From a virus, in IMG/VR virus record IMGVR_UViG_3300009034_002371, positions 1 to 64,000 of that record: 64,000 bases of DNA. One strand, 5' to 3'. This document shows, piece by piece, positions 1 through 64,000 of the stretch (positions are counted from its first letter, which is position 1; each line of letters starts with the position of its first letter). The position numbers and the translations under genes are program-made. The notes under the pieces are model-generated. The model had not been told where the DNA came from. It ran no database searches and saw nothing but the letters and a program-made list of their open reading frames with translations.

Positions 1-3000
1 ATACATTCTCTTAGGGAAATTACAAGGCGGAACTGGGAGGAGATTGAACGACTTCTTGACCAGTTAACTGAGTTAAGGGATCAAGGAGAGTTGTCCCGTA
101 CAGATGAAAAAAGCGTTGGACACTTTTTGCTTAAATCTCTCATTTTTAACGAGAGACTTGCTAAAGCAATAGATGAAGTGCTGGGGACGGAACCTATGCA
201 GTCTCAATTAGATGCCACTCTTCATTTAGCTCAAACTGAGGAAGAAGAAAGTAACAGTGATAAAGGGACTGTATCAACTTTTCTACAGTCACGGATACAC
301 GAGTCGTTCACACGCGCTGCAGATCAGTTGTACGCTATGGGTCTTATAAATACTGATGAACGTATAGCTATTTCTAGTTGTATCGGTGATGCCCTCGAGG
401 CATTTGCCGATGTTATGAGAGAGAAAGTACCTAGCGCTTTGGAGATAGATGTACCGGTTGAGGTTGCGCAAGAAATCCTCCGAAACGCTATCTTGAATAG
501 AAGACAGGGTGTCCTTCGTGTGGCCCAAGAGCCCGAGCCAGTTCCCATCGGACCTGAGGGGGAGGAGGTTCGGGAACACGGTGCATTTTATACCTCGTTG
601 TCAGACCTGATAGAGTTAGCTCTTGGAGATGAACGTCATGCTATAGCAACTTATGATGCAATACTTGAACCAATGGATGAAGATGATCCAAACAGGCTAG
701 CGTTTGAAGAGATTCTTAGGGATGAGCAGGATCATGAAAAAATTCTTATTCGAATGTTGGGGGCTAAAATACCCCCTCCGGTTAAAGCTGTTAAACTATC
801 CAAGATAGCGTCACTTATTCGATTAGCCATAGACAGGCAGGATTTCTTTGACTTTTATGGGTTGGCTTTTTTGCCAAGTGCTAAGCCCGAGGTTAGCTAT
901 GCAACTGATCCAGATGCGTATTTAGAGAATCTGAGGGAAAACTATGATGCCGTCTTAAATCGTATTTCGACGGTTTTGGATTTGGGTTATCAGTACATTA
1001 CGGAGTTGGGATCTGTGGTTAGGGGCGAGTTTCTTGATAATATCTATCAATCGGGGCTATTCTCGATTGCAGTAGATAAGCTTGAAGGTAAAGTCTCTGA
1101 AGAAACGTTTGATTTTCTGAGCGAGTACGCGCGTATCTATCCTGCACACCCCACAGCAGAAGAGCTTCGGGAGATACATAAGGATATGCCCGTAGAAGAT
1201 TTAGTTGTCCTATATGAAGAACTACCTTGGTCGGGAAATTATGGTGGAGAGCCTTGGGCCCGTATAGCAGAAGCATACGTCCGGTTACAAGATGTCTACG
1301 GTCAAGCTTCTGAAATATTATCGGAGGGGGCAATGCCGGAGGATTGGGCTACTGCTCTTAGGAGTGGAGATTTTGGGAGAGGAGTTACCGATGTAGCTTC
1401 CTCTATAGATTACCTAAACTCCCTAGTGCATAACACCGCTCCAGCTATGGCGAAACTTGATAAATGGATTCCTTATGCTCTCACATTAGTTTCTGCCAGT
1501 GCTGTTGCTCCCCCAGTGGCCGAGGAGATGTCTCCTCAAGCTCGGAAAGCTGTCGGGGAGTATTATCGGGTGCACCCAGAGAGGGGAGAAACTTATGAAC
1601 AGTTTGTTCAGAACTTCGGGAATCGTGTTGAGGAACTCCCTGAAACGGTTAAGACGTACGTCCTTGGAAACGCGGAGGATCCCGAGCTTGTAAAAGATCT
1701 GTTTTATGATTTTGTGAGGAGGAGATCTACTACCTCGGACACGGATAAGATGTCCCAGTATAGTACTTTTCTTAATCAGCTTGAACGGTCACCAGGGTTT
1801 AAAGCACTTGAGCAGGGGGGATATGATAATCAAGGGATGGAAGTGCTGGGGTATATTAGCTCGTTGGATCCTGAAGAAGTTCCTCGGTATATTTCCCAAT
1901 TACCGCCAGCTTATACAAGCGCGTTGTTAAGAAATCCTGATACCTCCCAAGACATTGTGGGCATGGTCGCCGAGAGGACAGATTTACCTCTACCTGTGAT
2001 GGTGGAGTTAGTTCCTCGTATAGAAGATCAAACTATGCGGGAGGAGATGTTTGATCGCCTTACAGATCCTCACCAAACACCACAGGTTATATTTTCCGCA
2101 GCATTTGATCCTATCCGCTTTTTAGACGATCCAAGTCCCTTTATACGTTACCGTGCACTCGATTTTGCTTTTGACAGAGATAAAACTTTTGATGCTAGTG
2201 CCTATCTGGATGATCCTGATGAGCAAGTGAGGGGGCTTGCTCAGCAAATTATGGAGACTCGGCAGGTTCCACCAGAGGAGGCTGACGAAGCACAGTATAA
2301 TTGGGAGGTATTTAGGAACAGTTATGGCAACCTAGTCAGTGAAATGGGTATTTGGGAGCAAATTGAGCCTAGGGAAGTATCTGAAGAAGAGTTCCGATCG
2401 GCTTGGGAGACGCTAGCTGATCCCGGGACAGGTAAGTTTGATAGAGCACAAGCTGCATCGTTCATAAGAGGGTACCCCAAGCCTCCACTTCCAGTAGGTG
2501 CAGAGTTGGGAGAGGCCCAAGTGGTTCTGGAGCAGCTTAAAAGTGAGGGAGTTTCGTTTGAAGACCAGTACCGCGGGCTCCTCGATTGGGCTGGGGATGC
2601 TGGCTATGTATTGCCCAGGATACCTAACCCCGAGGAAGTTGATGCGGCCTGGCAGGGGTTGGGCGGCTCGGCTAAGATACACAGCCCCGCGGGAGTCTCT
2701 GCGGAAGAGATGTTAAATTTTATCGTCGGTTATGGTCCGGCCGAGGAAATACCTGAAGAAGTACCACCCGAGATTTCACCCGCTTTTGCTGATGAGTATG
2801 CTGCTCTTGTACAACAAATGATCAATGCTGGAGAAATTGATCCCAGCCGAGCAATAGTTACCCCGGAGGAGCTTATTGAGGCACAGGAGTATCTGATGTA
2901 CGATCCTATTTCTGGGTTTCAGTATGCTGCGGCAAAAGAGTTCATAAAAAGTTATACACCGGTTGAAGAAGTTCCTGAAGAAGTTCCACCTGAAGAAGCA

Positions 3001-5592
3001 CCTTGGTGGCAGAAGTTATGGCCTTGGGGAGGTAGCCCCGAGCCTACTGAAGCTAGTAAGCTCCCAGACACTGAGGAAGAGTTCTTTGAGTATCTAATCG
3101 CCGCTGCAGAGAAATTCTTATTCGACCCTAACTCGACACAAAACGAAGGTCGTTGGCGTCTTATAGACCCGAGAGTATTTGATCAGGATAGTATTCGTAG
3201 GTGGAATATTTGGAAAGATATAAAAGCCCCAGGTATTCAATTCGTGATGGGGAAAGACACTCGGGATAAGCAATGGAAACCTCAGGCTATCCGTTTTCAA
3301 AAACCGGATTGGGATGAGACATCAGCTTCAGAATGGTGGTCGAAGAACAAGCGTTACTTTACAAAAGAGTGGACTCAGGCTGATTGGGATGAGTGGATGC
3401 AAAAGCGTCCAGGTGAGATTTTCCCAGAGTATGCAGGACGCGAACCCGAAGAAACTAAAGAGGCGCAGGGGCCGCCAGTAGAGCCTGGGAGATTTGATAT
3501 AGGTCTTTGTGCGTGGTGCGGCTCTGTTATGGATCCACAAACTGGAGCGATTATCGGCGACCTCCCCCCTGGAGTTAGTAGAGAAGAAATTGTTACTTCT
3601 GGTATATGTGAAAAGTGTACGAAAAAGTTTCTAGATGAGATGGGAGAGCCCACACTTCAAACTGCTTCCATAGAGAAAGAAGCCGTTTCCGGCTATTGTG
3701 AGATCTGCGGTGACTGGCATGAAGAGCTTTATAGACATAGAACAACACCCGGCTGGGAAGGTGGTGAATACGTTCCAGAGAATATACAGTTGATCTGCGC
3801 GGAATGTCATGAGCGACTTCACCAGGAGGCCGGTGAATATGAGATGGGCGGGCGATGGCGTCATGAGTTACTAATGGAGGAACTTGGACCGGAGGCATAT
3901 AGTGAGTGGCAAGCAGCACGTGGTAGGCAACGCCAAGAGAAACTTTTAGAAATGATGGGCCCTGAAGCGTATGCTGCATATCAGCAGCTTCTAGCTTTGT
4001 ATCGGTGGCACCCCGAAATGTTTCCTGGAGGGCCAAAGTTTGGTCCCAAGGCTGCTGACTCCAAAGTACCGAAAACACTCGCCGTTGACCTCGACGGTAC
4101 TATTCTCGAATACGATGGATATAAAGGTGTAGGTATATTCGGTGAACCTATTGGCGGTGCTAGAGAGACGTTGCAGAGGTTTAGAGACGATGGGTGGTAT
4201 ATTGTTATAGATACTTGTCGGGGAGAGGTACCACTAGTTATAGAGCATTTGATGATTCAGGAGATTCCATTTGATACTGTGAATACTAATCCTTTTCAAC
4301 CAGATACTGCTAACCCCGGTAAGCCTATGGCAGATTATAGAATAGATGACTCAGCTATTTGTTTTAGCGGCGACTGGTTGGCGGTTTATGATGAGATAAG
4401 CCGCAGGGAGAAGGATAAGGAATACTCTCCGCTGGAGGCTATTAAAGTTACCGCTAACAGTGGCGGTGCTTTCGCATATGATCCAACTAGAGGTATACTA
4501 CTCGACTTTACAGACCCTTTTGGGCATCGTACTCAACCACAAGATTATCCTGATCCGGCATATTGGGGGTACCCCAAAAGTCTCAAAAAGAAACGGAGGA
4601 AGCGTAAAAGAGATGAAGAAACGTCTAAGGATATTCGTCCTACCGGAAGTGTCCTCGATTTCCCGAGGGGATCGCTCGACCCAGCGATCTGGGAATATGA
4701 AGAAGGAGCGGGCATCCCGAAACTCCGTCCGGAAGTAAAAGAAACCATTACCAGAGAGTTTCAAGACTGGGCGGATTTGGTAGGGATATATGCTGATCCC
4801 GAGGATTGGATTAAAGAGTACCTATTTGTCGGATCCTCAGCAACAACGCAATGGAAAGAGATAAGTGATATTGATATAACTGTAGTAATAGATACAGATA
4901 TCGTCGAAGCTTCTAATGTGGTTCCGAGTGACATTATCGGAGAAGAAGTAGCTTCGTGGTTGGGGATTCAGGCTTCGTTGGGCTTAAGTGGTTACGAGAT
5001 TGCTAAACATCCGGTGAACTATTGGATAGCTTCCGATGAAAAACCCGTTGATTTTGCCGACGCTGTATATAATCTTAATACTGACACCTGGATTAAACCT
5101 CCTCCTGAAGTGCCCATGCCGTTTGATCCCGAGGAAGCTTTTGGAGATGTTTGGAAAGAGGCCAGGAGCTGGGCGAACAGCTTCGATATAGGGCTTAGTG
5201 AGACTAGGAGAGATATAGCCGATTTTACGGATTTGGTTAAGTATCGTAAAGAGGAAGAAGCCCGAGGAATAGAGCTTGATGAGCTTTTTTGGGTTGGAGC
5301 TAAGATGGGAGTTAAGCGCGGTGAAATTGAGCAAGATATAAGAGCAATATTAGATGATTTTAAGAAACTTTATGAGCAAAAGGAATTGGCATTCGCAGCC
5401 CCTGTGCAGATGCCACCTGAGGGACGTTTATACTTCTCCAGGAGCTGGTTACCAGCTGTTCTTGTATGGAAATGGCTTGAGAGATATCATTATCTCAAGT
5501 TGCTGAAGGATATATTTCAAATCTATAAGGACGAGCCAGAGGATACTATAACCGAAGAGAAGGTTTGGAAACTAAGGGAAATGCTATCCTAG
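1..5592 (+). CDS. Giant mosaic virion-associated protein (5' end missing)
   Basis: The frame is open from base 1, so the true start lies left of the window; 1863 residues are visible. Recognisable pieces in order: a ferritin-like helical segment (nt ~574-780, with DERHA and DEQDHEK typical of rubrerythrin-type helices); HEAT-like repeats with the LDDP motif (nt ~2100-2260); Glu/Pro-rich linkers (VPEEVPPEE); a four-Cys zinc site (CAWC and CEKC, nt ~3510-3620); an HNH-like module (CEICG to CAECHERLH, nt ~3690-3830); a HAD-type motif (VDLDGTIL, nt ~4080); and a nucleotidyltransferase motif (GSSATTQWKEISDIDITVV, nt ~4828-4890). Its place ahead of the protease and capsid genes suggests a head-associated or internal virion protein; a portal-related region left of the edge is possible. 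The overall function is unknown. The HNH, HAD and nucleotidyltransferase calls rest on motifs only. Confidence 0.7.
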   Translation: MHSLREITRRNWEEIERLLDQLTELRDQGELSRTDEKSVGHFLLKSLIFNERLAKAIDEVLGTEPMQSQLDATLHLAQTEEEESNSDKGTVSTFLQSRIHESFTRAADQLYAMGLINTDERIAISSCIGDALEAFADVMREKVPSALEIDVPVEVAQEILRNAILNRRQGVLRVAQEPEPVPIGPEGEEVREHGAFYTSLSDLIELALGDERHAIATYDAILEPMDEDDPNRLAFEEILRDEQDHEKILIRMLGAKIPPPVKAVKLSKIASLIRLAIDRQDFFDFYGLAFLPSAKPEVSYATDPDAYLENLRENYDAVLNRISTVLDLGYQYITELGSVVRGEFLDNIYQSGLFSIAVDKLEGKVSEETFDFLSEYARIYPAHPTAEELREIHKDMPVEDLVVLYEELPWSGNYGGEPWARIAEAYVRLQDVYGQASEILSEGAMPEDWATALRSGDFGRGVTDVASSIDYLNSLVHNTAPAMAKLDKWIPYALTLVSASAVAPPVAEEMSPQARKAVGEYYRVHPERGETYEQFVQNFGNRVEELPETVKTYVLGNAEDPELVKDLFYDFVRRRSTTSDTDKMSQYSTFLNQLERSPGFKALEQGGYDNQGMEVLGYISSLDPEEVPRYISQLPPAYTSALLRNPDTSQDIVGMVAERTDLPLPVMVELVPRIEDQTMREEMFDRLTDPHQTPQVIFSAAFDPIRFLDDPSPFIRYRALDFAFDRDKTFDASAYLDDPDEQVRGLAQQIMETRQVPPEEADEAQYNWEVFRNSYGNLVSEMGIWEQIEPREVSEEEFRSAWETLADPGTGKFDRAQAASFIRGYPKPPLPVGAELGEAQVVLEQLKSEGVSFEDQYRGLLDWAGDAGYVLPRIPNPEEVDAAWQGLGGSAKIHSPAGVSAEEMLNFIVGYGPAEEIPEEVPPEISPAFADEYAALVQQMINAGEIDPSRAIVTPEELIEAQEYLMYDPISGFQYAAAKEFIKSYTPVEEVPEEVPPEEAPWWQKLWPWGGSPEPTEASKLPDTEEEFFEYLIAAAEKFLFDPNSTQNEGRWRLIDPRVFDQDSIRRWNIWKDIKAPGIQFVMGKDTRDKQWKPQAIRFQKPDWDETSASEWWSKNKRYFTKEWTQADWDEWMQKRPGEIFPEYAGREPEETKEAQGPPVEPGRFDIGLCAWCGSVMDPQTGAIIGDLPPGVSREEIVTSGICEKCTKKFLDEMGEPTLQTASIEKEAVSGYCEICGDWHEELYRHRTTPGWEGGEYVPENIQLICAECHERLHQEAGEYEMGGRWRHELLMEELGPEAYSEWQAARGRQRQEKLLEMMGPEAYAAYQQLLALYRWHPEMFPGGPKFGPKAADSKVPKTLAVDLDGTILEYDGYKGVGIFGEPIGGARETLQRFRDDGWYIVIDTCRGEVPLVIEHLMIQEIPFDTVNTNPFQPDTANPGKPMADYRIDDSAICFSGDWLAVYDEISRREKDKEYSPLEAIKVTANSGGAFAYDPTRGILLDFTDPFGHRTQPQDYPDPAYWGYPKSLKKKRRKRKRDEETSKDIRPTGSVLDFPRGSLDPAIWEYEEGAGIPKLRPEVKETITREFQDWADLVGIYADPEDWIKEYLFVGSSATTQWKEISDIDITVVIDTDIVEASNVVPSDIIGEEVASWLGIQASLGLSGYEIAKHPVNYWIASDEKPVDFADAVYNLNTDTWIKPPPEVPMPFDPEEAFGDVWKEARSWANSFDIGLSETRRDIADFTDLVKYRKEEEARGIELDELFWVGAKMGVKRGEIEQDIRAILDDFKKLYEQKELAFAAPVQMPPEGRLYFSRSWLPAVLVWKWLERYHYLKLLKDIFQIYKDEPEDTITEEKVWKLREMLS

Positions 5593-5612
5593 ATACCTGG
5601 GGAGGTTTTACT

Positions 5613-6671
5613 ATGAGGGGGATGTTTTTGAACTTCACAGGCGATGCCACAATTGATGAGGCTGTGGAAGAGTACACACTACTCCATGCGCTTGAGGATG
5701 ATTGGATTGATTATACAGAGGTTCGTGATCGGATGGCTGAGCTTATTGAGCAAGGTAAGGGTCTCCCCAGAGAGACGGTTCTTGCTAGATTGACCGAGGT
5801 GCATGGCGCACCACAGTTTAAATCCCCCGCTCAGCGTCGGTGGTATTTTGCTACGCAGAAGGGTGATGAAGGAAAAGTACCTGAATCTAAGGGCAAACGG
5901 TGGCAGGAAATTTTGCAACAAGCAAAAGACGCACTGGCGGCTCAACCGGATATAACGGGTCCTGAACTAGTAGGTTTAGTTGATATGGATCCTCCACTAT
6001 CGCCTAGTGAGCAAGAGCGTGTAGAGAAGCTGGTTTCTCCGGAGAGGGCTAGGAGGTTAGTGAGAGCGCCTGAAGCGGTTCCTAAGGAGGAACGCACTCC
6101 AGAAACCGAGGAACTTGTGACGGAGAGATGGCCGAAACGGGAACGGGAGAGGGAAGAGAAGAAGGAGAAAGAGCTCGTGCCTAAACCGAAGAAAAGGACC
6201 AAAAGAACTCAGTTGGGTCCGAGTCAGATTCCTTTTGTTTCACAGCCGGGAATGCCTTATGTGGGCGCAGAGAAAGCTCCTCAGAAGGCATACTTCCTCG
6301 ACAAATGTCCAGAGATAGCTGATGGTGATAACTGGCGAGCTTTTCAGCAGGCGGTACAGCTTGTACGAAGTGACGTGGAGGATGGAGATGTTAAGGCGAC
6401 TCTTTGCGCGGAATATCCTGAGGTCGACCCCCAGGAGATTTTACAAGCTGCGAAAGGGTATCTTAGACAGGCAAAGAAGGATCCCTATGTGGATGGTCGG
6501 GTATACGCTGATAGCTTAGTTCGTCAGGGTATGAGTGTAGCTGCACTAGCGGCTGAGTATTCTAGTTTACAGTGGCAGGAGGTCGATCCTAGATTTATAC
6601 AGGGTTTCCAAGGAGGGCTACCTTTCGATGTCCTAAGAGTGATACGACGCAAAGAGAGGGTGTTACTTTAG
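5613..6671 (+). CDS. Basic head-region protein with SPAQRRWYFA motif
   Basis: 352 residues. The ATG at 5613 is chosen because GGGGAGG lies about 8 nt upstream; a longer reading frame from 5565 would overlap the previous gene and lacks such a site. About 65 residues in is the motif KSPAQRRWYFA, and a related QRRWWFA motif ends the protein at 13986-15938. Variants of this short motif recur in phage head-region proteins. The centre (nt ~6010-6210) is highly charged and probably disordered (EREREEKKEKE, KPKKRTKRT). The C-terminal third looks helical. No catalytic motif is seen. A scaffold, head-assembly or internal protein is inferred from position only. Confidence 0.6.
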   Translation: MRGMFLNFTGDATIDEAVEEYTLLHALEDDWIDYTEVRDRMAELIEQGKGLPRETVLARLTEVHGAPQFKSPAQRRWYFATQKGDEGKVPESKGKRWQEILQQAKDALAAQPDITGPELVGLVDMDPPLSPSEQERVEKLVSPERARRLVRAPEAVPKEERTPETEELVTERWPKREREREEKKEKELVPKPKKRTKRTQLGPSQIPFVSQPGMPYVGAEKAPQKAYFLDKCPEIADGDNWRAFQQAVQLVRSDVEDGDVKATLCAEYPEVDPQEILQAAKGYLRQAKKDPYVDGRVYADSLVRQGMSVAALAAEYSSLQWQEVDPRFIQGFQGGLPFDVLRVIRRKERVLL

Positions 6672-6674
6672 GAG

Positions 6675-6688
6675 ATACTAATTAGTAT
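6675..6688. promoter_or_regulatory. Perfect 14-bp palindrome ahead of small-protein triplet
   Basis: ATACTAATTAGTAT is its own reverse complement and sits just before the GGAGG of the gene at 6702. It could be an operator or a short RNA hairpin near the ribosome binding site. A similar ACTAA-TTTC-TTAGT arrangement precedes the capsid gene at about 16747-16763. Confidence 0.35.
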
Positions 6689-6701
6689 AGGAGGATGAGA
6701 C

Positions 6702-6962
6702 ATGATTATTACAAACAACACGGCTCAGGATATAACTTTTGAATTGGATGTTAATAAGAATCCGCTCAAGGGTATGCAGAGTAGGCTTACTGTTCGCCCG
6801 GGTTACCCAGCGACGGTAGATGTCGAGCACATTTGGATGCTGGTCCAGGATCAGGGTTTTCAAGCCCAGGTCGCCGCTGGAAATATCGACATCACCTATG
6901 CTGCAGCAGACACCACATACCTAGCCAATATTCTGAGTTTCCTCAACGGCACATACACTTGA
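6702..6962 (+). CDS. Small beta-rich virion protein, paralog 1 of 3
   Basis: 86 residues; ATG with AGGAGG upstream. Together with the next two genes it forms a tandem family sharing the pattern TNNT-x-F-x-D-N/K, then SRL-x-V-x-P/PA, V-x-VE, D-x-GFQ-x-V-x-x-GN/S, and a C-terminal FLN. Here these appear as SRLTVRPG, VDVEHIW, DQGFQAQV and LSFLNGTY. The alternating hydrophobic pattern suggests a compact beta fold. Family function is not recognised; placement between head genes suggests a capsid-surface or decoration protein (inference). Confidence 0.65.
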   Translation: MIITNNTAQDITFELDVNKNPLKGMQSRLTVRPGYPATVDVEHIWMLVQDQGFQAQVAAGNIDITYAAADTTYLANILSFLNGTYT

Positions 6963-6982
6963 TGCCTAGCGGACTGGCCTGT

Positions 6983-7004
6983 GGGGCGGTAATCCTACCG
7001 CCCC
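6983..7004 (+). terminator. GC-rich hairpin between paralogs 1 and 2
   Basis: GGGGCGGTA pairs perfectly with TACCGCCCC across a four-base ATCC loop, giving a 9-bp stem. No T-run follows directly, so it may be a weak terminator, a processing site or an mRNA-stabilising hairpin that changes the dose of the neighbouring paralogs. Confidence 0.5.
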
Positions 7005-7042
7005 GAAGCTGCCAAAAAAATGTGTCTGGGAGGTAGACGAAA

Positions 7043-7357
7043 ATGGCTTCAAACGCTCTTGTAAGGCTCACAAATAATACGAATCAAAGCTATGCATTCG
7101 AGGTCGACATTAACAAACCGGTGAAGTTTGTCAGCAGGCTGGTACTGCCTGCCAATGGATCAGCTGAAGTTGAGGTGGAAACAGTTGTCCCTATGGTTTT
7201 CTTCGATAGAGGTTTCCAGGCAGCAATAGTTAGTGGTAATGTTACAATTGCTTTTAACTTCACCACATCCAATAACGTAGCAAGCACAGCAAGCAGGTAT
7301 CTCAACAATATCCAAAGGTTCCTTGCTGCAAATGCATCCGGTTGGCAAACGTCCTAG
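7043..7357 (+). CDS. Small beta-rich virion protein, paralog 2 of 3
   Basis: 104 residues; ATG preceded by GGGAGG. Shared family positions are visible: LTNNTNQSYAFEVDINKPV, SRLVLPANG, VEVETVVP, FDRGFQAAIVSGNV and a C-terminal RFL. It is closer to paralog 3 than to paralog 1 (both have VKFVSRL/VKYVSRL and FDRGFQ). Between the GFQ motif and the C-terminus it carries a polar Asn/Ser/Thr-rich stretch. No function is recognised beyond the inferred virion role. Confidence 0.65.
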   Translation: MASNALVRLTNNTNQSYAFEVDINKPVKFVSRLVLPANGSAEVEVETVVPMVFFDRGFQAAIVSGNVTIAFNFTTSNNVASTASRYLNNIQRFLAANASGWQTS

Positions 7358-7375
7358 TCTGGGGGTGAAAGGGGA

Positions 7376-8113
7376 ATGAGACTTACAAATACCATAAGTA
7401 ATAATATAGCTTTTGGTGGGGAAACAGGTAAGTCTGTGAAATATGTGTCTCGTCTTATTGTCCCTGCCAACAGTTACAGGGACGTTGATATAGAACAAGT
7501 AATGCCCCTGGCCCTTTTTGATCGGGGTTTCCAGAACAGCGTTGCTAACGGCAGCATAGTTCTGACTTTCGGATCTGCAGATCAATCTTATCTGAGTCGA
7601 GTGCGAGGTTTTCTGAATAGTTTGTTGAATTTGAGCTCATCGAGTTCCTGCTCTTCGAGTTTCAGTAGTTGTTCATCGAGCTTCAGCAGTTCGAGTTTCA
7701 GTAGCTGCTCATCGAGCTTCAGCAGTTCGAGTAGTTGTTCATCGAGCTTCAGCAGTTCGAGTAGCTGTTCATCGAGCTTCAGTAGTTCGAGTAGCTGTTC
7801 ATCGAGCTTCAGTAGTTCGAGTAGCTGTTCATCGAGCTTCAGTAGCTGCAGTTCCAGCTTCTGTTCATCGAGTTCAAGCTTCTCGAGTTCATCTAGCTGC
7901 TCATCGAGCTTCAGCTCATCGAGTTCATGTTCAAGTAGCTTCTCAAGTTGTTCATCGAGTTCAAGCTTCTCGAGTTCATCTAGCTGCAGTTCCAGCTTCT
8001 CAAGTTGTTCATCGAGTTCCAGCTTTAGCTCGTCAAGTTCATGTTCAAGTAGCTTCAGTAGCTCGTCAAGTAGCAGTCCCTCGTTCTCAAGTTCTAGTTC
8101 AAGTACCCCTTAA
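7376..8113 (+). CDS. Small beta-rich virion protein with Ser/Cys/Phe-rich tail, paralog 3
   Basis: 245 residues. The first ~87 repeat the fold of the two preceding paralogs (VKYVSRLIVPANS, VDIEQVMP, FDRGFQNSV, VRGFLNSLL). From nt ~7636 to the stop it becomes almost pure Ser with regularly spaced Cys and Phe (SCSSSFSSSS), about 160 residues. The tail mixes TCN and AGY serine codons and is built partly on a 30-bp DNA period. A stalk or spike projecting from the capsid is a plausible role, and the serines are candidate O-glycosylation sites for the phage's own glycosyltransferases (inference). It could instead be a low-complexity spacer without modification. Confidence 0.65.
   Translation: MRLTNTISNNIAFGGETGKSVKYVSRLIVPANSYRDVDIEQVMPLALFDRGFQNSVANGSIVLTFGSADQSYLSRVRGFLNSLLNLSSSSSCSSSFSSCSSSFSSSSFSSCSSSFSSSSSCSSSFSSSSSCSSSFSSSSSCSSSFSSSSSCSSSFSSCSSSFCSSSSSFSSSSSCSSSFSSSSSCSSSFSSCSSSSSFSSSSSCSSSFSSCSSSSSFSSSSSCSSSFSSSSSSSPSFSSSSSSTP
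7738..7857 (+). repeat. 30-bp tandem repeat inside the Ser-rich tail
   Basis: A 30-bp unit, starting around CTGTTCATCGAGCTTC and ending in TTCGAGTAG, recurs about four times with one- or two-base changes. It encodes a 10-residue CSSSFSSSSS unit. The repeat is in frame with the coding sequence and lacks spacers, so it reflects tandem amplification of the tail and not a CRISPR array. Confidence 0.75.
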
Positions 8114-8182
8114 TGTAGAGTTGGTAATATTTTCTGCCTGTTTGCAAGGTGAGAGATGGCAGAGTAGACTTGAGGGTATACG

Positions 8183-8995
8183 TTGACTTTTAAATACCCG
8201 TATCCTACAATTAAGGTACATGCAGATGTACAGGATGTTAGCTCGTGGCAGAATGCTATAGCTGATATCTGGCAGGAAATGCCAGACAAAGCTCGAAAAG
8301 TTGCAAATCAGTTAGTTTCAGTTGTTATAGTTGTAAATCCTAACGACCCGAGATTAACGCTGGGCTACACCAAAGAGCCAAAAGCAGCTGCTATTGGAAA
8401 TACTTTGATTCTCTCGTGTAGTGAAGATGTTAACGAGCTATTACACGAGGTAGCCCACACTATAGTTGATAGGGGTTTTACAGGCAGGGATCGGGAAGCA
8501 GTTGATCACTTCTATGATTTCTCGGATAGTGAAAGAGCTCCGTCAGAAAGACTAGCTGAAGATTTCTACTTTACCGTTAAAGGAGATGAGCCTTCCCCTT
8601 TTTGGCAATGGTGGTTTGAACGTGGTTTAGTTGAGGGAGAGAAAATGAGAACAGTGGTGGCCGAGAAAATAGCAAAGCTTGCACGGAACACAAGTGTGAA
8701 TCCTCTACACGTCGTTGAAGCAGTGCTAGATGCATTTGCCGAGGAACTTGTTTACGACTTCGGCGGTGAGGAGCATGTGTGGCTTTACGGTATCGCCAGA
8801 GAGGCTTTAAAGGAAGCTCAAAAGGAAGATCAGCTAGCCTATGAAAATCGCTCTGCCCCTCATCAGTACTACTATGCGGAGGACCTAGCAACTCCACCGA
8901 CCCGTCCTCGGAAACAACCGCTAGGTGAACCGCTGAAAGTTGAACGACCGGATGTTACAATGAGGGGGACATACACAACACCACCTATGGTGTAA
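8183..8995 (+). CDS. Zincin-like putative metallopeptidase
   Basis: 270 residues; TTG start with GAGGG about 6 nt upstream. Near residue 88 lies LLHEVAHTIVDRG, a clear HExxH zinc-binding motif on a predicted helix, and further on SERLAEDFYF may supply the third ligand Glu, as in short HExxH...E zincins. The C-terminal third is Pro-rich and probably disordered. It stands between virion genes and directly ahead of the protease-like fusion at 9026. It may process a virion protein or act after entry. Peptidase activity is inferred from the motif only, and a structural protein with a vestigial motif is possible. Confidence 0.6.
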   Translation: MTFKYPYPTIKVHADVQDVSSWQNAIADIWQEMPDKARKVANQLVSVVIVVNPNDPRLTLGYTKEPKAAAIGNTLILSCSEDVNELLHEVAHTIVDRGFTGRDREAVDHFYDFSDSERAPSERLAEDFYFTVKGDEPSPFWQWWFERGLVEGEKMRTVVAEKIAKLARNTSVNPLHVVEAVLDAFAEELVYDFGGEEHVWLYGIAREALKEAQKEDQLAYENRSAPHQYYYAEDLATPPTRPRKQPLGEPLKVERPDVTMRGTYTTPPMV

Positions 8996-9025
8996 AAGTT
9001 TGAGCGTAATTTTGGAGGGTTTGAG

Positions 9026-12000
9026 ATGTTCGTTCCGAGAAAGGGTTTTGTCAGATACGGGAACAGAGTAACCATAGCTAGGGCTGGCACTTATCAGGAG
9101 GTGATTGGCACTACGGATGTTATTCTCGGCCCTCAAACTATGCAAAAACTTGCTGCTCTGGTTCCTGTAAGTGAGTATTCAGACAAGTATTTATACGTGA
9201 GAGCTAGGGCAGTTTCTGGGTATGAGAAATATGGGCCAAATGAGAACGGTGATGCTTTTGAGTGGCTGGAGTTGGCAAAAGCTTATCCCACCTTTGTCCG
9301 GGGTGGGATCTATAAGGACCATAATAATAAGGATCGCAGAGAGGCTGTTGGAATTGTAGTTGATGCCTGGCCCAATACTGATGAAGAGTTTGTTGAGGTC
9401 TTGATGGCTATTAACAAACAGAAGGCACCTAGGGAGGTTAAGCTAATAGAGTCCGGGAAGTTGACAGATGTCTCTATGGGGTGTGTAGTTGATGAGGCCA
9501 TATGCTCCGTTTGCGGTAACATTGCACGTGATGAGACTCAGTACTGCGATCATATTAGACAGGGTTTAAAGGGTCAGGTAATAGGTGGAGAGCCATGTTT
9601 TGAGTACAATAAAGGTGTCCGATTCTTTGAAGTCAGCTTGATAAGTCCCTGGAGCGAAGCTGCTGACCCCGCGGCTAAGATAAGGGAGACTATAGCTTCT
9701 AAAGTTGAGTTGGCTGGTTTCGAGGAGTGGATTGTAGATCACTCCGAATTGGACGAGACTATCCCCATTTTAAATAGGGAGGAGCGTGTAGGTATGGATT
9801 TCGTGTTTGGGCAGTTGGTGACTACTAGGGATGGTAGACGCGGGACTGTAACGGGTCAACAGGGCGAGGAAGTCACAGTTACGCTAGAGGGCTCCGGCGA
9901 TGAGCCTCTCCTGTTCCGTGCTGACTATTTAACTCCAATCGCCGTAGAGCCAAATAGTAAGGAGGTTGTAGAGATGGCGAAGGAAAAGGAAGCCGCCATG
10001 AGCCCTCGAGAAGCGCAAGGGGAAGGCCCTGAAGAGTATGATATGGAACATCCGTTCAGGGGCAATCCGATGCGTGGCCGATGGCATGGTGACTACGGCT
10101 CGCCCGGAGAAAAGTTTCAGCAGGATTTTGATCGTACTAATGTACCGTCGGATCCTGTTGACTTACGTGGGCAGCAGATGTCTAGTGAAAAGGAACGCGG
10201 TGACTACTTGCATAAGGGCTATACTGGTGATAAGGCAGAAGGGAAGGCTCCTATCGGTGCAAGTCGTCGCCGTCCTGTAACTGCTGCAGAGCTCGAGGAG
10301 CAGATGGATTACGCACTCGAACAGGCAGCAGATGCCGGTGTAGAGCTGGAAGAGGTTAAGGAGAAGGAGGCTAAGAGAACGGGTCTTTTTGACCGTGCGA
10401 AAGCTGTCTTCGGGATCGGCAAGGAAGCTGACTACACCGAGTATGATGAGGAAAACCCAGATAGGGGATCTATGATGCGTATGAGGGATCCGAGCGATGA
10501 CCAGTATAATTCGGCCTCGGAGTACTTTGATGCGCAGAAGGCTGAAGCTGATGCAAAGGATGCTGAGACTCGTACAGATATCGAAAGGCAGCGTCCTGTG
10601 ACCTATTCTAATACTCCAGAGGAGATTTCCAAGATAAGGTCAGTTTCTACAAAGACAGCAGGGGCTGAGGATGTAGATAAACTCGTGGATATGCTCAAGA
10701 AGGTCTTCAAGGAGGACGAGAAGAAGGTTACCGAGTTCGTCGATACCGTTCGTAAGTTGGATGAAGCAGATTTCGACGAACTGGCTAAGGCTCTCAAGGG
10801 CGTGAAGGAAGAAGAAGACAAAGAAGTTGAGAAAGCTAAGGACAAGGATAAAGAGGAAGAGCCAGAGGGTCCTCCAAAGAGACCAGAGGGTCCTCCAAAG
10901 AGACCAGAGGGTCCTCCAAAGAGACCAGAGGGTCTTCCAAAGAGACCAGAGGGTCTTCCTCCAGGTCGCCGTCCTGCACCTCCAACAGGTCCTCCAAAGA
11001 AACCGGTGGGTCTTCCAGGTGGTGCTCCAGGTGGTGCTCCTCCAAGACTCCCAGGTGCCCCTGGTCCTGGTCCTGGTGGTTTACCGATGGGCGATGTAAG
11101 AATGTATGCACGTCAGGCCATAGCTGCTAGAGAGCTTTCCAAGTTGGCAGCAACCCTTGGTCAGTGGGGTGATGAGGATCCTGTAGCACACGCCAAGAGG
11201 ATGGTGCTGCAGCAGATCTCTAGAGACCCAGCAACAGATCCTACTAGTATATTCTGGTTGGCTTCTGATGTCCGTGGCCTGGATGAAGAGCAGATGGGTC
11301 GGCTCGCTGGTGAGCTACACCTCGAAATCCCGGGTGTACACCCAAGAACAGCTTCGGTAGATTACGAGAGAATGACCAATGCTGAGATTTTGGGTGCATA
11401 CAAGGCTCTGGCAGCTAATGCAGTTTCTGATACTGCTCTAAAAGATGTTCTAACCGCTATGCTCCAGAGAGGCATTACATTGAAGGTAGCTGCAGAGCGG
11501 AAAGACGTCCTAAGATATATCTACGAGCGTATGACCAAGGACAATGTGCCCTATATTGAGGCTAGGAGGGAGGCTGATGTAAAGTTTGACATTATAAAGG
11601 ACAAACCCGATCAGCCTGGTACCCGCCCTCTAGGGTTTGGGCATGAAACTGAAGGTCCTGGTAGCTCGTCTGAGCTGGGCCATCAAGAGCCTAGTGACGG
11701 AAGACATCTCAGCCGCGGAACCCCAGGCGCAATGGGTGGTACACCTACCCCTTCCGGTGTTACGCCTAGGGAGTTTAACGAGCGGGTCCCGTATAGGAGT
11801 TCTGGTATGAGACGTGAAGCAGTTGACGGGGCGTTCCTAAATGATTATGACATAACCTATGGCACCAACACCCGTTGGGATGAGCGTGTCAAGACTATGT
11901 CAGAACAGGAGAACGCTACACAGAAGAGAGATTTCGCGGCAGAGCTGAGAGAAGCTCGGAAGCGGGAACTGGCGTCCAGAGGTGGCGAAGTAACTGCTGC

Positions 12001-13909
12001 TAGGTCTTTCTCAGAGTGGAAGTCCGCTCTAAAGAGGAAAGGTGCTCCCGCGAAGACCATTCGTAAGTTCGAGCACATTTGGAAATCGGCTCTCGATGAC
12101 GGCAAAGGCGAGGAATACGCAGCACGCGCTGCTATAGATTCGGTTCCGGCCCAGTATATCGAGAAACCTACCAAGGAGCATGGCCCCGAGAAGAAAGGCC
12201 CGATAAAGAAGTCCGATCTTCAGGCAACGCTGGTGGCTTATAAAGCCGGAGAGATTACCGACGCCGAGATACTCGAGATGCTGGTGGATGTTACAGATGA
12301 CGAGGCCACAGAGGCTGTTAGGACAGCAGCCGGTGCCGAGTACACAGGTCCCGAGATGCTTGGATCTGAGATAAAAGGTGCCCCTTCAGCTGATCTTGCT
12401 GTTGAGGAGACTAGGAAGCAGAAAAAGGATTTCCAGCAGGAGCTGAAAGAAGCAACGGGCGTCAAGCTCGGTCAGAGGCTCAGAGTGGCTGTAGGTGCCA
12501 GTGATGAAAGTCACCTCGCTGAGGTGATGGAAATCGTTACCGATAGCGATATAATCCACGTGGATTATGAGGACGGCATCCGTAACAGAGACGCTATAGA
12601 CCTTAAAGAGGGTCGCTCCAAAGTCTTTGGCCCTGTGCGTGTCTATACAAGACCAGAGATCCTAACGGTCAAGAAAGGTAACTGGATTGGTTACGGCGAT
12701 GGCGCTTCATGGAGCTTATATAACTTCCATCGCGAAAGTGGGAAGATAGCCGAGGTGAAGTTGGCCGAAGCAGATCCGGCAGAGATCGTTACGGACTTTC
12801 AACTGGCTGGGGAGGATGCAGTCCCCGAGTTCTTCGCTTCGAAGGCATATGGTGAAACTGTTCTCGAGAAGATGGAGGAACTGGAGACGCAGGGAGCACT
12901 CGATCCAGAAGAGGGTACAGGTGTTCCATCGGCAACTGAAGCCGCTCCTGGTGAGATAGCCGTTGGTGCTCGTGTAGTGATTGCTGAAGGTTGGATGCCC
13001 ACTGGTGAGGAGTCCGATGAGTTGGTCCACGACATCGTCCAGCTCCGAGACGAAGAGGTTGAAGGAGCAGTCGAGGCGGTTGATGATAGGACTGACGAGC
13101 TCCAGGTGGACTTTGGCGGCGATCGATCTATCATCCTCAGTACAGCTGAGGTAAGGTTAGCTCGGGATGCTAATGAGACAGGCACCGATGTCCGGTGGAC
13201 AGAGGAAAGTAGGGCTCAGGCTGAGCAAGAGAACAAGACACAACAGTCTGAGTTCGCAAAAGAGCAAGTGCTCTCCTCGTTCGGACCTGATTCTCAGAGA
13301 AGTACGCATCTTGCGGCAAAGACCGCTTCTAAGGTGGGCCAATTCGAGGAGCACACAGCGTTTATGAGCACCTTGGTAAGAGATGCAGGGTTGCGTGTTA
13401 AAGATGCACTTCCTCATGTAGTTCAGGCCTTCGAGATGACTGAAGAGGAGACTCAGGCATTTGTAGAGAGTGATGAGTATACGGAGGCTTTCGAAATGCC
13501 CTTGACTCCTAATAAAATGAATAGCGAACCTGAATTCGGTGCAGGTAAGGAAGTTACGCAGATGCGTGTGAAACTCGCCGGCATGAAGAAACGTCTCTGT
13601 GCCCGAATTGCCCAAGACATGTATAGCAGGGGCATGATTAAGGGCGTAACTGCGGATATGAGCGATGACGATATCCGGCAGGCACTTGACGATCAGATCG
13701 ATAGGCTGATGAAGATGGATGAGCAGGGTCTCTATGAGTTTGAAGAGGCTGTAAAATCGGCTTCAGACCCTGATGGAGTCGAGGCTCTCCGGAAACGATC
13801 AGCTAGGATTGGCCCAAGAGAGGGTACGCTGCAGCAGCCGCTGATAATGAGAGGTGCTAGCAAACCGGCATCGATGAACAGTCTGGATGATCCCGAGTTC
13901 TTCAAGTAA
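9026..13909 (+). CDS. Prohead-protease-like domain fused to a very long head protein
   Basis: 1627 residues; ATG with GGAGGG upstream. The first ~225 residues match the phage family found beside capsid genes: YGPNENGDAF, then IYKDHNNKD, LTDVSMGCVV, the zinc-like CSVCGN...CDHI set, and FFEVSLISPWSEAADPAA. The His of DHNN and the Ser of VSMG are candidate catalytic residues by analogy with prohead proteases. After it come charged Lys/Glu-rich segments, a proline-rich repeat (nt 10862-11090, PPKRPEG units followed by Gly/Pro), and several QRDFAxELREA / KKDFQQELKEA-like helical motifs that look internally duplicated (nt ~11925 and ~12420). Such fusions may be a protease plus scaffold. The order protease, scaffold, capsid fits the downstream genes. 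Confidence 0.7.
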   Translation: MFVPRKGFVRYGNRVTIARAGTYQEVIGTTDVILGPQTMQKLAALVPVSEYSDKYLYVRARAVSGYEKYGPNENGDAFEWLELAKAYPTFVRGGIYKDHNNKDRREAVGIVVDAWPNTDEEFVEVLMAINKQKAPREVKLIESGKLTDVSMGCVVDEAICSVCGNIARDETQYCDHIRQGLKGQVIGGEPCFEYNKGVRFFEVSLISPWSEAADPAAKIRETIASKVELAGFEEWIVDHSELDETIPILNREERVGMDFVFGQLVTTRDGRRGTVTGQQGEEVTVTLEGSGDEPLLFRADYLTPIAVEPNSKEVVEMAKEKEAAMSPREAQGEGPEEYDMEHPFRGNPMRGRWHGDYGSPGEKFQQDFDRTNVPSDPVDLRGQQMSSEKERGDYLHKGYTGDKAEGKAPIGASRRRPVTAAELEEQMDYALEQAADAGVELEEVKEKEAKRTGLFDRAKAVFGIGKEADYTEYDEENPDRGSMMRMRDPSDDQYNSASEYFDAQKAEADAKDAETRTDIERQRPVTYSNTPEEISKIRSVSTKTAGAEDVDKLVDMLKKVFKEDEKKVTEFVDTVRKLDEADFDELAKALKGVKEEEDKEVEKAKDKDKEEEPEGPPKRPEGPPKRPEGPPKRPEGLPKRPEGLPPGRRPAPPTGPPKKPVGLPGGAPGGAPPRLPGAPGPGPGGLPMGDVRMYARQAIAARELSKLAATLGQWGDEDPVAHAKRMVLQQISRDPATDPTSIFWLASDVRGLDEEQMGRLAGELHLEIPGVHPRTASVDYERMTNAEILGAYKALAANAVSDTALKDVLTAMLQRGITLKVAAERKDVLRYIYERMTKDNVPYIEARREADVKFDIIKDKPDQPGTRPLGFGHETEGPGSSSELGHQEPSDGRHLSRGTPGAMGGTPTPSGVTPREFNERVPYRSSGMRREAVDGAFLNDYDITYGTNTRWDERVKTMSEQENATQKRDFAAELREARKRELASRGGEVTAARSFSEWKSALKRKGAPAKTIRKFEHIWKSALDDGKGEEYAARAAIDSVPAQYIEKPTKEHGPEKKGPIKKSDLQATLVAYKAGEITDAEILEMLVDVTDDEATEAVRTAAGAEYTGPEMLGSEIKGAPSADLAVEETRKQKKDFQQELKEATGVKLGQRLRVAVGASDESHLAEVMEIVTDSDIIHVDYEDGIRNRDAIDLKEGRSKVFGPVRVYTRPEILTVKKGNWIGYGDGASWSLYNFHRESGKIAEVKLAEADPAEIVTDFQLAGEDAVPEFFASKAYGETVLEKMEELETQGALDPEEGTGVPSATEAAPGEIAVGARVVIAEGWMPTGEESDELVHDIVQLRDEEVEGAVEAVDDRTDELQVDFGGDRSIILSTAEVRLARDANETGTDVRWTEESRAQAEQENKTQQSEFAKEQVLSSFGPDSQRSTHLAAKTASKVGQFEEHTAFMSTLVRDAGLRVKDALPHVVQAFEMTEEETQAFVESDEYTEAFEMPLTPNKMNSEPEFGAGKEVTQMRVKLAGMKKRLCARIAQDMYSRGMIKGVTADMSDDDIRQALDDQIDRLMKMDEQGLYEFEEAVKSASDPDGVEALRKRSARIGPREGTLQQPLIMRGASKPASMNSLDDPEFFK
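10862..10965 (+). repeat. 21-bp tandem repeat encoding PPKRPEG
   Basis: About five in-frame 21-bp units encode PPKRPEG (the last ones LPKRPEG). The first three units are identical at the DNA level. They form a basic, proline-rich hinge inside the protease-like fusion. The reverse strand is also open here, a consequence of the repeat and not a second gene. Confidence 0.8.
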
Positions 13910-13930
13910 GTTCCACTGTGGGTTATTATG

Positions 13931-13970
13931 TAGATGATGTCTAATAAATCTATTTATTAGACATCATCTA
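13931..13970 (+). terminator. Perfect 18-bp stem-loop
   Basis: TAGATGATGTCTAATAAA is followed by a TCTA loop and its exact reverse complement. The hairpin fills most of the gap between the 9026 and 13986 genes and ends just before the GGAGG of the latter. It is AT-rich with no T-run after it, so an RNase III-type processing site or translational control element is as likely as a terminator. Confidence 0.55.
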
Positions 13971-13985
13971 TGGAGGTGCGGACAG

Positions 13986-15938
13986 GTGAAGCCGAGAGAA
14001 CTAGATGCGCTTGTAGCTGCTTTGTCTACTGACGTTATATATGGCCTACAGATTGAAAGGTCTGGTATAGGGCAGTATGTAGTTTCAGGTTGTCCTGATG
14101 ATTACAGGATTTATGTCAAGCAGCGTGCCCCCGCTCCTCTAGGTAAACAAGAGCTTACCAAAGTTGCTTCTCTTATCAAGGCTGAAGTTAACAGTTTCCT
14201 AGATGGTATTTTGCGTGTTGGAGATCAACTAGTTCGATATGCGCAGGATCCCGCACAGATTATTCAGTTGATAATGCGGTTCGCTCCTAATGCCGATTCG
14301 GTTGAGGAGTTGAAGGGTAATATTGAGGGTGCGATAGATACTGATACGCTATCGGAGGAGTTTATGCCACTTATACAATCTGCGTTTGAGTCGAAGGTGA
14401 GTGGCGATTGGACTTCTTTCTATCAGCTTACACAGGAGGTTGCACCCGAAGTTAGAATTCCCGCAATGCCTGGTGTAGAGTATGGTGCTGAAACTACCAT
14501 AACTACTGCTCCAACAGTAATGACTCCAGTGCCTGGCATGCCTATGCCTGCAAAGGGTTTAGCTCCTACGTCTCAAAAGTTAGTTCTGTCAGTAAACTCC
14601 ACTCCGATCCGCCTCATGAAACACGCACAGGATGAGGAATCTGAGTTTATCGAGCGGGTTATGCGGGGGACAGAACCTACGAAAGGGGAAGAGAAGGAAT
14701 ACGAGTATCTCGATTACTATACCCGGGGGGTTGAGCCGGGAAGTAGGGAGGAAACAGAGCTATTGATGAACTTTGATCCTCTTGAACCGCAGCTGCCTCC
14801 TGAAGAAAGACCTGAAACTGTCTTCGAGCGTCTCGAAATTGAGCCTCTTATGGAAACGCAAGAGGAGCAGGAATCTACTAGACGTGTTGAGGAGGAGCGA
14901 GAAGAGCACGCAGGGCGATTCCGTAAGGTCCTTGATGATATGCTTGAACGAGAAGTCATATCGGAGAGTCAGCGGGATTATTTATCAGGGGCCTCGGGGA
15001 TCTCTGAATGGGTTTATAGTACAGGTGCAAGCTCGGAAGCGGATATAGAGGGGGTCGTTAGTGAGTTAGCAAGCGGTAAACTATCGTCGGAAGTATGGCA
15101 ACTGCCCAAACACGAAACAGCGATGACTCCATATGCACCCGACGTTCCCGCTTGGTGGCGAGGTTTCTGGGGTATTGTAGGAGCACTACCCGAGTATAGA
15201 TACGATGAGTTGCGGGAGAGGTTAGAACTGAATACTGATATTAGGGAAGCAGCAGGGGAAGAGCTTTTTGTGGATGATTTGCATGATAAGCTCGGTGATA
15301 TTGGTGAGATATTTGATATAACTACCATCAGGGACCCGGATCAACGGGCTCTGGCCAGAAGCAGAGCTCGGCAAAAAGCGTTTGATGAGGTTTGGGCACC
15401 CTATGCTCTTCTACATGCATTTACGTTAGCTGGGATGCAGGGAGTGCGTGTTCATCAGAGAATGCTTGAGGGTTGGATGGAAGCTCACTTTCCACCTGAG
15501 TTTGTAAATAAGTTTAGAGAGACGGTACGACTTTCAAGTGGTGGGAATATGGAAGAAAGCTTTCCAGAGCTCGTGAAAGCTATTTACTGGTGGAGAGATC
15601 CGGCAGAGGGTATGGGGCATGGCACAGATCCTACAATGTGGGACCCAGAGTTTTTAGCTCAGGTACCTGAGACGTTGGAGGTAGATACGGAGCTTAAGCT
15701 CGGAGATGATCCTAAAACAGCTGTCGATATCGGTACCGTAACTGTGGACCACCCAGTATATAGAACGTATATACATAGGCCCAAAAGGCCGGAGAAACCA
15801 ATAGTTTATCAACCCGGAACTCTTAGACCAGATGATCCAAGAAATGTGGCCTTAGAGTTTCCAGAGAAAGGTGAGAGGGTAGAGGGTCCAGGGTTTGCTT
15901 CGGAGAGGCAGCGACGCTGGTGGTTCGCTGGACGTTAG
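13986..15938 (+). CDS. Head-region protein ending in SERQRRWWFA motif
   Basis: 650 residues; GTG start with GGAGGTG upstream. The N-terminal ~80 residues look folded (VISGC-like beta strands then helices). A Pro/Met-rich linker follows (PVPGMPMPAKG, nt ~14526), then a long acidic helical region with many Glu/Arg pairs, and a Trp-rich region (PAWWRGFWGIVG). The last residues are ASERQRRWWFAGR. This terminal motif matches the SPAQRRWYFA of the gene at 5613 and suggests both are handled by the same partner, for example the protease or capsid. A scaffolding or internal head protein is inferred from position between protease and capsid. Confidence 0.6.
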   Translation: MKPRELDALVAALSTDVIYGLQIERSGIGQYVVSGCPDDYRIYVKQRAPAPLGKQELTKVASLIKAEVNSFLDGILRVGDQLVRYAQDPAQIIQLIMRFAPNADSVEELKGNIEGAIDTDTLSEEFMPLIQSAFESKVSGDWTSFYQLTQEVAPEVRIPAMPGVEYGAETTITTAPTVMTPVPGMPMPAKGLAPTSQKLVLSVNSTPIRLMKHAQDEESEFIERVMRGTEPTKGEEKEYEYLDYYTRGVEPGSREETELLMNFDPLEPQLPPEERPETVFERLEIEPLMETQEEQESTRRVEEEREEHAGRFRKVLDDMLEREVISESQRDYLSGASGISEWVYSTGASSEADIEGVVSELASGKLSSEVWQLPKHETAMTPYAPDVPAWWRGFWGIVGALPEYRYDELRERLELNTDIREAAGEELFVDDLHDKLGDIGEIFDITTIRDPDQRALARSRARQKAFDEVWAPYALLHAFTLAGMQGVRVHQRMLEGWMEAHFPPEFVNKFRETVRLSSGGNMEESFPELVKAIYWWRDPAEGMGHGTDPTMWDPEFLAQVPETLEVDTELKLGDDPKTAVDIGTVTVDHPVYRTYIHRPKRPEKPIVYQPGTLRPDDPRNVALEFPEKGERVEGPGFASERQRRWWFAGR

Positions 15939-15961
15939 AGGAGAGGAGACATTCTAGAGAC

Positions 15962-15977
15962 GGACACTGCAGTGTCC
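15962..15977. promoter_or_regulatory. Perfect 16-bp palindrome
   Basis: GGACACTGCAGTGTCC is an uninterrupted palindrome in the 164-base leader ahead of the gene at 16103. It could be a dimeric repressor or activator site, or a hairpin in the mRNA. No promoter boxes are obvious next to it. Confidence 0.4.
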
Positions 15978-16014
15978 AAAAGAATTTCAAGCTTCCCTCA
16001 GATATGGGGGATAT

Positions 16015-16068
16015 GTCATATAGCTTATGAGGCGCAAGCCTACTACGAGTGGCGGGGGGTTATATGAC
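16015..16068 (+). promoter_or_regulatory. Candidate structured mRNA leader
   Basis: GTCATATAGC and GTTATATGAC pair over 10 positions (one G-T) and enclose a small hairpin AGGC-GCAA-GCCT with a GNRA-type loop. The structure ends about 20 bases before the strong AAGGAGG of the gene at 16103. It does not match a riboswitch class I can name. Confidence 0.35.
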
Positions 16069-16102
16069 GAAACGAATAACGTCACACAAGGAGGTATTAT
16101 TC

Positions 16103-16597
16103 ATGGGTGCTAAAATTCAATTCCTAGGTGGTTATCAGGATGGTACCATCGAGGTGAACCCAAATACAGATGCGTACGTACAGGGCCAGCCACTTAAAAT
16201 CAACACCGATGCACAACTGGAACTCTGTCTGTGCTACAGGGAAGGATACGACGATGGATATGCAGGGCTGGCAAAGGGATGGTCAGGATCAGCGGCTGTA
16301 GGCGACAGACGCTCAGACATCTACAACGGTAAGGCAACTTACTGGGCTGGGTTCAACCAGATTAGGTTAGATGCGACCGATCCGAGAAATCCCGACAACG
16401 ATGTTGTGCCGTTTGATACGGCGCCGATATATAACCCAGGCGATGATATCTATATCAACGTTTTGGGCTTCTTGACCAATGTTGGTCCCGCCGGACCCGC
16501 TGGTTACACAGCTGTCTGTGACAACGCTACGCCGATCGCGTATGTGGTCTCAGTCGGTGCTGAAGATGCATATCTGGTCATCAACCAGGTGAGATAA
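16103..16597 (+). CDS. Small capsid-associated protein (putative decoration or fibre)
   Basis: 164 residues. The ATG at 16103 has a strong AAGGAGG 8 nt upstream; in-frame starts at 16049 and 16064 are possible but less well supported. It begins MGAKIQFLGGYQDGTIEV and is rich in Gly, Asp and aromatic residues (YREGYDDGYAGLAKGW, YNPGDDIYINVLGFLTN), as expected of a secreted-like or virion beta protein, with no membrane segment. It stands immediately ahead of the major capsid gene, each with its own long leader and strong binding site, which points to a high-copy head protein. Identity as a decoration protein is inference. Confidence 0.55.
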   Translation: MGAKIQFLGGYQDGTIEVNPNTDAYVQGQPLKINTDAQLELCLCYREGYDDGYAGLAKGWSGSAAVGDRRSDIYNGKATYWAGFNQIRLDATDPRNPDNDVVPFDTAPIYNPGDDIYINVLGFLTNVGPAGPAGYTAVCDNATPIAYVVSVGAEDAYLVINQVR

Positions 16598-16619
16598 TCG
16601 GACGGCGCGGATCTTAACC

Positions 16620-16642
16620 GACGGGGCCTTCGGGCCCCCGTC
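16620..16642 (+). terminator. GC-rich hairpin with TTCG loop
   Basis: GACGGGGCC pairs with GGCCCCCGTC around a TTCG tetraloop, with one extra C bulged. It lies 22 bases after the stop of the 16103 gene. Only a weak T-bearing sequence (ATATCT) follows, so partial termination or 3'-end protection of the message is likely. Confidence 0.6.
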
Positions 16643-16781
16643 ATATCTAGAAGGAATGGAGTTATGAAAGTGCCGGAACATTGGATACCTTATTAAAACC
16701 GGCGCACTAATCTCAACGGGTGGATTCGTAGGGAATCTGCCACTAGCACTAATTTCTTAGTATTATGAGGAGGTAACTCAA
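16643..16781 (+). promoter_or_regulatory. Leader of the capsid gene with mini-ORF and hairpins
   Basis: This 139-base leader contains a possible 10-codon peptide (ATG at 16664, stop TAA ending 16696, MKVPEHWIPY, with AAGGA 8 nt upstream). It also holds imperfect stems (GTGCCGG with CCGGCGCAC) and an ACTAA-TTTC-TTAGT hairpin just before GAGGAGG. It may tune capsid translation. I cannot tell whether the mini-ORF is translated. Confidence 0.3.
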
Positions 16782-17780
16782 ATGCGTTATGCATCCGCCA
16801 CCGCAGAAGGTGGTTTAAGTCAAGCCGACCTCACTCAGATTTCGACAGCTGTTGCAAGAGGGCTGCAGTTGTCGGGAAGAGCTGGTCGAACGGTTGATAT
16901 GAATCCGGCCGAGAAAAGACGCAAAGAGTATATCAGCGGGATTCAGAAAGAAGCTGCTCTGGCCAGGGCATTAACGACCGAAGCGGGATTGAGAAAGATT
17001 GCGGCCAATATGGCCAATCCCGTGAGGTTTTATCTCGATTATAAAGGCATCTTCAGGAAGTTTGCTGTAGTTGAGCAAATACCTGACGGTGTGCCCATGA
17101 TCTACGACAGGGACTTTCCAGATGTCCCTGCCGTGAAAGTGGGCCCAGGTGGCGCTGCTGCCATGATCGAGATGATTGCACAGCGTGTTGAACTAGAACC
17201 TTTTGAAATAATAGCTCGTCCGAAGGTTCCATACCGCGAGCTATTCAACCGAAGGTTCCGCGCGCTAGATAGGGCAAAGGACAAGCTGATCTGGGGTATG
17301 GAGCTAAGAGAGGATCTCATCGGCTTCTCCCTGTTGGCTACTGCCTGGGCAGCGGGCCCAAATGCAGGTGTGGCCGTAGCAGGTGCCCTCACGAAAGCGG
17401 CACTTGCAGATGCCTTCGCTCAGATAGAGCGTTGGAGGTTACCGGTTGCATCCGTCCTGATGTCAGCCTACGGTACTCGTGACATTAGGAGCTGGGAATG
17501 GACGGTATTGGATCAGTTGGCCCTTCAAGAGATCCGAGAGACCGGTTATCTCGGAAATCTGTGGGGTGCTGACTTCTACGTCAGCGACCAGGTTCCATAC
17601 GGAACTATGTATATAATGACCACGCCGAAGTTCCTCGCCTGGATGCCGTTCCGACGTGATACTCAGGTGATTCCGGCAGACGATCCGGATAACACCTGGT
17701 TAGGGTTCGTCGGATATGAACTCCTGGGAATGACAGTATTCAATTCCCGTGGAGTTACCAGGCTGACCTTCACCGTCTAG
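16782..17780 (+). CDS. Major capsid protein (HK97-type fold expected)
   Basis: 332 residues; ATG with GAGGAGG upstream. The pattern matches a widespread phage capsid family: VPYRELFNRRFRALDRAKD in the centre, a region for the A domain with IERWRLPVASVLMSAYGTRDIRSW, then TGYLGNLWGADFYVSD, VPYGTMYIMTTPKFLAWMPF, IPADDPDNTWLGFVGYE and LGMTVFNSRGVTRL at the end. The order of helices and strands fits an HK97-like subunit. The first ~50 residues are polar and may be a removable delta region. It is followed by a strong hairpin at 17801-17831, consistent with a highly transcribed late gene. Confidence 0.85.
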   Translation: MRYASATAEGGLSQADLTQISTAVARGLQLSGRAGRTVDMNPAEKRRKEYISGIQKEAALARALTTEAGLRKIAANMANPVRFYLDYKGIFRKFAVVEQIPDGVPMIYDRDFPDVPAVKVGPGGAAAMIEMIAQRVELEPFEIIARPKVPYRELFNRRFRALDRAKDKLIWGMELREDLIGFSLLATAWAAGPNAGVAVAGALTKAALADAFAQIERWRLPVASVLMSAYGTRDIRSWEWTVLDQLALQEIRETGYLGNLWGADFYVSDQVPYGTMYIMTTPKFLAWMPFRRDTQVIPADDPDNTWLGFVGYELLGMTVFNSRGVTRLTFTV

Positions 17781-17800
17781 GTCATAGTCGCTGTTGAGCT

Positions 17801-17831
17801 GTTAAGGAGGTTCGGGAGGGGCCTCCTTAAC
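17801..17831 (+). terminator. Hairpin after the capsid gene
   Basis: GTTAAGGAGG pairs perfectly with CCTCCTTAAC across an 11-base loop. It lies 20 bases after the capsid stop codon, the expected place for a terminator or 3'-stabilising structure that separates abundant capsid message from the sigma-factor gene. The left arm resembles a ribosome binding site and would be sequestered. Confidence 0.65.
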
Positions 17832-17855
17832 TGTCTCCGTTGGTAGTGGTTTCTT

Positions 17856-18389
17856 ATGGGGGATTGGAATGCAGATTATGAGTTAGCCCAGAAGTGTAGC
17901 AAAGGAGATAAGGCTGCCCTCGATGGCTTAGTCTCTCAGTTTCTTCCTAAGATTTCTAACAGGGTGCAGAGACTGATTCCTGAATGGGATGCGGAGGATG
18001 TAGTACAAGATGTAGTTTTTGCTATGCTTAACAGTATAGGAAACTATAGGGCTAAATCGGCGCTCGTTACTTGGGTTTATAGAATAACTACTAATAAGGC
18101 AGCCGACTATTTTCGAAAACGTGGCCGCGAGATTCTAGTTTCCACACGTGGGGGACTTTCGTATGGCTCAGCCGATCTCCGCGATGAAGTAGATTGCCTT
18201 TTGTTAGTCGACGAAGTTTTCTCTAGAGTCCTTGAGAAAAACGAAAAGTACCTGGAAGTTGTGCAGTTGAAGTTTTATGAGGGTCTTAGCTTTGGGGAGA
18301 TTTCGGAAAGGTTGGGTATCGGGTACGAGGCAACTCGCTCGCGTTATCGGAGGGCAATGGATAGTGTTGAACAGTTTATGTTGCATTAG
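17856..18389 (+). CDS. ECF-type RNA polymerase sigma factor
   Basis: 177 residues. Region 2 is clear (DAEDVVQDVVFAMLNSI, then LVTWVYRITTNKAADYFRKR for recognition of the -10 element). After a ~50-residue linker, region 4 has a helix-turn-helix (LSFGEISERLGIGYEATRSR). Regions 1 and 3 are absent, as in ECF factors. It would bind host RNA polymerase core and direct it to phage promoters; its position right behind the capsid gene suggests a late or virion-gene role. No anti-sigma gene is seen beside it. The ATG at 17856 has only a weak binding site, so expression may be low or coupled. Target promoters are unknown. Confidence 0.85.
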   Translation: MGDWNADYELAQKCSKGDKAALDGLVSQFLPKISNRVQRLIPEWDAEDVVQDVVFAMLNSIGNYRAKSALVTWVYRITTNKAADYFRKRGREILVSTRGGLSYGSADLRDEVDCLLLVDEVFSRVLEKNEKYLEVVQLKFYEGLSFGEISERLGIGYEATRSRYRRAMDSVEQFMLH

Positions 18390-18430
18390 ATAGAATTTTG
18401 TCAGTGCCTTTGAGAGGAGAGGCTCTAACT

Positions 18431-19393
18431 TTGGATGTCCCAGAGCATGTTACAGATTTTATAGCTACTTTGCATTCGGCTGATAAGAGTACTCGTGATG
18501 AAGCGCAAGAAGTTCTTTTGAAACTCTGTAAAGTTACAGGGTATAAGATTCTAAGCTCTCGCCGTAAGGCAGGACCATCTACTTTCGTTGCTGTTATAAA
18601 GATATCTGATTATCTTCCTAACAACGTGTTTGTTAAGTATATTCGAAAGCGAAGTGTGTTTCAGGTATACAACGCTTTGCAGCAGGTCTTGGTATCTCCC
18701 AATCTAATGAGTATTTATGGTGCTACATTATATTGGTTAGTTGCTGAGGCTTTTAGCTTTAGATCCACTGGAGTTCAACCAAAGCTTACATCGACGACTA
18801 AGTATATCCTTGCAGTCGACGCCCTATTGCGTATCCATGCCATTGATATCCGCCCGTTAATGTCGGATGGCTTTTTAGAGCCACCTCCCTTAATAGACAC
18901 TTTCTGGAAAACATTCCAAGTTGCAGAGCGATGCGCAACTTCTTCATCGGATCCTGGTGAGTGGCCTTGTTATCTTGCACGTATGAGACGGGACTTCGAT
19001 ACTCTTTTTCCTGCGATTAAACAGCCTGGGGACAATGATTTAGTGTTACATCATGGTGAGTACATAATGCCCAATTTGGGTTTTGTTCCTGTGGGCATTG
19101 GATGGGAGTGCCGTCCCTTCGATTGGGATGGTGCGTGTATCTCCTCGCGGTGGCATGATCTAGCGTATATGACGTTACCCTCAAGTGATGTTGACATGTT
19201 ACGTAGTCTCGATCCCAAGCTTGTGCGTAGATATGCAAATGGATTGGGTATATTTGAGGAAGAGTGGGTTACTCTGCTGTTAAAAACATACGCGCAACAC
19301 AGAATTCTTCAAGTCCTCCGCATGGTTGCTAAGTTTAAGAAGTTAGCTTATACCGACCTCGTGGGTTATTATTTAGACATACTGATGAGATAG
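18431..19393 (+). CDS. Kinase-fold (aminoglycoside/choline kinase-like) protein
   Basis: 320 residues from a TTG at 18431, chosen because GAGAGGAGAGG ends 8 nt upstream; an earlier TTG at 18398 lacks a binding site. Near residue 208 is LHHGEYIMPN, matching the HGDxxxxN catalytic loop of APH/choline-kinase folds, and near residue 231 FDWDGACISSRWHDLAYM matches the metal-binding IDWE...DLA segment. The catalytic Asp position holds Glu, so activity is uncertain. It lies three bases ahead of a methyltransferase gene and upstream of the sugar cassette, so a sugar or small-molecule phosphorylation role is conceivable. Confidence 0.6.
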   Translation: MDVPEHVTDFIATLHSADKSTRDEAQEVLLKLCKVTGYKILSSRRKAGPSTFVAVIKISDYLPNNVFVKYIRKRSVFQVYNALQQVLVSPNLMSIYGATLYWLVAEAFSFRSTGVQPKLTSTTKYILAVDALLRIHAIDIRPLMSDGFLEPPPLIDTFWKTFQVAERCATSSSDPGEWPCYLARMRRDFDTLFPAIKQPGDNDLVLHHGEYIMPNLGFVPVGIGWECRPFDWDGACISSRWHDLAYMTLPSSDVDMLRSLDPKLVRRYANGLGIFEEEWVTLLLKTYAQHRILQVLRMVAKFKKLAYTDLVGYYLDILMR

Positions 19394-19396
19394 GAT

Positions 19397-20224
19397 ATGG
19401 TTACTCTTACGAAACTAATTCCCATTCATAGAGTTACTGAGTGCCAGGGAGCCGCTGGGGAGCTTACTGGGTACATGTGGGATAAAGGGTTTATTCTAAC
19501 CAAAGGAGGTGATGAATTTACACGCCTGAAGATGAATGGGAAGAAATTCGCCACTATTACTGAAGTTCCTACACCAGTTAGAGATGCACATGCCTCTGCG
19601 GATCGATTACGGGAGTTATTTAGTTCTATTAAAAGAACCGCTGGGACTGCATATCAGCCTGTAATGGTTGCTGATGTAGATGCTCACGAGCCTCGAAGAA
19701 CAGCAGATACTAGACTTAATTGGATAGCCCAGGCTTTGTCTGATATTTGTTTTCCGTTTGAAGGGTTATCGCTGCTCGATCTAGGGTGCTCGACAGGGTA
19801 TATGTCTCTAGCTTTTGATGCCTATGGTTTCACTGTTACCGGTGTAGATGCTAATGCTACCTCTCTTGAGCTTGCGAACTGTGCAAGTGATGTTGTTAGA
19901 GGTAATGTTACTTTCATAAACGAGTGGTGTCTTAATTTTCTATCCCATACGTCGGGTAGTTACGACGTGGTACTTTTACTAAATCTACTACATTGGCTAC
20001 ACAGGCAAAATAAGTGGGGCCCTCCCCAAGTTGAGGAATTTATTCAGTCGCTTGCCGACCGCACACGTATCGCTTTAGCACTTTCATTTTTCCCTAAAAG
20101 AGCGTGTATGGGAGAGCAGGGTAAAACTGAAGACTCAATCCGCCGCTGGGGTGAGGGTAAGTTCAGTGCAATAAAGTACTTAGGCGCCGGTAAGGCCTAC
20201 CCCCTATGGCTATGTATACGGTAA
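19397..20224 (+). CDS. Class I SAM-dependent methyltransferase
   Basis: 275 residues. Motif I is clear (LSLLDLGCSTGYMSLAF), followed by the acidic end of strand 2 (VTGVDANATSLELA) and motif IV (YDVVLLLNLLHWLH). The first ~110 residues form a separate N-terminal part (TKLIPIHRVTECQGAAG...). The gene follows the kinase-like gene by three bases, so the two are probably translated together. The substrate is unknown; nothing indicates a DNA-base methyltransferase (no NPPY/DPPY or PCQ motif). Confidence 0.75.
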   Translation: MVTLTKLIPIHRVTECQGAAGELTGYMWDKGFILTKGGDEFTRLKMNGKKFATITEVPTPVRDAHASADRLRELFSSIKRTAGTAYQPVMVADVDAHEPRRTADTRLNWIAQALSDICFPFEGLSLLDLGCSTGYMSLAFDAYGFTVTGVDANATSLELANCASDVVRGNVTFINEWCLNFLSHTSGSYDVVLLLNLLHWLHRQNKWGPPQVEEFIQSLADRTRIALALSFFPKRACMGEQGKTEDSIRRWGEGKFSAIKYLGAGKAYPLWLCIR

Positions 20225-20257
20225 CAGACAAGTCGGAGAATATTGTTTGGGGGTAAA

Positions 20258-20271
20258 TGTGTAATAATAAT
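20258..20271 (+). promoter_or_regulatory. TGTGTAATAATAAT intergenic element, copy 1
   Basis: This 14-base sequence occurs unchanged at 36731-36744, also in a gap just ahead of a gene. Here it lies 42 bases before the ATG at 20313. Its A/T-rich core could be a -10-like promoter element used by host or phage sigma factor. The role is inferred from the recurrence only. Confidence 0.35.
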
Positions 20272-20312
20272 TGTCTTATATTTCTTGTACTCGATGATTG
20301 GAGGTAGTAAAA

Positions 20313-20744
20313 ATGGCTGAAACTGCTGTACAACAGGAGAAGAAGGACAAATTTATCTTTGGTTGTATCCACGATCAGAACGTAGTGCTTCCTGATCTCA
20401 TAACTGGACCGAGGGGATCGGAAGGTGCTCTCAGGTTTGAGCCAGGACAGGTGGTTGATCTTGAAGATTACTTCTCTGGACCTCGGCTTAGAAGATCTAG
20501 GTCCCTGAAGCTAGCTATCAATGAGGGATGGCTAATTCCCTGTAAGAGTGTTGATCAGAAGGTGACACCCAAGAAACGGATCGTAGAGAGTGGTGAAGCT
20601 CCTATTAACGAGTTCGATATGAGGTTAGCTGAGGAACTCGATAAGGAGGAGGCAGAGCTAGAGAGGCTCAAGCAGGGACATGACGCTCTTGGAGCCCGTG
20701 CAAGAAGAGTGAGAGCCCGGCAGGCGGCTGAAAAAGGGACTTGA
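20313..20744 (+). CDS. Hypothetical phage protein with charged helical C-terminus
   Basis: 143 residues; the ATG at 20313 has GGAGG 8 nt upstream, which decides it over a TTG at 20298. The middle has a Gly/Pro-rich turn (LITGPRGSEGALRFEPGQVVDL) followed by two helices. The C-terminal ~45 residues are highly charged and predicted coiled (LAEELDKEEAELERLKQG). No enzyme motif is seen. It is one base upstream of the next gene, so the two are likely co-translated. Structural role possible. Confidence 0.55.
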   Translation: MAETAVQQEKKDKFIFGCIHDQNVVLPDLITGPRGSEGALRFEPGQVVDLEDYFSGPRLRRSRSLKLAINEGWLIPCKSVDQKVTPKKRIVESGEAPINEFDMRLAEELDKEEAELERLKQGHDALGARARRVRARQAAEKGT

Positions 20745-20745
20745 G

Positions 20746-21087
20746 ATGAAGGTTATTCATACCGCACCTGGGGGCCCCACGGTTTATATTACCGACTTAG
20801 GACTTCGGCTTGGTCAGGCTAGTGAAATGTTTGTTCCAGTTCGTAAAGCTGCTGGTTCCGCGGATCTGGTGAATGCCATAGAGAGGAACCTTGTCCGCAT
20901 TAAATTTACAGCAGCCGAGGGGAATCATCCTGATCTTCAGGAGCTGTTGTCACGAGTCGAGCAAGCTGAGGCAAAGCGGGAGGGACAGTTACTATATGCC
21001 AAGGTGAAAGAGACCATGGAAACCGGGCGGATGGCCTCTTCCTCTGTCCCAGTACGTCCTGCGGTGCTTGAACCTGTGACCCCATAG
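20746..21087 (+). CDS. Hypothetical small phage protein
   Basis: 113 residues. The first ~60 residues look like a compact beta domain (MKVIHTAPGGPTVYITDLG, then LGQASEMFVPV) and the rest is helical and polar (LQELLSRVEQAEAKREGQ). It starts one base after the preceding gene and is closed by a hairpin. It may work with that neighbour. No function recognised. Confidence 0.5.
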   Translation: MKVIHTAPGGPTVYITDLGLRLGQASEMFVPVRKAAGSADLVNAIERNLVRIKFTAAEGNHPDLQELLSRVEQAEAKREGQLLYAKVKETMETGRMASSSVPVRPAVLEPVTP

Positions 21088-21101
21088 TGTGTAGTCCAAA
21101 T

Positions 21102-21127
21102 GTGGAGGAGTCGTGAGGCTCCTCCAC
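21102..21127 (+). terminator. Hairpin closing the head module
   Basis: GTGGAGGAG pairs perfectly with CTCCTCCAC around an 8-base loop, 14 bases after the stop of the 20746 gene and just before the first glycosyltransferase gene. The run AAAACGG follows in place of a T-run. It marks the border between head genes and the sugar cassette. Confidence 0.55.
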
Positions 21128-21146
21128 GCAAAACGGAGAGGGTAAA

Positions 21147-22367
21147 GTGGCTATACGATTAGGATTGCATGCACCATTCATCTTTGGCCCTGTTGGTTTT
21201 GCACGTGTTGGTAGGATGATGGCTCTTGGGCTTAATAATCTTGGTGTGGAGGTGCGATTAAAAGGTGTAAAAAATCCAAGATACAACAGGGTCATAGCAA
21301 AGGAAGAATATGATCGTCTAAAAAGTTTTGCACAGGAGACATGGGAGCCAGATATTTGGGTTGCCCTGTCCCCCGGTTGTGGTTTTCTTAAAGATGTGAA
21401 GGGTTGGAACATAGGTATGTCTATGTGGGAAACACCAGAGCTTCCGGGGTTCGGGCGCCATTGTAAACATGTTGATGAGGTTTGGGTTCCCTCTCCCTTT
21501 AATTGGAAGATATTTCACGGTTCTGAAAGTAGTAGTGTACCCAGAGAAAGTCTATCCTATATGCCCCTTGGGGTAGACACCCGCCTTTATTCCCCACATA
21601 CCCCATCGATCCGTATTACGGATGACTTTCAAACCAGCTTTGATTTCATCTATGGAATAGTTTGTGGTTATTCGGCGCGGAAGGGTGTGGACCTCATGTT
21701 AACTGCCCACCATGAGCTTTTTGACCATGAGGATAGTGTAGCACTCTTTGTGAAGGGTGATCATTTTGGTCAGAGGCTGCTTCCAAAAGATATCCAATCC
21801 ATGTACAACGGGAAGACTTTAGTAGATCTTTCTGATCAGCCTCCCAGAGTAAGAGAGGAGATTGAGCAGAAGGTGTGTAAGCATAAGCCTACTATACTGT
21901 ACAATTTTGCTAGTCTTAGCGATGCAGATCTTAGCGAAGTCTATAACTCATTAGATGCTTTTGTTTTCCCATCCCGTGGAGAAGGATTTGGACTACCCCC
22001 TCTGGAAGCAATGAGTTGTGAGCTCCCTGTAATTGGGACCGCAGCGACAGGAATGAAAGAGTTTATGCTTGATGAGTTTAGTTACCCTGTACGCTCAAGG
22101 GGTTGGAAGATATGTACTGGTTGCGATTGGATTACTCCTGACTACCGTGGGCAGTTATTTGTGGATCCAGATTATATACAGTACAGGGATGCGCTTTGGG
22201 AGGTTTATTCTGATCGTGAGGCCGCTAAAGTCAAAGGAAAAAAAGCGCGTGAGTTTGTGATTGAGAATTACAGTTTTGAAGTTGCAACAGCTAGGATGAA
22301 GAGAAGGTTAGAAGAGATAGTGGGTGGTCATATGACGACAGAAAACTTCTGGCCGGAGGGGGTGTAG
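21147..22367 (+). CDS. GT4-type glycosyltransferase
   Basis: 406 residues; GTG start with GGAGAGGG upstream. The N-terminal Rossmann half opens with GLHAPFIFGPVGFARVGRMM, and the C-terminal half carries the signature FPSRGEGFGLPPLEAMSCE, the EX7E-type motif that binds the nucleotide sugar in retaining GT-B enzymes. A final helix returns to the N-domain. It is the first gene of the sugar cassette and is predicted to be cytoplasmic, with no membrane segment. The sugar donor and acceptor cannot be read from the sequence. Confidence 0.8.
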   Translation: MAIRLGLHAPFIFGPVGFARVGRMMALGLNNLGVEVRLKGVKNPRYNRVIAKEEYDRLKSFAQETWEPDIWVALSPGCGFLKDVKGWNIGMSMWETPELPGFGRHCKHVDEVWVPSPFNWKIFHGSESSSVPRESLSYMPLGVDTRLYSPHTPSIRITDDFQTSFDFIYGIVCGYSARKGVDLMLTAHHELFDHEDSVALFVKGDHFGQRLLPKDIQSMYNGKTLVDLSDQPPRVREEIEQKVCKHKPTILYNFASLSDADLSEVYNSLDAFVFPSRGEGFGLPPLEAMSCELPVIGTAATGMKEFMLDEFSYPVRSRGWKICTGCDWITPDYRGQLFVDPDYIQYRDALWEVYSDREAAKVKGKKAREFVIENYSFEVATARMKRRLEEIVGGHMTTENFWPEGV

Positions 22368-22370
22368 GCT

Positions 22371-24227
22371 ATTTACTTCCTTTATGCTTCGGAGATCCCA
22401 TATCACCATAGCGGCGGTGCCTGTCGAAGTGTACAGACGTTATTTAAGGAACTTAGTAAAAGCGGGCATTCCTGCCTTAGCATTTCTAGGATCCCAGGTG
22501 AAAAACATGTTGCCATAGATGGTGTAAAATGTTTACGCACTGCGGTCCCCGAGAGGTGGTTGGAGAGTATCCTCAAAGATCGGGGTCCGGGAGGGAAGAT
22601 TGTTCTCGCCCAGCTTGCAGGGGATTCGTGGGTAGTGAAGCTTGCAAAGCAATATAAGGTTCCTTCTATTTTGCGTATTCCTTCTTTTACTGAGTATATC
22701 TGTACAGCTTACGCTAAATTTATACGCTGTTTAAGGCCTTGCTTATCAGGGAACAAATGTCCGCATAGAGTTGTCAATAGGGCAGTTAGAGAGGCATCGG
22801 CAGTTATTACAAGTAGTTATTTTGCAGCAACACTTGTGAAGCAATTTTACGACAAGGATGCTTTAGTAGTTTACCCATCTATAGATCCGGAGGAGCATTT
22901 GGTAAAGAAGACTGGGCATAAAGTGACTCTGATAAATGGGACTCCGGTAAAAGGTATGGGTGTCCTTCTTAAAGTGGCTAAAAAGCACAAGGAGTTTTCA
23001 TATATGGTTGTTAGAAATCCTCCCCCGCTTGATAAGTCCTGGAAGGATTATGATATACAGCTTCTTCCAGGAAGAGACGACATGCATGCTGTGTGGGAGC
23101 AAACGAGAATCCTTCTAGTTCCTTCTTTGGTGGCAGAGTCGTTTGGCAGGGTTTGTGTTGAGGCGGGTATAAATGGAATCCCTGTAATAGCTTCCGATCG
23201 TGGGGGGTTACCTGAAGCAGCTGGTCCTGCGGCAGTGATTCCTGTTGAAGATATCAAGGCGTGGCAACAGGAAGTCTATAAGTTAATGACTGATTCAAAG
23301 TACTATGCAACTCGTAGCGCTTCGGCTAGGGAGCATGCTACGCAGTTTGATGTAGTTACCTCAACAGATAGATTTGCACGGTTGGCTGAGGAACTTTTAG
23401 CTGGAAGAGAAGCCGCCCCACTTATTACGAGACTCAACAAGTCTATAATAGAACCTAGTAAGGTACCTAGAGTAGCACTCTTCGGTCCATGGATTGGGGA
23501 ATTTGGTTGGGAAGTAGCTACATGGCAGCCTTGGTGCAGAAAGCAGGCAAGAAAATACGACAAAGTATATGTGTGCAGTTTCCCCGGTATGGGAGCTCTC
23601 TATGAGGACTTTGCGGAGTTTGTACCTCATAGTTATCCTAGACGAGAGGTTTTATGGACGCTGGATAGGGGTGTGGACCTTTCTAAGGTTGCATATAACA
23701 GACCTGCTGATGTTACTACCTTGGTGAATCCTATATGGGAATACCGGATTGATGGAGAGTTTATAAAATTTGGTAAGGGTCACAACACTCAGTTTGGCTG
23801 CCTCATACACGCTGCTAAACACCTGGCGGATGATAAGCTTTGTAAAAATTATCCAGAGAAGCTTTGGCGGGAGATTGTAGCAGAGCTGCCAGGAAGTGTT
23901 GCTTCTATAGGGACTGGGGCAGATTTGCACATAGCGGGGACAGTGGATCGGAGAGGTATCCCGCTTAATGAGTTGATGGATCTTATGGCTGGATGTAGGG
24001 TTGTTGTTGGGGGCAGCTCTGGTCCCATGCATCTTGCCGCCTTTTGCGGTGCTGCTGTTGTTGTCTGGGGACCGCGAAACGCGTCTTTTGAGCCGCTCAA
24101 TCGAAGGTATACGAAGGCATGGAACCCATTTGGAACAAGGGTAGAGTACATCTTTGCAGATGATTGGAAGCCGCTTCCTGCTGGTGTGGTATCAGCAGTG
24201 CGGAGGGTGTTGGAAAATACGTCATGA
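22371..24227 (+). CDS. Bifunctional GT4-GT9 glycosyltransferase with ATT start
   Basis: 618 residues. The frame opens immediately after the previous stop; the only initiator with a ribosome binding site (GGAGGGGG, 8 nt upstream) is ATT at 22371, and translation from there gives a proper GT-B N-terminus (IYFLYASEIPYHHSGGA). Starting at the first ATG/GTG/TTG (TTG 22560) would delete that strand and loop. Residues ~1-330 form a GT4 domain (VPSLVAESFGRVCVEAG, then ASDRGGLPEAAG). Residues ~345-618 resemble GT9 heptosyltransferases (FGPWIGEFGWE at the start, VVVGGSSGPMHLAAFCGA near the end). Two transfers, perhaps sequential, are implied. It overlaps the next gene by ATGA. Confidence 0.75.
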   Translation: MYFLYASEIPYHHSGGACRSVQTLFKELSKSGHSCLSISRIPGEKHVAIDGVKCLRTAVPERWLESILKDRGPGGKIVLAQLAGDSWVVKLAKQYKVPSILRIPSFTEYICTAYAKFIRCLRPCLSGNKCPHRVVNRAVREASAVITSSYFAATLVKQFYDKDALVVYPSIDPEEHLVKKTGHKVTLINGTPVKGMGVLLKVAKKHKEFSYMVVRNPPPLDKSWKDYDIQLLPGRDDMHAVWEQTRILLVPSLVAESFGRVCVEAGINGIPVIASDRGGLPEAAGPAAVIPVEDIKAWQQEVYKLMTDSKYYATRSASAREHATQFDVVTSTDRFARLAEELLAGREAAPLITRLNKSIIEPSKVPRVALFGPWIGEFGWEVATWQPWCRKQARKYDKVYVCSFPGMGALYEDFAEFVPHSYPRREVLWTLDRGVDLSKVAYNRPADVTTLVNPIWEYRIDGEFIKFGKGHNTQFGCLIHAAKHLADDKLCKNYPEKLWREIVAELPGSVASIGTGADLHIAGTVDRRGIPLNELMDLMAGCRVVVGGSSGPMHLAAFCGAAVVVWGPRNASFEPLNRRYTKAWNPFGTRVEYIFADDWKPLPAGVVSAVRRVLENTS

Positions 24228-25213
24228 AGGTTCTCTTCGTTACCAGAGTTCCACCGGAGGTTATAGCGTGGAAGGCTCAGAATGCACTACCCCGGGTCCG
24301 CCATCTCCCTTGCGAGCTTGTAGAATGTTACTCTGCCGAGGATGTACGTAACCATATTGGCACCGCTGATGTGATTTTATTGGATAATGGTTACAGATAT
24401 GTACCTTTTTGGGATGAAATTACGTTTATCAACACAGCCTCCTTGTATACTGGTAGGTTTCATGTTGATATGTGGCTTCCTCGTGAGAGCGGCACTCCAG
24501 CTACCTGGAATGAGAGCTCTATAAGTTTTAACGTGCGTATCATTGCCTACCGTAAGCTCCAGAAGGAGTACCGACCTGGATGGCAGAATGTGTTTTGGTC
24601 TCCTCACTGCATAGACGCTCAACACTATGACGTTCTTCGCGATATTGATGTTTTATTTTGGGGGGCGTGTAGTCCACAATATCCGTTTCGGCAGTTTGTG
24701 TCCCAGAAACTAAAAGAGTGTGTTGTTGGGAATGGGGTACCTATAGATCCCTTTCTGACTATGTACGATGTAGTAGTTGCACGTCGTAAATACAAGTATG
24801 GTGTCGTACGTTTTGTTTCGAACCCAGTAGATTGGCAACCACCACAAGTACAAACAATGTACGGCTACTACGGTCCCCGATTGTTCAGGTTACTGTCTAG
24901 GGCTAGAGTTTGTTGTACGGGACCGGCCTGGGGCGTTCCGGTTGGTAAGTATATAGAACATGCTGCTTGTGGTGCAGTGAGTTTAACTACGGATTTCTCT
25001 GATAGAGAAGCTTTGGGGTTTAGTCATGAGGAGAATATTTGGGTTACCGATAAGCGGCACTTCATGGGGGACCTCACCCATTTGTTAGAACGTGATAATG
25101 TGGTACAAGCGATATCGAGGAACGCGAGGGAGCTTGTAGAGACGCGTCATACTTTAGCTATTCGGGCACGAGAGTTATATAAGTTTCTATGTAAGGCGAC
25201 AGGGAAAGAATGA
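24224..25213 (+). CDS. CgeB-like glycosyltransferase, array copy 1
   Basis: 329 residues from the ATG at 24224, which overlaps the previous stop (ATGA); a start further upstream would extend into the previous gene. Family pattern: MKVLFVTRVP, then LPCELVECYSAEDV, TADVILLDNG, FWSPHCID, RDIDVLFWG, YGYYGPRLFRLLSRARVC, GKYIEHAACGAVSLTTDFSD, ALGFSHEENIWVTD, and the C-terminal RNARELVETRHTxxxRARELYKFL. The C-terminal half fits the group-1 domain found in CgeB-like proteins (Glyco_trans_1_2). Four such genes are joined by stop-start overlaps here and two more follow the nucleotide-sugar genes. Substrates are unknown. Confidence 0.7.
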   Translation: MKVLFVTRVPPEVIAWKAQNALPRVRHLPCELVECYSAEDVRNHIGTADVILLDNGYRYVPFWDEITFINTASLYTGRFHVDMWLPRESGTPATWNESSISFNVRIIAYRKLQKEYRPGWQNVFWSPHCIDAQHYDVLRDIDVLFWGACSPQYPFRQFVSQKLKECVVGNGVPIDPFLTMYDVVVARRKYKYGVVRFVSNPVDWQPPQVQTMYGYYGPRLFRLLSRARVCCTGPAWGVPVGKYIEHAACGAVSLTTDFSDREALGFSHEENIWVTDKRHFMGDLTHLLERDNVVQAISRNARELVETRHTLAIRARELYKFLCKATGKE

Positions 25214-26301
25214 AGGTTGTTTTTGCTACTAAGCGTGTCAGTAAGTTAAGAAGGTTATCGCTTGTACGGCCAAATGATATGTTAAGACATCTACCGTGCA
25301 AGGTGGTTGAATGTTATTCTGCAGCTGATGTACGTAAGCATGTAAAAACTGCTGATGTAGTGCTTCTCGATTTCTTTAGAGCTATGAACTTAGCTCTTAA
25401 TTATATTCACTATTGGAAGGATCTTACGTTTCTCAACGAGTTAGATATCCCCGTTGGTTGGTTCTATTGGGGTGTGTGGCCGCAGCATGGGAAAATTGTT
25501 AAACCAATGCTTAACGCTATTAAGATTGACTTTTACCTAGCCCTCCAGCAGGAGATCGTGAGGGAGTTTCGACAGCATTGGCTTGATGATACATTCTGGT
25601 GCCCATCCAGTATGGCAGTACAAAATTACAACGTTCCCAGGGACATAGATATACTACTCTGGGGCACAGTTGGCATTCCCTCAAAACATACGTATCCGTA
25701 CCGGGAGTTTCTGAGGAGGGAGTTGAAGAGGCGCATTATCAAGAAGATCGAGGATGTCGATCCCTGGCTATCGACCTACAGTATAAGTATCGGGGGGCGT
25801 AAGTACAAGTATGCTCGATTACGTCGATTACAGATTGATCGACCCAGTTCGCGGCAAATGAAGTATGGGTACTATGGACCGAAGCTGCACGAGCTAGTGT
25901 CACGAGCTAAGATTTGTCCAACAGGTCCGCATCGCGACAGAATTCCCCTTGGCAAATATTTTGAGAATGCAGCCTGTGGTGCGGTTACTATGAGTATCAG
26001 GTTCGTTGATGATGCAGCTCTCGGCTTCGAGCATGGCAAAACTATTTGGTTTACTGACAGGAAGTTTCCGTCATACCCACGCTTTTCAAAAAATGATATA
26101 AGGTTTCCGAGCCATTGGCAAGAGATCCTTAACAGTAAGGAACATGATTTTTTTGGCGATCTTGCTTATTTGTTAGAACACCAGGAGGTGATACAGGAGA
26201 TATCAAACAATGCAAGAGAACTCATCCGAACGAGACATACTCCAGAGGTTCGAGCACTTGGGTTGTATAAATTCTTGTGCGAGAGGGTGGAAGAATCGTG
26301 A
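25210..26301 (+). CDS. CgeB-like glycosyltransferase, array copy 2
   Basis: 363 residues; ATGA overlap with copy 1. All family blocks are present (LPCKVVECYSAADV, RDIDILLWG, KYGYYGPKLHELVSRAKIC, GKYFENAACGAVTMSIRF, ALGFEHGKTIWFTD, NNARELIRTRHTPEV). It differs by an insertion of about 30 residues after IWFTD (nt ~26059-26150, FPSYPRFSKNDIRFPSHW), between the donor-site loop and the final helices. This could change donor or acceptor choice. Thirty-five bases around LGKYFENAACG are identical to copy 3 (nt ~25946 and ~27008), a sign of recent exchange. Confidence 0.7.
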   Translation: MKVVFATKRVSKLRRLSLVRPNDMLRHLPCKVVECYSAADVRKHVKTADVVLLDFFRAMNLALNYIHYWKDLTFLNELDIPVGWFYWGVWPQHGKIVKPMLNAIKIDFYLALQQEIVREFRQHWLDDTFWCPSSMAVQNYNVPRDIDILLWGTVGIPSKHTYPYREFLRRELKRRIIKKIEDVDPWLSTYSISIGGRKYKYARLRRLQIDRPSSRQMKYGYYGPKLHELVSRAKICPTGPHRDRIPLGKYFENAACGAVTMSIRFVDDAALGFEHGKTIWFTDRKFPSYPRFSKNDIRFPSHWQEILNSKEHDFFGDLAYLLEHQEVIQEISNNARELIRTRHTPEVRALGLYKFLCERVEES

Positions 26302-27284
26302 AAATTTTATTTGTCCCAGCACGCGTGCATAGCTTGTGCCGAGAAAAGGCTGTATGGATACGTTCTATGATGAGACATCTACCCTGTGATATGGTAGAGT
26401 GTTACTCTCCTGCTGATGTTCGTGCCCATTTGAAAGGGGCTCATGTAGTCTTGTTGGATATTCCTAGGTTCATCCCTTTTTTGAAAAGTCTTACGTTTCT
26501 TAACAAAGCTAAAGTGTTCAAGGCTATATATTACTGTGATATATGGCGCCCTTATGAGCTTGATGAGCTTATAAAGCCTAACGTGCATCTAGTACCGGTG
26601 CGGAAGCTTGTAGAGAGGTATAGGGCCGAGTGGTTGCGTAGTATGTTTTGGACTCCTGCAAGCATGGACGTTCAAGAATATGATTTACCACGAGACATAG
26701 ATGTTTTGTTCTGGGGAACGTTTAGCTACCCCACAGTGGGTACTTACCCGTTCCGGGAGTTTGTTAGGATATGGTTAAAAGAGCACATTGTTGACAAGAT
26801 CTCGCAAGTTGATCCGCATTTGGCCATGTACCATGTAGAGATTGGGGGCCGTAAGTACGTGTATGCTCTGCTAAAGTCTGTTCCTGGTTTGCACTCACGT
26901 AACCCAAATAAGGTACAAGCAACATATGGCTATTACGGTGAAAGGTTGTATAGACTAGTTTCAAGGTCTAAGATTTGCTGTGCCGGACCAAAACTGAAAC
27001 GTGGTGTTCCCCTTGGCAAATATTTTGAGAATGCAGCCTGTGGCGCTGTTTCTATAAGTCGCGAGTTCACTGATAGAGAGGCTTTAGGCTTCGAGCATAA
27101 AAAGAATATCTGGATTACAGGTACGAAACATTTTGCAAGTGGTCTTACTTACCTATTAGAGCATGATGACGTGGTAAGGGAGATGTCGGGTAATGCAAGA
27201 GAGCTCATTCGGGCGAGACATACCCGGGGGATCCGGGCGCGGGAGCTGTATAAATTCTTATCTAAGAAAACGGGGAAAGTATGA
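26298..27284 (+). CDS. CgeB-like glycosyltransferase, array copy 3
   Basis: 328 residues. The GTG at 26298 overlaps the stop of copy 2 (GTGA) and gives the family's usual beginning (VKILFVPARVH); an upstream ATG at 26277 would add seven unrelated residues. Blocks: LPCDMVECYSPADV, RDIDVLFWGTFSY, ATYGYYGERLYRLVSRSKIC, PLGKYFENAACGAVSISREF, ALGFEHKKNIWITG, GNARELIRARHTRGI. It lacks the insertion of copy 2. Translation is presumably coupled along the array. Confidence 0.7.
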   Translation: MKILFVPARVHSLCREKAVWIRSMMRHLPCDMVECYSPADVRAHLKGAHVVLLDIPRFIPFLKSLTFLNKAKVFKAIYYCDIWRPYELDELIKPNVHLVPVRKLVERYRAEWLRSMFWTPASMDVQEYDLPRDIDVLFWGTFSYPTVGTYPFREFVRIWLKEHIVDKISQVDPHLAMYHVEIGGRKYVYALLKSVPGLHSRNPNKVQATYGYYGERLYRLVSRSKICCAGPKLKRGVPLGKYFENAACGAVSISREFTDREALGFEHKKNIWITGTKHFASGLTYLLEHDDVVREMSGNARELIRARHTRGIRARELYKFLSKKTGKV

Positions 27285-28261
27285 AGGTGCTTTTAGTTTC
27301 TAGAGATATACCTAAGCAAAAGGTACACCGGTTGTCTAACTTTCTCTTACGTATGGACTACATGCCTTGTACTTTGCTTAGGGCAAGAACAAATCAGGAC
27401 ATAGCACGTTACATGTCTGAGGCGGATGTTATTTTTCTTAATTCAACATCCCATACTAGGTGGGTGGCGGAGGATTCTCCTATATACAGGGTGGGGGTTC
27501 CAGTGGGTAGGATTTTTGGTGATGTTTGGGGGCTACCACAGCTTGAGAAATACAGGAACATGAAAAAGTTTAGGAGTAAGACTGGTACCCTTGTTGCGGA
27601 CCACTTTAGGCATTACGATTATCGTGTTTGTACTTGTCAGGCACTTTTTAGAGAGTTTTGCCCGGAGTATGTTGATACCATGTTTTGGTCTCCGCACTGT
27701 GTAGACGTTCAGAACTTTGATGTTCCCAAAGATGTTGATGTTTTGATTTGGGGAGCTTTGGGTACTAGTGCTGACAGAAGACGTGTGAAAAACCTCTTGA
27801 TGAAACATGTTGTTGCTCCAGGGAGGCAATACGATGCGGCCCGTTTAATATACAAGATTGCTCTAGGTGGGAGAAAGTATACACTTGTGTGGCTTCGAAG
27901 TCATGGTGAGGTATACCGTGGCTCTAAGCTCTACAGAATGATATCAAGGGCTAAGGTTTGCTGTACAGCTCCCGTACACCAGGCACCTGTTGGTAAATAC
28001 TTTGAGAATGCAGCCTGCGGCTCTGTGACTTTAACCTTAAAGTTCACCGATAGGGAAGCTTTGGGGTTTGAACATGGGAAGAATATTTGGATTTCGAGCT
28101 TGGGCAGCTACTTAAAGAATTTGCGGTTTCTGTTAGAACATGATGCCTTGGTGAAAGAAATGTCCAGGAATGCGAAGGAGCTCATCTGTACTAGACATAC
28201 TCCAGAGATACGGGGTAAGGAGTTGTATGAGTTCTTTAAGCGTCTGACGGGGAAGACGTAA
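27281..28261 (+). CDS. CgeB-like glycosyltransferase, array copy 4
   Basis: 326 residues; ATGA overlap with copy 3, and its TAATG end overlaps the next start by one base. Blocks: MPCTLLRARTNQDI (the second Cys of the usual LPC..EC pair is missing), FWSPHCVD, KDVDVLIWGALG, SKLYRMISRAKVC, PVGKYFENAACGSVTLTLKF, ALGFEHGKNIWISS, RNAKELICTRHTPEI. The N-terminal domain is the most divergent of the first four copies, as expected if this half selects different acceptors. Confidence 0.7.
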   Translation: MKVLLVSRDIPKQKVHRLSNFLLRMDYMPCTLLRARTNQDIARYMSEADVIFLNSTSHTRWVAEDSPIYRVGVPVGRIFGDVWGLPQLEKYRNMKKFRSKTGTLVADHFRHYDYRVCTCQALFREFCPEYVDTMFWSPHCVDVQNFDVPKDVDVLIWGALGTSADRRRVKNLLMKHVVAPGRQYDAARLIYKIALGGRKYTLVWLRSHGEVYRGSKLYRMISRAKVCCTAPVHQAPVGKYFENAACGSVTLTLKFTDREALGFEHGKNIWISSLGSYLKNLRFLLEHDALVKEMSRNAKELICTRHTPEIRGKELYEFFKRLTGKT

Positions 28262-28929
28262 TGCGGAATCTTATCCTCCTGGGGGCTAGTGGTAACGCCC
28301 GGGAGATACTTGACGTTGTTGATAGTATCAATAAACTGGCTTCCAAGCCTGTTTACAAATGCCTTGGTTTTCTTGACGATAACAACTCTCTCCATGGTGA
28401 AAAAGTTTGTGGTATCCCAGTTTTGGGACCCATAGTAGCTGCACAAGATTTTCCAGATGCTCATTTTGTAAATGCCATTGGAAGTGTTTCTACTTTTCTG
28501 CAACGAGAGTCCATTATTGAAGCTACTAGGATTCCCTTGGAAAGATTTGCTACGATAGTCCACCCTCTAGCGAGTGTTTCCCGGACTGCCTATGTAGGGC
28601 GAGGGACCGTAGTTCTTCCTCATGTATTCATAGGTTCCGATGCTAGAGTAGGAGATCATGTTCTTATATTGTCCGGCTCTGCTGTAAATCATGATGTGGT
28701 AGTCGGAGATTGTACATGTATTACAAGTGGTGCGTGTATCTCGGGCAAGGTAAAGATAGGCAGGTTGTGTTACTTGGGGACAAACTGCTCCCTCATAGGA
28801 AGTATCACTGTTAATGATTATGTGCTCATTGGTATGGGTAGTGTTGTACTTAAGGATGTTCCAAGAGGTTGGGCTGTTGTGGGTAACCCCGCTAGGTTTT
28901 TGAGATATACTGTAAGGGAGGAGATATGA
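28261..28929 (+). CDS. NeuD/PglD-like sugar O- or N-acyltransferase
   Basis: 222 residues. An N-terminal Rossmann-like segment (MRNLILLGASGNAREILDVV) is followed by left-handed beta-helix hexapeptide repeats (TAYVGRGTVVLPHVFIGSDA, VNHDVVVGDCTCITSGACIS, NDYVLIGMGSVVLKDVPRG) and the usual end VVGNPARFL. This is the architecture of NeuD and PglD, which use acetyl-CoA to acetylate sialic acids or UDP-4-amino sugars. With the SDR and aminotransferase genes that follow, N-acetylation of a 4-amino sugar is the better guess. The His of VNHD may be the catalytic base. Confidence 0.8.
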   Translation: MRNLILLGASGNAREILDVVDSINKLASKPVYKCLGFLDDNNSLHGEKVCGIPVLGPIVAAQDFPDAHFVNAIGSVSTFLQRESIIEATRIPLERFATIVHPLASVSRTAYVGRGTVVLPHVFIGSDARVGDHVLILSGSAVNHDVVVGDCTCITSGACISGKVKIGRLCYLGTNCSLIGSITVNDYVLIGMGSVVLKDVPRGWAVVGNPARFLRYTVREEI

Positions 28930-29915
28930 ATATGGCGGAGAGGGTCAATGGTTGCGTTCTAATTACGGGTGCCGCTGGGCATATCGGCTCATCTATAGCT
29001 AGGGCACTGTTGGACGAGCCAGTAGATCAATTGGTACTTCTGGACAACTTTACTAAGGGGAGACGCGAGGATATTGTAGATGTTGTACGAGATCCTCGGG
29101 TACAATGTGTTTCGGGAGATATAAAGGATTCTGGGCTGCTCCATAGGCTCTTTGAAGATGTAGACTATGTTTTCCATCTGGCTGCTCTGTGGATTCGACA
29201 ATGTCAGGATTTTCCCTGTGCAGGGTTTGAGGTGAATATCAGGGGTACCTTTAATGTACTTGAAGCTGCTGCTGCCCAAGGGGTTAGGAGACTGGTGTTT
29301 GCATCAAGTTCTTCAGTTTACGGGACACCCGTTGAAACTCCAATAACGGAGGAACATCCATACAACCACAGAACCTTCTACGGCGCGTCAAAGGTTGCGG
29401 GGGAGCATTTATGTCGTGCTTTTAACGAGAAATACGGCTTGGATTATGTAGGGCTACGCTACATGAACGTTTATGGTCCAGGTCAAAGTTTTACCGGTAC
29501 TTATACAGCCGTGATATCAAAAATGCTGCAACGTATCGAACAGGGACAGCCTCTCATAATATACGGTACCGGACTCCAATCGCGAGACTTTACATATATA
29601 GATGATGCTGTAGATGCAAGTATCCTTGCACTGAAACATGGGGAATCGACCGCTATTTATAACGTTTGTACGGGTTCGGAAGTAACTGTAAAGGAACTGG
29701 CTGACCTTCTTCTGGAACTTACAGGCTCAGACGTGGGTACTGTACATGAAACTGAGGCGGAAGCCTTTTTGATTCGAAAAGTAGGTAGTACTGAGAAGGC
29801 AGAAAGGGGTTTAGGGTTCAAAGCGCAGGTACCTTTAAGGGAGGGACTGCAGCGCTTACTCCAATGGAGATCTAAACAGCGAGTGGAGGTGCCACATGAA
29901 AGTTCCGATAACTAG
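28926..29915 (+). CDS. Extended SDR nucleotide-sugar epimerase/dehydratase
   Basis: 329 residues; ATGA overlap with the acyltransferase. The NAD-binding motif is VLITGAAGHIGSSIARALL, the catalytic triad is Ser in FASSSSVYG with Tyr and Lys in YGASKVAGEHL, and the substrate-binding part has LRYMNVYGPGQ and SRDFTYIDDAVDA. This is the extended SDR family that acts on UDP- or dTDP-sugars, such as 4-epimerases and 4,6-dehydratases. I cannot decide between epimerase and dehydratase: the Asp-Glu pair usual in dehydratases is not obvious. It probably feeds the DegT enzyme next door. Confidence 0.8.
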   Translation: MNMAERVNGCVLITGAAGHIGSSIARALLDEPVDQLVLLDNFTKGRREDIVDVVRDPRVQCVSGDIKDSGLLHRLFEDVDYVFHLAALWIRQCQDFPCAGFEVNIRGTFNVLEAAAAQGVRRLVFASSSSVYGTPVETPITEEHPYNHRTFYGASKVAGEHLCRAFNEKYGLDYVGLRYMNVYGPGQSFTGTYTAVISKMLQRIEQGQPLIIYGTGLQSRDFTYIDDAVDASILALKHGESTAIYNVCTGSEVTVKELADLLLELTGSDVGTVHETEAEAFLIRKVGSTEKAERGLGFKAQVPLREGLQRLLQWRSKQRVEVPHESSDN

Positions 29916-31047
29916 ACCGTTACTGTCAAAAGAGGAAGAGGAGGCTGTTGTCTCTGTGCTGCAGTCTGGATGGCTAGTTCAGGGAGCAAACGTCGAAGCC
30001 TTTGAGAAAGCTATTACTGAATATGTCGGTGGTGGATATGCTGTGGCAGTAAGTTCATGTACTACAGCACTTCACCTAGCTCTGATTCTGGGGGGTATTT
30101 CAAAGGGTGATGAAGTACTTGTTCCAGCCTTCACGCACACTGCGTCAGCCAATGTTATCGAATACCAGGGGGCCACGCCGGTGTTTGTAGATATCGATTT
30201 AAACACCTTTAACATGAGTACACGTGGCGTTGCAAAGTCTATTAGTAAGGACACGAAAGCAATCATGCCTGTACATCTGTTCGGGTTGTGTGCTGATATG
30301 AGTAGTATTTTGAATTTGGCCTCTAGGTATGATCTATTTGTTGTTGAGGATGCTGCCTGTGCTCTGGGAAGCTCTCTTGCGTTTTCAAAGGATGAAGAGA
30401 TCCGCTATGCGGGGACTATGGGAGTTGGCTGTTTCAGTTTCCACCCCCGCAAAGTTATTACAACAGGTGAAGGGGGCATACTGCTTACAGATCATCCAGA
30501 GATGGCTAGTGCGGCTCGTAGTTTACGAGCTTTTGGAATGGCTGCTTCAACCTATAAGCGACAGCAAGCTGAAACACCTGCTAATCCTACCTTTGAGAAT
30601 CTAGGTTACAATTATCGCATGACAGATATCCAGGGAGCCATAGGTGTAGTGCAAATGCGGAGGTTGGAAGGTATCATTGCGAAAAGGCATATGTTAGCAG
30701 CCCGTTACAATGAAGCATTATCGCATGTCCCGGGTATTCAACTTCCTATCGAGCCCATAGGTTATAAACACATCTATCAGTCGTACGTTCTCCTAATTAC
30801 AGAGGAGTTCCCGCTACCTAGAGATGAGGTTACTGAGAAGTTACACGGGCAAGGTGTTGCTACAAGATCGGGAGCTGAGGCTGTTCCGATGCTAGCTTAC
30901 TACTGTGAGAAGTATGGGTATACAGAGCAGGACTTCCCTAATGCTATAACTGCGGAAAAGTGTAGTTTGGTGCTACCGCTGTATCCCCAGATGACGGCCG
31001 AGGAGCAGGACTACGTTATAGAGGCTATATGGAGGCTTTCGTCATGA
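29896..31047 (+). CDS. DegT/DnrJ/EryC1-type sugar aminotransferase 1
   Basis: 383 residues; ATG with GGAGG upstream, 20-bp overlap with the SDR gene. It opens with MKVPITRPLLSKEEEEAVV and has SSCTTALHLAL, VLVPAFTHTASANVIEYQGA, VVEDAACALGS and the PLP lysine in FSFHPRKVITTGEGG. Members of this subgroup aminate 4-keto nucleotide sugars (PglE, perosamine synthase). With the SDR and NeuD-like neighbours it completes a keto sugar, amino sugar, N-acyl sugar series. The exact sugar is not determinable. Confidence 0.85.
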   Translation: MKVPITRPLLSKEEEEAVVSVLQSGWLVQGANVEAFEKAITEYVGGGYAVAVSSCTTALHLALILGGISKGDEVLVPAFTHTASANVIEYQGATPVFVDIDLNTFNMSTRGVAKSISKDTKAIMPVHLFGLCADMSSILNLASRYDLFVVEDAACALGSSLAFSKDEEIRYAGTMGVGCFSFHPRKVITTGEGGILLTDHPEMASAARSLRAFGMAASTYKRQQAETPANPTFENLGYNYRMTDIQGAIGVVQMRRLEGIIAKRHMLAARYNEALSHVPGIQLPIEPIGYKHIYQSYVLLITEEFPLPRDEVTEKLHGQGVATRSGAEAVPMLAYYCEKYGYTEQDFPNAITAEKCSLVLPLYPQMTAEEQDYVIEAIWRLSS

Positions 31048-31958
31048 CGATACCTGTGGGGCTTATAGGTTATGGGTATTGGGGGAAGATAGTTGCGAAG
31101 TACCTCGATGAGAATACTGACATAGATCTTAAGTGTATATGTAGTCTGGAGTATGAGATAGAAGACCGTTGGACTAAGGATCCCCTGCATATTTGGGCAG
31201 ATGATAAAATTGAAGCCGTATTCATAGTAACTCCTATAGAAACTCACTATGGATTGGTTAAGGAAGCTCTACACCAGGGAAAGCACGTCTTTTGTGAAAA
31301 GCCTCTCACCATGAAAGCGGCACATGCGAGAGAGCTTAAAGAGCTTGCGGAAGCCGGTAAGCTTATGTTGGTAACAGATCTTACATATACCTTCTCCCCC
31401 GCTCTCGAACTAGCCAAGTTCTATTTAGAGTCGGGTCGCATAGGAGATCTTCACCATGTCGAGCTTGCCTTAAAGAAGATGGGCAATCACAGCGAGAAGG
31501 ATGTACGTTGGGTGTTAGGACCTCATCTTCTTTCTATACTTGGGATGTTTCATCCTCTAGAGGACTTGCGATTCGATTGTAGTACCTATTTTAGTGTAGA
31601 CGGCAGAGCGGAAGCTTGTTCTATAGCGCTTGAGGATGGTTGTATAACCGGGCGTATAGATTTAAGTGCGAACTATCCCGAGAAGTGCAGGGAAGTTGTT
31701 CTGTATGGTAGTAAAGGTGCAATTATCTATCAGCCTGGAGGGAAGGAGTGGACGCTTCGACTATTACAGTATTCTGCAGCTACCAGAACCTCTACCAAGA
31801 TGCTATTACAGGATGTAACGGATATACACACAGATGAGCGTAATAATCTCCGTTATGCTGTTAAGTTTTTTACAGATGTTTTCTTTGGTCGTCAAGAGTC
31901 TAACATAGATGATGCTATACAGGTGACTAGTATACTGGAGCAGTTGGTACAGGAGTAA
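31044..31958 (+). CDS. Gfo/Idh/MocA oxidoreductase (WbpB/WlbA-like)
   Basis: 304 residues from the ATG at 31044, which overlaps the previous stop (ATGA), has GGAGG 8 nt upstream and gives the standard N-terminus VGLIGYGYWGK. A GTG/ATG further upstream adds a short unrelated tail. Other marks are VFIVTPIETHYGLVKEAL and HVFCEKPLT, with the conserved EKP lysine. In the WbpB/E/D pathway such an enzyme oxidises the 3-position of a UDP-GlcNAc uronate, and here it is followed directly by WbpD-like and WbpE-like genes. The matching 6-dehydrogenase (WbpA) is not in the window. Confidence 0.85.
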   Translation: MTIPVGLIGYGYWGKIVAKYLDENTDIDLKCICSLEYEIEDRWTKDPLHIWADDKIEAVFIVTPIETHYGLVKEALHQGKHVFCEKPLTMKAAHARELKELAEAGKLMLVTDLTYTFSPALELAKFYLESGRIGDLHHVELALKKMGNHSEKDVRWVLGPHLLSILGMFHPLEDLRFDCSTYFSVDGRAEACSIALEDGCITGRIDLSANYPEKCREVVLYGSKGAIIYQPGGKEWTLRLLQYSAATRTSTKMLLQDVTDIHTDERNNLRYAVKFFTDVFFGRQESNIDDAIQVTSILEQLVQE

Positions 31959-31965
31959 AAAGAGC

Positions 31966-32565
31966 GTGAGTGACTATTTCGTACACGAATCAGCATATGT
32001 TGAAGAGGGTGCTATCGTTGGTGAGGGAACAAAGGTATGGCATTTCAGTCATGTGATGAGTGGCGCCCAGATTGGTAATAACTGTTTACTTGGACAAAGT
32101 GTCTTTATCGATAAAAGGGCGAAGATAGGCAATAACGTAAAGATAATGAATAATGTTTCAGTTTATGATTTGGTAACAATTGAGGATAATGTATTCTGTG
32201 GGCCGTCGATGGTATTTACTAACGTCAAGAATCCTCGCGCGGAGATACAGAGGCGCCTGAGCGAGTACCTGCCTACTGTGGTAAAGCGCGGTGCTACTAT
32301 AGGTGCTAATGCGACGGTTGTATGCGGAAATACTATCGGGCGGTATGCTTTCATAGGTGCAGGTTCTGTGGTGACTAAGGATATTCCTGATTATGCTGTG
32401 GCATATGGGAATCCGGCTCGTGTAGATGGATGGATGTGTGAATGTGGTGAGGAGCTAAATTTCACGCCCGAATATGCTATTGCTACATGTGTTAAATGTA
32501 ACAAGAAGTATAAGAAACGTGTGCAGATTGTAGAACGCCATTGGGGTGATACGGAGAGGAGCTGA
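31966..32565 (+). CDS. Hexapeptide N-acetyltransferase (WbpD/WlbB-like)
   Basis: 199 residues; GTG start. A left-handed beta-helix begins at once (YFVHESAYVEEGAIVGEG, KVWHFSHVMSGAQIGNNC, NNVSVYDLVTIEDNVFCG) and includes the FTNVKNPRAEIQRR loop typical of WbpD/WlbB-type 3-N-acetyltransferases. A C-terminal four-Cys zinc ribbon follows (CECG and CVKC), also seen in some family members. It lies between the oxidoreductase and the second DegT gene, the set that turns a 3-keto uronate into a 3-acetamido sugar. Confidence 0.85.
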   Translation: MSDYFVHESAYVEEGAIVGEGTKVWHFSHVMSGAQIGNNCLLGQSVFIDKRAKIGNNVKIMNNVSVYDLVTIEDNVFCGPSMVFTNVKNPRAEIQRRLSEYLPTVVKRGATIGANATVVCGNTIGRYAFIGAGSVVTKDIPDYAVAYGNPARVDGWMCECGEELNFTPEYAIATCVKCNKKYKKRVQIVERHWGDTERS

Positions 32566-32567
32566 GA

Positions 32568-33686
32568 ATGATTGTCCCTTTTGTAGATCTAAAAGCGCAA
32601 TACTTATCGATCAAAGACGAGATCGATGCAGCTATACAGTCTGTGATAGACAATACGTCTTTCATTATGGGTGCGGATGTTTTCGAGTTCGAAAAGGAGT
32701 TTGCTGAATTCTGTGGTGCTAAATACGCAGTTGGTGTAGCCTCCGGTTCAGCTGCCCTAGATCTAGCTTTAATAGCCTGTGGTATAAGACAAGGCGATGA
32801 GGTTATAACAACACCGAACACCTTTATAGCGACGGCTGAGGCTATTAGTCATGTGGGTGCTAAACCTGTTTTCATAGATATTGAAAACGTTAGCTATAAT
32901 ATGGATCCTGAACTGCTTGAAGCCGCTCTTACCCCCAGAACTAGAGCAGTTATTCCAGTCCATCTGTTTGGACATCCCGTTGACATGGATCCCATAAGTG
33001 CTATTGCACATAGACACGATCTAGTAGTTATTGAGGACGCTGCACAGGCTCATGGGGCGGTATATAAAAATCGTGTTGTTGGTACACTGGGGAGGGCGGC
33101 CTGTTTTAGTTTCTACCCAGCCAAGAACCTCGGCGCTTATGGCGATGCAGGGATGGTTGTAACAAATGATGAGGGGATAGCTAGACGGGTGAAACTCCTT
33201 AGGAATCACGGACGTGTGGAGAAATACCGTTATGACATTGAAGGTTACGGTGCTCGATTGGATACGATTCAAGCAGCTATATTACGTGTAAAGTTAAGGT
33301 ATTTGGAGCAGTGGACGAGTGAACGCAGAGTGAACGCGCAGATATACAATAGCTGTTTGAAGGCTAACGGGTTAGGTATAGAGATACCTAAAGAGGCACA
33401 CCGCTCAAAACATGTGTATCATCTCTATGTAATCAAAACTGATGAACGAGATAATTTACGTACATCGCTAAGGGGCGCAAGTATTGCTACTGGGGTACAC
33501 TATCCCATTCCCCTGCACCTGCAGCCCGCTTATAAGTACCTGGGTTATAAGGAGGGGGACTTTCCTGTAACGGAGGAACTAGCACAGAGGTGTCTTTCTT
33601 TGCCGATGTTTCCTGAGCTTACGGAAGAGAGCATTGTGTATGTTACTTCGTCTATGTTGCAATTATTGGAAGGGAGACTTTCGTAG
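32568..33686 (+). CDS. DegT-type aminotransferase 2 (WbpE-like)
   Basis: 372 residues; ATG after GGAGAGGAG. Marks: VPFVDLKAQYLSIKDEID, VASGSAALDLAL, VITTPNTFIATAEAI, VVIEDAAQAHGA and the PLP lysine in FYPAKNLGAYGDAG, then GYGARLDTIQAAILRVKL. This is the subgroup that aminates 3-keto sugars (WbpE, FdtB, QdtB). With the two previous genes it forms a Gfo/Idh, acetyltransferase, aminotransferase trio. The likely product is a 3-acetamido nucleotide sugar used by the flanking glycosyltransferases. Confidence 0.87.
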   Translation: MIVPFVDLKAQYLSIKDEIDAAIQSVIDNTSFIMGADVFEFEKEFAEFCGAKYAVGVASGSAALDLALIACGIRQGDEVITTPNTFIATAEAISHVGAKPVFIDIENVSYNMDPELLEAALTPRTRAVIPVHLFGHPVDMDPISAIAHRHDLVVIEDAAQAHGAVYKNRVVGTLGRAACFSFYPAKNLGAYGDAGMVVTNDEGIARRVKLLRNHGRVEKYRYDIEGYGARLDTIQAAILRVKLRYLEQWTSERRVNAQIYNSCLKANGLGIEIPKEAHRSKHVYHLYVIKTDERDNLRTSLRGASIATGVHYPIPLHLQPAYKYLGYKEGDFPVTEELAQRCLSLPMFPELTEESIVYVTSSMLQLLEGRLS

Positions 33687-33688
33687 AT

Positions 33689-34624
33689 ATGAGAGTTTTG
33701 TTCTTATCTAGAATTGTGCCAAAGAAGGTAGAACATAGACCATCTAATTTTCAAAAACGTGTAAACCTTATGCCGTGTGAGATAATCCAATGTACTTCCC
33801 CGAGTGCTGTACATGAATATGCTGAAACTGCCGATGTTATATTGGTGAACTCTTGGAGCCATGTTTCCTGGTTGTCGGAGGTTAGGTTCATTACTGACCT
33901 TCCTGCACTTACAGGAGCAATTTATGATCAGGTATGGGTACGGAAAGTAACAAGGAATACCCTACAGTTTGATGTACGTATTGGCTTCTATCGGGAGCTT
34001 ATGCAGAGATTTGCTCCCCACTGGATGGAACAGTTTTTCTGGTCGCCGTACTGTGTGGATATACGAGAGTATGGTACTCCGCGTGATATTGATACTCTGT
34101 TTTGGGGAAAATCTGGTAGCGGTCATAAGTTTCGAAACTTTGTGGATATGACTCTAAGGAAATATTGTATTGGAGAGGGGGAAAAAGTAGATTCGCGTTT
34201 GACAATGCATGACATAGTGATTGGTGAACGGGAGTACAGACACGCACGACTTATGAGGAAACCTCCTACTCCGTATCGTGGGGATCTGAATCTATATCCG
34301 CTAATAGGAAGAACTAAGATTTGTCCAACAGGTCCAGCACATAATGCTCCAGTTGCTAAGTTTTTCGAAAATGCTGCTTGTGGCGCTGTAAATTTGACTT
34401 GTGACTTTACCGATAGAGAGGCTCTAGGTTTCGAACATAAAAAGAACATCTGGATTACAGATATGGGACACTTTACAGATGATCTTGTCTACCTACTGGA
34501 GCATGACGATATCCGAGAAGAGATCTCGAGGAATGCAAGAGAGCTTATAGAGACTCGACATACTCCAGCCATCCGTGCGCAGGAGTTATATGAGTTCTTG
34601 TGTAAACGCTCAGGGGTGGTGTAG
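33689..34624 (+). CDS. CgeB-like glycosyltransferase, array copy 5
   Basis: 311 residues, the shortest copy. Blocks: MRVLFLSRIVPKK, MPCEIIQCTSPSAV, FWSPYCVDI, RDIDTLFWG, YPLIGRTKICPTGPAHNAPV, AKFFENAACGAVNLTCDFTD, ALGFEHKKNIWITD. Its final segment (nt 34471-34565) is identical over 95 bases to the same place in the first half of the next gene, although the N-terminal halves differ widely. It resumes the array after the nucleotide-sugar genes. Confidence 0.7.
   Translation: MRVLFLSRIVPKKVEHRPSNFQKRVNLMPCEIIQCTSPSAVHEYAETADVILVNSWSHVSWLSEVRFITDLPALTGAIYDQVWVRKVTRNTLQFDVRIGFYRELMQRFAPHWMEQFFWSPYCVDIREYGTPRDIDTLFWGKSGSGHKFRNFVDMTLRKYCIGEGEKVDSRLTMHDIVIGEREYRHARLMRKPPTPYRGDLNLYPLIGRTKICPTGPAHNAPVAKFFENAACGAVNLTCDFTDREALGFEHKKNIWITDMGHFTDDLVYLLEHDDIREEISRNARELIETRHTPAIRAQELYEFLCKRSGVV
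34471..34565 (+). repeat. 95-bp identical segment, shared with 35430-35524
   Basis: The bases from CTTTACAGATGATC to CGACATACTC are the same at both places. They encode the C-terminal FTDDLVYLLEHDDI...ARELIETRHT block of the CgeB-like family. Identity at silent positions points to recent copying between the two genes. Confidence 0.9.
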
Positions 34625-34626
34625 CT

Positions 34627-36606
34627 GTGAAGGTGTTATTTTGTACTACATTCAGAGCTCGGAGGACAAGACCTACAGCAAAGGCTCCTATGTTGGAGCG
34701 GCTACCATGTGAGTATGTAGAATGTGGTAGCTTGCGGCAGGTTGAGAAGCATATAGATACTGCAGATGTTGTATTGTTAGATTGGCGACCTGGCTGGGTC
34801 AAGTTTTGGAGGCAGCTTGATTTCCTTAACGATTTACCCGTGCTTGTAGGCCGGTTTCATGGTGATATATGGCAGAAGCTAGAGCGCCCTGCGGGAGATT
34901 TGAAATTTGATGTTCATCTATCTCCTTTTTTGGAGGGTGCACGACTTCTTGCACCTCATATAAAGTTTATTGATTGGCTAGATAAGATGCATTGGGTTCC
35001 GGCCTGCGTAGACGTTCCAAAGTACCAAGTATCGAAAGATATCGATATCTTATTCTGGGGTAGCCTCTCGAGCCATGTGTATTCGTTTAGAAGTTTTGCA
35101 AGCAAGACTCTGAGGAAGATGATTGTTAAAGATTATAAAGTACCGGGCAGTGTACGTGCTTTTGATGTACGTATTGACGATCATATTTATAACTATTCAT
35201 ATCTGAGTTACTCACATAGTGACTATATAGGGGACAAGTTGTTTAAGTTACTATCTAGAGTTAAGATATGTCCGACGGGTCCAGCACTTATGTGTGGAGT
35301 TAGCTTACCCGTTGGAAAGTTTCTCGAAAATGCTGTTTGTGGTGCTGTGAATTTGACTTGTGACTTTACTGACAGGAAAGCTTTAGGTTTCGAACATAAA
35401 AAGAACATCTGGATCACAGATACAAAACGCTTTACAGATGATCTTGTCTACCTACTGGAGCATGACGATATCCGAGAAGAGATCTCGAGGAATGCAAGAG
35501 AGCTTATAGAGACTCGACATACTCGGGATGTTAGAGCTCAGGAGCTGTATACGTTTCTGTGTGATAAAACAAGTAGCTCTCGTCCTGGTAAAAAGGTCTC
35601 TCAGAGTTTGCCAAAATTAGAGGAGTTGGTAGTTGTCTTTTCGTCTACGTATAATGGTAGCAGAGGACCCTATGCAACTCATGTACACGGTATGTTGGGA
35701 CACCTTCCATGTAAGTTTGTAACCTGTACCTCGGTGGGTGCTGTTCGAAAACAGATTGAAGCAGGTGCTGGTGTTGTTATACTGGACAAAGGGCCCCGGT
35801 TTACTCCCGATTGGAATGGGCATACATTTCTTAACGAGTTACCGGTGTTTGTATCTAGAATTTACAATGATACCTGGCATCCCGTAGAGCAAGATCCTGG
35901 TAACGTGCGGCTTGATGCTCTTTTTGTCCAGTATTTTGAATCGTCGAAACGGACTCGACCAGAGCTTGCAGATAAAATGGTTCAAGTTCCTCCTAGCGTG
36001 GATGTATATGATTTAGAGCCTGTTCGTGATATTGATATACTGTCCTGGGGGGGCATTAGCCAACATTATCGGCTTCGTAGGCTTATTCGTCAATGGCTAC
36101 AAAAGCGAGTAGTTGGGGAGTTGGATATAGTTGATGAGTATTTAACGATCTACGAAGTTAAGCTTAATGGTAGGCGTTATAGATATGCACTTTTACATAA
36201 GTGCCGATCTGGTCTGTATACGGGGAAGAACTTGTTTAAGTTGATTGCACGTTCGAAAGTTTGTCCTACGGGTACCATGAACATCCGAAATTGTTACTAT
36301 CCCCCGCTTGGTAAATACTTTGAAAATCCTGCAGCTGGGGCGGTTATGCTAAGTAACGAGTTTAGTGACAGGGAATCTCTGGGTTTTGAACATGGAAAGA
36401 ATATCTGGATTTTAGAGGAAGGACAGTTTGTAGATAGTGTGGCTGAGGATTATTTTATAGAAAATCTCGTTTATCTGTTGGAACATGACGATATCCGAGA
36501 AGAGATCTCGAGGAATGCAAGAGAGCTTATAGAGACTCGACATACTCGGGATGTTAGAGCTCAGGAGCTGTATACGTTTCTGTGTGAGGAGACGAGAAAG
36601 AGATAG
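34627..36606 (+). CDS. Double CgeB-like glycosyltransferase (copies 6 and 7 fused)
   Basis: 659 residues; GTG start two bases after copy 5. The protein repeats the whole family domain: the first spans residues ~1-310 (LPCEYVECGSLRQV, KDIDILFWG, LLSRVKICPTG, GKFLENAVCGAVNLTCDF), the second ~335-659 (LPCKFVTCTSVGAV, RDIDILSWGG, LIARSKVCPTG, GKYFENPAAGAVMLSNEF). A polar linker (SSSRPGKKVSQSLPK) joins them. In the second half a 12-residue insertion (VDSVAEDYFIEN) precedes the last helices. The C-terminal ends of the two halves are identical over 104 bases (35461-35564 and 36484-36587). Two sugars may be added in sequence. Confidence 0.72.
   Translation: MKVLFCTTFRARRTRPTAKAPMLERLPCEYVECGSLRQVEKHIDTADVVLLDWRPGWVKFWRQLDFLNDLPVLVGRFHGDIWQKLERPAGDLKFDVHLSPFLEGARLLAPHIKFIDWLDKMHWVPACVDVPKYQVSKDIDILFWGSLSSHVYSFRSFASKTLRKMIVKDYKVPGSVRAFDVRIDDHIYNYSYLSYSHSDYIGDKLFKLLSRVKICPTGPALMCGVSLPVGKFLENAVCGAVNLTCDFTDRKALGFEHKKNIWITDTKRFTDDLVYLLEHDDIREEISRNARELIETRHTRDVRAQELYTFLCDKTSSSRPGKKVSQSLPKLEELVVVFSSTYNGSRGPYATHVHGMLGHLPCKFVTCTSVGAVRKQIEAGAGVVILDKGPRFTPDWNGHTFLNELPVFVSRIYNDTWHPVEQDPGNVRLDALFVQYFESSKRTRPELADKMVQVPPSVDVYDLEPVRDIDILSWGGISQHYRLRRLIRQWLQKRVVGELDIVDEYLTIYEVKLNGRRYRYALLHKCRSGLYTGKNLFKLIARSKVCPTGTMNIRNCYYPPLGKYFENPAAGAVMLSNEFSDRESLGFEHGKNIWILEEGQFVDSVAEDYFIENLVYLLEHDDIREEISRNARELIETRHTRDVRAQELYTFLCEETRKR
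36484..36587 (+). repeat. 104-bp identical segment, shared with 35461-35564
   Basis: From CATGACGATATCC to TTTCTGTGTGA the two stretches match base for base. They encode the last ~34 residues of each half of the double glycosyltransferase. The repeat is within one gene, so it could also mediate deletion of one domain by recombination. Confidence 0.9.
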
Positions 36607-36730
36607 TTTAGACTAGAGTGAATAGGGGAGATAACAATTCCGATGGATTGTTACTATGCTCACGATATTGTCGAGCATTGTCATCGGTCAACTGCAGAAA
36701 CACGGAGTTGTCTTCACTAAGTGACCAAAG

Positions 36731-36744
36731 TGTGTAATAATAAT
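36731..36744 (+). promoter_or_regulatory. TGTGTAATAATAAT intergenic element, copy 2
   Basis: Identical to 20258-20271. It lies in the 158-base gap between 36606 and 36765, 20 bases before the ATG, partly ahead of the GGAGAGGAGAG binding site. The rest of the gap contains one weak hairpin (ATGCTC with GAGCAT, nt ~36656-36678). The gap may hold a promoter for the second part of the sugar cassette. Confidence 0.35.
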
Positions 36745-36764
36745 CGAGCGGAGAGGAGAGCACA

Positions 36765-37169
36765 ATGATACAAATTAGGAAACATCCAGATGTTGAAGCA
36801 GCCCTGTATATATCGGGCTTGGATGTTAAATTACCTGCGGACCACTCGTGGGTAACTATATCTAGTCGCTTCTCTGTCGATGAGATTGAAGGTTCGAAGA
36901 ACCTTGAGGATGCCCTCAGGGTGAAATTCATTGAGATGCGAATTGACGGAGACTATAGCGATGCTCCTAGTTGGTTTCTCGAATCGTACGCCGATGCTGT
37001 ACGTGTCCCGGTTGAGGTTCTGGACGATAATGAGTTGACAGCTGTGCAAAAACTGGAGAGTCTTAAAGCGTCTGCTCATCCTATTATGTGGGCTATTATA
37101 CGTTCAGAACTGTTTAATGTAGAGAGTGAAGGGCGAAATCGCCCTACCGTGCTTAATATGTTGCGATAG
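36765..37169 (+). CDS. Hypothetical protein (134 residues)
   Basis: ATG with GGAGAGGAGAG upstream. The sequence alternates beta segments (MIQIRKHPDVEAALYISGLD, VKLPADHSWVTISSRFS) with a helical C-terminal half (AVQKLESLKASAHPIMWAII). Length and style resemble small phage accessory or structural proteins. No catalytic motif, signal peptide or membrane segment is visible. It leads the second half of the sugar cassette and is followed closely by a methyltransferase gene. Confidence 0.5.
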   Translation: MIQIRKHPDVEAALYISGLDVKLPADHSWVTISSRFSVDEIEGSKNLEDALRVKFIEMRIDGDYSDAPSWFLESYADAVRVPVEVLDDNELTAVQKLESLKASAHPIMWAIIRSELFNVESEGRNRPTVLNMLR

Positions 37170-37186
37170 GTGTGCGAGGTAGAGAT

Positions 37187-37813
37187 ATGAGGGAGTTTGA
37201 TTACGACGCTGCATATTTTGAAAATATGTTGCATATGTATAGCGGGTCGGCCGGGAAGATTGCTGAGACCCGCTGGGACTTTGTTAAAGAAGCGGGGGCC
37301 CGTACAATTTTGGATTTTGGGTGTGGTTGTAACTTTATGACTATATTCGCTCCTGATGGAACTGATGTGGATTCATACGATATAGGGCATATCGACGATA
37401 ATCCATATCCGCAAACTGGTATACGCCGTGATCATTATGATTTGGTCCTTTTCCATGATGTGTTGGAGCATATTGACTGGGAGAATAATCCAGATGCGAA
37501 GATAGAGGAGATAGTCCAGAAGACACGGTGGATATCTGTAACTGTTCCTATGTTACCCGATGGACAGCCACTAGAGGAATGGAAGCACTATAAGCCAGGT
37601 GAACACCTGACTTACTTTACGGGAGAATCTCTCGACAAGTTTTTTGAGGAGCGTGGGTTCGTGAAAGCAAAAAGTGGGTATCCGGAATGCCCACCACGTA
37701 TAGATATTTTGTCGGTGCTTTATAGGAGGGAGGATGAACCTCTTCGGGCATCACAATCCTCAGCTACTTCGACGTCTAGTATTCCTGAAACTAGAAAAGT
37801 ATCTGAGGTGTGA
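37187..37813 (+). CDS. Class I SAM-dependent methyltransferase
   Basis: 208 residues from the ATG at 37187 (GAGG 7 nt upstream); a GTG at 37172 would add five residues. Motif I reads ILDFGCGCNFMTIFAPDG, the motif IV region is DHYDLVLFHDVLEHIDW, and the C-terminal part has LTYFTGESLDKFFEERGF, as in Methyltransf_11/23-type enzymes that act on small molecules or sugars. The last ~20 residues are Ser/Thr-rich (SQSSATSTSSI). Between glycosyltransferases, sugar methylation is a reasonable guess. Confidence 0.7.
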   Translation: MREFDYDAAYFENMLHMYSGSAGKIAETRWDFVKEAGARTILDFGCGCNFMTIFAPDGTDVDSYDIGHIDDNPYPQTGIRRDHYDLVLFHDVLEHIDWENNPDAKIEEIVQKTRWISVTVPMLPDGQPLEEWKHYKPGEHLTYFTGESLDKFFEERGFVKAKSGYPECPPRIDILSVLYRREDEPLRASQSSATSTSSIPETRKVSEV

Positions 37814-37851
37814 AGTAAGAGCGGAGGCAAATAACGCTCAAGGAGGCGTAA

Positions 37852-39408
37852 ATGAGATTAGGGGTGGTAATAAACCAGCCTGGAGCTGCCAAACCGGAGG
37901 ATCAAAAGATACTTAAGCTACCTGGCGTTAAGCCGGTAGAAGTATCGGTTGAAGTACCTCCCGATGGTACCGTAGTTGAAGTAGCGCAGCTACCGGCAGG
38001 TGTTAAAACTATTGAGATTCCGGAGCAACCTGTGGAACAGGTTCAGCCTGCTATTGCTCCTCTCGGTGCTGCTGCCAGAGCTGGTGCAGTGGAGGGAGCT
38101 CCACAGGTACCACCGGGCAGAAAGATTATCTTATATCAGCGCCAGTCGCCAGGTGACATCTTGACTATGTCGAATCCCGTTGGCGACCTGAAACGGACAT
38201 ATCCCGATTGGTTTATAGATGTAAAATCTCCAGCTCAGGAGGTCTGGCTTAATAATCCACATCTCACACCACTTGATGAAAACGATCCAACGGTGGAGAA
38301 ATATGATGTCACGTACGATGATATCAATATTAGCGGCTGGGATGGACTTCACTTTACGGATGCGTTTCGATACGATATAGAGAGGAAATTAAACTCTAAT
38401 CCGGCGATGGTGTCGAAGTGGGGGAGAGTAGAGATAAGAAAGACCAGTTTCCGACCGGAGTTGTATATATCCGATGACGAGAGGAGCTGGTGGTCCCAGG
38501 TTCATTGCGAATTCTTCTGGGACGGTCCCTATTGGGTGATTAACGCGGGGCGAAAGCCTGATAACGAATTAAAACAGTATCACCGGTGGCAGGAGTCAGT
38601 AGCACAGCTGAATGAGTACTTTGCCGGGCGCGTAAAGATAGTCCAAATGGGACACGAGAGTCATATACATCCTCCGCTGGAGGGTACTTTCAGCCTTGTA
38701 GGTAAAACTGATATACGGCAGCTTATCCGTCTCATATACTGGTCACATGGTACAATTGGACCTCTGTCCTTTCAGTTTGTTATCTCAGGGGCCTTCGAGC
38801 AACCAGCTGTATGTGTGGCTGGTGGAAAGGAAGGAGTTCCGTGGCACCTTTATCCGCATATGAGGTATATTTACACTAATGGTGCTCTGGAGTGCTGCAG
38901 GTGGGACGGGTGTTGGTTAGGGGGCATGCAGGGTGAATGTAAGGATTCTGTTGATGGTGTTCCCCATTGCTTCAGGTTAATCGAACCCCACATGATAGCA
39001 GACGGTGCTAAAATGTACTATGAGGGCGGTCGATTACCTATGCCGACTGAGGAGCAGGTTGAAGAGTGGACTAAAGATATTCTCATTCTTGAGGATCAAC
39101 CTGATAGGCAAGAGGCGTTTCAGCAGAAGCTGGGCCATACCCACCGATTAACCATTCTAGATAATGCTAAGGCAGCTATCAAGATACTTGGGGAAAAGTC
39201 CTTTGATGTAATATCGCTGGATCATCATCTTACTGATGAGAAACCAAAACAAGGGCAAACACCCAACACGGGGGAAACGGTTGCCAAGTTTCTAGCGAAA
39301 CAGAAACCTGATTCCCACATTATAGTGCATTGTCATGATGGTTTTGGTGTTAAGCTCATTACAAAACACTTACCACAGGCAGAGCATCGTCCAGGTTATT
39401 GGGTCTAA
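37852..39408 (+). CDS. GT9-like glycosyltransferase fused to receiver-like (cREC) domain
   Basis: 518 residues. An N-terminal Pro/Val-rich region (~85 residues) precedes a GT9/heptosyltransferase-like part (IILYQRQSPGDILTMSNPVG at ~95, GKTDIRQLIRLIYWSHGTIG, then FVISGAFEQPAVCVAGG). From residue ~408 a second domain begins with DILILEDQPDRQEAFQQKLG, then VISLDHHLTDEK, TGETVAKFLAKQKP and HIIVHCHDGFGVKLITKHLP. This pattern is that of the cyclic-phosphate-processing receiver-like family (cREC): acidic cluster, SLDHxL, and the final IxVHC block. The pairing of a glycosyltransferase with this domain is unusual. Which part is active is unknown. Confidence 0.65.
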   Translation: MRLGVVINQPGAAKPEDQKILKLPGVKPVEVSVEVPPDGTVVEVAQLPAGVKTIEIPEQPVEQVQPAIAPLGAAARAGAVEGAPQVPPGRKIILYQRQSPGDILTMSNPVGDLKRTYPDWFIDVKSPAQEVWLNNPHLTPLDENDPTVEKYDVTYDDINISGWDGLHFTDAFRYDIERKLNSNPAMVSKWGRVEIRKTSFRPELYISDDERSWWSQVHCEFFWDGPYWVINAGRKPDNELKQYHRWQESVAQLNEYFAGRVKIVQMGHESHIHPPLEGTFSLVGKTDIRQLIRLIYWSHGTIGPLSFQFVISGAFEQPAVCVAGGKEGVPWHLYPHMRYIYTNGALECCRWDGCWLGGMQGECKDSVDGVPHCFRLIEPHMIADGAKMYYEGGRLPMPTEEQVEEWTKDILILEDQPDRQEAFQQKLGHTHRLTILDNAKAAIKILGEKSFDVISLDHHLTDEKPKQGQTPNTGETVAKFLAKQKPDSHIIVHCHDGFGVKLITKHLPQAEHRPGYWV

Positions 39409-39426
39409 TCGGAGAGGAGACCTATA

Positions 39427-40194
39427 ATGATTACAAGTTTCAAGGAAAAAAAGCTTGTGGAGTACCTTGAGCCGGGAGGTAAGTATTTAATCCGTTTTGG
39501 GCATGGATTCGGGGACACTATCATGTTTATGCCCATCTATGATAAGTTAGTGGGGATGTTTACCGATTGTCAAATAGACCTCTATGTGGAATCTGGACAG
39601 GAAGAGATCTGGAAGTCTGTAGCAGATAAGGACGCTCCCGGGTATGATGTAGTGTTCTCGCTGGACTTCCCCATGGCCATAGGTAGCGACCTCACAAAGC
39701 CAGCTAAATGTTGCATAGACGAAGTGGGTATTGAACCAATTACAGCCCTTGCAGAGCTTCCGGAGAAGCCGAGTCCGTTAGTTGGTATACATTATCAGGG
39801 AACAGCCTTACCGGATTCTGTTGGTTGTCCCCAGGAGGTAGCCCAACAGATATGGAACGAGGTTCTGGAATTTGGCAAAGTTCCCATAGAGTGCCACTTC
39901 GAGCACATGTTTCATAACCCAGTTAATAAAATGTTCTGGTTTGTTAGTAGCCATGTTAGAAACTGTACTGCAAACCTCCATAATTTGATTGGGTTGATAC
40001 AGCATACGGGAGCGTTTATGGGTGTTGCCTCCGGTCCTTGGGTGGCAGCTTTATCTATTATGCCAGAGAGAACGTTGTATTTGGAGAAACATCACAAGTT
40101 AGAAACATATACCAGTGAGGCTAGAGCCCGGGTAGATGTACTTGACTATCGCTCCGGGAGTGTAAAAGAGTGGTTAGAGAGCCTGACATGGTGA
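39427..40194 (+). CDS. GT9-like (heptosyltransferase-like) protein
   Basis: 255 residues, shorter than typical GT9 enzymes (~330-350). The N-terminal strand-loop LIRFGHGFGDTIMFMPIYDK matches the GT9 donor-domain start, and LIGLIQHTGAFMGVASGPW with AALSIMPERTLYL matches the C-terminal half. The central linker is compressed. It follows another GT9-like protein in the same direction with a GGAGAGGAG-type start site. A role in extending the phage-specified glycan is inferred. Confidence 0.6.
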   Translation: MITSFKEKKLVEYLEPGGKYLIRFGHGFGDTIMFMPIYDKLVGMFTDCQIDLYVESGQEEIWKSVADKDAPGYDVVFSLDFPMAIGSDLTKPAKCCIDEVGIEPITALAELPEKPSPLVGIHYQGTALPDSVGCPQEVAQQIWNEVLEFGKVPIECHFEHMFHNPVNKMFWFVSSHVRNCTANLHNLIGLIQHTGAFMGVASGPWVAALSIMPERTLYLEKHHKLETYTSEARARVDVLDYRSGSVKEWLESLTW

Positions 40195-40239
40195 TGGGTG
40201 TTTGGGGAGAACGCCATAAAAACGGAGAGGAGAACAATA

Positions 40240-41196
40240 ATGGCTAGAAAATATGCCATGATAGTGACAGATTCCGGGTACCTAGGCGGGGTCAACGGGA
40301 TGCTTAACGGGTTGTGGTACTATAATAACGATGTAGATTTCCACTATATCTATAAGGAAAGTAGACGTGGGGAACTCACTGCGTTCATGGAGGACGTAAA
40401 AAAGGACCCGTGGTATTCCGATCGAATCTATATGACGAAGTATGAGGAGTTAATAAATGAGGGTTACCCTGAAGGCTCAGGTCGCCCTCCATGGCGTCTC
40501 AAGTTCTACCGCTATCTATATGGTATTAGAAGATGTCAAGACTATGACGCCGCAGTCATATTTGATGCGGATATGATAATAGTTAATAACTTCATGCGGT
40601 ACTTTGATATTGCTGCCGAGACGGGAAGAATTTTAGTTCCTAATAACGATTACTCGGGAGAGGAGTTTGATTGTTATCGTGGAGGCTATAAAGGCGCTTC
40701 TTCCCCACCTCTCTATTGTATGCCGCTTTTCTTCGTTCCCAGTAACCCGGATATAATCAAAGCTTTCGAAAGGATTCCGGAGTTGGCTATAGAGCGAGAT
40801 ACAAGTGACATGGTTGCTTTTAATCACTCGATGATAGAGTCTAAGCTGATAGAGGAGCTTCTCCTACTGCCCGCTGTTTTGTGGTTACAAGTGCATTACT
40901 ACTTTGTAATGCTGGCAAGGAGAAATATAGGTGGTAAACAGTATCTAGCACTACATAGGGGTGGTGATAGATTGTTCTCTTTTCATCGGCGGTGGTGGTT
41001 TGAATCCGACTGTAGGAAGAAAATAGTGATGCCCAAAACGGCTATAGGGGCTGCGTTTGCATATAACAACGTGCGTCTGTTTTGGGAGTTTACTAGGTTC
41101 TTCAATCTACAGTGTCGCCACAATGTCGAGTGGCAGGAGAGGTGGGGCGACTTTCCTAAAGAGATACCAAAACCGAAGTTGCCAGGGAAGTATTAG
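40240..41196 (+). CDS. GT-A (GT8-like) glycosyltransferase with DAD motif
   Basis: 318 residues from the ATG at 40240 (GGAGAGGAGA upstream). The N-terminus YAMIVTDSGYLGGVNGMLNG is the first strand of a GT-A fold, and YDAAVIFDADMIIVNN carries the metal- and nucleotide-binding DxD. LWLQVHYYF and LALHRGGDRLFSFH lie in the acceptor side, including a late His typical of GT8-like enzymes. It is paired with the similar gene at 41226. Substrate unknown. Confidence 0.7.
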   Translation: MARKYAMIVTDSGYLGGVNGMLNGLWYYNNDVDFHYIYKESRRGELTAFMEDVKKDPWYSDRIYMTKYEELINEGYPEGSGRPPWRLKFYRYLYGIRRCQDYDAAVIFDADMIIVNNFMRYFDIAAETGRILVPNNDYSGEEFDCYRGGYKGASSPPLYCMPLFFVPSNPDIIKAFERIPELAIERDTSDMVAFNHSMIESKLIEELLLLPAVLWLQVHYYFVMLARRNIGGKQYLALHRGGDRLFSFHRRWWFESDCRKKIVMPKTAIGAAFAYNNVRLFWEFTRFFNLQCRHNVEWQERWGDFPKEIPKPKLPGKY

Positions 41197-41225
41197 GTAG
41201 ATTTCAGTCGAGAGGGAGGTTTACG

Positions 41226-42233
41226 ATGGGGGCAGGTGTACCGGGTAATAAATTCGCGTTTGTAGTGGGGGCGTCAGATAACTATTTGCAAGGTCTAACA
41301 GCCATGTTCAATAGTCTAGAATATCACGGTAGTACCGCTGATGTTCTCTTGATTCCCTGGAAACTACCAGAGGAATTTCTGAACGGACTTAGCAGGTATA
41401 GTTTCCAGGTTAGATTGTTTCCCAACGAGATACAACATCAGGTTTTGGCCACAGCTATAGAGAGGTTTAGAGTTGCGTATCAGGCCGGTGCAGAGTACGA
41501 GGCTGTGTGTTTGCTTGATGCCGATATGTTTTTCCTCGATAATGTTGATCTCTTCTTCGAGATAGCTGCAAAGGGGTTTATAGTTACCGGCAGCAATGGG
41601 ATGATTATTAACTTCAATACGGGTTACCAAAATCAGTACAGTCTGGATCTAGGTCAGCCTGAGTGGCCATATAAGAAGGTACATACAACTGCACCAATCT
41701 TTATAAGTCCTTCAGACTTGGATTGGTTTGAAGCGTTGTACAGTGCACGTCGTGTCGATTCGTGGGATGACTTTCTCTATCTTAACATTTTGGGTATAAA
41801 GCTGGGGAAGTATAAAAACATGTTGTGTATGCCTCCCTATGCGTTTACAGGGATACACCACTGGGATCTGAAAGTAGAAACGGGTTTGGTACGTAAAAGT
41901 TCTGAGATAGTGCTTGCTGGTACAGAAGAGGCCGTGTATATGGCCCACGGTAAGTTCTGGGACGAGAGCTATTGTAAAGATCTTCTCAATGTCATGCACC
42001 AGTACCTAGAGCGTTGGAATATGGGCGATATGTGTAAGCAAAGAGTGGAGGACGCTCATAAGATAGCTATTCAGGAGTTCCAAAAGTATCTTAATTATCA
42101 AGTTGGCCATGAACCAGAGCCCACTCCCGTTGCTTGGTTCCTTAAACGGCACTCGTCGAGTTCTAGTAGGATGTCCGCCTCACCAGGTAGCGGACCTGAT
42201 AGAAGTTCTACTTCTTCAAAGGCAACTGTGTAG
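41226..42233 (+). CDS. GT-A (GT8-like) glycosyltransferase with Ser-rich C-terminus
   Basis: 335 residues; ATG with GGGAGG upstream. The start FAFVVGASDNYLQGLTAMFN and the metal site AVCLLDADMFFLDNVDLF parallel the previous gene, and YMAHGKFWDESYCKDLL lies on the acceptor side with a conserved His. The last ~25 residues are Ser-rich (HSSSSSRMSASPGSG), a weak version of the serine segments of virion proteins. It ends the main sugar cassette; the next gene is a virion beta-helix protein. Confidence 0.7.
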   Translation: MGAGVPGNKFAFVVGASDNYLQGLTAMFNSLEYHGSTADVLLIPWKLPEEFLNGLSRYSFQVRLFPNEIQHQVLATAIERFRVAYQAGAEYEAVCLLDADMFFLDNVDLFFEIAAKGFIVTGSNGMIINFNTGYQNQYSLDLGQPEWPYKKVHTTAPIFISPSDLDWFEALYSARRVDSWDDFLYLNILGIKLGKYKNMLCMPPYAFTGIHHWDLKVETGLVRKSSEIVLAGTEEAVYMAHGKFWDESYCKDLLNVMHQYLERWNMGDMCKQRVEDAHKIAIQEFQKYLNYQVGHEPEPTPVAWFLKRHSSSSSRMSASPGSGPDRSSTSSKATV

Positions 42234-42276
42234 ATAGTCCAATCTAACTAACCATGATCTAAATCACACTATTAAA

Positions 42277-43581
42277 ATGGCTACTGAATTTATATGCAAA
42301 GTTGGGTGGGACGGACCACCCACCCGAGACTTTAAACAGCTATCGCTCTGGACTATAACGTGTCATTGTGATCTAACGGCTGCATCTACTAAAGTTTTTA
42401 GTAGTACTAGGCATGCTGGAACTAGATTCCCCGTGCAGGACGGTAGACGAGTTTACTTGTATCGGGGCGGTACTCTCATGAATGCTAACGCCTGGATGCT
42501 GCATGCTACAGAGACCCAGACTTTAGTTAGAGATATTCAGGGTACCGATACGCCTCAGGCCGGTGATCAGTGGCGACAAACTGCGGGTAATATATATGGT
42601 TGGGTCACTATAAGCGATGCCGGAGATTCTGTCATCGCGGTAGCTGAATGTTATAGTGACCGTGACATGATAGATCGTATTAAGCTTATAGGTTGGGGAA
42701 CAAATGCTATAAACTATGTAAAGATATATGCACCTAGTGGTCAGCGCCATACAGGTGTTGCAAATACCGGTTTCAAGATTTATGTTCCGGATGCTGATAA
42801 TATCTTGGAGTTGAACGATGTAGATATTCTTATTCAGTATATTGAGTTCCATGGTGGTGGTAGGCAGATAACTGGCACCTACAGATATGGGATACGTACT
42901 ATAAGGATAGACAGTTGTATATTCCATGATAACATTTGGGGTGCAATGATAGATATCCCAAACAATGCCTACTTGACAACTATGATATGGAACTCTGTCT
43001 TCTATAGTTCGTTCTCTGCTGCTATCGGACCTGGTCATTACAGTGCTGATGTTCATGTAGAAAACTGCTCTATCTATAACCCAGGTGGTATTGGCGTCTT
43101 TAGAGCAGAGTGTTACAATGTTGTAACGCATAGAGGAGAGAATGCTGTAGACCCAGGTTTTGGAGATGAGTGTACAGGTGACTATAATTGCGATGGGGTT
43201 GAGGTGGAAACGGATGGTAGTGCGCCTGGACTGAACTCATTGCATAATCAGACACTCTCGGATATATCATGGGTTTGTACCGATTTACATCCTGCGGAGA
43301 ATAAGCAGATAGACCTCCATACTTATACTGACTATTATACCGATAGTGTACTCATCGGGCAAGGTGTTGATAGATCCGCAGGTGTTATTGGATTTAATAC
43401 TGACATTGATGGTGATCCCCGTATAGGCCTTTGGACTATTGGTGTGGATCAAAAGGCGTACTCATCGAGTTCGTCTAGCGCGTCTAGTTCAAGCGCGTCT
43501 TCTGCTTCAGTAGTTTCAAGTTCATCCAGTAGCGGATCTACATTCGATTTGAGACTACGCGACATAACTTACGATGTATAG
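42277..43581 (+). CDS. Right-handed beta-helix virion protein with Ser-rich end
   Basis: 434 residues. Regular short strands with Asn/Gly turns (ILIQYIEFHGGGRQI, IRTIRIDSCIFHDNIWG, ADVHVENCSIYNPGG) mark a pectate-lyase-like right-handed beta-helix. The C-terminal nt ~43456-43545 encode a SSSSSSASSSSASSASVVSS segment, then a short charged end. No ribosome binding site precedes the ATG, which is unusual here. Such proteins usually form tail-spike or fibre shafts that bind or cleave surface glycans; no catalytic residues are recognised. Confidence 0.7.
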   Translation: MATEFICKVGWDGPPTRDFKQLSLWTITCHCDLTAASTKVFSSTRHAGTRFPVQDGRRVYLYRGGTLMNANAWMLHATETQTLVRDIQGTDTPQAGDQWRQTAGNIYGWVTISDAGDSVIAVAECYSDRDMIDRIKLIGWGTNAINYVKIYAPSGQRHTGVANTGFKIYVPDADNILELNDVDILIQYIEFHGGGRQITGTYRYGIRTIRIDSCIFHDNIWGAMIDIPNNAYLTTMIWNSVFYSSFSAAIGPGHYSADVHVENCSIYNPGGIGVFRAECYNVVTHRGENAVDPGFGDECTGDYNCDGVEVETDGSAPGLNSLHNQTLSDISWVCTDLHPAENKQIDLHTYTDYYTDSVLIGQGVDRSAGVIGFNTDIDGDPRIGLWTIGVDQKAYSSSSSSASSSSASSASVVSSSSSSGSTFDLRLRDITYDV

Positions 43582-43602
43582 CTGCTGTTGGGGGAGTTTA
43601 GC

Positions 43603-44415
43603 ATGGATATTGTTTATCTAGATGATAAGTGGCCGTTTAGAGTACAGACAGCCGAGCCAGATAACACACCCCTTATCGTGGACGATGCTGAGGTGACCAT
43701 CACCAGGGTAGATGATATGGTAGTGGTGTTGCCAACTATGTCTGTAGCCCCAGGTGGTATTTTTCCCGGCTACACTGAGTATATCGTCTCTCCCCCGGTC
43801 ACATCGACAGAGGGGAACTATATCATTGATTGGAATATTATACTAAATGGTGTAAGTAAAAGCTTCCGTCAGGTGTATCAAGTTATCTCTCTCCCCGAGT
43901 ATGCTATCGAGGAACGGGACATGATAAATGCACTGAGGATTCGATTAAAGGATAATCGACCCGAGTTGTATAGGGTTGATGAGGCAGAGCAAAAGTGGCA
44001 TGATGAGGAGTTATACTCCTTCCTCTATTATGCCCTAGCTGACTTTAATGGTTATCCTCCCTACTGGACGGATTATACATTTGTGGATCTGCCTTTACAG
44101 CTGCATGGTATGGTGTTGCTCGGTGCACAGATAATGGCTATAATTGCGGAAGCAACCTTACAAGCAGCTAACGACTTTAGCTATAATGATAATGGGTTGA
44201 CTGTGACATTATCTCGTTCCGGAAAGTATATGGCTATTGCTAGTCAGCTCTGGAATATGTATGTACAGCTTGTAGCCAGGGTCAAGAGATTTCTTGGATT
44301 TTACCTTACTGAGTGGGTGGGTGTCAAGACACGACGTATGCCGATCAGTGTCAGACGCCCACTTTCCATGTTACCGCACCTGGAAAATGTATTTGGTCGT
44401 GAGGGTGGTATGTAG
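43603..44415 (+). CDS. Putative head-tail adaptor-like virion protein with N-terminal beta domain
   Basis: 270 residues from the ATG at 43603 (GGGGGAG upstream; a TTG at 43588 is less likely). Residues 1-105 look like an Ig-like or BppU-type beta sandwich (ITRVDDMVVVLPTM, GNYIIDWNIILNG). Residues ~110-270 are helical (ERDMINALRIRLKDNRPELY, LHGMVLLGAQIMAIIAEATL, GKYMAIASQLWNMYVQLVAR), a pattern I associate with phage connector or neck adaptors. The exact role is inference. Confidence 0.5.
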   Translation: MDIVYLDDKWPFRVQTAEPDNTPLIVDDAEVTITRVDDMVVVLPTMSVAPGGIFPGYTEYIVSPPVTSTEGNYIIDWNIILNGVSKSFRQVYQVISLPEYAIEERDMINALRIRLKDNRPELYRVDEAEQKWHDEELYSFLYYALADFNGYPPYWTDYTFVDLPLQLHGMVLLGAQIMAIIAEATLQAANDFSYNDNGLTVTLSRSGKYMAIASQLWNMYVQLVARVKRFLGFYLTEWVGVKTRRMPISVRRPLSMLPHLENVFGREGGM

Positions 44416-44429
44416 GAGGTTGGTTAGTA

Positions 44430-45629
44430 ATGGCCTTACATGCAGATACGGTATGGGAAGTAAGATCAGCAGGAAGCAATAACAATGGAGGAGGTTGGCA
44501 CGACGCGGGCGGAGCCTCTGCCGACCACTCTCAGCAGGATGCTGCAAACGAGAGCTGGACGAACCTGTCCATTAGTGGGTCAACGTTGACTGACGACGAT
44601 GCCGGCGGTAAGTTCACTGCGAGTATGCTCGGAAATATCATCAACGTTTTGACGTCAGGCCGCTTTGAAATAAGCACCGTTACGGATGGCGATAACGTTG
44701 AGCTAGATCGATCACCGGGGAACGATACTGGGCTGACAGGATACGAGGGTGGAGCTGTCGCCGATCTAGAACAGATCGACAATATAATTGTAGCGGGGAA
44801 TACGGTACATGTAAAGGCAGGGACATATGTAGCGGGAGGAGCACTATCCTTTACGGCTGGAGGGAGCGCTACACCAGTTGTAATTGAAGGATATAATTCA
44901 TCCAGAGGCGACAATCCTACAGGGACTAATAGACCGTTGCTCACGATGGGAGCGAACGCTATTACTACTGGGCTATACACCCAGTTTCGGAACTTCAGGA
45001 TGACATCCAGCGCGGCCACCTTCTTCTCCCTCGGTACTATAAGTATGATAGTGAATTGTGCTATAGATCACACCAATACGGGTGACGCTGTTGCTGCGGG
45101 CCAGAGCGCTTCTGTCATTGACTGTGATATTACTTCTAACGGTACAGGGATAGACTGCGGCGGGTATGGCGTTAGAATACATGGCTGTTATATCCACGAC
45201 CTTAGTATAGGGATTGAGCTTGACCAATATGCCTGTTCCATTGAGTTTTGCATTCTTGATACCTGCAGCACTTACGGTATATATCTTAGCGGGGTGGGCG
45301 CACGGCACAGCCAGGACATAACAAACAACGTCTTCTACAGTTGTACGGACGCCATATATGCCGGTGTAGCGGTATACGGTAACAAGATAATGAGCAACAG
45401 TTTCTCCGATGGAACTGATGGCATTCACATTACCTCTAGTTCTCCTCATAACCATATTGACTATAACAACTGGTACAACAACGGTGGTAATGATGTGACC
45501 AACGTTTCCAAAGGGGATAATGCTACTGCGAACGATCCGCTATTTACAAATGCTGGTGCTGGCGACTTTTCTTTACAGTCTGGTTCTGCGATGAGAGGTG
45601 CAGGGTTCGCTGTGAGGGTAGGTGTATAA
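44430..45629 (+). CDS. Right-handed beta-helix virion protein
   Basis: 399 residues; ATG with GGAGG upstream. It begins with a domain shared with the truncated gene at 63350 (WEVRSAGSNNNGGGWH, SQQDAAN, GNIINVL, AVADLEQIDNIIVAGNTV, KAGTY, GYNSSRGDNPTGTNRP). A beta-helix follows (RNFRMTSSAA, DCDITSNGTGIDCGGYGVRI, NNVFYSCTDAIYAG) and a closing NDPLFTNAGAGDFSLQSGS, as in many phage and environmental pectate-lyase-fold proteins. The closing stretch resembles those at 55188 and 58599. Surface- or glycan-binding fibre is likely. Confidence 0.75.
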   Translation: MALHADTVWEVRSAGSNNNGGGWHDAGGASADHSQQDAANESWTNLSISGSTLTDDDAGGKFTASMLGNIINVLTSGRFEISTVTDGDNVELDRSPGNDTGLTGYEGGAVADLEQIDNIIVAGNTVHVKAGTYVAGGALSFTAGGSATPVVIEGYNSSRGDNPTGTNRPLLTMGANAITTGLYTQFRNFRMTSSAATFFSLGTISMIVNCAIDHTNTGDAVAAGQSASVIDCDITSNGTGIDCGGYGVRIHGCYIHDLSIGIELDQYACSIEFCILDTCSTYGIYLSGVGARHSQDITNNVFYSCTDAIYAGVAVYGNKIMSNSFSDGTDGIHITSSSPHNHIDYNNWYNNGGNDVTNVSKGDNATANDPLFTNAGAGDFSLQSGSAMRGAGFAVRVGV

Positions 45630-45697
45630 ATAGTAAGTTAATAACACGAGGTTTCCGTTTAAGAGATTAGTAGTTGTCCTAGACGGGGGTGATATAT

Positions 45698-46315
45698 TTG
45701 ACTACTAGTACTACAGAGCTAAAGGAGCCTGTAGAACAGGCACTGGGTGCTGATCTCAATACGATTTTTCATCTAGGGCCTTCTGGGTTAAAGAAAGCTG
45801 ATATAGCGTATGCTTATGTTACAGCTGATGAGATACAAGCTGCCACTATTGTCGAGATTGGTGCAGGCTACGGTATCTCGAGTGTAACATTGGGGGCCGT
45901 TGCTAAGAAGTACGGTGGTAAGCTCTATAGTGTTGAGTACAGAGTGAAAGCGGCTTGGTGGACAAACCTAAAGAAATATGGTGTCATAGATCATGTTGAG
46001 CTTGTACAAGGGAGGAATCCCTTCCTTGACTGGTCACAACTTGATCATATTAGAACTGTAGATTATCTTCTAATCGACGGTAATCACTGTTATATGCCTG
46101 TAATGGTTGACTTCTTTACTTGGGTGCCAAGGGTACGCAACGGAGGTAGAATAGCTTTTCATGATTACCTTAACGGGAGAGCTCAAGTGAAGGATGCAGT
46201 AGATAAGCTAGAGAAAGTCTATCCTCTGGAGTATGTTGGTTTATCAGCTTCCAAGAGTGGTCTATATGTGGTAACCAAGTCACTAGATGAGAGAGGTAGA
46301 TTTCCGAAGTTCTGA
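45698..46315 (+). CDS. SAM methyltransferase (Methyltransf_24-like)
   Basis: 205 residues from a TTG at 45698, about 7 nt after GGGGGTG; a GTG at 45689 lacks spacing for a binding site. Motif I reads TIVEIGAGYGISSVTLGAV, strand 2 ends KLYSVEYR, and motif IV is VDYLLIDGNHCYMPVMVDF with a later GGRIAFHDY. This family methylates small molecules and sugars. The gene opens the second enzyme block, next to a second methyltransferase of the same family. Confidence 0.75.
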   Translation: MTTSTTELKEPVEQALGADLNTIFHLGPSGLKKADIAYAYVTADEIQAATIVEIGAGYGISSVTLGAVAKKYGGKLYSVEYRVKAAWWTNLKKYGVIDHVELVQGRNPFLDWSQLDHIRTVDYLLIDGNHCYMPVMVDFFTWVPRVRNGGRIAFHDYLNGRAQVKDAVDKLEKVYPLEYVGLSASKSGLYVVTKSLDERGRFPKF

Positions 46316-46324
46316 GGTGATCTT

Positions 46325-46870
46325 ATGGCCCGCCCCCCTTCTGCTATGATCTTAGCCGTTAAGGAAGCTTTTGGAGATCGACCTCTGACCGGTGCAGAGA
46401 TTGGAGTATTCATAGGTGATAATGCCAAGTTTATATTGGATACGTTAAACCTCCAGAGGTTGTATCTTATAGATCCCTTTGATCCAAACAACGACTTCGA
46501 AGCCTATATAAAGCCCAGGGTAGGGAAAGCTAGAGCGCATGTTGTAAAGAGGTTGGAACAATATGAACATATTGTTACATGGCTATTTGTAACGTCAGAT
46601 GAGGCTGTTGACAGGATAACGGATATACTGGATTTTGTCTATATCGATGGTAATCATAGTTACGAATATGTTAAGCGTGATATCGGAAATTACTATCGTT
46701 TAGTAAGGCCGGGCGGTTTTGTAGGCGGTCATGATTACATGATGCGAAAGAAGCCTCCTATAGAGGCAAAAAGGGCTGTGGACGAGTTCGTACAAGAGCA
46801 TGGATGTGACTTGGTAGTATCCAAAGAGTTTGACCCACATCACCCGGATTGGTGGTTTCGCAAGCAATGA
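46325..46870 (+). CDS. Methyltransf_24-like protein, stand-alone copy
   Basis: 181 residues; ATG with GAGGTGAT upstream. LTGAEIGVFIGDNAKFIL, LYLIDPFDPNN, DFVYIDGNHSYEYVKRD and PGGFVGGHDY are all present. The first ~180 residues of the fused gene at 49751 are a close copy, including near-identical DNA around DFVYIDGNHSYEY. It ends with WWFRKQ and its TGA overlaps the ATG of the GT32-type gene by ATGA. In the fused paralog the stop is gone. Confidence 0.78.
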   Translation: MARPPSAMILAVKEAFGDRPLTGAEIGVFIGDNAKFILDTLNLQRLYLIDPFDPNNDFEAYIKPRVGKARAHVVKRLEQYEHIVTWLFVTSDEAVDRITDILDFVYIDGNHSYEYVKRDIGNYYRLVRPGGFVGGHDYMMRKKPPIEAKRAVDEFVQEHGCDLVVSKEFDPHHPDWWFRKQ

Positions 46871-47628
46871 TACATTTTATATGGTTGGGACCTGATGAGT
46901 TTAGATATGCAGACTATCTGGCAATCAGAACAGCTCAGAAAGTCTATAAAGAAGTTCCGTATCTCTGGGTGGATGATACTGTACCGGAGAACGAGTGGTT
47001 AGCAAAGGCGAGAGGTTACAGTGTCCGACAACTTATTCCTGGCGATTGGCAGCGGTTTGTGGTTATAGGAAAGAAACAAAGTGCAAGTCAGAGCTCTAAT
47101 TATCTGAGATATTGTCTCTTATATAGATTTGGTGGCCTATATTTAGATACGGATACGCTCTGCATTAAATCTATCTTTGATTTCGACTTGCAGGGTTTGG
47201 TAGTAGGTAGGGATGATGTTGTAAAGCGGTGGCCGTTGTGTACTGCTATTATGTATGTTAAGAAGTGCCACAATCCAGATGTAAAAGTTCTGCTACGGAG
47301 ATGCATTGATATACTGGAGGAGTCCGGCGGTGATGTTAAATGGGGAACAACAGGACCGAGATTACTAAGTGCTGTACTTCCCACAAGTGATAACCTACAT
47401 ACTCTTCTACCTAAAGAGTGTTTTTACTTCTATGGATACCCCGAGTGGCAGGAACTGTTTGAGGATAACCCTATAGATGAACGAATGTACGTACTTCACT
47501 ACTGGGGTAAGTATGCCAGGGATCCCGAGTGTATGGGTTTAGATTGCATAACACCAGAGTATATTAGAACATCAAATAGCCTTTATGCTAAAGTAGTGAG
47601 AAAAGTACTAGGGGAAGATTATCTATGA
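46867..47628 (+). CDS. GT32-type (DXD) glycosyltransferase
   Basis: 253 residues from the ATG at 46867, overlapping the previous stop. MIHFIWLGPDEFRYADYLAI opens the domain, and SNYLRYCLLYRFGGLYLDTD holds the DXD of the Gly_transf_sug family. MYVLHYWGKYA marks the C-terminal His, and the end reads PEYIRTSNSLYAKVVRKVLG. It is paralogous to the second half of the gene at 49751 and the first third of the gene at 51063, so three copies of this domain occur here. Donor unknown. Confidence 0.78.
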   Translation: MIHFIWLGPDEFRYADYLAIRTAQKVYKEVPYLWVDDTVPENEWLAKARGYSVRQLIPGDWQRFVVIGKKQSASQSSNYLRYCLLYRFGGLYLDTDTLCIKSIFDFDLQGLVVGRDDVVKRWPLCTAIMYVKKCHNPDVKVLLRRCIDILEESGGDVKWGTTGPRLLSAVLPTSDNLHTLLPKECFYFYGYPEWQELFEDNPIDERMYVLHYWGKYARDPECMGLDCITPEYIRTSNSLYAKVVRKVLGEDYL

Positions 47629-47675
47629 TGTTGGGGAGTGAAATTCCGTAGCCCCCTCGTTAACACGGTAGTAAT

Positions 47676-48494
47676 ATGTTATCAGTGATAATTCCTATCA
47701 TGGGAAAGCGCCCGGATCGGGTCCCCCTCTTTGCAGAAACGTTGCGGTGTATACAACAACAGGACTTTCGGGATTATGAACTAATCGTGGTAGAACAGTA
47801 TTCGGATGAGCCAATGTGGGAGGAGGATGTAGCTACTTTCTCCCCCAGATATATTGCTATTCAAGGAAGTCCTCTTTGTGTGCCTTGGTGTAAAAACGTG
47901 GGGGCTCGAGAAGCTAGAAGCGATGTTTTAGTTTTCCTTGACGCTGATGTAGTATTCGGTACTGATTACTTTCGCGTCATTATGGAGAATTTTACTTCAG
48001 CTAGGAAGTACTCCGCTGGATGGGATAGCACCCTATGGTTGCGTCAAACTGGGCTCCAGGAGTATTTATCTACGCACACTTATACACCTAACTGGAGTCC
48101 GGAGCTTCTTCAACAGGAATTATTTATAGGGTTAGATGGTCCCGTAAACTTTGGACTGTCTATAGTTTTTGATAGGGAGTTTTTTAGGAGCATCGGGGGG
48201 TACAACGAGAATTTTGATATGTGGTCTGCAGATGATAAGGATCTGTTGACTAGAGCTATTGCCGCGACAGGTGACGACTGTAAGTTACACACCATACCGT
48301 ATACCGTTCTTCATTTGTGGCATGATATGCGGGAGAAGTCCCCAACGTGGAAAGAAGACAGGGAATACCGGCTTAGTTGTGTAAGGAAATATCCCCTAGA
48401 AGTTTCAAGGCGTCTTGTAGAGGCACAAACCGGCAACCCAGAGCATAGGTCACTTATAGATTGGCCCGATATGCGGTGGCAGGGGATTTTATGA
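47676..48494 (+). CDS. GT2-family glycosyltransferase
   Basis: 272 residues. LSVIIPIMGKRPDRVPLFAE, LRCIQQQDFRDYELIVVEQY and the metal site VLVFLDADVVFG are those of an inverting GT2 enzyme; the C-terminal half has GGYNENFDMWSADDKDLL, as in galactosyltransferase-like GT2 members, and LHLWHDMRE. The middle third of the gene at 51063 is a paralog. The gene overlaps nothing and has a weak binding site after a 47-base gap containing an imperfect GGGG/CCCC stem. Confidence 0.8.
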   Translation: MLSVIIPIMGKRPDRVPLFAETLRCIQQQDFRDYELIVVEQYSDEPMWEEDVATFSPRYIAIQGSPLCVPWCKNVGAREARSDVLVFLDADVVFGTDYFRVIMENFTSARKYSAGWDSTLWLRQTGLQEYLSTHTYTPNWSPELLQQELFIGLDGPVNFGLSIVFDREFFRSIGGYNENFDMWSADDKDLLTRAIAATGDDCKLHTIPYTVLHLWHDMREKSPTWKEDREYRLSCVRKYPLEVSRRLVEAQTGNPEHRSLIDWPDMRWQGIL

Positions 48495-49754
48495 ATGGTA
48501 TTGCTAATTAACTTACCGGCACCCTTTTTAGTTGAGCAAAGGGTACACCCACCACTGGGCTTATTATATCTAGGGGCTGTGCTACAAGAGAATAAAGTTG
48601 AGGTAGAAGTTGTTGATCTAGCAGGGCAGTCCTGTGAAGATCTGTTGGTGTATAATACCCCTGAGCTTGTTGGTATATCATCCGTTACTCCTCAGTTTGA
48701 CGATGCCAAGGTTGTTCTGGATCGATTAAGGGAGCAGTGTCCAGATGTACCAGTTGTAATTGGAGGGCCCCATGCTACCGTCGATCCTAAGTCCTGTGGG
48801 GTCTTTGACTATATTGCAGTGGGCGAGGGAGAACAAGTTATTGCAGATTATAAAAAGTGGGGTGAGGCTAAGGTAATTCAATATACATCTGCAGGCGATC
48901 TAGATAGTATTCCTTTCCCGGCTAGGGATCTAGTGGATCTCGGATCTTATAGTTACGATATCGGCGGCGAACCAGCTACAACTCTCGTGACTAGTCGCGG
49001 GTGCCCTTACCGTTGTGCATTTTGTTGTCGCACTTGTGGCCCTAGGATGAGGATGCGGTCTCCCGAGAATATTATTGAAGAGGTGCGTTTACTTAAGAGA
49101 AAGTATGGGTACAGGGCGTTTGCGATCTTTGATGATGTGTTTGTGCTAAATAGGAAGAGGATTAGTAGGATAACGAGTTTATTGAAAAAGGAAAATGTGA
49201 TATATAGGTGTTTTGTCAGGAGTGATGTTGTTGACTTGTCATTGCTCAGGATGCTTAAGGAGTCCGGGTGCTATGAGGTAGGGTTTGGGGCAGAGAGTGG
49301 CTCCCAGAAAATATTAGATGTTGTAGATAAGAGGACTAGCGTACAGCAAAATACACGGCTAGTTGAGATGTGTAAGCAGGTGAGTTTGAAAGTTAAGGCG
49401 TTTATGATTGTGGGCCTGCCGGGAGAAACTCACGAGACCATGCAGGAGACATATAACTGGTTAAGAGATGTTGCTCCCGATACCTGGGATGTATCCATTT
49501 ATACTCCATATAAAGGTAGTCGAATAGTTAGTAGTCCGTTTTTATATGACATAAAGATAAATAATATTGCTTTTAAGGATGCTTGGCACAAAGGAGTCCC
49601 AGGTGCGTATAAATGTGCCGTCTCCACTAGTGGCCTCAGCTCTGATGATATTGTACAGTGGCGGGATAAGATAGAAGCTGAGCTCGGAGGAAACCGGTAC
49701 AAGCATCCCGTCTCTGATGTGCTCCACAGCCTGAGCACAGGTCCAATCTCATGA
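48495..49754 (+). CDS. B12-binding radical SAM enzyme
   Basis: 419 residues. Residues 1-135 form a cobalamin-binding Rossmann domain (GLLYLGAVLQENKVEVEVVD, VVIGGPHATVDP). The radical SAM core follows with CPYRCAFCC (CX3CX2C, 4Fe-4S) near residue 170, then FAIFDDVFVLNRKR, EVGFGAESGSQKILDVVDK and KAFMIVGLPGETHETMQET. Such enzymes often methylate unactivated carbons or rearrange substrates. It starts at the base after the GT2 stop and overlaps the following gene by ATGA, so it belongs to the same operon. Here a sugar or a peptide side chain may be the target. Confidence 0.85.
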   Translation: MVLLINLPAPFLVEQRVHPPLGLLYLGAVLQENKVEVEVVDLAGQSCEDLLVYNTPELVGISSVTPQFDDAKVVLDRLREQCPDVPVVIGGPHATVDPKSCGVFDYIAVGEGEQVIADYKKWGEAKVIQYTSAGDLDSIPFPARDLVDLGSYSYDIGGEPATTLVTSRGCPYRCAFCCRTCGPRMRMRSPENIIEEVRLLKRKYGYRAFAIFDDVFVLNRKRISRITSLLKKENVIYRCFVRSDVVDLSLLRMLKESGCYEVGFGAESGSQKILDVVDKRTSVQQNTRLVEMCKQVSLKVKAFMIVGLPGETHETMQETYNWLRDVAPDTWDVSIYTPYKGSRIVSSPFLYDIKINNIAFKDAWHKGVPGAYKCAVSTSGLSSDDIVQWRDKIEAELGGNRYKHPVSDVLHSLSTGPIS

Positions 49755-51073
49755 CTCATGAAGTTTTAACAGCAAAGCGGCTCCCAAGTACCTTAGTGCA
49801 GGAGCTCAAGCGGTCGTTTGGTAATGCACCAGTACGTGGTGCTGAAATTGGGGTTCTAGACGGTCGGAATGCTCTGTACATGTTGCAGGCGCTAAATATT
49901 GAGAAGCTGTATCTTATAGATCCCTACGAGGGTTATAATGGATATTGTGATTTAGATGAAGATACCTTACGCGTTGCCAGGACGATGGCAATGCAAAGGC
50001 TAAAGCCTTTTGAGGACAGAATTGTATGGCTTTACCTAAGATCAGATGAAGCTGTAGACAAAATACCAGATATGCTAGATTTTGTCTATATCGATGGTAA
50101 TCATAGTTATGAATATGTTAAACGAGATATTGAGAATTATCACTGCTTGGTAAAGCCTGGCGGTTTTGTTGGAGGACATGACTATACTTCAAATATCGAC
50201 CCGAGATATGTTATTAAGGTAAAGAAAGCCGTTGATGAGTTTGTTACTAAATATGGTTATAAGTTGTTCGTTCGCCCTTATAGAAAATCAGATGACTGGC
50301 CAGATTGGTGGGTGAGGACAGGAACAGTACATTTTATTTGGTTTGGCCCGGCAGCCTTAGGCTATGCAGATTTTTTAGCAGTTAAAACTGCTGCATTGGT
50401 GTATGGTGTAGCCCCCTATGTTTGGTTGGATGCTGTGCCCGAAAATGAGTGGCTATCAAGAATAAGGGAGATTTCCATACAGGGGCAAATTAAAGATGAG
50501 TGGTTAGATATTGCACATTTAACTACAAATACTGGGCACCGATCAGATTACCTGAGATATCAACTTCTACATGACTTCGGTGGTTTATATTTAGATTTTG
50601 ATACCATTTGTGTAAGATCCATTTTTGATCTCAGCCTCAATGGCGTAGTTGTAGGACGCCAGGGGATACAAATAGACCCTCTAAATGGTGCTGTTATGTA
50701 TGTTGCCGAGCCTTGTCATCCAATTGTAAAGACTCTGTTGTGCAAATCTACTGACTTGTTGAAAAGGTTTGGGAGTGGGCTTCAATGGGAGGCTACAGGG
50801 CCCTGGCTGTTGAAGGAAGTGTTATTTGAGAATGAACATTCCCACACTATTTTACCTCAGGAGGTTTTCTACTTTTACAGTCCCTGTAATTGGCAGCAGT
50901 TGTTTAGGGATAATCCTGTAAGTGATCAAATGTATGTTATGCACTGGTGGCGCGCTGCTGCTAAGGGAAAAGTAGGTAAGATTGCGGCAAGGAAGATTAC
51001 ACCAGAGTATGTTAGAACGTCGAGTGAGTTTTATGCCAGGGTAGTTAGGGAGGTACTAGGGGATGACGTGTAG
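49751..51073 (+). CDS. Fused Methyltransf_24-GT32 enzyme
   Basis: 440 residues; ATGA overlap with the radical SAM gene. Residues 1-195 are a Methyltransf_24-like domain (VRGAEIGVLDGRNALYML, DFVYIDGNHSYEYVKRDIEN, PGGFVGGHDY), and residues ~197-440 a GT32-type domain (VHFIWFGPAALGYADFLAV, YLRYQLLHDFGGLYLDFDT, MYVMHWWRA). The junction WWVRTGTVHFIWFG coincides with the stop-start overlap of the separate genes at 46325 and 46867. A single frame-preserving change at that overlap could have produced the fusion. Confidence 0.8.
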   Translation: MTHEVLTAKRLPSTLVQELKRSFGNAPVRGAEIGVLDGRNALYMLQALNIEKLYLIDPYEGYNGYCDLDEDTLRVARTMAMQRLKPFEDRIVWLYLRSDEAVDKIPDMLDFVYIDGNHSYEYVKRDIENYHCLVKPGGFVGGHDYTSNIDPRYVIKVKKAVDEFVTKYGYKLFVRPYRKSDDWPDWWVRTGTVHFIWFGPAALGYADFLAVKTAALVYGVAPYVWLDAVPENEWLSRIREISIQGQIKDEWLDIAHLTTNTGHRSDYLRYQLLHDFGGLYLDFDTICVRSIFDLSLNGVVVGRQGIQIDPLNGAVMYVAEPCHPIVKTLLCKSTDLLKRFGSGLQWEATGPWLLKEVLFENEHSHTILPQEVFYFYSPCNWQQLFRDNPVSDQMYVMHWWRAAAKGKVGKIAARKITPEYVRTSSEFYARVVREVLGDDV

Positions 51074-53192
51074 GTTAATACACTTTGTATGGTTTGGACC
51101 TAGACCTTTAGGTTATACTGAGTTTCTGGCTGTTAAAACAGCCCGTAAGATATATGGGGTTGAACCATACCTCTGGACAGACAATTCTGTCCCGGAAAAC
51201 GAGTGGTTGTTAAGAATAAAAGAGATCGCCGTACAAAAACAGATTAAAAGTGAGTGGCAGCAGATCGCTAACCTTGCCAGCAAGTATAATTACAAATCAG
51301 ACTATCTAAGATATCAACTCCTACACGATTACGGGGGTTTGTACCTAGATATAGATACCCTCTGTGTGAAACCTATCTTCGGCCTCGTTCTGCAGGGTTT
51401 GGTCGCCGCGCAGCAGCAGTCTTCCAAAGAGCCCATCAATGGCGCTGTTATGTATGTTGCCGAGCCTCAGCATCCAGTTGTGGCTGCCCTCTTAAACGAA
51501 TCTATAAGAATACTCAGAGAGGTCAAGTCTATGACCTGGTCAGAGATTGGCCCTAAATTGCTTTCCAAAACTTTGAAACCGAATATTGATTGTACTATAC
51601 TACCTCATGAACATTTCTATTTCTATAAGTCGTCTCACTGGCGGCAGATATTTGAGGATAATCCTATAGATGACCAGATGTGTGTTATTCATTGGTGGAA
51701 CAAACATGCAGGTGCATTTGCCAGGAAAACTGTTAACCCAGAATATATTAGGACTTCTAACAGCCTCTATGCCAAGATGGTAAAGAGAGTGTTAGGTTCG
51801 GATTATGGTTTGTCCCAGAAGACACCTGCACTGTCGGCTATTGTTTCTATTATGGGTGATCACCCTCAGCGAGCCAGAAACTTTGAAGCGACTCTGCGGT
51901 GTATACAGCAACAAGACTTCCAAGACTATGAGCTAGTAATTGTAGAGCAGTATATAGAGAAGCCTCTATGGGAGAGTCGTGCTAAATCTCTAAATGCAAC
52001 TTACATGACCATCACAGAGAGTACCCTACCTGACTGGGCACGCTTCTGCCTTTCGTGGTGTAAGAATGTCGGAGCCCGGGTATCTAAGCATGATACTTTA
52101 TTGATGCTTGATGGTGATGTGGCATTTGGTAATGATTACTTTTCACGTGTGGTTAGTACTTTCAGGACTGATTGGGGTTACCTTATGGGATTTAGCTTGC
52201 TTATCCGGTTGAACACCAAAGGTACTGGCATCTACTTGAGAGATGGGACCTACCATGCGGAGTGGCCACGTGAGCATGTTGAGAAGACTAACAATCCAGG
52301 TTTCTCAGGTAGTGGAGGCGGGGGTGGTTCCGTTGTCTTCGACAAGCGGTTTTTCTTTGATGTTATAGGGGGTTATAGTGAGAATTATTTCGGCTGGGGT
52401 AAAGAGGATAAAGATTGTCTACTGAGGGCTTATAGATTTGCTGGAGGCAATGAAGAGGGTAGGTTAAGGCGTATGGACTACACCCTACTGCATTTGTTCC
52501 ATCGCCACATAGGACTCGCGCATAGGCCGAAGGAAGCGACTACCCACTATTTCAAGTATACACGGCCATATCCACGTCGTGTTACACATCTTCTCGTGGA
52601 GGCCCAAGTAGGTAGACCGGAGCATAGAACTCTTATAGATCTGTCGCGTTTGGATTCTCCCAGTGCTGGTTGTGTTGAACTTCAAAGATCCCCGTTGTCC
52701 CAGGAAGAACGTGTGAGTATGTTGGGTAACCACCACCCCGAGTATAGTTTTGAAGATTTCACTAATCAAAAGTTGTTCGATGCCACAGATCTAGACGGCT
52801 CTGTCATTGTTGGCAGTTGTTTCTATCAGGATCCCGATTCTCAAGATGCAGATCCTCGCGTGAAAGTTTTTCCTGATGATATGCAGGGGGTTACGTTTAT
52901 TGAATGCAATTTAGATAATGTGTATGTACCCCCAGGTAATACAGTTGACCTCTTGTGTTCTTGTAGGAGGATCAAACGTCAGAATGACGGAGAGTCTTGG
53001 ATACTTAATGAAGATCTAGTGCCTATTGAGCCATTGAGCAAGGAACGCTTAGCCGCGGTTGGTGGTAATATAGTCCCCAGGAAGATACCGCGACGTGCTA
53101 TACGTAAAGAGGAATTGCGTCGCTTACGCAGTGAACGAATGAAGAAGTTCCAAGAGTTTTACGCGTCTCGAGAGAGGCAGGATGAAGAATGA
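51063..53192 (+). CDS. Fused GT32-GT2 glycosyltransferase with virion-like C-terminal domain
   Basis: 709 residues. Residues 1-255 are GT32-type (LIHFVWFGPRPLGYTEFLAV, YLRYQLLHDYGGLYLDIDT). Residues ~258-535 are GT2 (SAIVSIMGDHPQRARNFEAT, LLMLDGDVAFGNDYF, IGGYSENYFGWGKEDKDCLL), with a Gly-rich loop GFSGSGGGGGSVVF. The last ~140 residues hold a domain with VTFIECNLDNVYVPPGNTVD and a Gln-Asn-Asp segment, similar in style to a short domain found in phage proteins, ending in a basic helical tail. The C-terminal domain might tether the enzyme to a virion substrate (inference). Confidence 0.78.
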   Translation: MTCRLIHFVWFGPRPLGYTEFLAVKTARKIYGVEPYLWTDNSVPENEWLLRIKEIAVQKQIKSEWQQIANLASKYNYKSDYLRYQLLHDYGGLYLDIDTLCVKPIFGLVLQGLVAAQQQSSKEPINGAVMYVAEPQHPVVAALLNESIRILREVKSMTWSEIGPKLLSKTLKPNIDCTILPHEHFYFYKSSHWRQIFEDNPIDDQMCVIHWWNKHAGAFARKTVNPEYIRTSNSLYAKMVKRVLGSDYGLSQKTPALSAIVSIMGDHPQRARNFEATLRCIQQQDFQDYELVIVEQYIEKPLWESRAKSLNATYMTITESTLPDWARFCLSWCKNVGARVSKHDTLLMLDGDVAFGNDYFSRVVSTFRTDWGYLMGFSLLIRLNTKGTGIYLRDGTYHAEWPREHVEKTNNPGFSGSGGGGGSVVFDKRFFFDVIGGYSENYFGWGKEDKDCLLRAYRFAGGNEEGRLRRMDYTLLHLFHRHIGLAHRPKEATTHYFKYTRPYPRRVTHLLVEAQVGRPEHRTLIDLSRLDSPSAGCVELQRSPLSQEERVSMLGNHHPEYSFEDFTNQKLFDATDLDGSVIVGSCFYQDPDSQDADPRVKVFPDDMQGVTFIECNLDNVYVPPGNTVDLLCSCRRIKRQNDGESWILNEDLVPIEPLSKERLAAVGGNIVPRKIPRRAIRKEELRRLRSERMKKFQEFYASRERQDEE

Positions 53193-55129
53193 GAACTATA
53201 CCAGTAAAGGAATATGTTGAAGATAGGATAGAAGATAACGGATCGTATAGTCGGACTTTTCTGTCCTATCCTAAATACCATAGGCATGAAGATGGTACCC
53301 TCCATGAGACTGATTGCACTATTATAGAGAGTCAGGATCCTGATTGGGATTGGGAAGTTACCGAGGGTGTCTGGACTCTTTATGTTAAAAGAGATGGTAC
53401 CTTCCAGTCGCGGTTCCATGAACATACTGTTACAAGGAAGCCGGTTGGTATTGGATTTTATAATATCAGAACCAAGACTTCCATAAACAGAGTTGAGTTT
53501 GATTTAACTACATGGGACGTTGAGGTTGGGCATGATACCATAACATGGACAAATCCTGAGAACGGTATTATCTTTAAGGTATGGTATATACATGATCAGG
53601 CTCGAGGTATCGTGGAACTTCCACAAGAAGTACAAACAGAGTTATTAGCTAAGAGGCGCAAGAGCTGGTCCCGTGAAAATACTTATGTTAGCGTTATTTA
53701 CGATGCTGATATGAATTTTCAGGATGAGGATATGGAGTCCGAAGATCGGATCAGACATAAGCATCCTGATTGGGAGATCCAGATCGGAGGGCACCACATC
53801 GTCCATGAAAAATTCGGTCGGAAACCGAATCCACATCCCCCAGAGGTTGAGCGGGAAGATGCAGATGAGTCACTAGATTATACATGGCCCAAACGTAAGA
53901 TATACTTTGCCGAACAGAAGAAGTTCATCGAAGCCTGTAGAATAGATGCTCTGGAAAGCGAAGATGGGAAAATCATTTTCAATACTACCGATACCTTTGG
54001 TTTTGCTTTCTGCGAAGATGCCTATATCCGTGGCTATCCTAATTACAATAATACCAACTATAATGGTGTCGGTCTTATTGTAGATGGGCACACCAGTTCC
54101 GCGTGTGAGTATTTTTCGTTTATCAGATTCAACTTGAGTAGTCAGCTTGGTATCCCAGGTACTATATCTCTTGTTCGCTTGTACTTATACTGCTATAATA
54201 CTTCCTACGGTGGGATCGATTACATGTATGCCAGCCCGACACTCAAGCCGTGGACAGAAACGGGAGTTACCTGGCGTAGATGGAATGGCTCTGCGTATTG
54301 GAATGACCCGGGAGCTTGGTACGGGTTTTATGACTGGGAGGGATGTGAATACGATTTCAATACCCTGAATGGGGCTGGTTGTGATATTAGTAAGTATTAC
54401 GCCTCTAGGCCGGTTAATGAAGGTCACGAGGATTCCTATATAGCTATTGGTGATCTTGGGTTCCATAATATGTTTGACCATCTCCAGGCCCAGTGGGAGG
54501 CCGATAAGTGGTATGGTTGGAAAATCCACAACCCGTCTGACGAGCTTGGGAGAGCATATTTTAGAGATTCTGAGTATGCGACTGTTGGTCAGAGGCCCTA
54601 TTTAGAAGTTACTTGGGTATCTAGTAGTTCAAGTAGCTCTGCCTCGTATAGCTGTAGTTCCTCAAGTTCCAGCTCGTCCCACTCCAGTTCTTCCTCGTTT
54701 AGTTCTAGTTCTTCCAGCTTCAGTAGTTCAAGCTCATCGTGTTCTAGTTCCTATCCAGGTCCATACTACGTTAGGGCGGACGCACTCGGTGGAGGTGTGG
54801 GAGATGCCGATACTCAGGCTCGAGCTCTTACTCCGGAAGAATTTAGAACTCATAATGCAGGGTCCCCGGTAACCTATTACGTTAAAGGAAAATTTGGAAC
54901 ATGTTTAGGTGACTACGCATTTAGTGGTAACTTAAACTACTCGGCAAGGGATGGTAATTTTGCTAATGCTATGCTTATCAAGGGATACCTGAACAACGGG
55001 CCACTTGACGTAGTCCACGGAAGGTATCGTCCAAGATTTATTCTTGGGGATGTCTCTCTGAGTTCGTCAAGCTCGTGTAGTTCAAGTTCTGGTTCTTCAA
55101 GTGTTAGTTCTTCAAGTAGCTCTACTTGA
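53189..55129 (+). CDS. DNRLRE-domain virion protein with Ser-rich linkers, paralog A
   Basis: 646 residues; ATGA overlap with the previous gene. Residues 1-235 are a domain shared with the next gene (FLSYPKYHRHEDGTLHETDC, DPDWDWEVTEGVWTLYVKRD, YIHDQARGIVELPQ). Residues ~265-470 match DNRLRE-type domains (RFNLSSQLGIPGTISLVRLY, LKPWTETGVTWRRWNG, RPYLEVTW). A ~46-residue Ser-rich linker with Cys and Phe follows, then ~90 residues resembling the start of the beta-helix at 58599 (YYVRADALGGG, TYYVKG) but cut short, then a second Ser-rich end. Fibre or adhesin role likely. Confidence 0.72.
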   Translation: MRTIPVKEYVEDRIEDNGSYSRTFLSYPKYHRHEDGTLHETDCTIIESQDPDWDWEVTEGVWTLYVKRDGTFQSRFHEHTVTRKPVGIGFYNIRTKTSINRVEFDLTTWDVEVGHDTITWTNPENGIIFKVWYIHDQARGIVELPQEVQTELLAKRRKSWSRENTYVSVIYDADMNFQDEDMESEDRIRHKHPDWEIQIGGHHIVHEKFGRKPNPHPPEVEREDADESLDYTWPKRKIYFAEQKKFIEACRIDALESEDGKIIFNTTDTFGFAFCEDAYIRGYPNYNNTNYNGVGLIVDGHTSSACEYFSFIRFNLSSQLGIPGTISLVRLYLYCYNTSYGGIDYMYASPTLKPWTETGVTWRRWNGSAYWNDPGAWYGFYDWEGCEYDFNTLNGAGCDISKYYASRPVNEGHEDSYIAIGDLGFHNMFDHLQAQWEADKWYGWKIHNPSDELGRAYFRDSEYATVGQRPYLEVTWVSSSSSSSASYSCSSSSSSSSHSSSSSFSSSSSSFSSSSSSCSSSYPGPYYVRADALGGGVGDADTQARALTPEEFRTHNAGSPVTYYVKGKFGTCLGDYAFSGNLNYSARDGNFANAMLIKGYLNNGPLDVVHGRYRPRFILGDVSLSSSSSCSSSSGSSSVSSSSSST

Positions 55130-55187
55130 TGGTACATATTTACGCCTTGACTGTACTTAGGGTGAATTTGTAATTGGGGGTTGTTGT

Positions 55188-58100
55188 ATGAAACCTCAAC
55201 CAACGGGTTTATATACCGAAGACGCGATAGAATCGGGTGGTATGCACCATACCACCTTCCTATCCTATCCCAAATATCATCGACATGAAGATGGTACTCT
55301 CCATGAGACTGATTGTGTTATCAGGGACAGTCAGGACCCTGATTGGGATTGGGAAGTTATCGAGGGTGTCTGGACTCTTTATGTTAAAAGAGATGGTACT
55401 TATCAGTCCCGATTTCATGATTATACTATCACGAGAAAGCCAGTTGGTGTTGGGTTCTGTAACACACATTCCAAGAAGTGTGTCGTTAAGATAGACTTTG
55501 ATCTGAACTCCTGGGTAGTCAAGATCGATGGGGATACTGCAACATGGACAAATCCCGATAACGGTATTGTTTTCAAAGTCCAGTATATACATGATCAGGC
55601 TCGAGGTATCGTAGAACTTCCACAAGCAGTACAAACACAACTGTTAGAGGATTGTGGATCCTGGCCAGTTGAAGATACCTCCGTTTGTGTTATTTATGAT
55701 GCCGATATAGACTTCCTTAGTGAAGATGTAGATACTGTAGATAGTATAATAGATGGGAACTCGAAGTGGGTAGTTAAAGTTGGAGGACTTTATGTAGTTC
55801 ACGAGAAGCATGGACTGGTAAGTAAAGAACACCGCGATAATCTCGCTTGGCAAAAGCATACGATATACCTTCCTGAACAAAAGAGATATATTGAAGCATG
55901 TGCTCTAGATGCTTTAAAAAGTGAAGATGGCGTACTTATCTTTAACGATACTGATACGTTTAAGGAAGGTGTGGATGGCTACTCAGGCTGCGAGGATACT
56001 TATATAGAGTTAAGTAGTGAAACCACCCACGGTAGTTCTACCCAGATATACTGCGACGGGGACTCTTGGGATACAAAGAAAGTCTTGATTAAGTTTGACC
56101 TAAGTGGTGAGATTCCACTAGTTCCTCATCAAACAATAACTTCTGCTTCCCTGGGTCTATACGTTCTTAACCACTTTGATGGCCCAGCTGACTCCCTTCG
56201 GATTATGTGTGCAGGTGTCCTTAAACCATGGACAGAAGATGAGGCTACCTGGACGCGCTGGCATAAAACAAATGACAAGTGGTGGCACAGTAGCGGCTGT
56301 GATGCTAAGAATGACTATGCCTACTTCAATAGTTTTAGTGGTTATGGGTATGATAGATTTAGTAGTTGGACCCAAGCGTTTATTAACGAAAGTGATGAGG
56401 ATGACTACACTTCATGGGTTGTTAGACCATGGCAAATACAAAAGCAGTATGATGCTCAGCTCTGGTATGGTTGGGTACTCGACCCTGGCGTTCCAGAGCA
56501 TGTAGAAATTACTTTTGCTAGTTCGGAGCATGCTGATCCAACAAAGCGGCCGTATCTGACAGTTACCTGGGAACCAACTAGTTCCTCAAGCTCCAGTTCG
56601 AGCTTCAGTAGTAGTTGTTCCAGTTCGAGCTTCAGTAGTAGTAGTTCTTCATGGGGCCCCTACAGTTGTCAGTTTGGAGATTATACAGTACTACAACACC
56701 TTCATTTTGAAACTGAAAACCCTGATGGGATCCAAATTGGTAAATATAGTATTGTCCATAACTGTTATGCTAACCAGGCCTCCCCCACTGCAGACTATCC
56801 AGCGTGGAAAGCAACTGGAAGCGGATTTAATGTAACTTCGTTCATCAGCTGTGAAGGGGCTAGTGTTGGTGGGTACGCCTTCTATACAGATCTTGAGGAT
56901 ATAACCTTCACAGGGTGCCTTGCTCGTGATAGTAATGTTGGTTTTTATGTTGGAAACCAGGCTATCAGATTAGTCCATAATCTGATTTATAACTGTGCAC
57001 GTGGTATACATATAGCAAGTAGAGATACCTTTATACATGGCAATACTATTTACAACTGTAGTACCTGTGGAATATATCTTGGTACTACTTGGGCCAGTGT
57101 GTACATTCTAGGCAATATTTTAGATTCCTGTGACTATGGTATATTGGCATCTTTTCGACAACCGGCATGCTATCTTGATTGGAACAATTTCAGTAATAGC
57201 CTCACTCTAGATATAGCCCAGTCTGGTGGCCAAGACGTTGTGAATAAGGGGCCGAATACTACCTCCCTTGATCCTGGTTTCTTTGATATAGGAAGTTTAG
57301 ATTTCCGTGTTGGTCAACATATGAGGGGACTTGGTGTTAAGTCTAATTTTGGTAGTAATAATATTATAGCAGCTAGTTGTATCGGCTATCCGGATCAGGG
57401 AGCCATACAGCGGAGAGAGGTAATTGGTGAGGATGCAGCGGTATGGGAGACAGGACCTGATGCACATACCGGAATTGGTTATGTGAAGCTGAGTCCTACT
57501 CACGCTAGTAGATATCCCCTGAAGTGGGAATTCTTAGCTCCTGTCAAAGCTGATCGTGCTCTTCAGTTTAGCTTTTGGCGTAAGGGGAGTTTTAGTGGTA
57601 CATTTCAATTTCTTGCAACAGGTGTTGGTATAAGCATATCTGAGGTTGTTGCTGTACCGGGTTCGTATCAACAACATATATCCCCTGTGGTGACTCCAAC
57701 TTCGGATCAGTTTGCCAAGATAACGTTACAAGCGCAAGGAACAGGTACTATCTATGTCGATGACTTTGGAACTTCGCAAAGTTGTTCCTCAAGCTCATCG
57801 TTCTCAAGTAGTTGTTCCTCAAGCTCATGTAGTAGTTCCTGTTCGTCAAGTTCATGTAGTTCATCGTTCTCAAGTAGTTGTTCCTCAAGCTCATCAAGTT
57901 CATGTAGTTCATCGTTCTCAAGTAGTTGTTCCTCAAGTTCATGTTCGAGTAGCTTCTCAAGTAGTTGCTCTTCGAGCTCCAGCTTTAGTTCATCATGCTC
58001 AAGTAGCTTCTCAAGTTCATGTAGCAGCTCCTCGTTCTCAAGCAGCTGCTCATCGAGTTCATCATGTTCAAGTAGCTTCTCATCGAGTTCATCATGTTCA

Positions 58101-58589
58101 AGTAGCTTCTCAAGTAGCTGTTCATCGAGCTTCTGTTCATCAAGTTCATGTTCAAGTAGCTTCTCGAGCTCCTGTTCATCGAGCTTCAGCTCATCGAGTA
58201 GCTGTTCAAGTAGCTTCAGTAGCTGCAGTTCAAGCTTCAGCTCATCAAGTTCATGTTCAAGTAGCTTCTCGAGTTCATGCTCTTCGAGCTTCAGCTCATC
58301 GAGTTCATGTTCAAGTAGCTTTAGTAGCTGCAGTTCATCGTTCTCAAGTAGCTGCTCATCGAGCTTCAGCTCATCGAGTTCGTGCTCAAGTAGTTTTAGT
58401 AGCTCATCGAGTAGCAGTTTCAGTTCATCGAGTTCATGTTCAAGTAGTTTCTCAAGTTCATGTTCAAGTAGCTTCTCAAGTTGTTCATCGAGCTCCAGCT
58501 TTAGTTCATCATGTTCAAGTAGCTTCTCAAGTTGTTCATCGAGCTCCAGCCTTAGTTCATCATGTTCAAGTAGTTCGAGCATACAGTAG
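55188..58589 (+). CDS. Large modular fibre-like protein with DNRLRE, beta-helix and Ser/Cys/Phe tail, paralog B
   Basis: 1133 residues. Residues ~1-225 are near-identical in places to paralog A (YPKYHRHEDGTLHETDC, GVWTLYVKRDGT). A DNRLRE-like domain (LKPWTEDEATWTRWHK, RPYLTVTW) is followed by a Ser linker (nt ~56578-56650) and a right-handed beta-helix (~500-745: ITFTGCLARDSNVGFYV, HNLIYNCARGIHIAS, IYNCSTCGIYLG). A jelly-roll-like domain (~750-865, KWEFLAPVKADRALQFSFW, GTGTIYVDDFG) comes next, and then ~265 residues of Ser with Cys and Phe to the end. The domain order reads as a fibre with an adhesive module and a very long serine stalk. Surface-glycan binding and O-glycosylation are inferences. 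Confidence 0.72.
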   Translation: MKPQPTGLYTEDAIESGGMHHTTFLSYPKYHRHEDGTLHETDCVIRDSQDPDWDWEVIEGVWTLYVKRDGTYQSRFHDYTITRKPVGVGFCNTHSKKCVVKIDFDLNSWVVKIDGDTATWTNPDNGIVFKVQYIHDQARGIVELPQAVQTQLLEDCGSWPVEDTSVCVIYDADIDFLSEDVDTVDSIIDGNSKWVVKVGGLYVVHEKHGLVSKEHRDNLAWQKHTIYLPEQKRYIEACALDALKSEDGVLIFNDTDTFKEGVDGYSGCEDTYIELSSETTHGSSTQIYCDGDSWDTKKVLIKFDLSGEIPLVPHQTITSASLGLYVLNHFDGPADSLRIMCAGVLKPWTEDEATWTRWHKTNDKWWHSSGCDAKNDYAYFNSFSGYGYDRFSSWTQAFINESDEDDYTSWVVRPWQIQKQYDAQLWYGWVLDPGVPEHVEITFASSEHADPTKRPYLTVTWEPTSSSSSSSSFSSSCSSSSFSSSSSSWGPYSCQFGDYTVLQHLHFETENPDGIQIGKYSIVHNCYANQASPTADYPAWKATGSGFNVTSFISCEGASVGGYAFYTDLEDITFTGCLARDSNVGFYVGNQAIRLVHNLIYNCARGIHIASRDTFIHGNTIYNCSTCGIYLGTTWASVYILGNILDSCDYGILASFRQPACYLDWNNFSNSLTLDIAQSGGQDVVNKGPNTTSLDPGFFDIGSLDFRVGQHMRGLGVKSNFGSNNIIAASCIGYPDQGAIQRREVIGEDAAVWETGPDAHTGIGYVKLSPTHASRYPLKWEFLAPVKADRALQFSFWRKGSFSGTFQFLATGVGISISEVVAVPGSYQQHISPVVTPTSDQFAKITLQAQGTGTIYVDDFGTSQSCSSSSSFSSSCSSSSCSSSCSSSSCSSSFSSSCSSSSSSSCSSSFSSSCSSSSCSSSFSSSCSSSSSFSSSCSSSFSSSCSSSSFSSSCSSSSSCSSSFSSSSSCSSSFSSSCSSSFCSSSSCSSSFSSSCSSSFSSSSSCSSSFSSCSSSFSSSSSCSSSFSSSCSSSFSSSSSCSSSFSSCSSSFSSSCSSSFSSSSSCSSSFSSSSSSSFSSSSSCSSSFSSSCSSSFSSCSSSSSFSSSCSSSFSSCSSSSSLSSSCSSSSSIQ
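57779..58580 (+). repeat. Ser/Cys/Phe low-complexity coding repeat
   Basis: About 265 codons are almost all serine, in the pattern SSSCSSSF, built from short DNA words such as TTCATGTTCAAGTAGC and TCTCAAGT. The units are imperfect, vary between TCN and AGY codons and have no spacers. Long antisense frames in this stretch are a by-product of the codon choice. Confidence 0.8.
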
Positions 58590-58598
58590 AGGTAGAGG

Positions 58599-60011
58599 AT
58601 GGCTGCACCCAAGACAAGATATGTTCGCGCTGACGCCGCTGGTGGTGGTAATGGTACCGTAGATGCTGCAAGCGGGCCAGGCGGTAATTATGCCTGGACG
58701 TGGAATGAGTTTATGTCCAATCTCCCACGCTATGGCGATACCTACTATATTAAAGGTCCTTACACATATACCCTTACAACGGACCTTGATTTCTATGCCG
58801 GACGTTCTAGTGCCCCTATAGTTGTTGAAGGATATTATAATTCCCCCGGAGACAACCCTACAGGAAATAATAGACCTAGAATTGCTTGCGGTGTCCATGA
58901 GTTGGACCTAGGTGGTTATTTCTATTTTAGGAATTTCCGAATAACAATAAGCGAGTGGCTTGGATGTTATTCCGAGGGTCCGAATACAATTGTACAAAAT
59001 TGTAGTAGTTATAATACCGGTCCTGCTATTGACTATCCAGCTGCCTTCTCCGGCGGGGGAGGCGTTTGGATTGACTGTGATGGGAGAGCAAGAGACGCCG
59101 GGTGGTTTTTCGAGGGTAATGTTATCGGTTGCTGTGCTTACAACTGCGATTACGGTTTTATCTCATGGGCGCACGATGTTTGCATTATACATAGTATAAC
59201 AAAAAATTGCGGCTACGGGGTATGGATGTACTCCGGCGGGAGTGCTATATTGAACAATACATTCTATAACTGTTCCTCAGGTGGAATCTTTGGCGAGAAT
59301 CAGGCTGTTGGCCCTATTATAGGTAACGTGTTTGACTCTGGTGATAAAGGTGTAGAGTATGATGTTCCGGCAGGTCGGGAGGTGTGGCTTGATTACAATA
59401 ATTATGAGAACCTCTCCGGGAGTGATACTGTAAACTGTAGCAAGGGGGAGGACTGGACCAGCGATGATCCCGAGTTCTTCGACTTCGGAACTAGCGACTT
59501 TCGGGTAGGTCCAGGTATCAGAGGACAGGGATTCCCGAAGTGGCAAGATTTCTTTGACCATATCCTCAACCCCAATTTGGAGGGTTGGTCTGATCAGGGA
59601 GCTTTGCAGCGACGAGAAGAAGTAGGGGAAATGTCTGTCGAGAAGGAGACAGGTCCTAACGCTCGCGGGGGCACTGGATCATGTGTACGATTCACTCCTT
59701 CATCTACTGTACACCCTCAAGTATGGGTTTTCAAGGTTCCCTGCCAGGATAGTATTGCTGTACAGTTGGACATGTGGCATAAAATCACGTCCGGCTTTAA
59801 TGGGTCTTTTACATTTAGTGCTTCTGGTAGTGGTATCACTCCAATAAATGAGGAAGTAGTGGCGCTTACAGATGATGGTGTTTACCATGAGTTTCTTTCC
59901 AGTATAATGACGCCGACCGAGTCCGGTTACATTGCAGTAACACTGAGAGCAAAGCAGGGTGTAGTTTCCGGTAGCATTTTCGTTGATGACATTACTACTC
60001 TAGAAGTATAG
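58599..60011 (+). CDS. Beta-helix virion protein with C-terminal jelly-roll-like domain
   Basis: 470 residues. It begins with TRYVRADAAGGGNGTVDA, YYIKGPYTYTL and GYYNSPGDNPTGNNRP, the last also in the genes at 44430 and 63350. The beta-helix follows (FYFRNFRITIS, EGNVIGCCAYNCDYGFIS, AILNNTFYNCSSGGIFG) and a closing DDPEFFDFGTSDFRVGPG. The end domain (~340-470: DQGALQRREEVGE, SIAVQLDMWHKITSGFNGSF, SGSIFVDDITTLEV) is a clear paralog of that in the previous gene but without a serine tail. Glycan binding is plausible, and enzyme residues are not evident. Confidence 0.75.
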   Translation: MAAPKTRYVRADAAGGGNGTVDAASGPGGNYAWTWNEFMSNLPRYGDTYYIKGPYTYTLTTDLDFYAGRSSAPIVVEGYYNSPGDNPTGNNRPRIACGVHELDLGGYFYFRNFRITISEWLGCYSEGPNTIVQNCSSYNTGPAIDYPAAFSGGGGVWIDCDGRARDAGWFFEGNVIGCCAYNCDYGFISWAHDVCIIHSITKNCGYGVWMYSGGSAILNNTFYNCSSGGIFGENQAVGPIIGNVFDSGDKGVEYDVPAGREVWLDYNNYENLSGSDTVNCSKGEDWTSDDPEFFDFGTSDFRVGPGIRGQGFPKWQDFFDHILNPNLEGWSDQGALQRREEVGEMSVEKETGPNARGGTGSCVRFTPSSTVHPQVWVFKVPCQDSIAVQLDMWHKITSGFNGSFTFSASGSGITPINEEVVALTDDGVYHEFLSSIMTPTESGYIAVTLRAKQGVVSGSIFVDDITTLEV

Positions 60012-60027
60012 GGGTTGAGGTAGCAGT

Positions 60028-60885
60028 ATGGCAAGCTCAAGTTCTAAAGTACCCCGTGATACAGGTACATTTGAGTATCGTTATCGAGATAGCGCTCTGC
60101 CACCTGTAATTCATGATGATGAAAAGTATAATCTACCATCACAGGATTTCATCGATGAACTAAACGACCCTTCATTTTTCCAGGGAGATTTTTATGAGGA
60201 TGTAAGTCTAAGTTCTAGCTCATCGAGCTCTTGTTCTCCAAGTCCAAGTTCATCAAGCTCAAGTAGTATAAGTCTTTCGTGTTCTAGCTCTTCAAGTTAT
60301 AGTTCACAGTCGGTAAGTAGTTCATCTTCAAGTTGTAGTAGTCTTGAAGCCCCAGACGTAACTGACGCCAGAGTAGACCCACCACGTTTTCGTTCCGGTG
60401 AAATTATATGTGCTAGGTATACCTATCATGGTGCTTTTCCTGAAGCCGGTTCTCAGATCCGTTGGTATAAGAACGATGTATATCAGCCGGATCATGATAA
60501 TGAGATATGTTTCGAAGTAACTGGTCAACGGGGAGATGTTTGGTTCTTCTATGTTACACCATGTGATGCGTTTGTATGTGGGAACCCTGTGGAGTCTCTC
60601 CCTGGGATTATGATAAATAACCCTCCGTCTGCACCCTCCCGTATAGAGATTGTTCCTCATAATCCACAGGTGGATGATGACTTATTTGCAATTGTAGAGG
60701 GATCTGTCGATCTCGATGGTGACAGGATTATATATCATATAACATGGTACAGACTCAGGGACGGGGTTACTGAGGAGTTAGTAGCGTATCGTAATAAGAC
60801 TACGGTACCGTATACTGAGGTACAGGAGGGAGATGTATTCTCCATTGAGGCTAGGGCATTTGACGGAAGTGATGAGTCCGGGTAG
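60028..60885 (+). CDS. Ser-rich linker protein with Ig-like domains
   Basis: 285 residues; ATG with GAGG upstream. After a short N-terminal part (ASSSSKVPRDTGTFEYRY...) comes a ~45-residue Ser-rich stretch (nt ~60208-60345, SSSSSSSCSPSPSSSSSSS), then two Ig- or fibronectin-like beta domains (VDPPRFRSGEIICARYTYHG; PSAPSRIEIVPHNPQVDDDL with DLDGDRIIYHITWY). The second domain is followed immediately by the stop, so the protein may be shortened. A fibre component linking other domains is likely. Confidence 0.65.
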   Translation: MASSSSKVPRDTGTFEYRYRDSALPPVIHDDEKYNLPSQDFIDELNDPSFFQGDFYEDVSLSSSSSSSCSPSPSSSSSSSISLSCSSSSSYSSQSVSSSSSSCSSLEAPDVTDARVDPPRFRSGEIICARYTYHGAFPEAGSQIRWYKNDVYQPDHDNEICFEVTGQRGDVWFFYVTPCDAFVCGNPVESLPGIMINNPPSAPSRIEIVPHNPQVDDDLFAIVEGSVDLDGDRIIYHITWYRLRDGVTEELVAYRNKTTVPYTEVQEGDVFSIEARAFDGSDESG

Positions 60886-61081
60886 TGAATTCATAGCCCC
60901 ATGCCTTTCCGTTGGTTATAGGGGATTAGGGGGTTTAGCCGTATATTAGTAGGCGAGGCTCTCTACTAGACTTTGGCATAGTGGTGGGCTACACGAAGGT
61001 GCTCCTCTCCGTGCCCATACTATGACAGAGCTCCTCTCGACTAGTTGGGGAGCCTCTCCTATACCTCGCGGGGTGATAAAG
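60886..61081 (+). other. 196-base intergenic leader with small stems
   Basis: This is one of the longer gaps. It contains a TAGTAG...CTACTA stem with a 10-base loop (60947-60968), a CCCC...GGGG stem near 60896-60926, and GGGGTGAT just before the ATG at 61082. I found no tRNA and no promoter boxes I could support. Confidence 0.3.
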
Positions 61082-62020
61082 ATGCCTGTATGGGTTACAG
61101 ATAACTTTTTTAGGACTATGAGATACTTTAATCGGTTCATAGGTCTACAGGCTCATGAGCCTGTGTACCTACTGTTTAGGAAGTGGTCTGGTCCCGTAAT
61201 CTCTGGCACAGCGTCTGGCTTTCGTCTTAACCCTGTTTACCAAAGATATGAATTTACCCTGTATACACCACCTACGCCTATAGTAGGCACCGGGAAGCCC
61301 TTCTTGCTATCTTTAAAGTTATTCCTAGATGGCGCCGAAATGAATCCTGTATATCAGTACGACCTAACAACATCAAATCTTGACTTTTGGATGGAGATAG
61401 ATAAGGGAGGGCCCAAAGATCCAGATAGCTATGGTGGTTATATTGTAGGCTTTCATGATGGTTTTGACCCTGCTGGACATATAATAGAGTACCGCTACGA
61501 AGAAGTTTGTCACTGCGTAGATGTTGGAGAGGAGAGTTTTCATCCTGACTCTAGATGTTCGACCTGTTACGGTACAGGATTTGTGGGTGGCTATGATCAA
61601 TATACGTCATTCCAAGAAAGAGAAGCTGGGCGGATTGTTAAGCCAGCTAATACTATCCTTTGTAGGTTCCCTATTACTTCTGAAATACTAAAGATAAGCA
61701 GATACGGTGGTGAAATAGTTACTCAGAGAAAGAGCTGGGCCATCGTTAGCCCACTTTTGCATGACTGGGATATACTTATAAGAATGAGAGCTTACGGTGC
61801 TCCTATGCAGCTAAATCCTACTACACTCACGGTGCCAGATGAACGATACTGGATCATAGAGTGGGAACACTCATCTGCAAGGCCTTCATACGACCTGCCC
61901 CTGAGGGCGCAGCCCGGGATGCATGCTGTGCGAAAGGGAGTTACTCTTCACCAAAAATTTAACACAGCGGAGATACAGCCACAACATATAGCGTATCAGA
62001 TTCCGTTCCTGAGAGGGTAA
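61082..62020 (+). CDS. Putative neck or tail-connection virion protein with zinc-ribbon motif
   Basis: 312 residues from the ATG at 61082 (GGGGTGAT upstream); an ATG at 61022 lacks a binding site. MPVWVTDNFFRTMRYFNRFI opens a beta-rich protein with YEEVCHCVDVG...CSTCYGTGFVGG, a four-Cys zinc-ribbon-like set with the CxGxG turn. Later motifs are ERYWIIEWEHSSARP and VTLHQKFNTAEIQP. The zinc set in an otherwise structural protein is seen in some phage baseplate or neck proteins. The role is inferred from position next to other connector-like genes. Confidence 0.5.
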   Translation: MPVWVTDNFFRTMRYFNRFIGLQAHEPVYLLFRKWSGPVISGTASGFRLNPVYQRYEFTLYTPPTPIVGTGKPFLLSLKLFLDGAEMNPVYQYDLTTSNLDFWMEIDKGGPKDPDSYGGYIVGFHDGFDPAGHIIEYRYEEVCHCVDVGEESFHPDSRCSTCYGTGFVGGYDQYTSFQEREAGRIVKPANTILCRFPITSEILKISRYGGEIVTQRKSWAIVSPLLHDWDILIRMRAYGAPMQLNPTTLTVPDERYWIIEWEHSSARPSYDLPLRAQPGMHAVRKGVTLHQKFNTAEIQPQHIAYQIPFLRG

Positions 62021-62024
62021 TAGC

Positions 62025-62522
62025 ATGGTTATATCTGTTGCCTCACTAGTTGGTAGGGTTCTCGTTCAACGGGGCATGAATCAGCTAATAGCCCAGGTGA
62101 CAGCACAAGCTGTTGAAGAAGTGATTGAATCTTTTAGGGAAGAAAGTGCAGAACTCGCCAGCCAGCGAATCGGAGTTATTGATATAGAATCCGATACATG
62201 GTACGCTTTTCATATGGCCAATCGACAGAGTTGGGAAGCTGGGCTTCGTAAGTGGGCTGATGTGCTTAAAAGAGAAATCCCACGACGTTACGTTGGACAG
62301 GGTGCAGGACCCGGGAGCAGATCAATGTTCAGGACAGATATAAATGCTACTGGGGAGGGTTTGGATATACGTCTTGTTCGTCTACCTGGATCTCCTCGCG
62401 GGATTAGTAGAGCTGCTGCCCAAGGGGTTATACGAAAAGCTGTTCAGGATACTATAAAGGCTTATATAAGGTGTGTTGCTACCGGTGGTGCAGGTTTCCC
62501 GGAGGATTATGAGGGTGCTTGA
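62025..62522 (+). CDS. Hypothetical virion protein (neck or tail completion?)
   Basis: 165 residues; ATG after GAGAGGG. The N-terminal ~45 residues are an amphipathic helix without a strong membrane segment (LVGRVLVQRGMNQLIAQVTA); after it come SDTWYAFHMANRQSWEAGLR and a compact alpha/beta part ending in VIRKAVQDTIKAYIR. The size and location resemble the small neck proteins of phage head-tail modules, but no motif proves it. The TGA overlaps an alternative TTG start of the next gene. Confidence 0.45.
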   Translation: MVISVASLVGRVLVQRGMNQLIAQVTAQAVEEVIESFREESAELASQRIGVIDIESDTWYAFHMANRQSWEAGLRKWADVLKREIPRRYVGQGAGPGSRSMFRTDINATGEGLDIRLVRLPGSPRGISRAAAQGVIRKAVQDTIKAYIRCVATGGAGFPEDYEGA

Positions 62523-62524
62523 TA

Positions 62525-63316
62525 ATGGCATTTTACAGGTTTACTCGCTCTTGTAGACAAGTTCTAATCAATTATTTGCAGAGTCAGTTGAGCAGATCAG
62601 AGAAGCACTGGGACGGATCTGAGTGGGTTGAGCTGCCAGAGATTCGTGTTGTAGATGCTCATGAATATCAACCGAGGCTGCTTCCGGCTGTTGTTACAGA
62701 TACGGTCATGGGTAATATACGAACTCTATCTTTTAACCATGTTATTCACGTGTGGACAGATGATTACGGCCTCTACGGGCCCCGTAATGCCACGTATCAG
62801 GTATTTGGTGGTAGGGGTGACTTTGATGTGACATTTTTCTGTGGCGCTAATGATAGAGAGCTCCAACAAAAGTTAGTTGATGTAACGACGATGTATTTGA
62901 CGATTGGTCGTGGATACCTTTGGCTTTACCGGTTTGTATTGGTGGGTGATGTGAGAATACAAGGTGATGGTGTCGAGGGTGAGGTACAACAAGAGAGGGT
63001 GTGGTATGGTAACTTGCTCACGCCTGTATCTGCTGACTGGCGACTAATCGTGCCCCGAGATCAGGTCGAGCGTTTTGATATTGATATTGATTTGGTAACA
63101 CCGGACGATCCATTTGAGAGTCCAGATGGACTTGCACCTGGAGTACTTACTCCCATGGATCCAGAGGGTGCAAGAGCCAGACTCGTAGAAATGCAGAGGC
63201 AGGAGTCAGCGCAAGCACCTGCTAGTTCATTGAGAGACCTCATGATAGAAGGTTCCGATGCCGAGGATTTGCCCCTTCGACCTATGAGAAGTTATAAGAA
63301 GGTCCAGAAGGAATAG
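62525..63316 (+). CDS. Putative neck or tail-terminator-like virion protein
   Basis: 263 residues from the ATG at 62525, two bases after the previous stop; a TTG at 62519 is the alternative. Beta-rich pattern: RTLSFNHVIHVWTDDYGLYG, GRGDFDVTFFCGANDRELQQ, TTMYLTIGRGYLWLYRFVLV, VWYGNLLTPVSADWRLIVPR. This style resembles phage neck or tail-terminator proteins with a repeating strand frame. The last ~75 residues are Pro/Glu-rich and probably disordered (LAPGVLTPMDPEGARARL). Position after two other connector-like genes supports a head-tail junction. Confidence 0.5.
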   Translation: MAFYRFTRSCRQVLINYLQSQLSRSEKHWDGSEWVELPEIRVVDAHEYQPRLLPAVVTDTVMGNIRTLSFNHVIHVWTDDYGLYGPRNATYQVFGGRGDFDVTFFCGANDRELQQKLVDVTTMYLTIGRGYLWLYRFVLVGDVRIQGDGVEGEVQQERVWYGNLLTPVSADWRLIVPRDQVERFDIDIDLVTPDDPFESPDGLAPGVLTPMDPEGARARLVEMQRQESAQAPASSLRDLMIEGSDAEDLPLRPMRSYKKVQKE

Positions 63317-63349
63317 CTTTGTGGTGGAGTTTCGAGGAGGTTATATATA

Positions 63350-64000
63350 ATGGCACTTAACGCAGCGATTGTGTGGGAGGTAAGAACCTCCGGCAATAAT
63401 AATAATGGTGGAGGCTTCAAAGCGGGGGCATCTGGGACTGATCGCTCGCAACAGGACGCTGCCCATTTATCTTTTACCGATCTAGAAGTTAAGGGCGCGG
63501 TCTATACCAGAGTATACTCTGTCACAGAGAATGCAAACTTAGTTGCTACTTGTATTGGAAACTTAATCCATATAACTGGCGACGGTGGCTCCGGGCTTTT
63601 TACAGTCGGGTTTTATGAGGTCACTGGGCAAGGTAACGATGGTAATAACTATCTCGATATAGATAGGAACTGCGCTACTGGTAATGCTAGTGACGGAATT
63701 GCCGCCCTCGGGGGCGCTGTTGCGGACTTATTGGAGATAGATAGTGTTGTAGTCGCGGGTAATACCATGTATGTTAAAGCTGGAACGTACGCTCACGCTA
63801 GTGCGTTAAGTGTAAACAATGGTACTGCTAGTCTATATATTAAAACAATAGGCTATAATACTGCTAGGGGTGACGCCCCCACAGGTGATAACAGGCCACT
63901 GATACAGGACGGCGGTAACGAACAGAAATGGGGAACGTATAACGAGATTGAGAATTTCAGACGTACAGGTTCTCACACCTACGGTATCTATACTTTGAAC
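63350..64000 (+). CDS. Beta-helix virion protein (3' end missing)
   Basis: 217 codons are visible and the frame stays open to the edge. The ATG at 63350 has GAGGAGG upstream. Its start (WEVRTSGNNNNGGGFKAG, SQQDAAH, AVADLLEIDSVVVAGNTMYV, KAGTY, GYNTARGDAPTGDNRP) matches the gene at 44430, some 19 kb away, closely enough to call them paralogs. The remainder presumably forms a right-handed beta-helix beyond the window. Confidence 0.75.
   Translation, partial: MALNAAIVWEVRTSGNNNNGGGFKAGASGTDRSQQDAAHLSFTDLEVKGAVYTRVYSVTENANLVATCIGNLIHITGDGGSGLFTVGFYEVTGQGNDGNNYLDIDRNCATGNASDGIAALGGAVADLLEIDSVVVAGNTMYVKAGTYAHASALSVNNGTASLYIKTIGYNTARGDAPTGDNRPLIQDGGNEQKWGTYNEIENFRRTGSHTYGIYTLN

Follow-up and report, generated by a model that had tools for sequence, protein, structure and literature searches.

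A giant ORF in the head region of a phage-G-like virus and its possible role at nucleic-acid ends

The window analyzed here, positions 1 to 64,000 of the IMG/VR virus record IMGVR_UViG_3300009034_002371, opens with a very long reading frame, termed W1, in which enzyme-like modules are encoded beside the capsid genes. The question raised by this locus is whether such a protein belongs to the structure of the head, works in the cytoplasm of the infected cell, or is carried in the head and delivered with the genome. The first-pass annotation had proposed an internal or injected multifunctional protein. The reading judged just probable in the present study is that a phage-G-like myovirus encodes here a giant "polyvalent" head protein, of which W1 is the C-terminal part and which would be packaged, probably cleaved, ejected, and put to work on nucleic-acid ends.

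The giant ORF and its modules

W1 is a single open frame of 1,863 codons (window 1-5592, plus strand) with no stop codon up to the left edge, in agreement with the single protein of more than 1860 residues announced initially. The first base of the window is also that of an 82,761-b linear viral contig, so that W1 is 5'-truncated and begins beyond the assembled sequence; the N-terminus is missing through assembly and not through biology. An ORF placed at the edge of one contig could in principle be an assembly chimera of unrelated genes. This explanation is hardly credible, because GC content and skew are even and because modules homologous to several ORFs of the closest relative, G001, are found together in the one frame of W1. 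The features of W1 and of the neighboring head genes are as follows.

1..5592, plus strand: giant head-region ORF W1, 5'-truncated (open frame at contig start; modules homologous to the G001 giants)
577..774, plus strand: ferritin/rubrerythrin-like helical hairpin, aa 193-258 (PF00210 E=0.064; 46-47% identity to G001)
793..813, plus strand: KLSKIAS, candidate border motif, aa 265-271, at the junction of ferritin hairpin and helical module (position and motif class)
835..1902, plus strand: helical module, aa 279-634 (two G001 ORFs at 27% identity, E=3e-24 and 3e-25)
2119..2253, plus strand: HEAT-like stretch, aa 707-751 (by eye)
3109..3393, plus strand: FDPNST module, aa 1037-1131 (N-terminus of the G001 782-aa ORF, 61.5% identity, E=1.7e-33)
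3505..3630, plus strand: zinc-ribbon-like Cys4, aa 1169-1210 (CAWC ... CEKC)
3688..3855, plus strand: HNH nuclease domain, aa 1230-1285 (PF01844 above cut-off; phrog_144 4e-5; HNH residues)
4057..4413, plus strand: HAD phosphatase domain, aa 1353-1471 (phrog_1238 1.6e-17; tblastn 1e-18; motifs)
4585..4620, plus strand: basic linker KKKRRKRKRDEE (W1 sequence)
4672..5271, plus strand: Pol-beta-type nucleotidyltransferase-like domain, aa 1558-1757 (phrog_36119 7e-5; GSS...DxD at 4825-4890)
5565..6671, plus strand: next head-region gene (G001 215-aa ORF in the same order, 37% identity, E=1.7e-26)
8183..8995, plus strand: conserved gene upstream of the protease (G001 match 2e-25)
9026..13909, plus strand: prohead protease (N-terminal ~250 aa) and long scaffold-like part (phrog_18299 2e-14; phage G gp19, 39% identity)
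16049..16597, plus strand: capsid decoration protein homologue, by position (G001, 64% identity; adjoins the capsid gene like phage G gp26)
16782..17780, plus strand: major capsid protein (phrog_2522 2e-43; phage G gp27, 34% identity)

By its matches to gp27 and gp19 of Bacillus phage G, the virus of the window (G000) is phage-G-like. The corresponding gene order in phage G is portal gp14, gp15-18, protease gp19, decoration gp26 and capsid gp27.

The HNH-like module reported in the first-pass annotation was recovered: PF01844 scores 22.4 bits against a cut-off of 21.4 (aa 1233-1276, E=1.4e-4), and the region combines Cys pairs with residues in the order H...N...H (YRHRT, ENIQLIC, CHERLH). The zinc site described with it corresponds to two Cys pairs, LCAWCG (aa 1169-1174) and GICEKC (aa 1201-1206). 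The HAD domain, first recognized from its VDLDGTIL motif, is firm by sequence comparison. It shares 44% identity with HAD proteins of Rhizobium phages (the tblastn match listed above), is matched to PDB entry 2obb with E=0.003, and contains motifs I (VDLDGT), II (DTC) and III (K...DD). With the NCBIfam model of the BT0820 equivalog (NF046079) it scores 34.4 bits, below the curated cut-off of 165.

The nucleotidyltransferase proposed from the sequence was retained in part. Its motif, FVGSSATTQWKEISDIDITVV, is present at aa 1609-1630, and the whole region is covered by phrog_36119, a family without stated function. The fold is putative: PF01909 gave 13 bits where 21 were needed (E=0.14), the MntA model gave E=0.13, and an AlphaFold2 prediction of the region from a single sequence had a mean pLDDT of 38.7. 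A nucleotidyltransferase with a putative fold is probable from the motifs and the one PHROG match; in phages, PDB and the related records the region matched nothing but itself. Concerning the ferritin-like pair of helices, W1 contains one hairpin with DERH and DEQDH, whereas a four-helix bundle would need two ExxH hairpins. Weak by itself, the hairpin is a homologue of the rubrerythrin domain of G001, in which PF02915 is above cut-off (4.6e-9) on two hairpins. The HEAT-like repeats were not borne out; aa 707-751 bears a resemblance to them, with no family match.

The Pfam scan of W1 detected no ArdC-N, DarA, zincin, ART or MuF domain, and no LigD domain in the visible part, from which the N-terminus is missing. 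ArdC-N, DarA, zincin and ART are usual companions in polyvalent proteins, although individual members may lack them. Two other identities of W1 were considered and rejected: LigD, as the visible part contains no LigD domain, and a part of the portal, as the portal of G001 is a separate gene.

The portal-protease slot in related viruses

Relatives were sampled by a capsid-protein profile search of IMG/VR, which retrieves a wide phage-G-like clade. The closest of them, G001 (159 kb), has a capsid protein 90% identical to that of the window, and its downstream genes are collinear with the window for the small gene after W1, the next gene, the protease-scaffold gene, the decoration gene and the capsid gene. 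The window itself is devoid of a portal gene, and W1 is assigned to the slot between portal and protease by this collinearity. In G001, the portal-to-protease interval contains four giants of 1796, 1743, 595 and 782 aa. The ferritin hairpin, the helical module and the FDPNST module of W1, the last being the best conserved piece, are spread across three G001 ORFs. The FDPNST module is followed in G001 by a LigD 3'-phosphoesterase (PF13298, 1.1e-26), and in W1 by the zinc site, the HNH, the HAD and the putative nucleotidyltransferase. Elsewhere among the G001 giants, an ATP-dependent DNA ligase is recognized by PF01068 (5.8e-16), accompanied by its C-terminal domain, and a LigD primase-polymerase by PF21686 (4.7e-15). 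Since W1 and G001 share modules but not the enzymes that follow them, the same base is equipped with a different payload. IMG/VR queries with the whole protein, the FDPNST module and the helical module returned G001 as the only relative, so that the architecture of W1 is known from one contig.

Differences of this kind could also be produced by a decaying mosaic, in which a homing-type HNH insertion and passing recombinant domains would have no joint function. Indeed, HNH domains are mobile, the enzyme modules of W1 are absent from G001, and the nucleotidyltransferase was found in 0 of the 48 other records. A mosaic is nevertheless very unlikely, given that the frame is uninterrupted over all its codons and that the same functional theme is found, in different genes, in many viruses.

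This theme was followed in 48 records of the clade, which are metagenomic contigs related to one another and not independent draws. The order portal, giants, protease, capsid gene is present in G001, G032 and G034. The same slot order is found in G029, whose capsid gene lies just past the stretch examined, and in G025 and G026, in which the contig edge truncates or removes the portal. The portal-protease giants measure 900-3,474 aa, and their domains include DNA ligase, LigD domains, DJ-1/PfpI, 2H phosphoesterase, topoisomerase IB, ASCH and poly(A)/CCA polymerase. Seven further loci were obtained by an alignment scan for the phosphoesterase. The matches above Pfam cut-offs are distributed as follows: DNA ligase in G001, G029, G032, G034, L160 and L162; LigD phosphoesterase in G001, G026, G029, G032, G034, L160 and L163; topoisomerase IB in G032, G025 and L165; 2H in G026, G029, G025 and L165; DJ-1 in G029 and G034; and poly(A)/CCA polymerase in G025.

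Five of the 48 records have the phosphoesterase above cut-off, and exactly those five match the LigD primase-polymerase too; the latter is below the Pfam cut-off except in G001, the others matching the G001 domain by phmmer at 2e-12 or better. In L160, ligase, polymerase and phosphoesterase are combined in one ORF of 1,362 aa downstream of the portal ORF, a theme repeated in L162, L165 and L169, and all three lie within one ORF in L160, G034, L165 and L169. The catalytic motifs of these relatives are intact (KxDG in the ligase, FVDxD and SGGxGxH in the polymerase), and the invariant H, D and R residues of the phosphoesterase are kept. The LigD phosphoesterase went undetected in 50,697 phage records searched with two queries, and a ligase of this kind gave distant matches in 45 of them. 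Ku was detected in 0 of 49 records, which may be incomplete, and end joining of the classical, Ku-dependent type finds no support.

These results bear on a structural explanation, according to which W1 would be a head-morphogenesis protein (an inner scaffold or a minor head protein) in which the enzyme-like modules persist as leftovers used for binding, the protein being kept in the capsid or discarded. The parts shared with G001, helical and FDPNST, are devoid of enzyme motifs, and the gene directly after the portal in phage G and G002 is gp15-like, without enzyme matches. Catalytic motifs are intact, however, in the HAD, the HNH and the LigD modules of the relatives, and the payload varies among close relatives, as a structural part would not. 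A purely structural role is for these reasons considered unlikely.

Portal genes of the clade show a peculiarity of their own, as portal matches are split by a long insert at L021:7553-10288, L120:896-5149, L122:1000-4149 and L160:1111-4113. The insert of L021 reads as a LAGLIDADG-type intein (CFTPDTMVW...), and portal inteins are possibly recurrent in this clade. In a cultured relative, Tunturiibacter phage Tunturi_5, a 1,362-aa giant annotated as NUDIX (L170:16502-20590) was noted, and a "DNA ejection protein" is also encoded upstream of the head protease.

Border motif, proposed mechanism and known systems

The giants contain a short, basic, alanine-ended motif with a form specific to each virus: LSKRA in G025 (12 occurrences against 0.1 in shuffled sequences), AMK(K/R)KA in G002 (12 within head ORFs, 0 elsewhere), KRTA(S) in G007 (21 against 0.9 in shuffles, and 2 in nearly twice the amount of non-head protein) and IKTA in G001 (6 against 0.5 in shuffles, 0 elsewhere). 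The motif was spotted by eye and its form was fixed after inspection; it was then tested on loci fetched later. In the domain-mapped giants, 0 of 21 sites fall inside a domain, where 5.2 were expected. In the later-fetched loci the figure is 1 of 11 (3.4 expected), and 8 of the 11 lie at most 26 residues from a border; in four viruses the ligase is followed by a site at a distance of 9-13 residues, and the phosphoesterase of L165 has LSKRA on either side. The clearest case is that of G002 (L026:909-9799), where AMK(K/R)KA stands between the many small domains from which the giants upstream of the portal are built.

In G000, the broader pattern [KR][ITLV]A was counted 28 times in head ORFs against 13.8 in shuffles, and 36 times elsewhere against 36.6, most of the excess being contributed by the protease/scaffold ORF. 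When motifs were counted without bias, neither G000 nor G001 yielded one strong border motif; for these two the claim is weaker because it relies on broader patterns chosen later. In W1 the motif is weak, with about two plausible sites, the best being KLSKIAS, and W1 alone would not have revealed the border signal. The simplest meaning of the motif is plausibly a cutting site of the maturation protease, the alternatives being a tag for capsid targeting or a simple linker.

The domains in the slot are also compatible with a set of late-expressed cytoplasmic enzymes, encoded among head genes for RNA or DNA repair or counter-defence and never packaged. Phage end-repair pathways are assembled from HAD phosphatases, 2H enzymes, nucleotidyltransferases and ligases, and HAD, 2H, CCA and RlaP-type enzymes serve jumbo phages as ordinary means of repair inside the cell (PMC7824862). 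In G004, HAD and RlaP are encoded by separate small genes near the portal. This explanation is quite unlikely, because it fits poorly with the repeated restriction to the portal-protease slot, with the fusion to conserved non-enzymatic modules, and with a border motif in excess in head-region ORFs and not elsewhere. The enzymes are of the same kinds as those of the repair pathways, where they are mostly stand-alone, whereas here they are fused in the head region.

The packaged polyvalent protein is preferred in view of the slot of the related giants and the resemblance to the polyvalent class (PMC5512222), which together favor an internal and probably injected product. The initial proposal is upheld to that extent; a multifunctional protein acting as a single chain is doubtful, as the border motifs suggest a cleaved polyprotein. 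Polyvalent proteins, described by Iyer et al. in 2017 (PMC5512222), are large, contain 2-15 disparate domains per chain and are encoded near the virion genes of portal-terminase phages. W1 resembles them by its several disparate domains (firm for HNH and HAD, probable for the nucleotidyltransferase and the ferritin-like hairpin) and by its position among virion genes, collinear with the G001 portal-protease interval. The same study lists 2H and Pol-beta nucleotidyltransferase domains, likens polyvalent proteins to polyproteins, and does not mention LigD or ferritin. It describes processing by embedded zincin-like peptidases, unlike the border motifs of the present giants, which would suit a separate prohead protease. 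The class is thus already known, and W1 is a further member with its own domain set.

A mechanism in four steps can be proposed, in which confidence decreases from prohead assembly to cleavage, ejection and finally the end-repair job. W1, made late, would be built into the prohead, its helical and FDPNST modules forming the head-side part. The prohead protease would then cleave it at the basic, alanine-ended border motifs and so release separate modules, which would leave the head together with the DNA and act immediately in the cell. There, the modules would make or mend nucleic-acid ends: the HAD may remove terminal phosphates, the nucleotidyltransferase may add nucleotides or nucleotidylate a target, and the HNH may cut host or rival DNA. 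In the relatives, a LigD-type ligase, a gap-filling polymerase and a 3'-end trimmer could seal either phage ends or the breaks that host nucleases introduce. Candidate substrates are incoming phage DNA under attack, phage termini, and tRNA cut by host defence. Because its enzymes are parts of phage end repair and include the LigD triad, which constitutes an end-joining machine, the theme of the slot appears to be ends that are cut, cleaned, filled and sealed. The enzymes of W1 would mend nucleic-acid ends or counter host defence.

Other systems offer partial parallels. In PMC10052503 and PMC7411985, the E proteins of the phiKZ-like phage SPN3US and the internal proteins of T4 are described as packaged, and several such internal head proteins of large phages as cut by the prohead protease; these are separate proteins of other clades. 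MuF polymorphic toxins (PMC5576092) likewise have variable enzyme ends on a head-side protein adjoining the portal, but W1 has no MuF domain. LigD, the principal end-joining enzyme of DNA repair in bacteria, has the same three domains, with intact motifs, as the relatives (not the visible W1). It differs from them in several respects: in the relatives the ligase comes first, then the polymerase and the phosphoesterase, and the ORFs are longer by hundreds to thousands of residues, lack a Ku partner and are linked to the portal. We know of no LigD, HAD or HNH fusions among the ejection and internal proteins of SPN3US and T4. LigD in portal-linked giants, its recurrence in phage-G-like viruses and the border motif were not found in the literature searched, which leaves many journals uncovered, nor in two surveys (0 LigD matches).

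A broader form of the proposal, tentative and on balance rather unlikely, is that phage-G-like viruses package an end-repair polyprotein which their protease cuts at LSKRA, AMKKKA, KRTAS or IKTA. Ligase, gap-filling polymerase, 3'-phosphoesterase, topoisomerase IB, phosphatase and nucleotidyltransferase would enter with the genome and seal or circularize it without Ku before phage gene expression. LigD-type end joining is regarded as a host system borrowed by phages, as with the Ku of mycobacteriophages. If the proposal is true, these viruses carry an end-joining and end-cleaning kit into the cell rather than producing it after infection, and the survival of very large linear genomes among nucleases during the first minutes would be easier to understand. 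The kit would further provide a DNA-phage counterpart to the polyproteins of RNA viruses, with a readable cleavage signal and mature modules predictable from sequence.

Other genes of the window

Several neighboring genes deserve mention in their own right. Between the giant ORF and the protease, window 6702-8113 contains three tandem small paralogues (LTNNTNQSYAFEVD-like), the third with an added Ser/Cys tract. Long low-complexity Ser/Cys/Phe tracts (SSSSSCSSSFSSS...) are found in several proteins, at window 7376-8113 and 53189-58589 and at L002:597-2696. Directly 3' of the major capsid gene, window 17856-18389 encodes a sigma-70-like factor with regions 2 and 4 above the Pfam cut-off. A gene labeled by eye from its sequence as contractile-sheath-like lies farther along the contig (L002:2774-4273). 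The interval between head and tail genes is occupied by a long run of genes (window 21147-53192) with many glycosyltransferases (PF13524, PF04488 and others), together with a GFO/IDH oxidoreductase, a B12-binding radical SAM protein, a cREC cyclic-phosphate receiver and methyltransferase-like genes; this run looks like a glycan-modification island.
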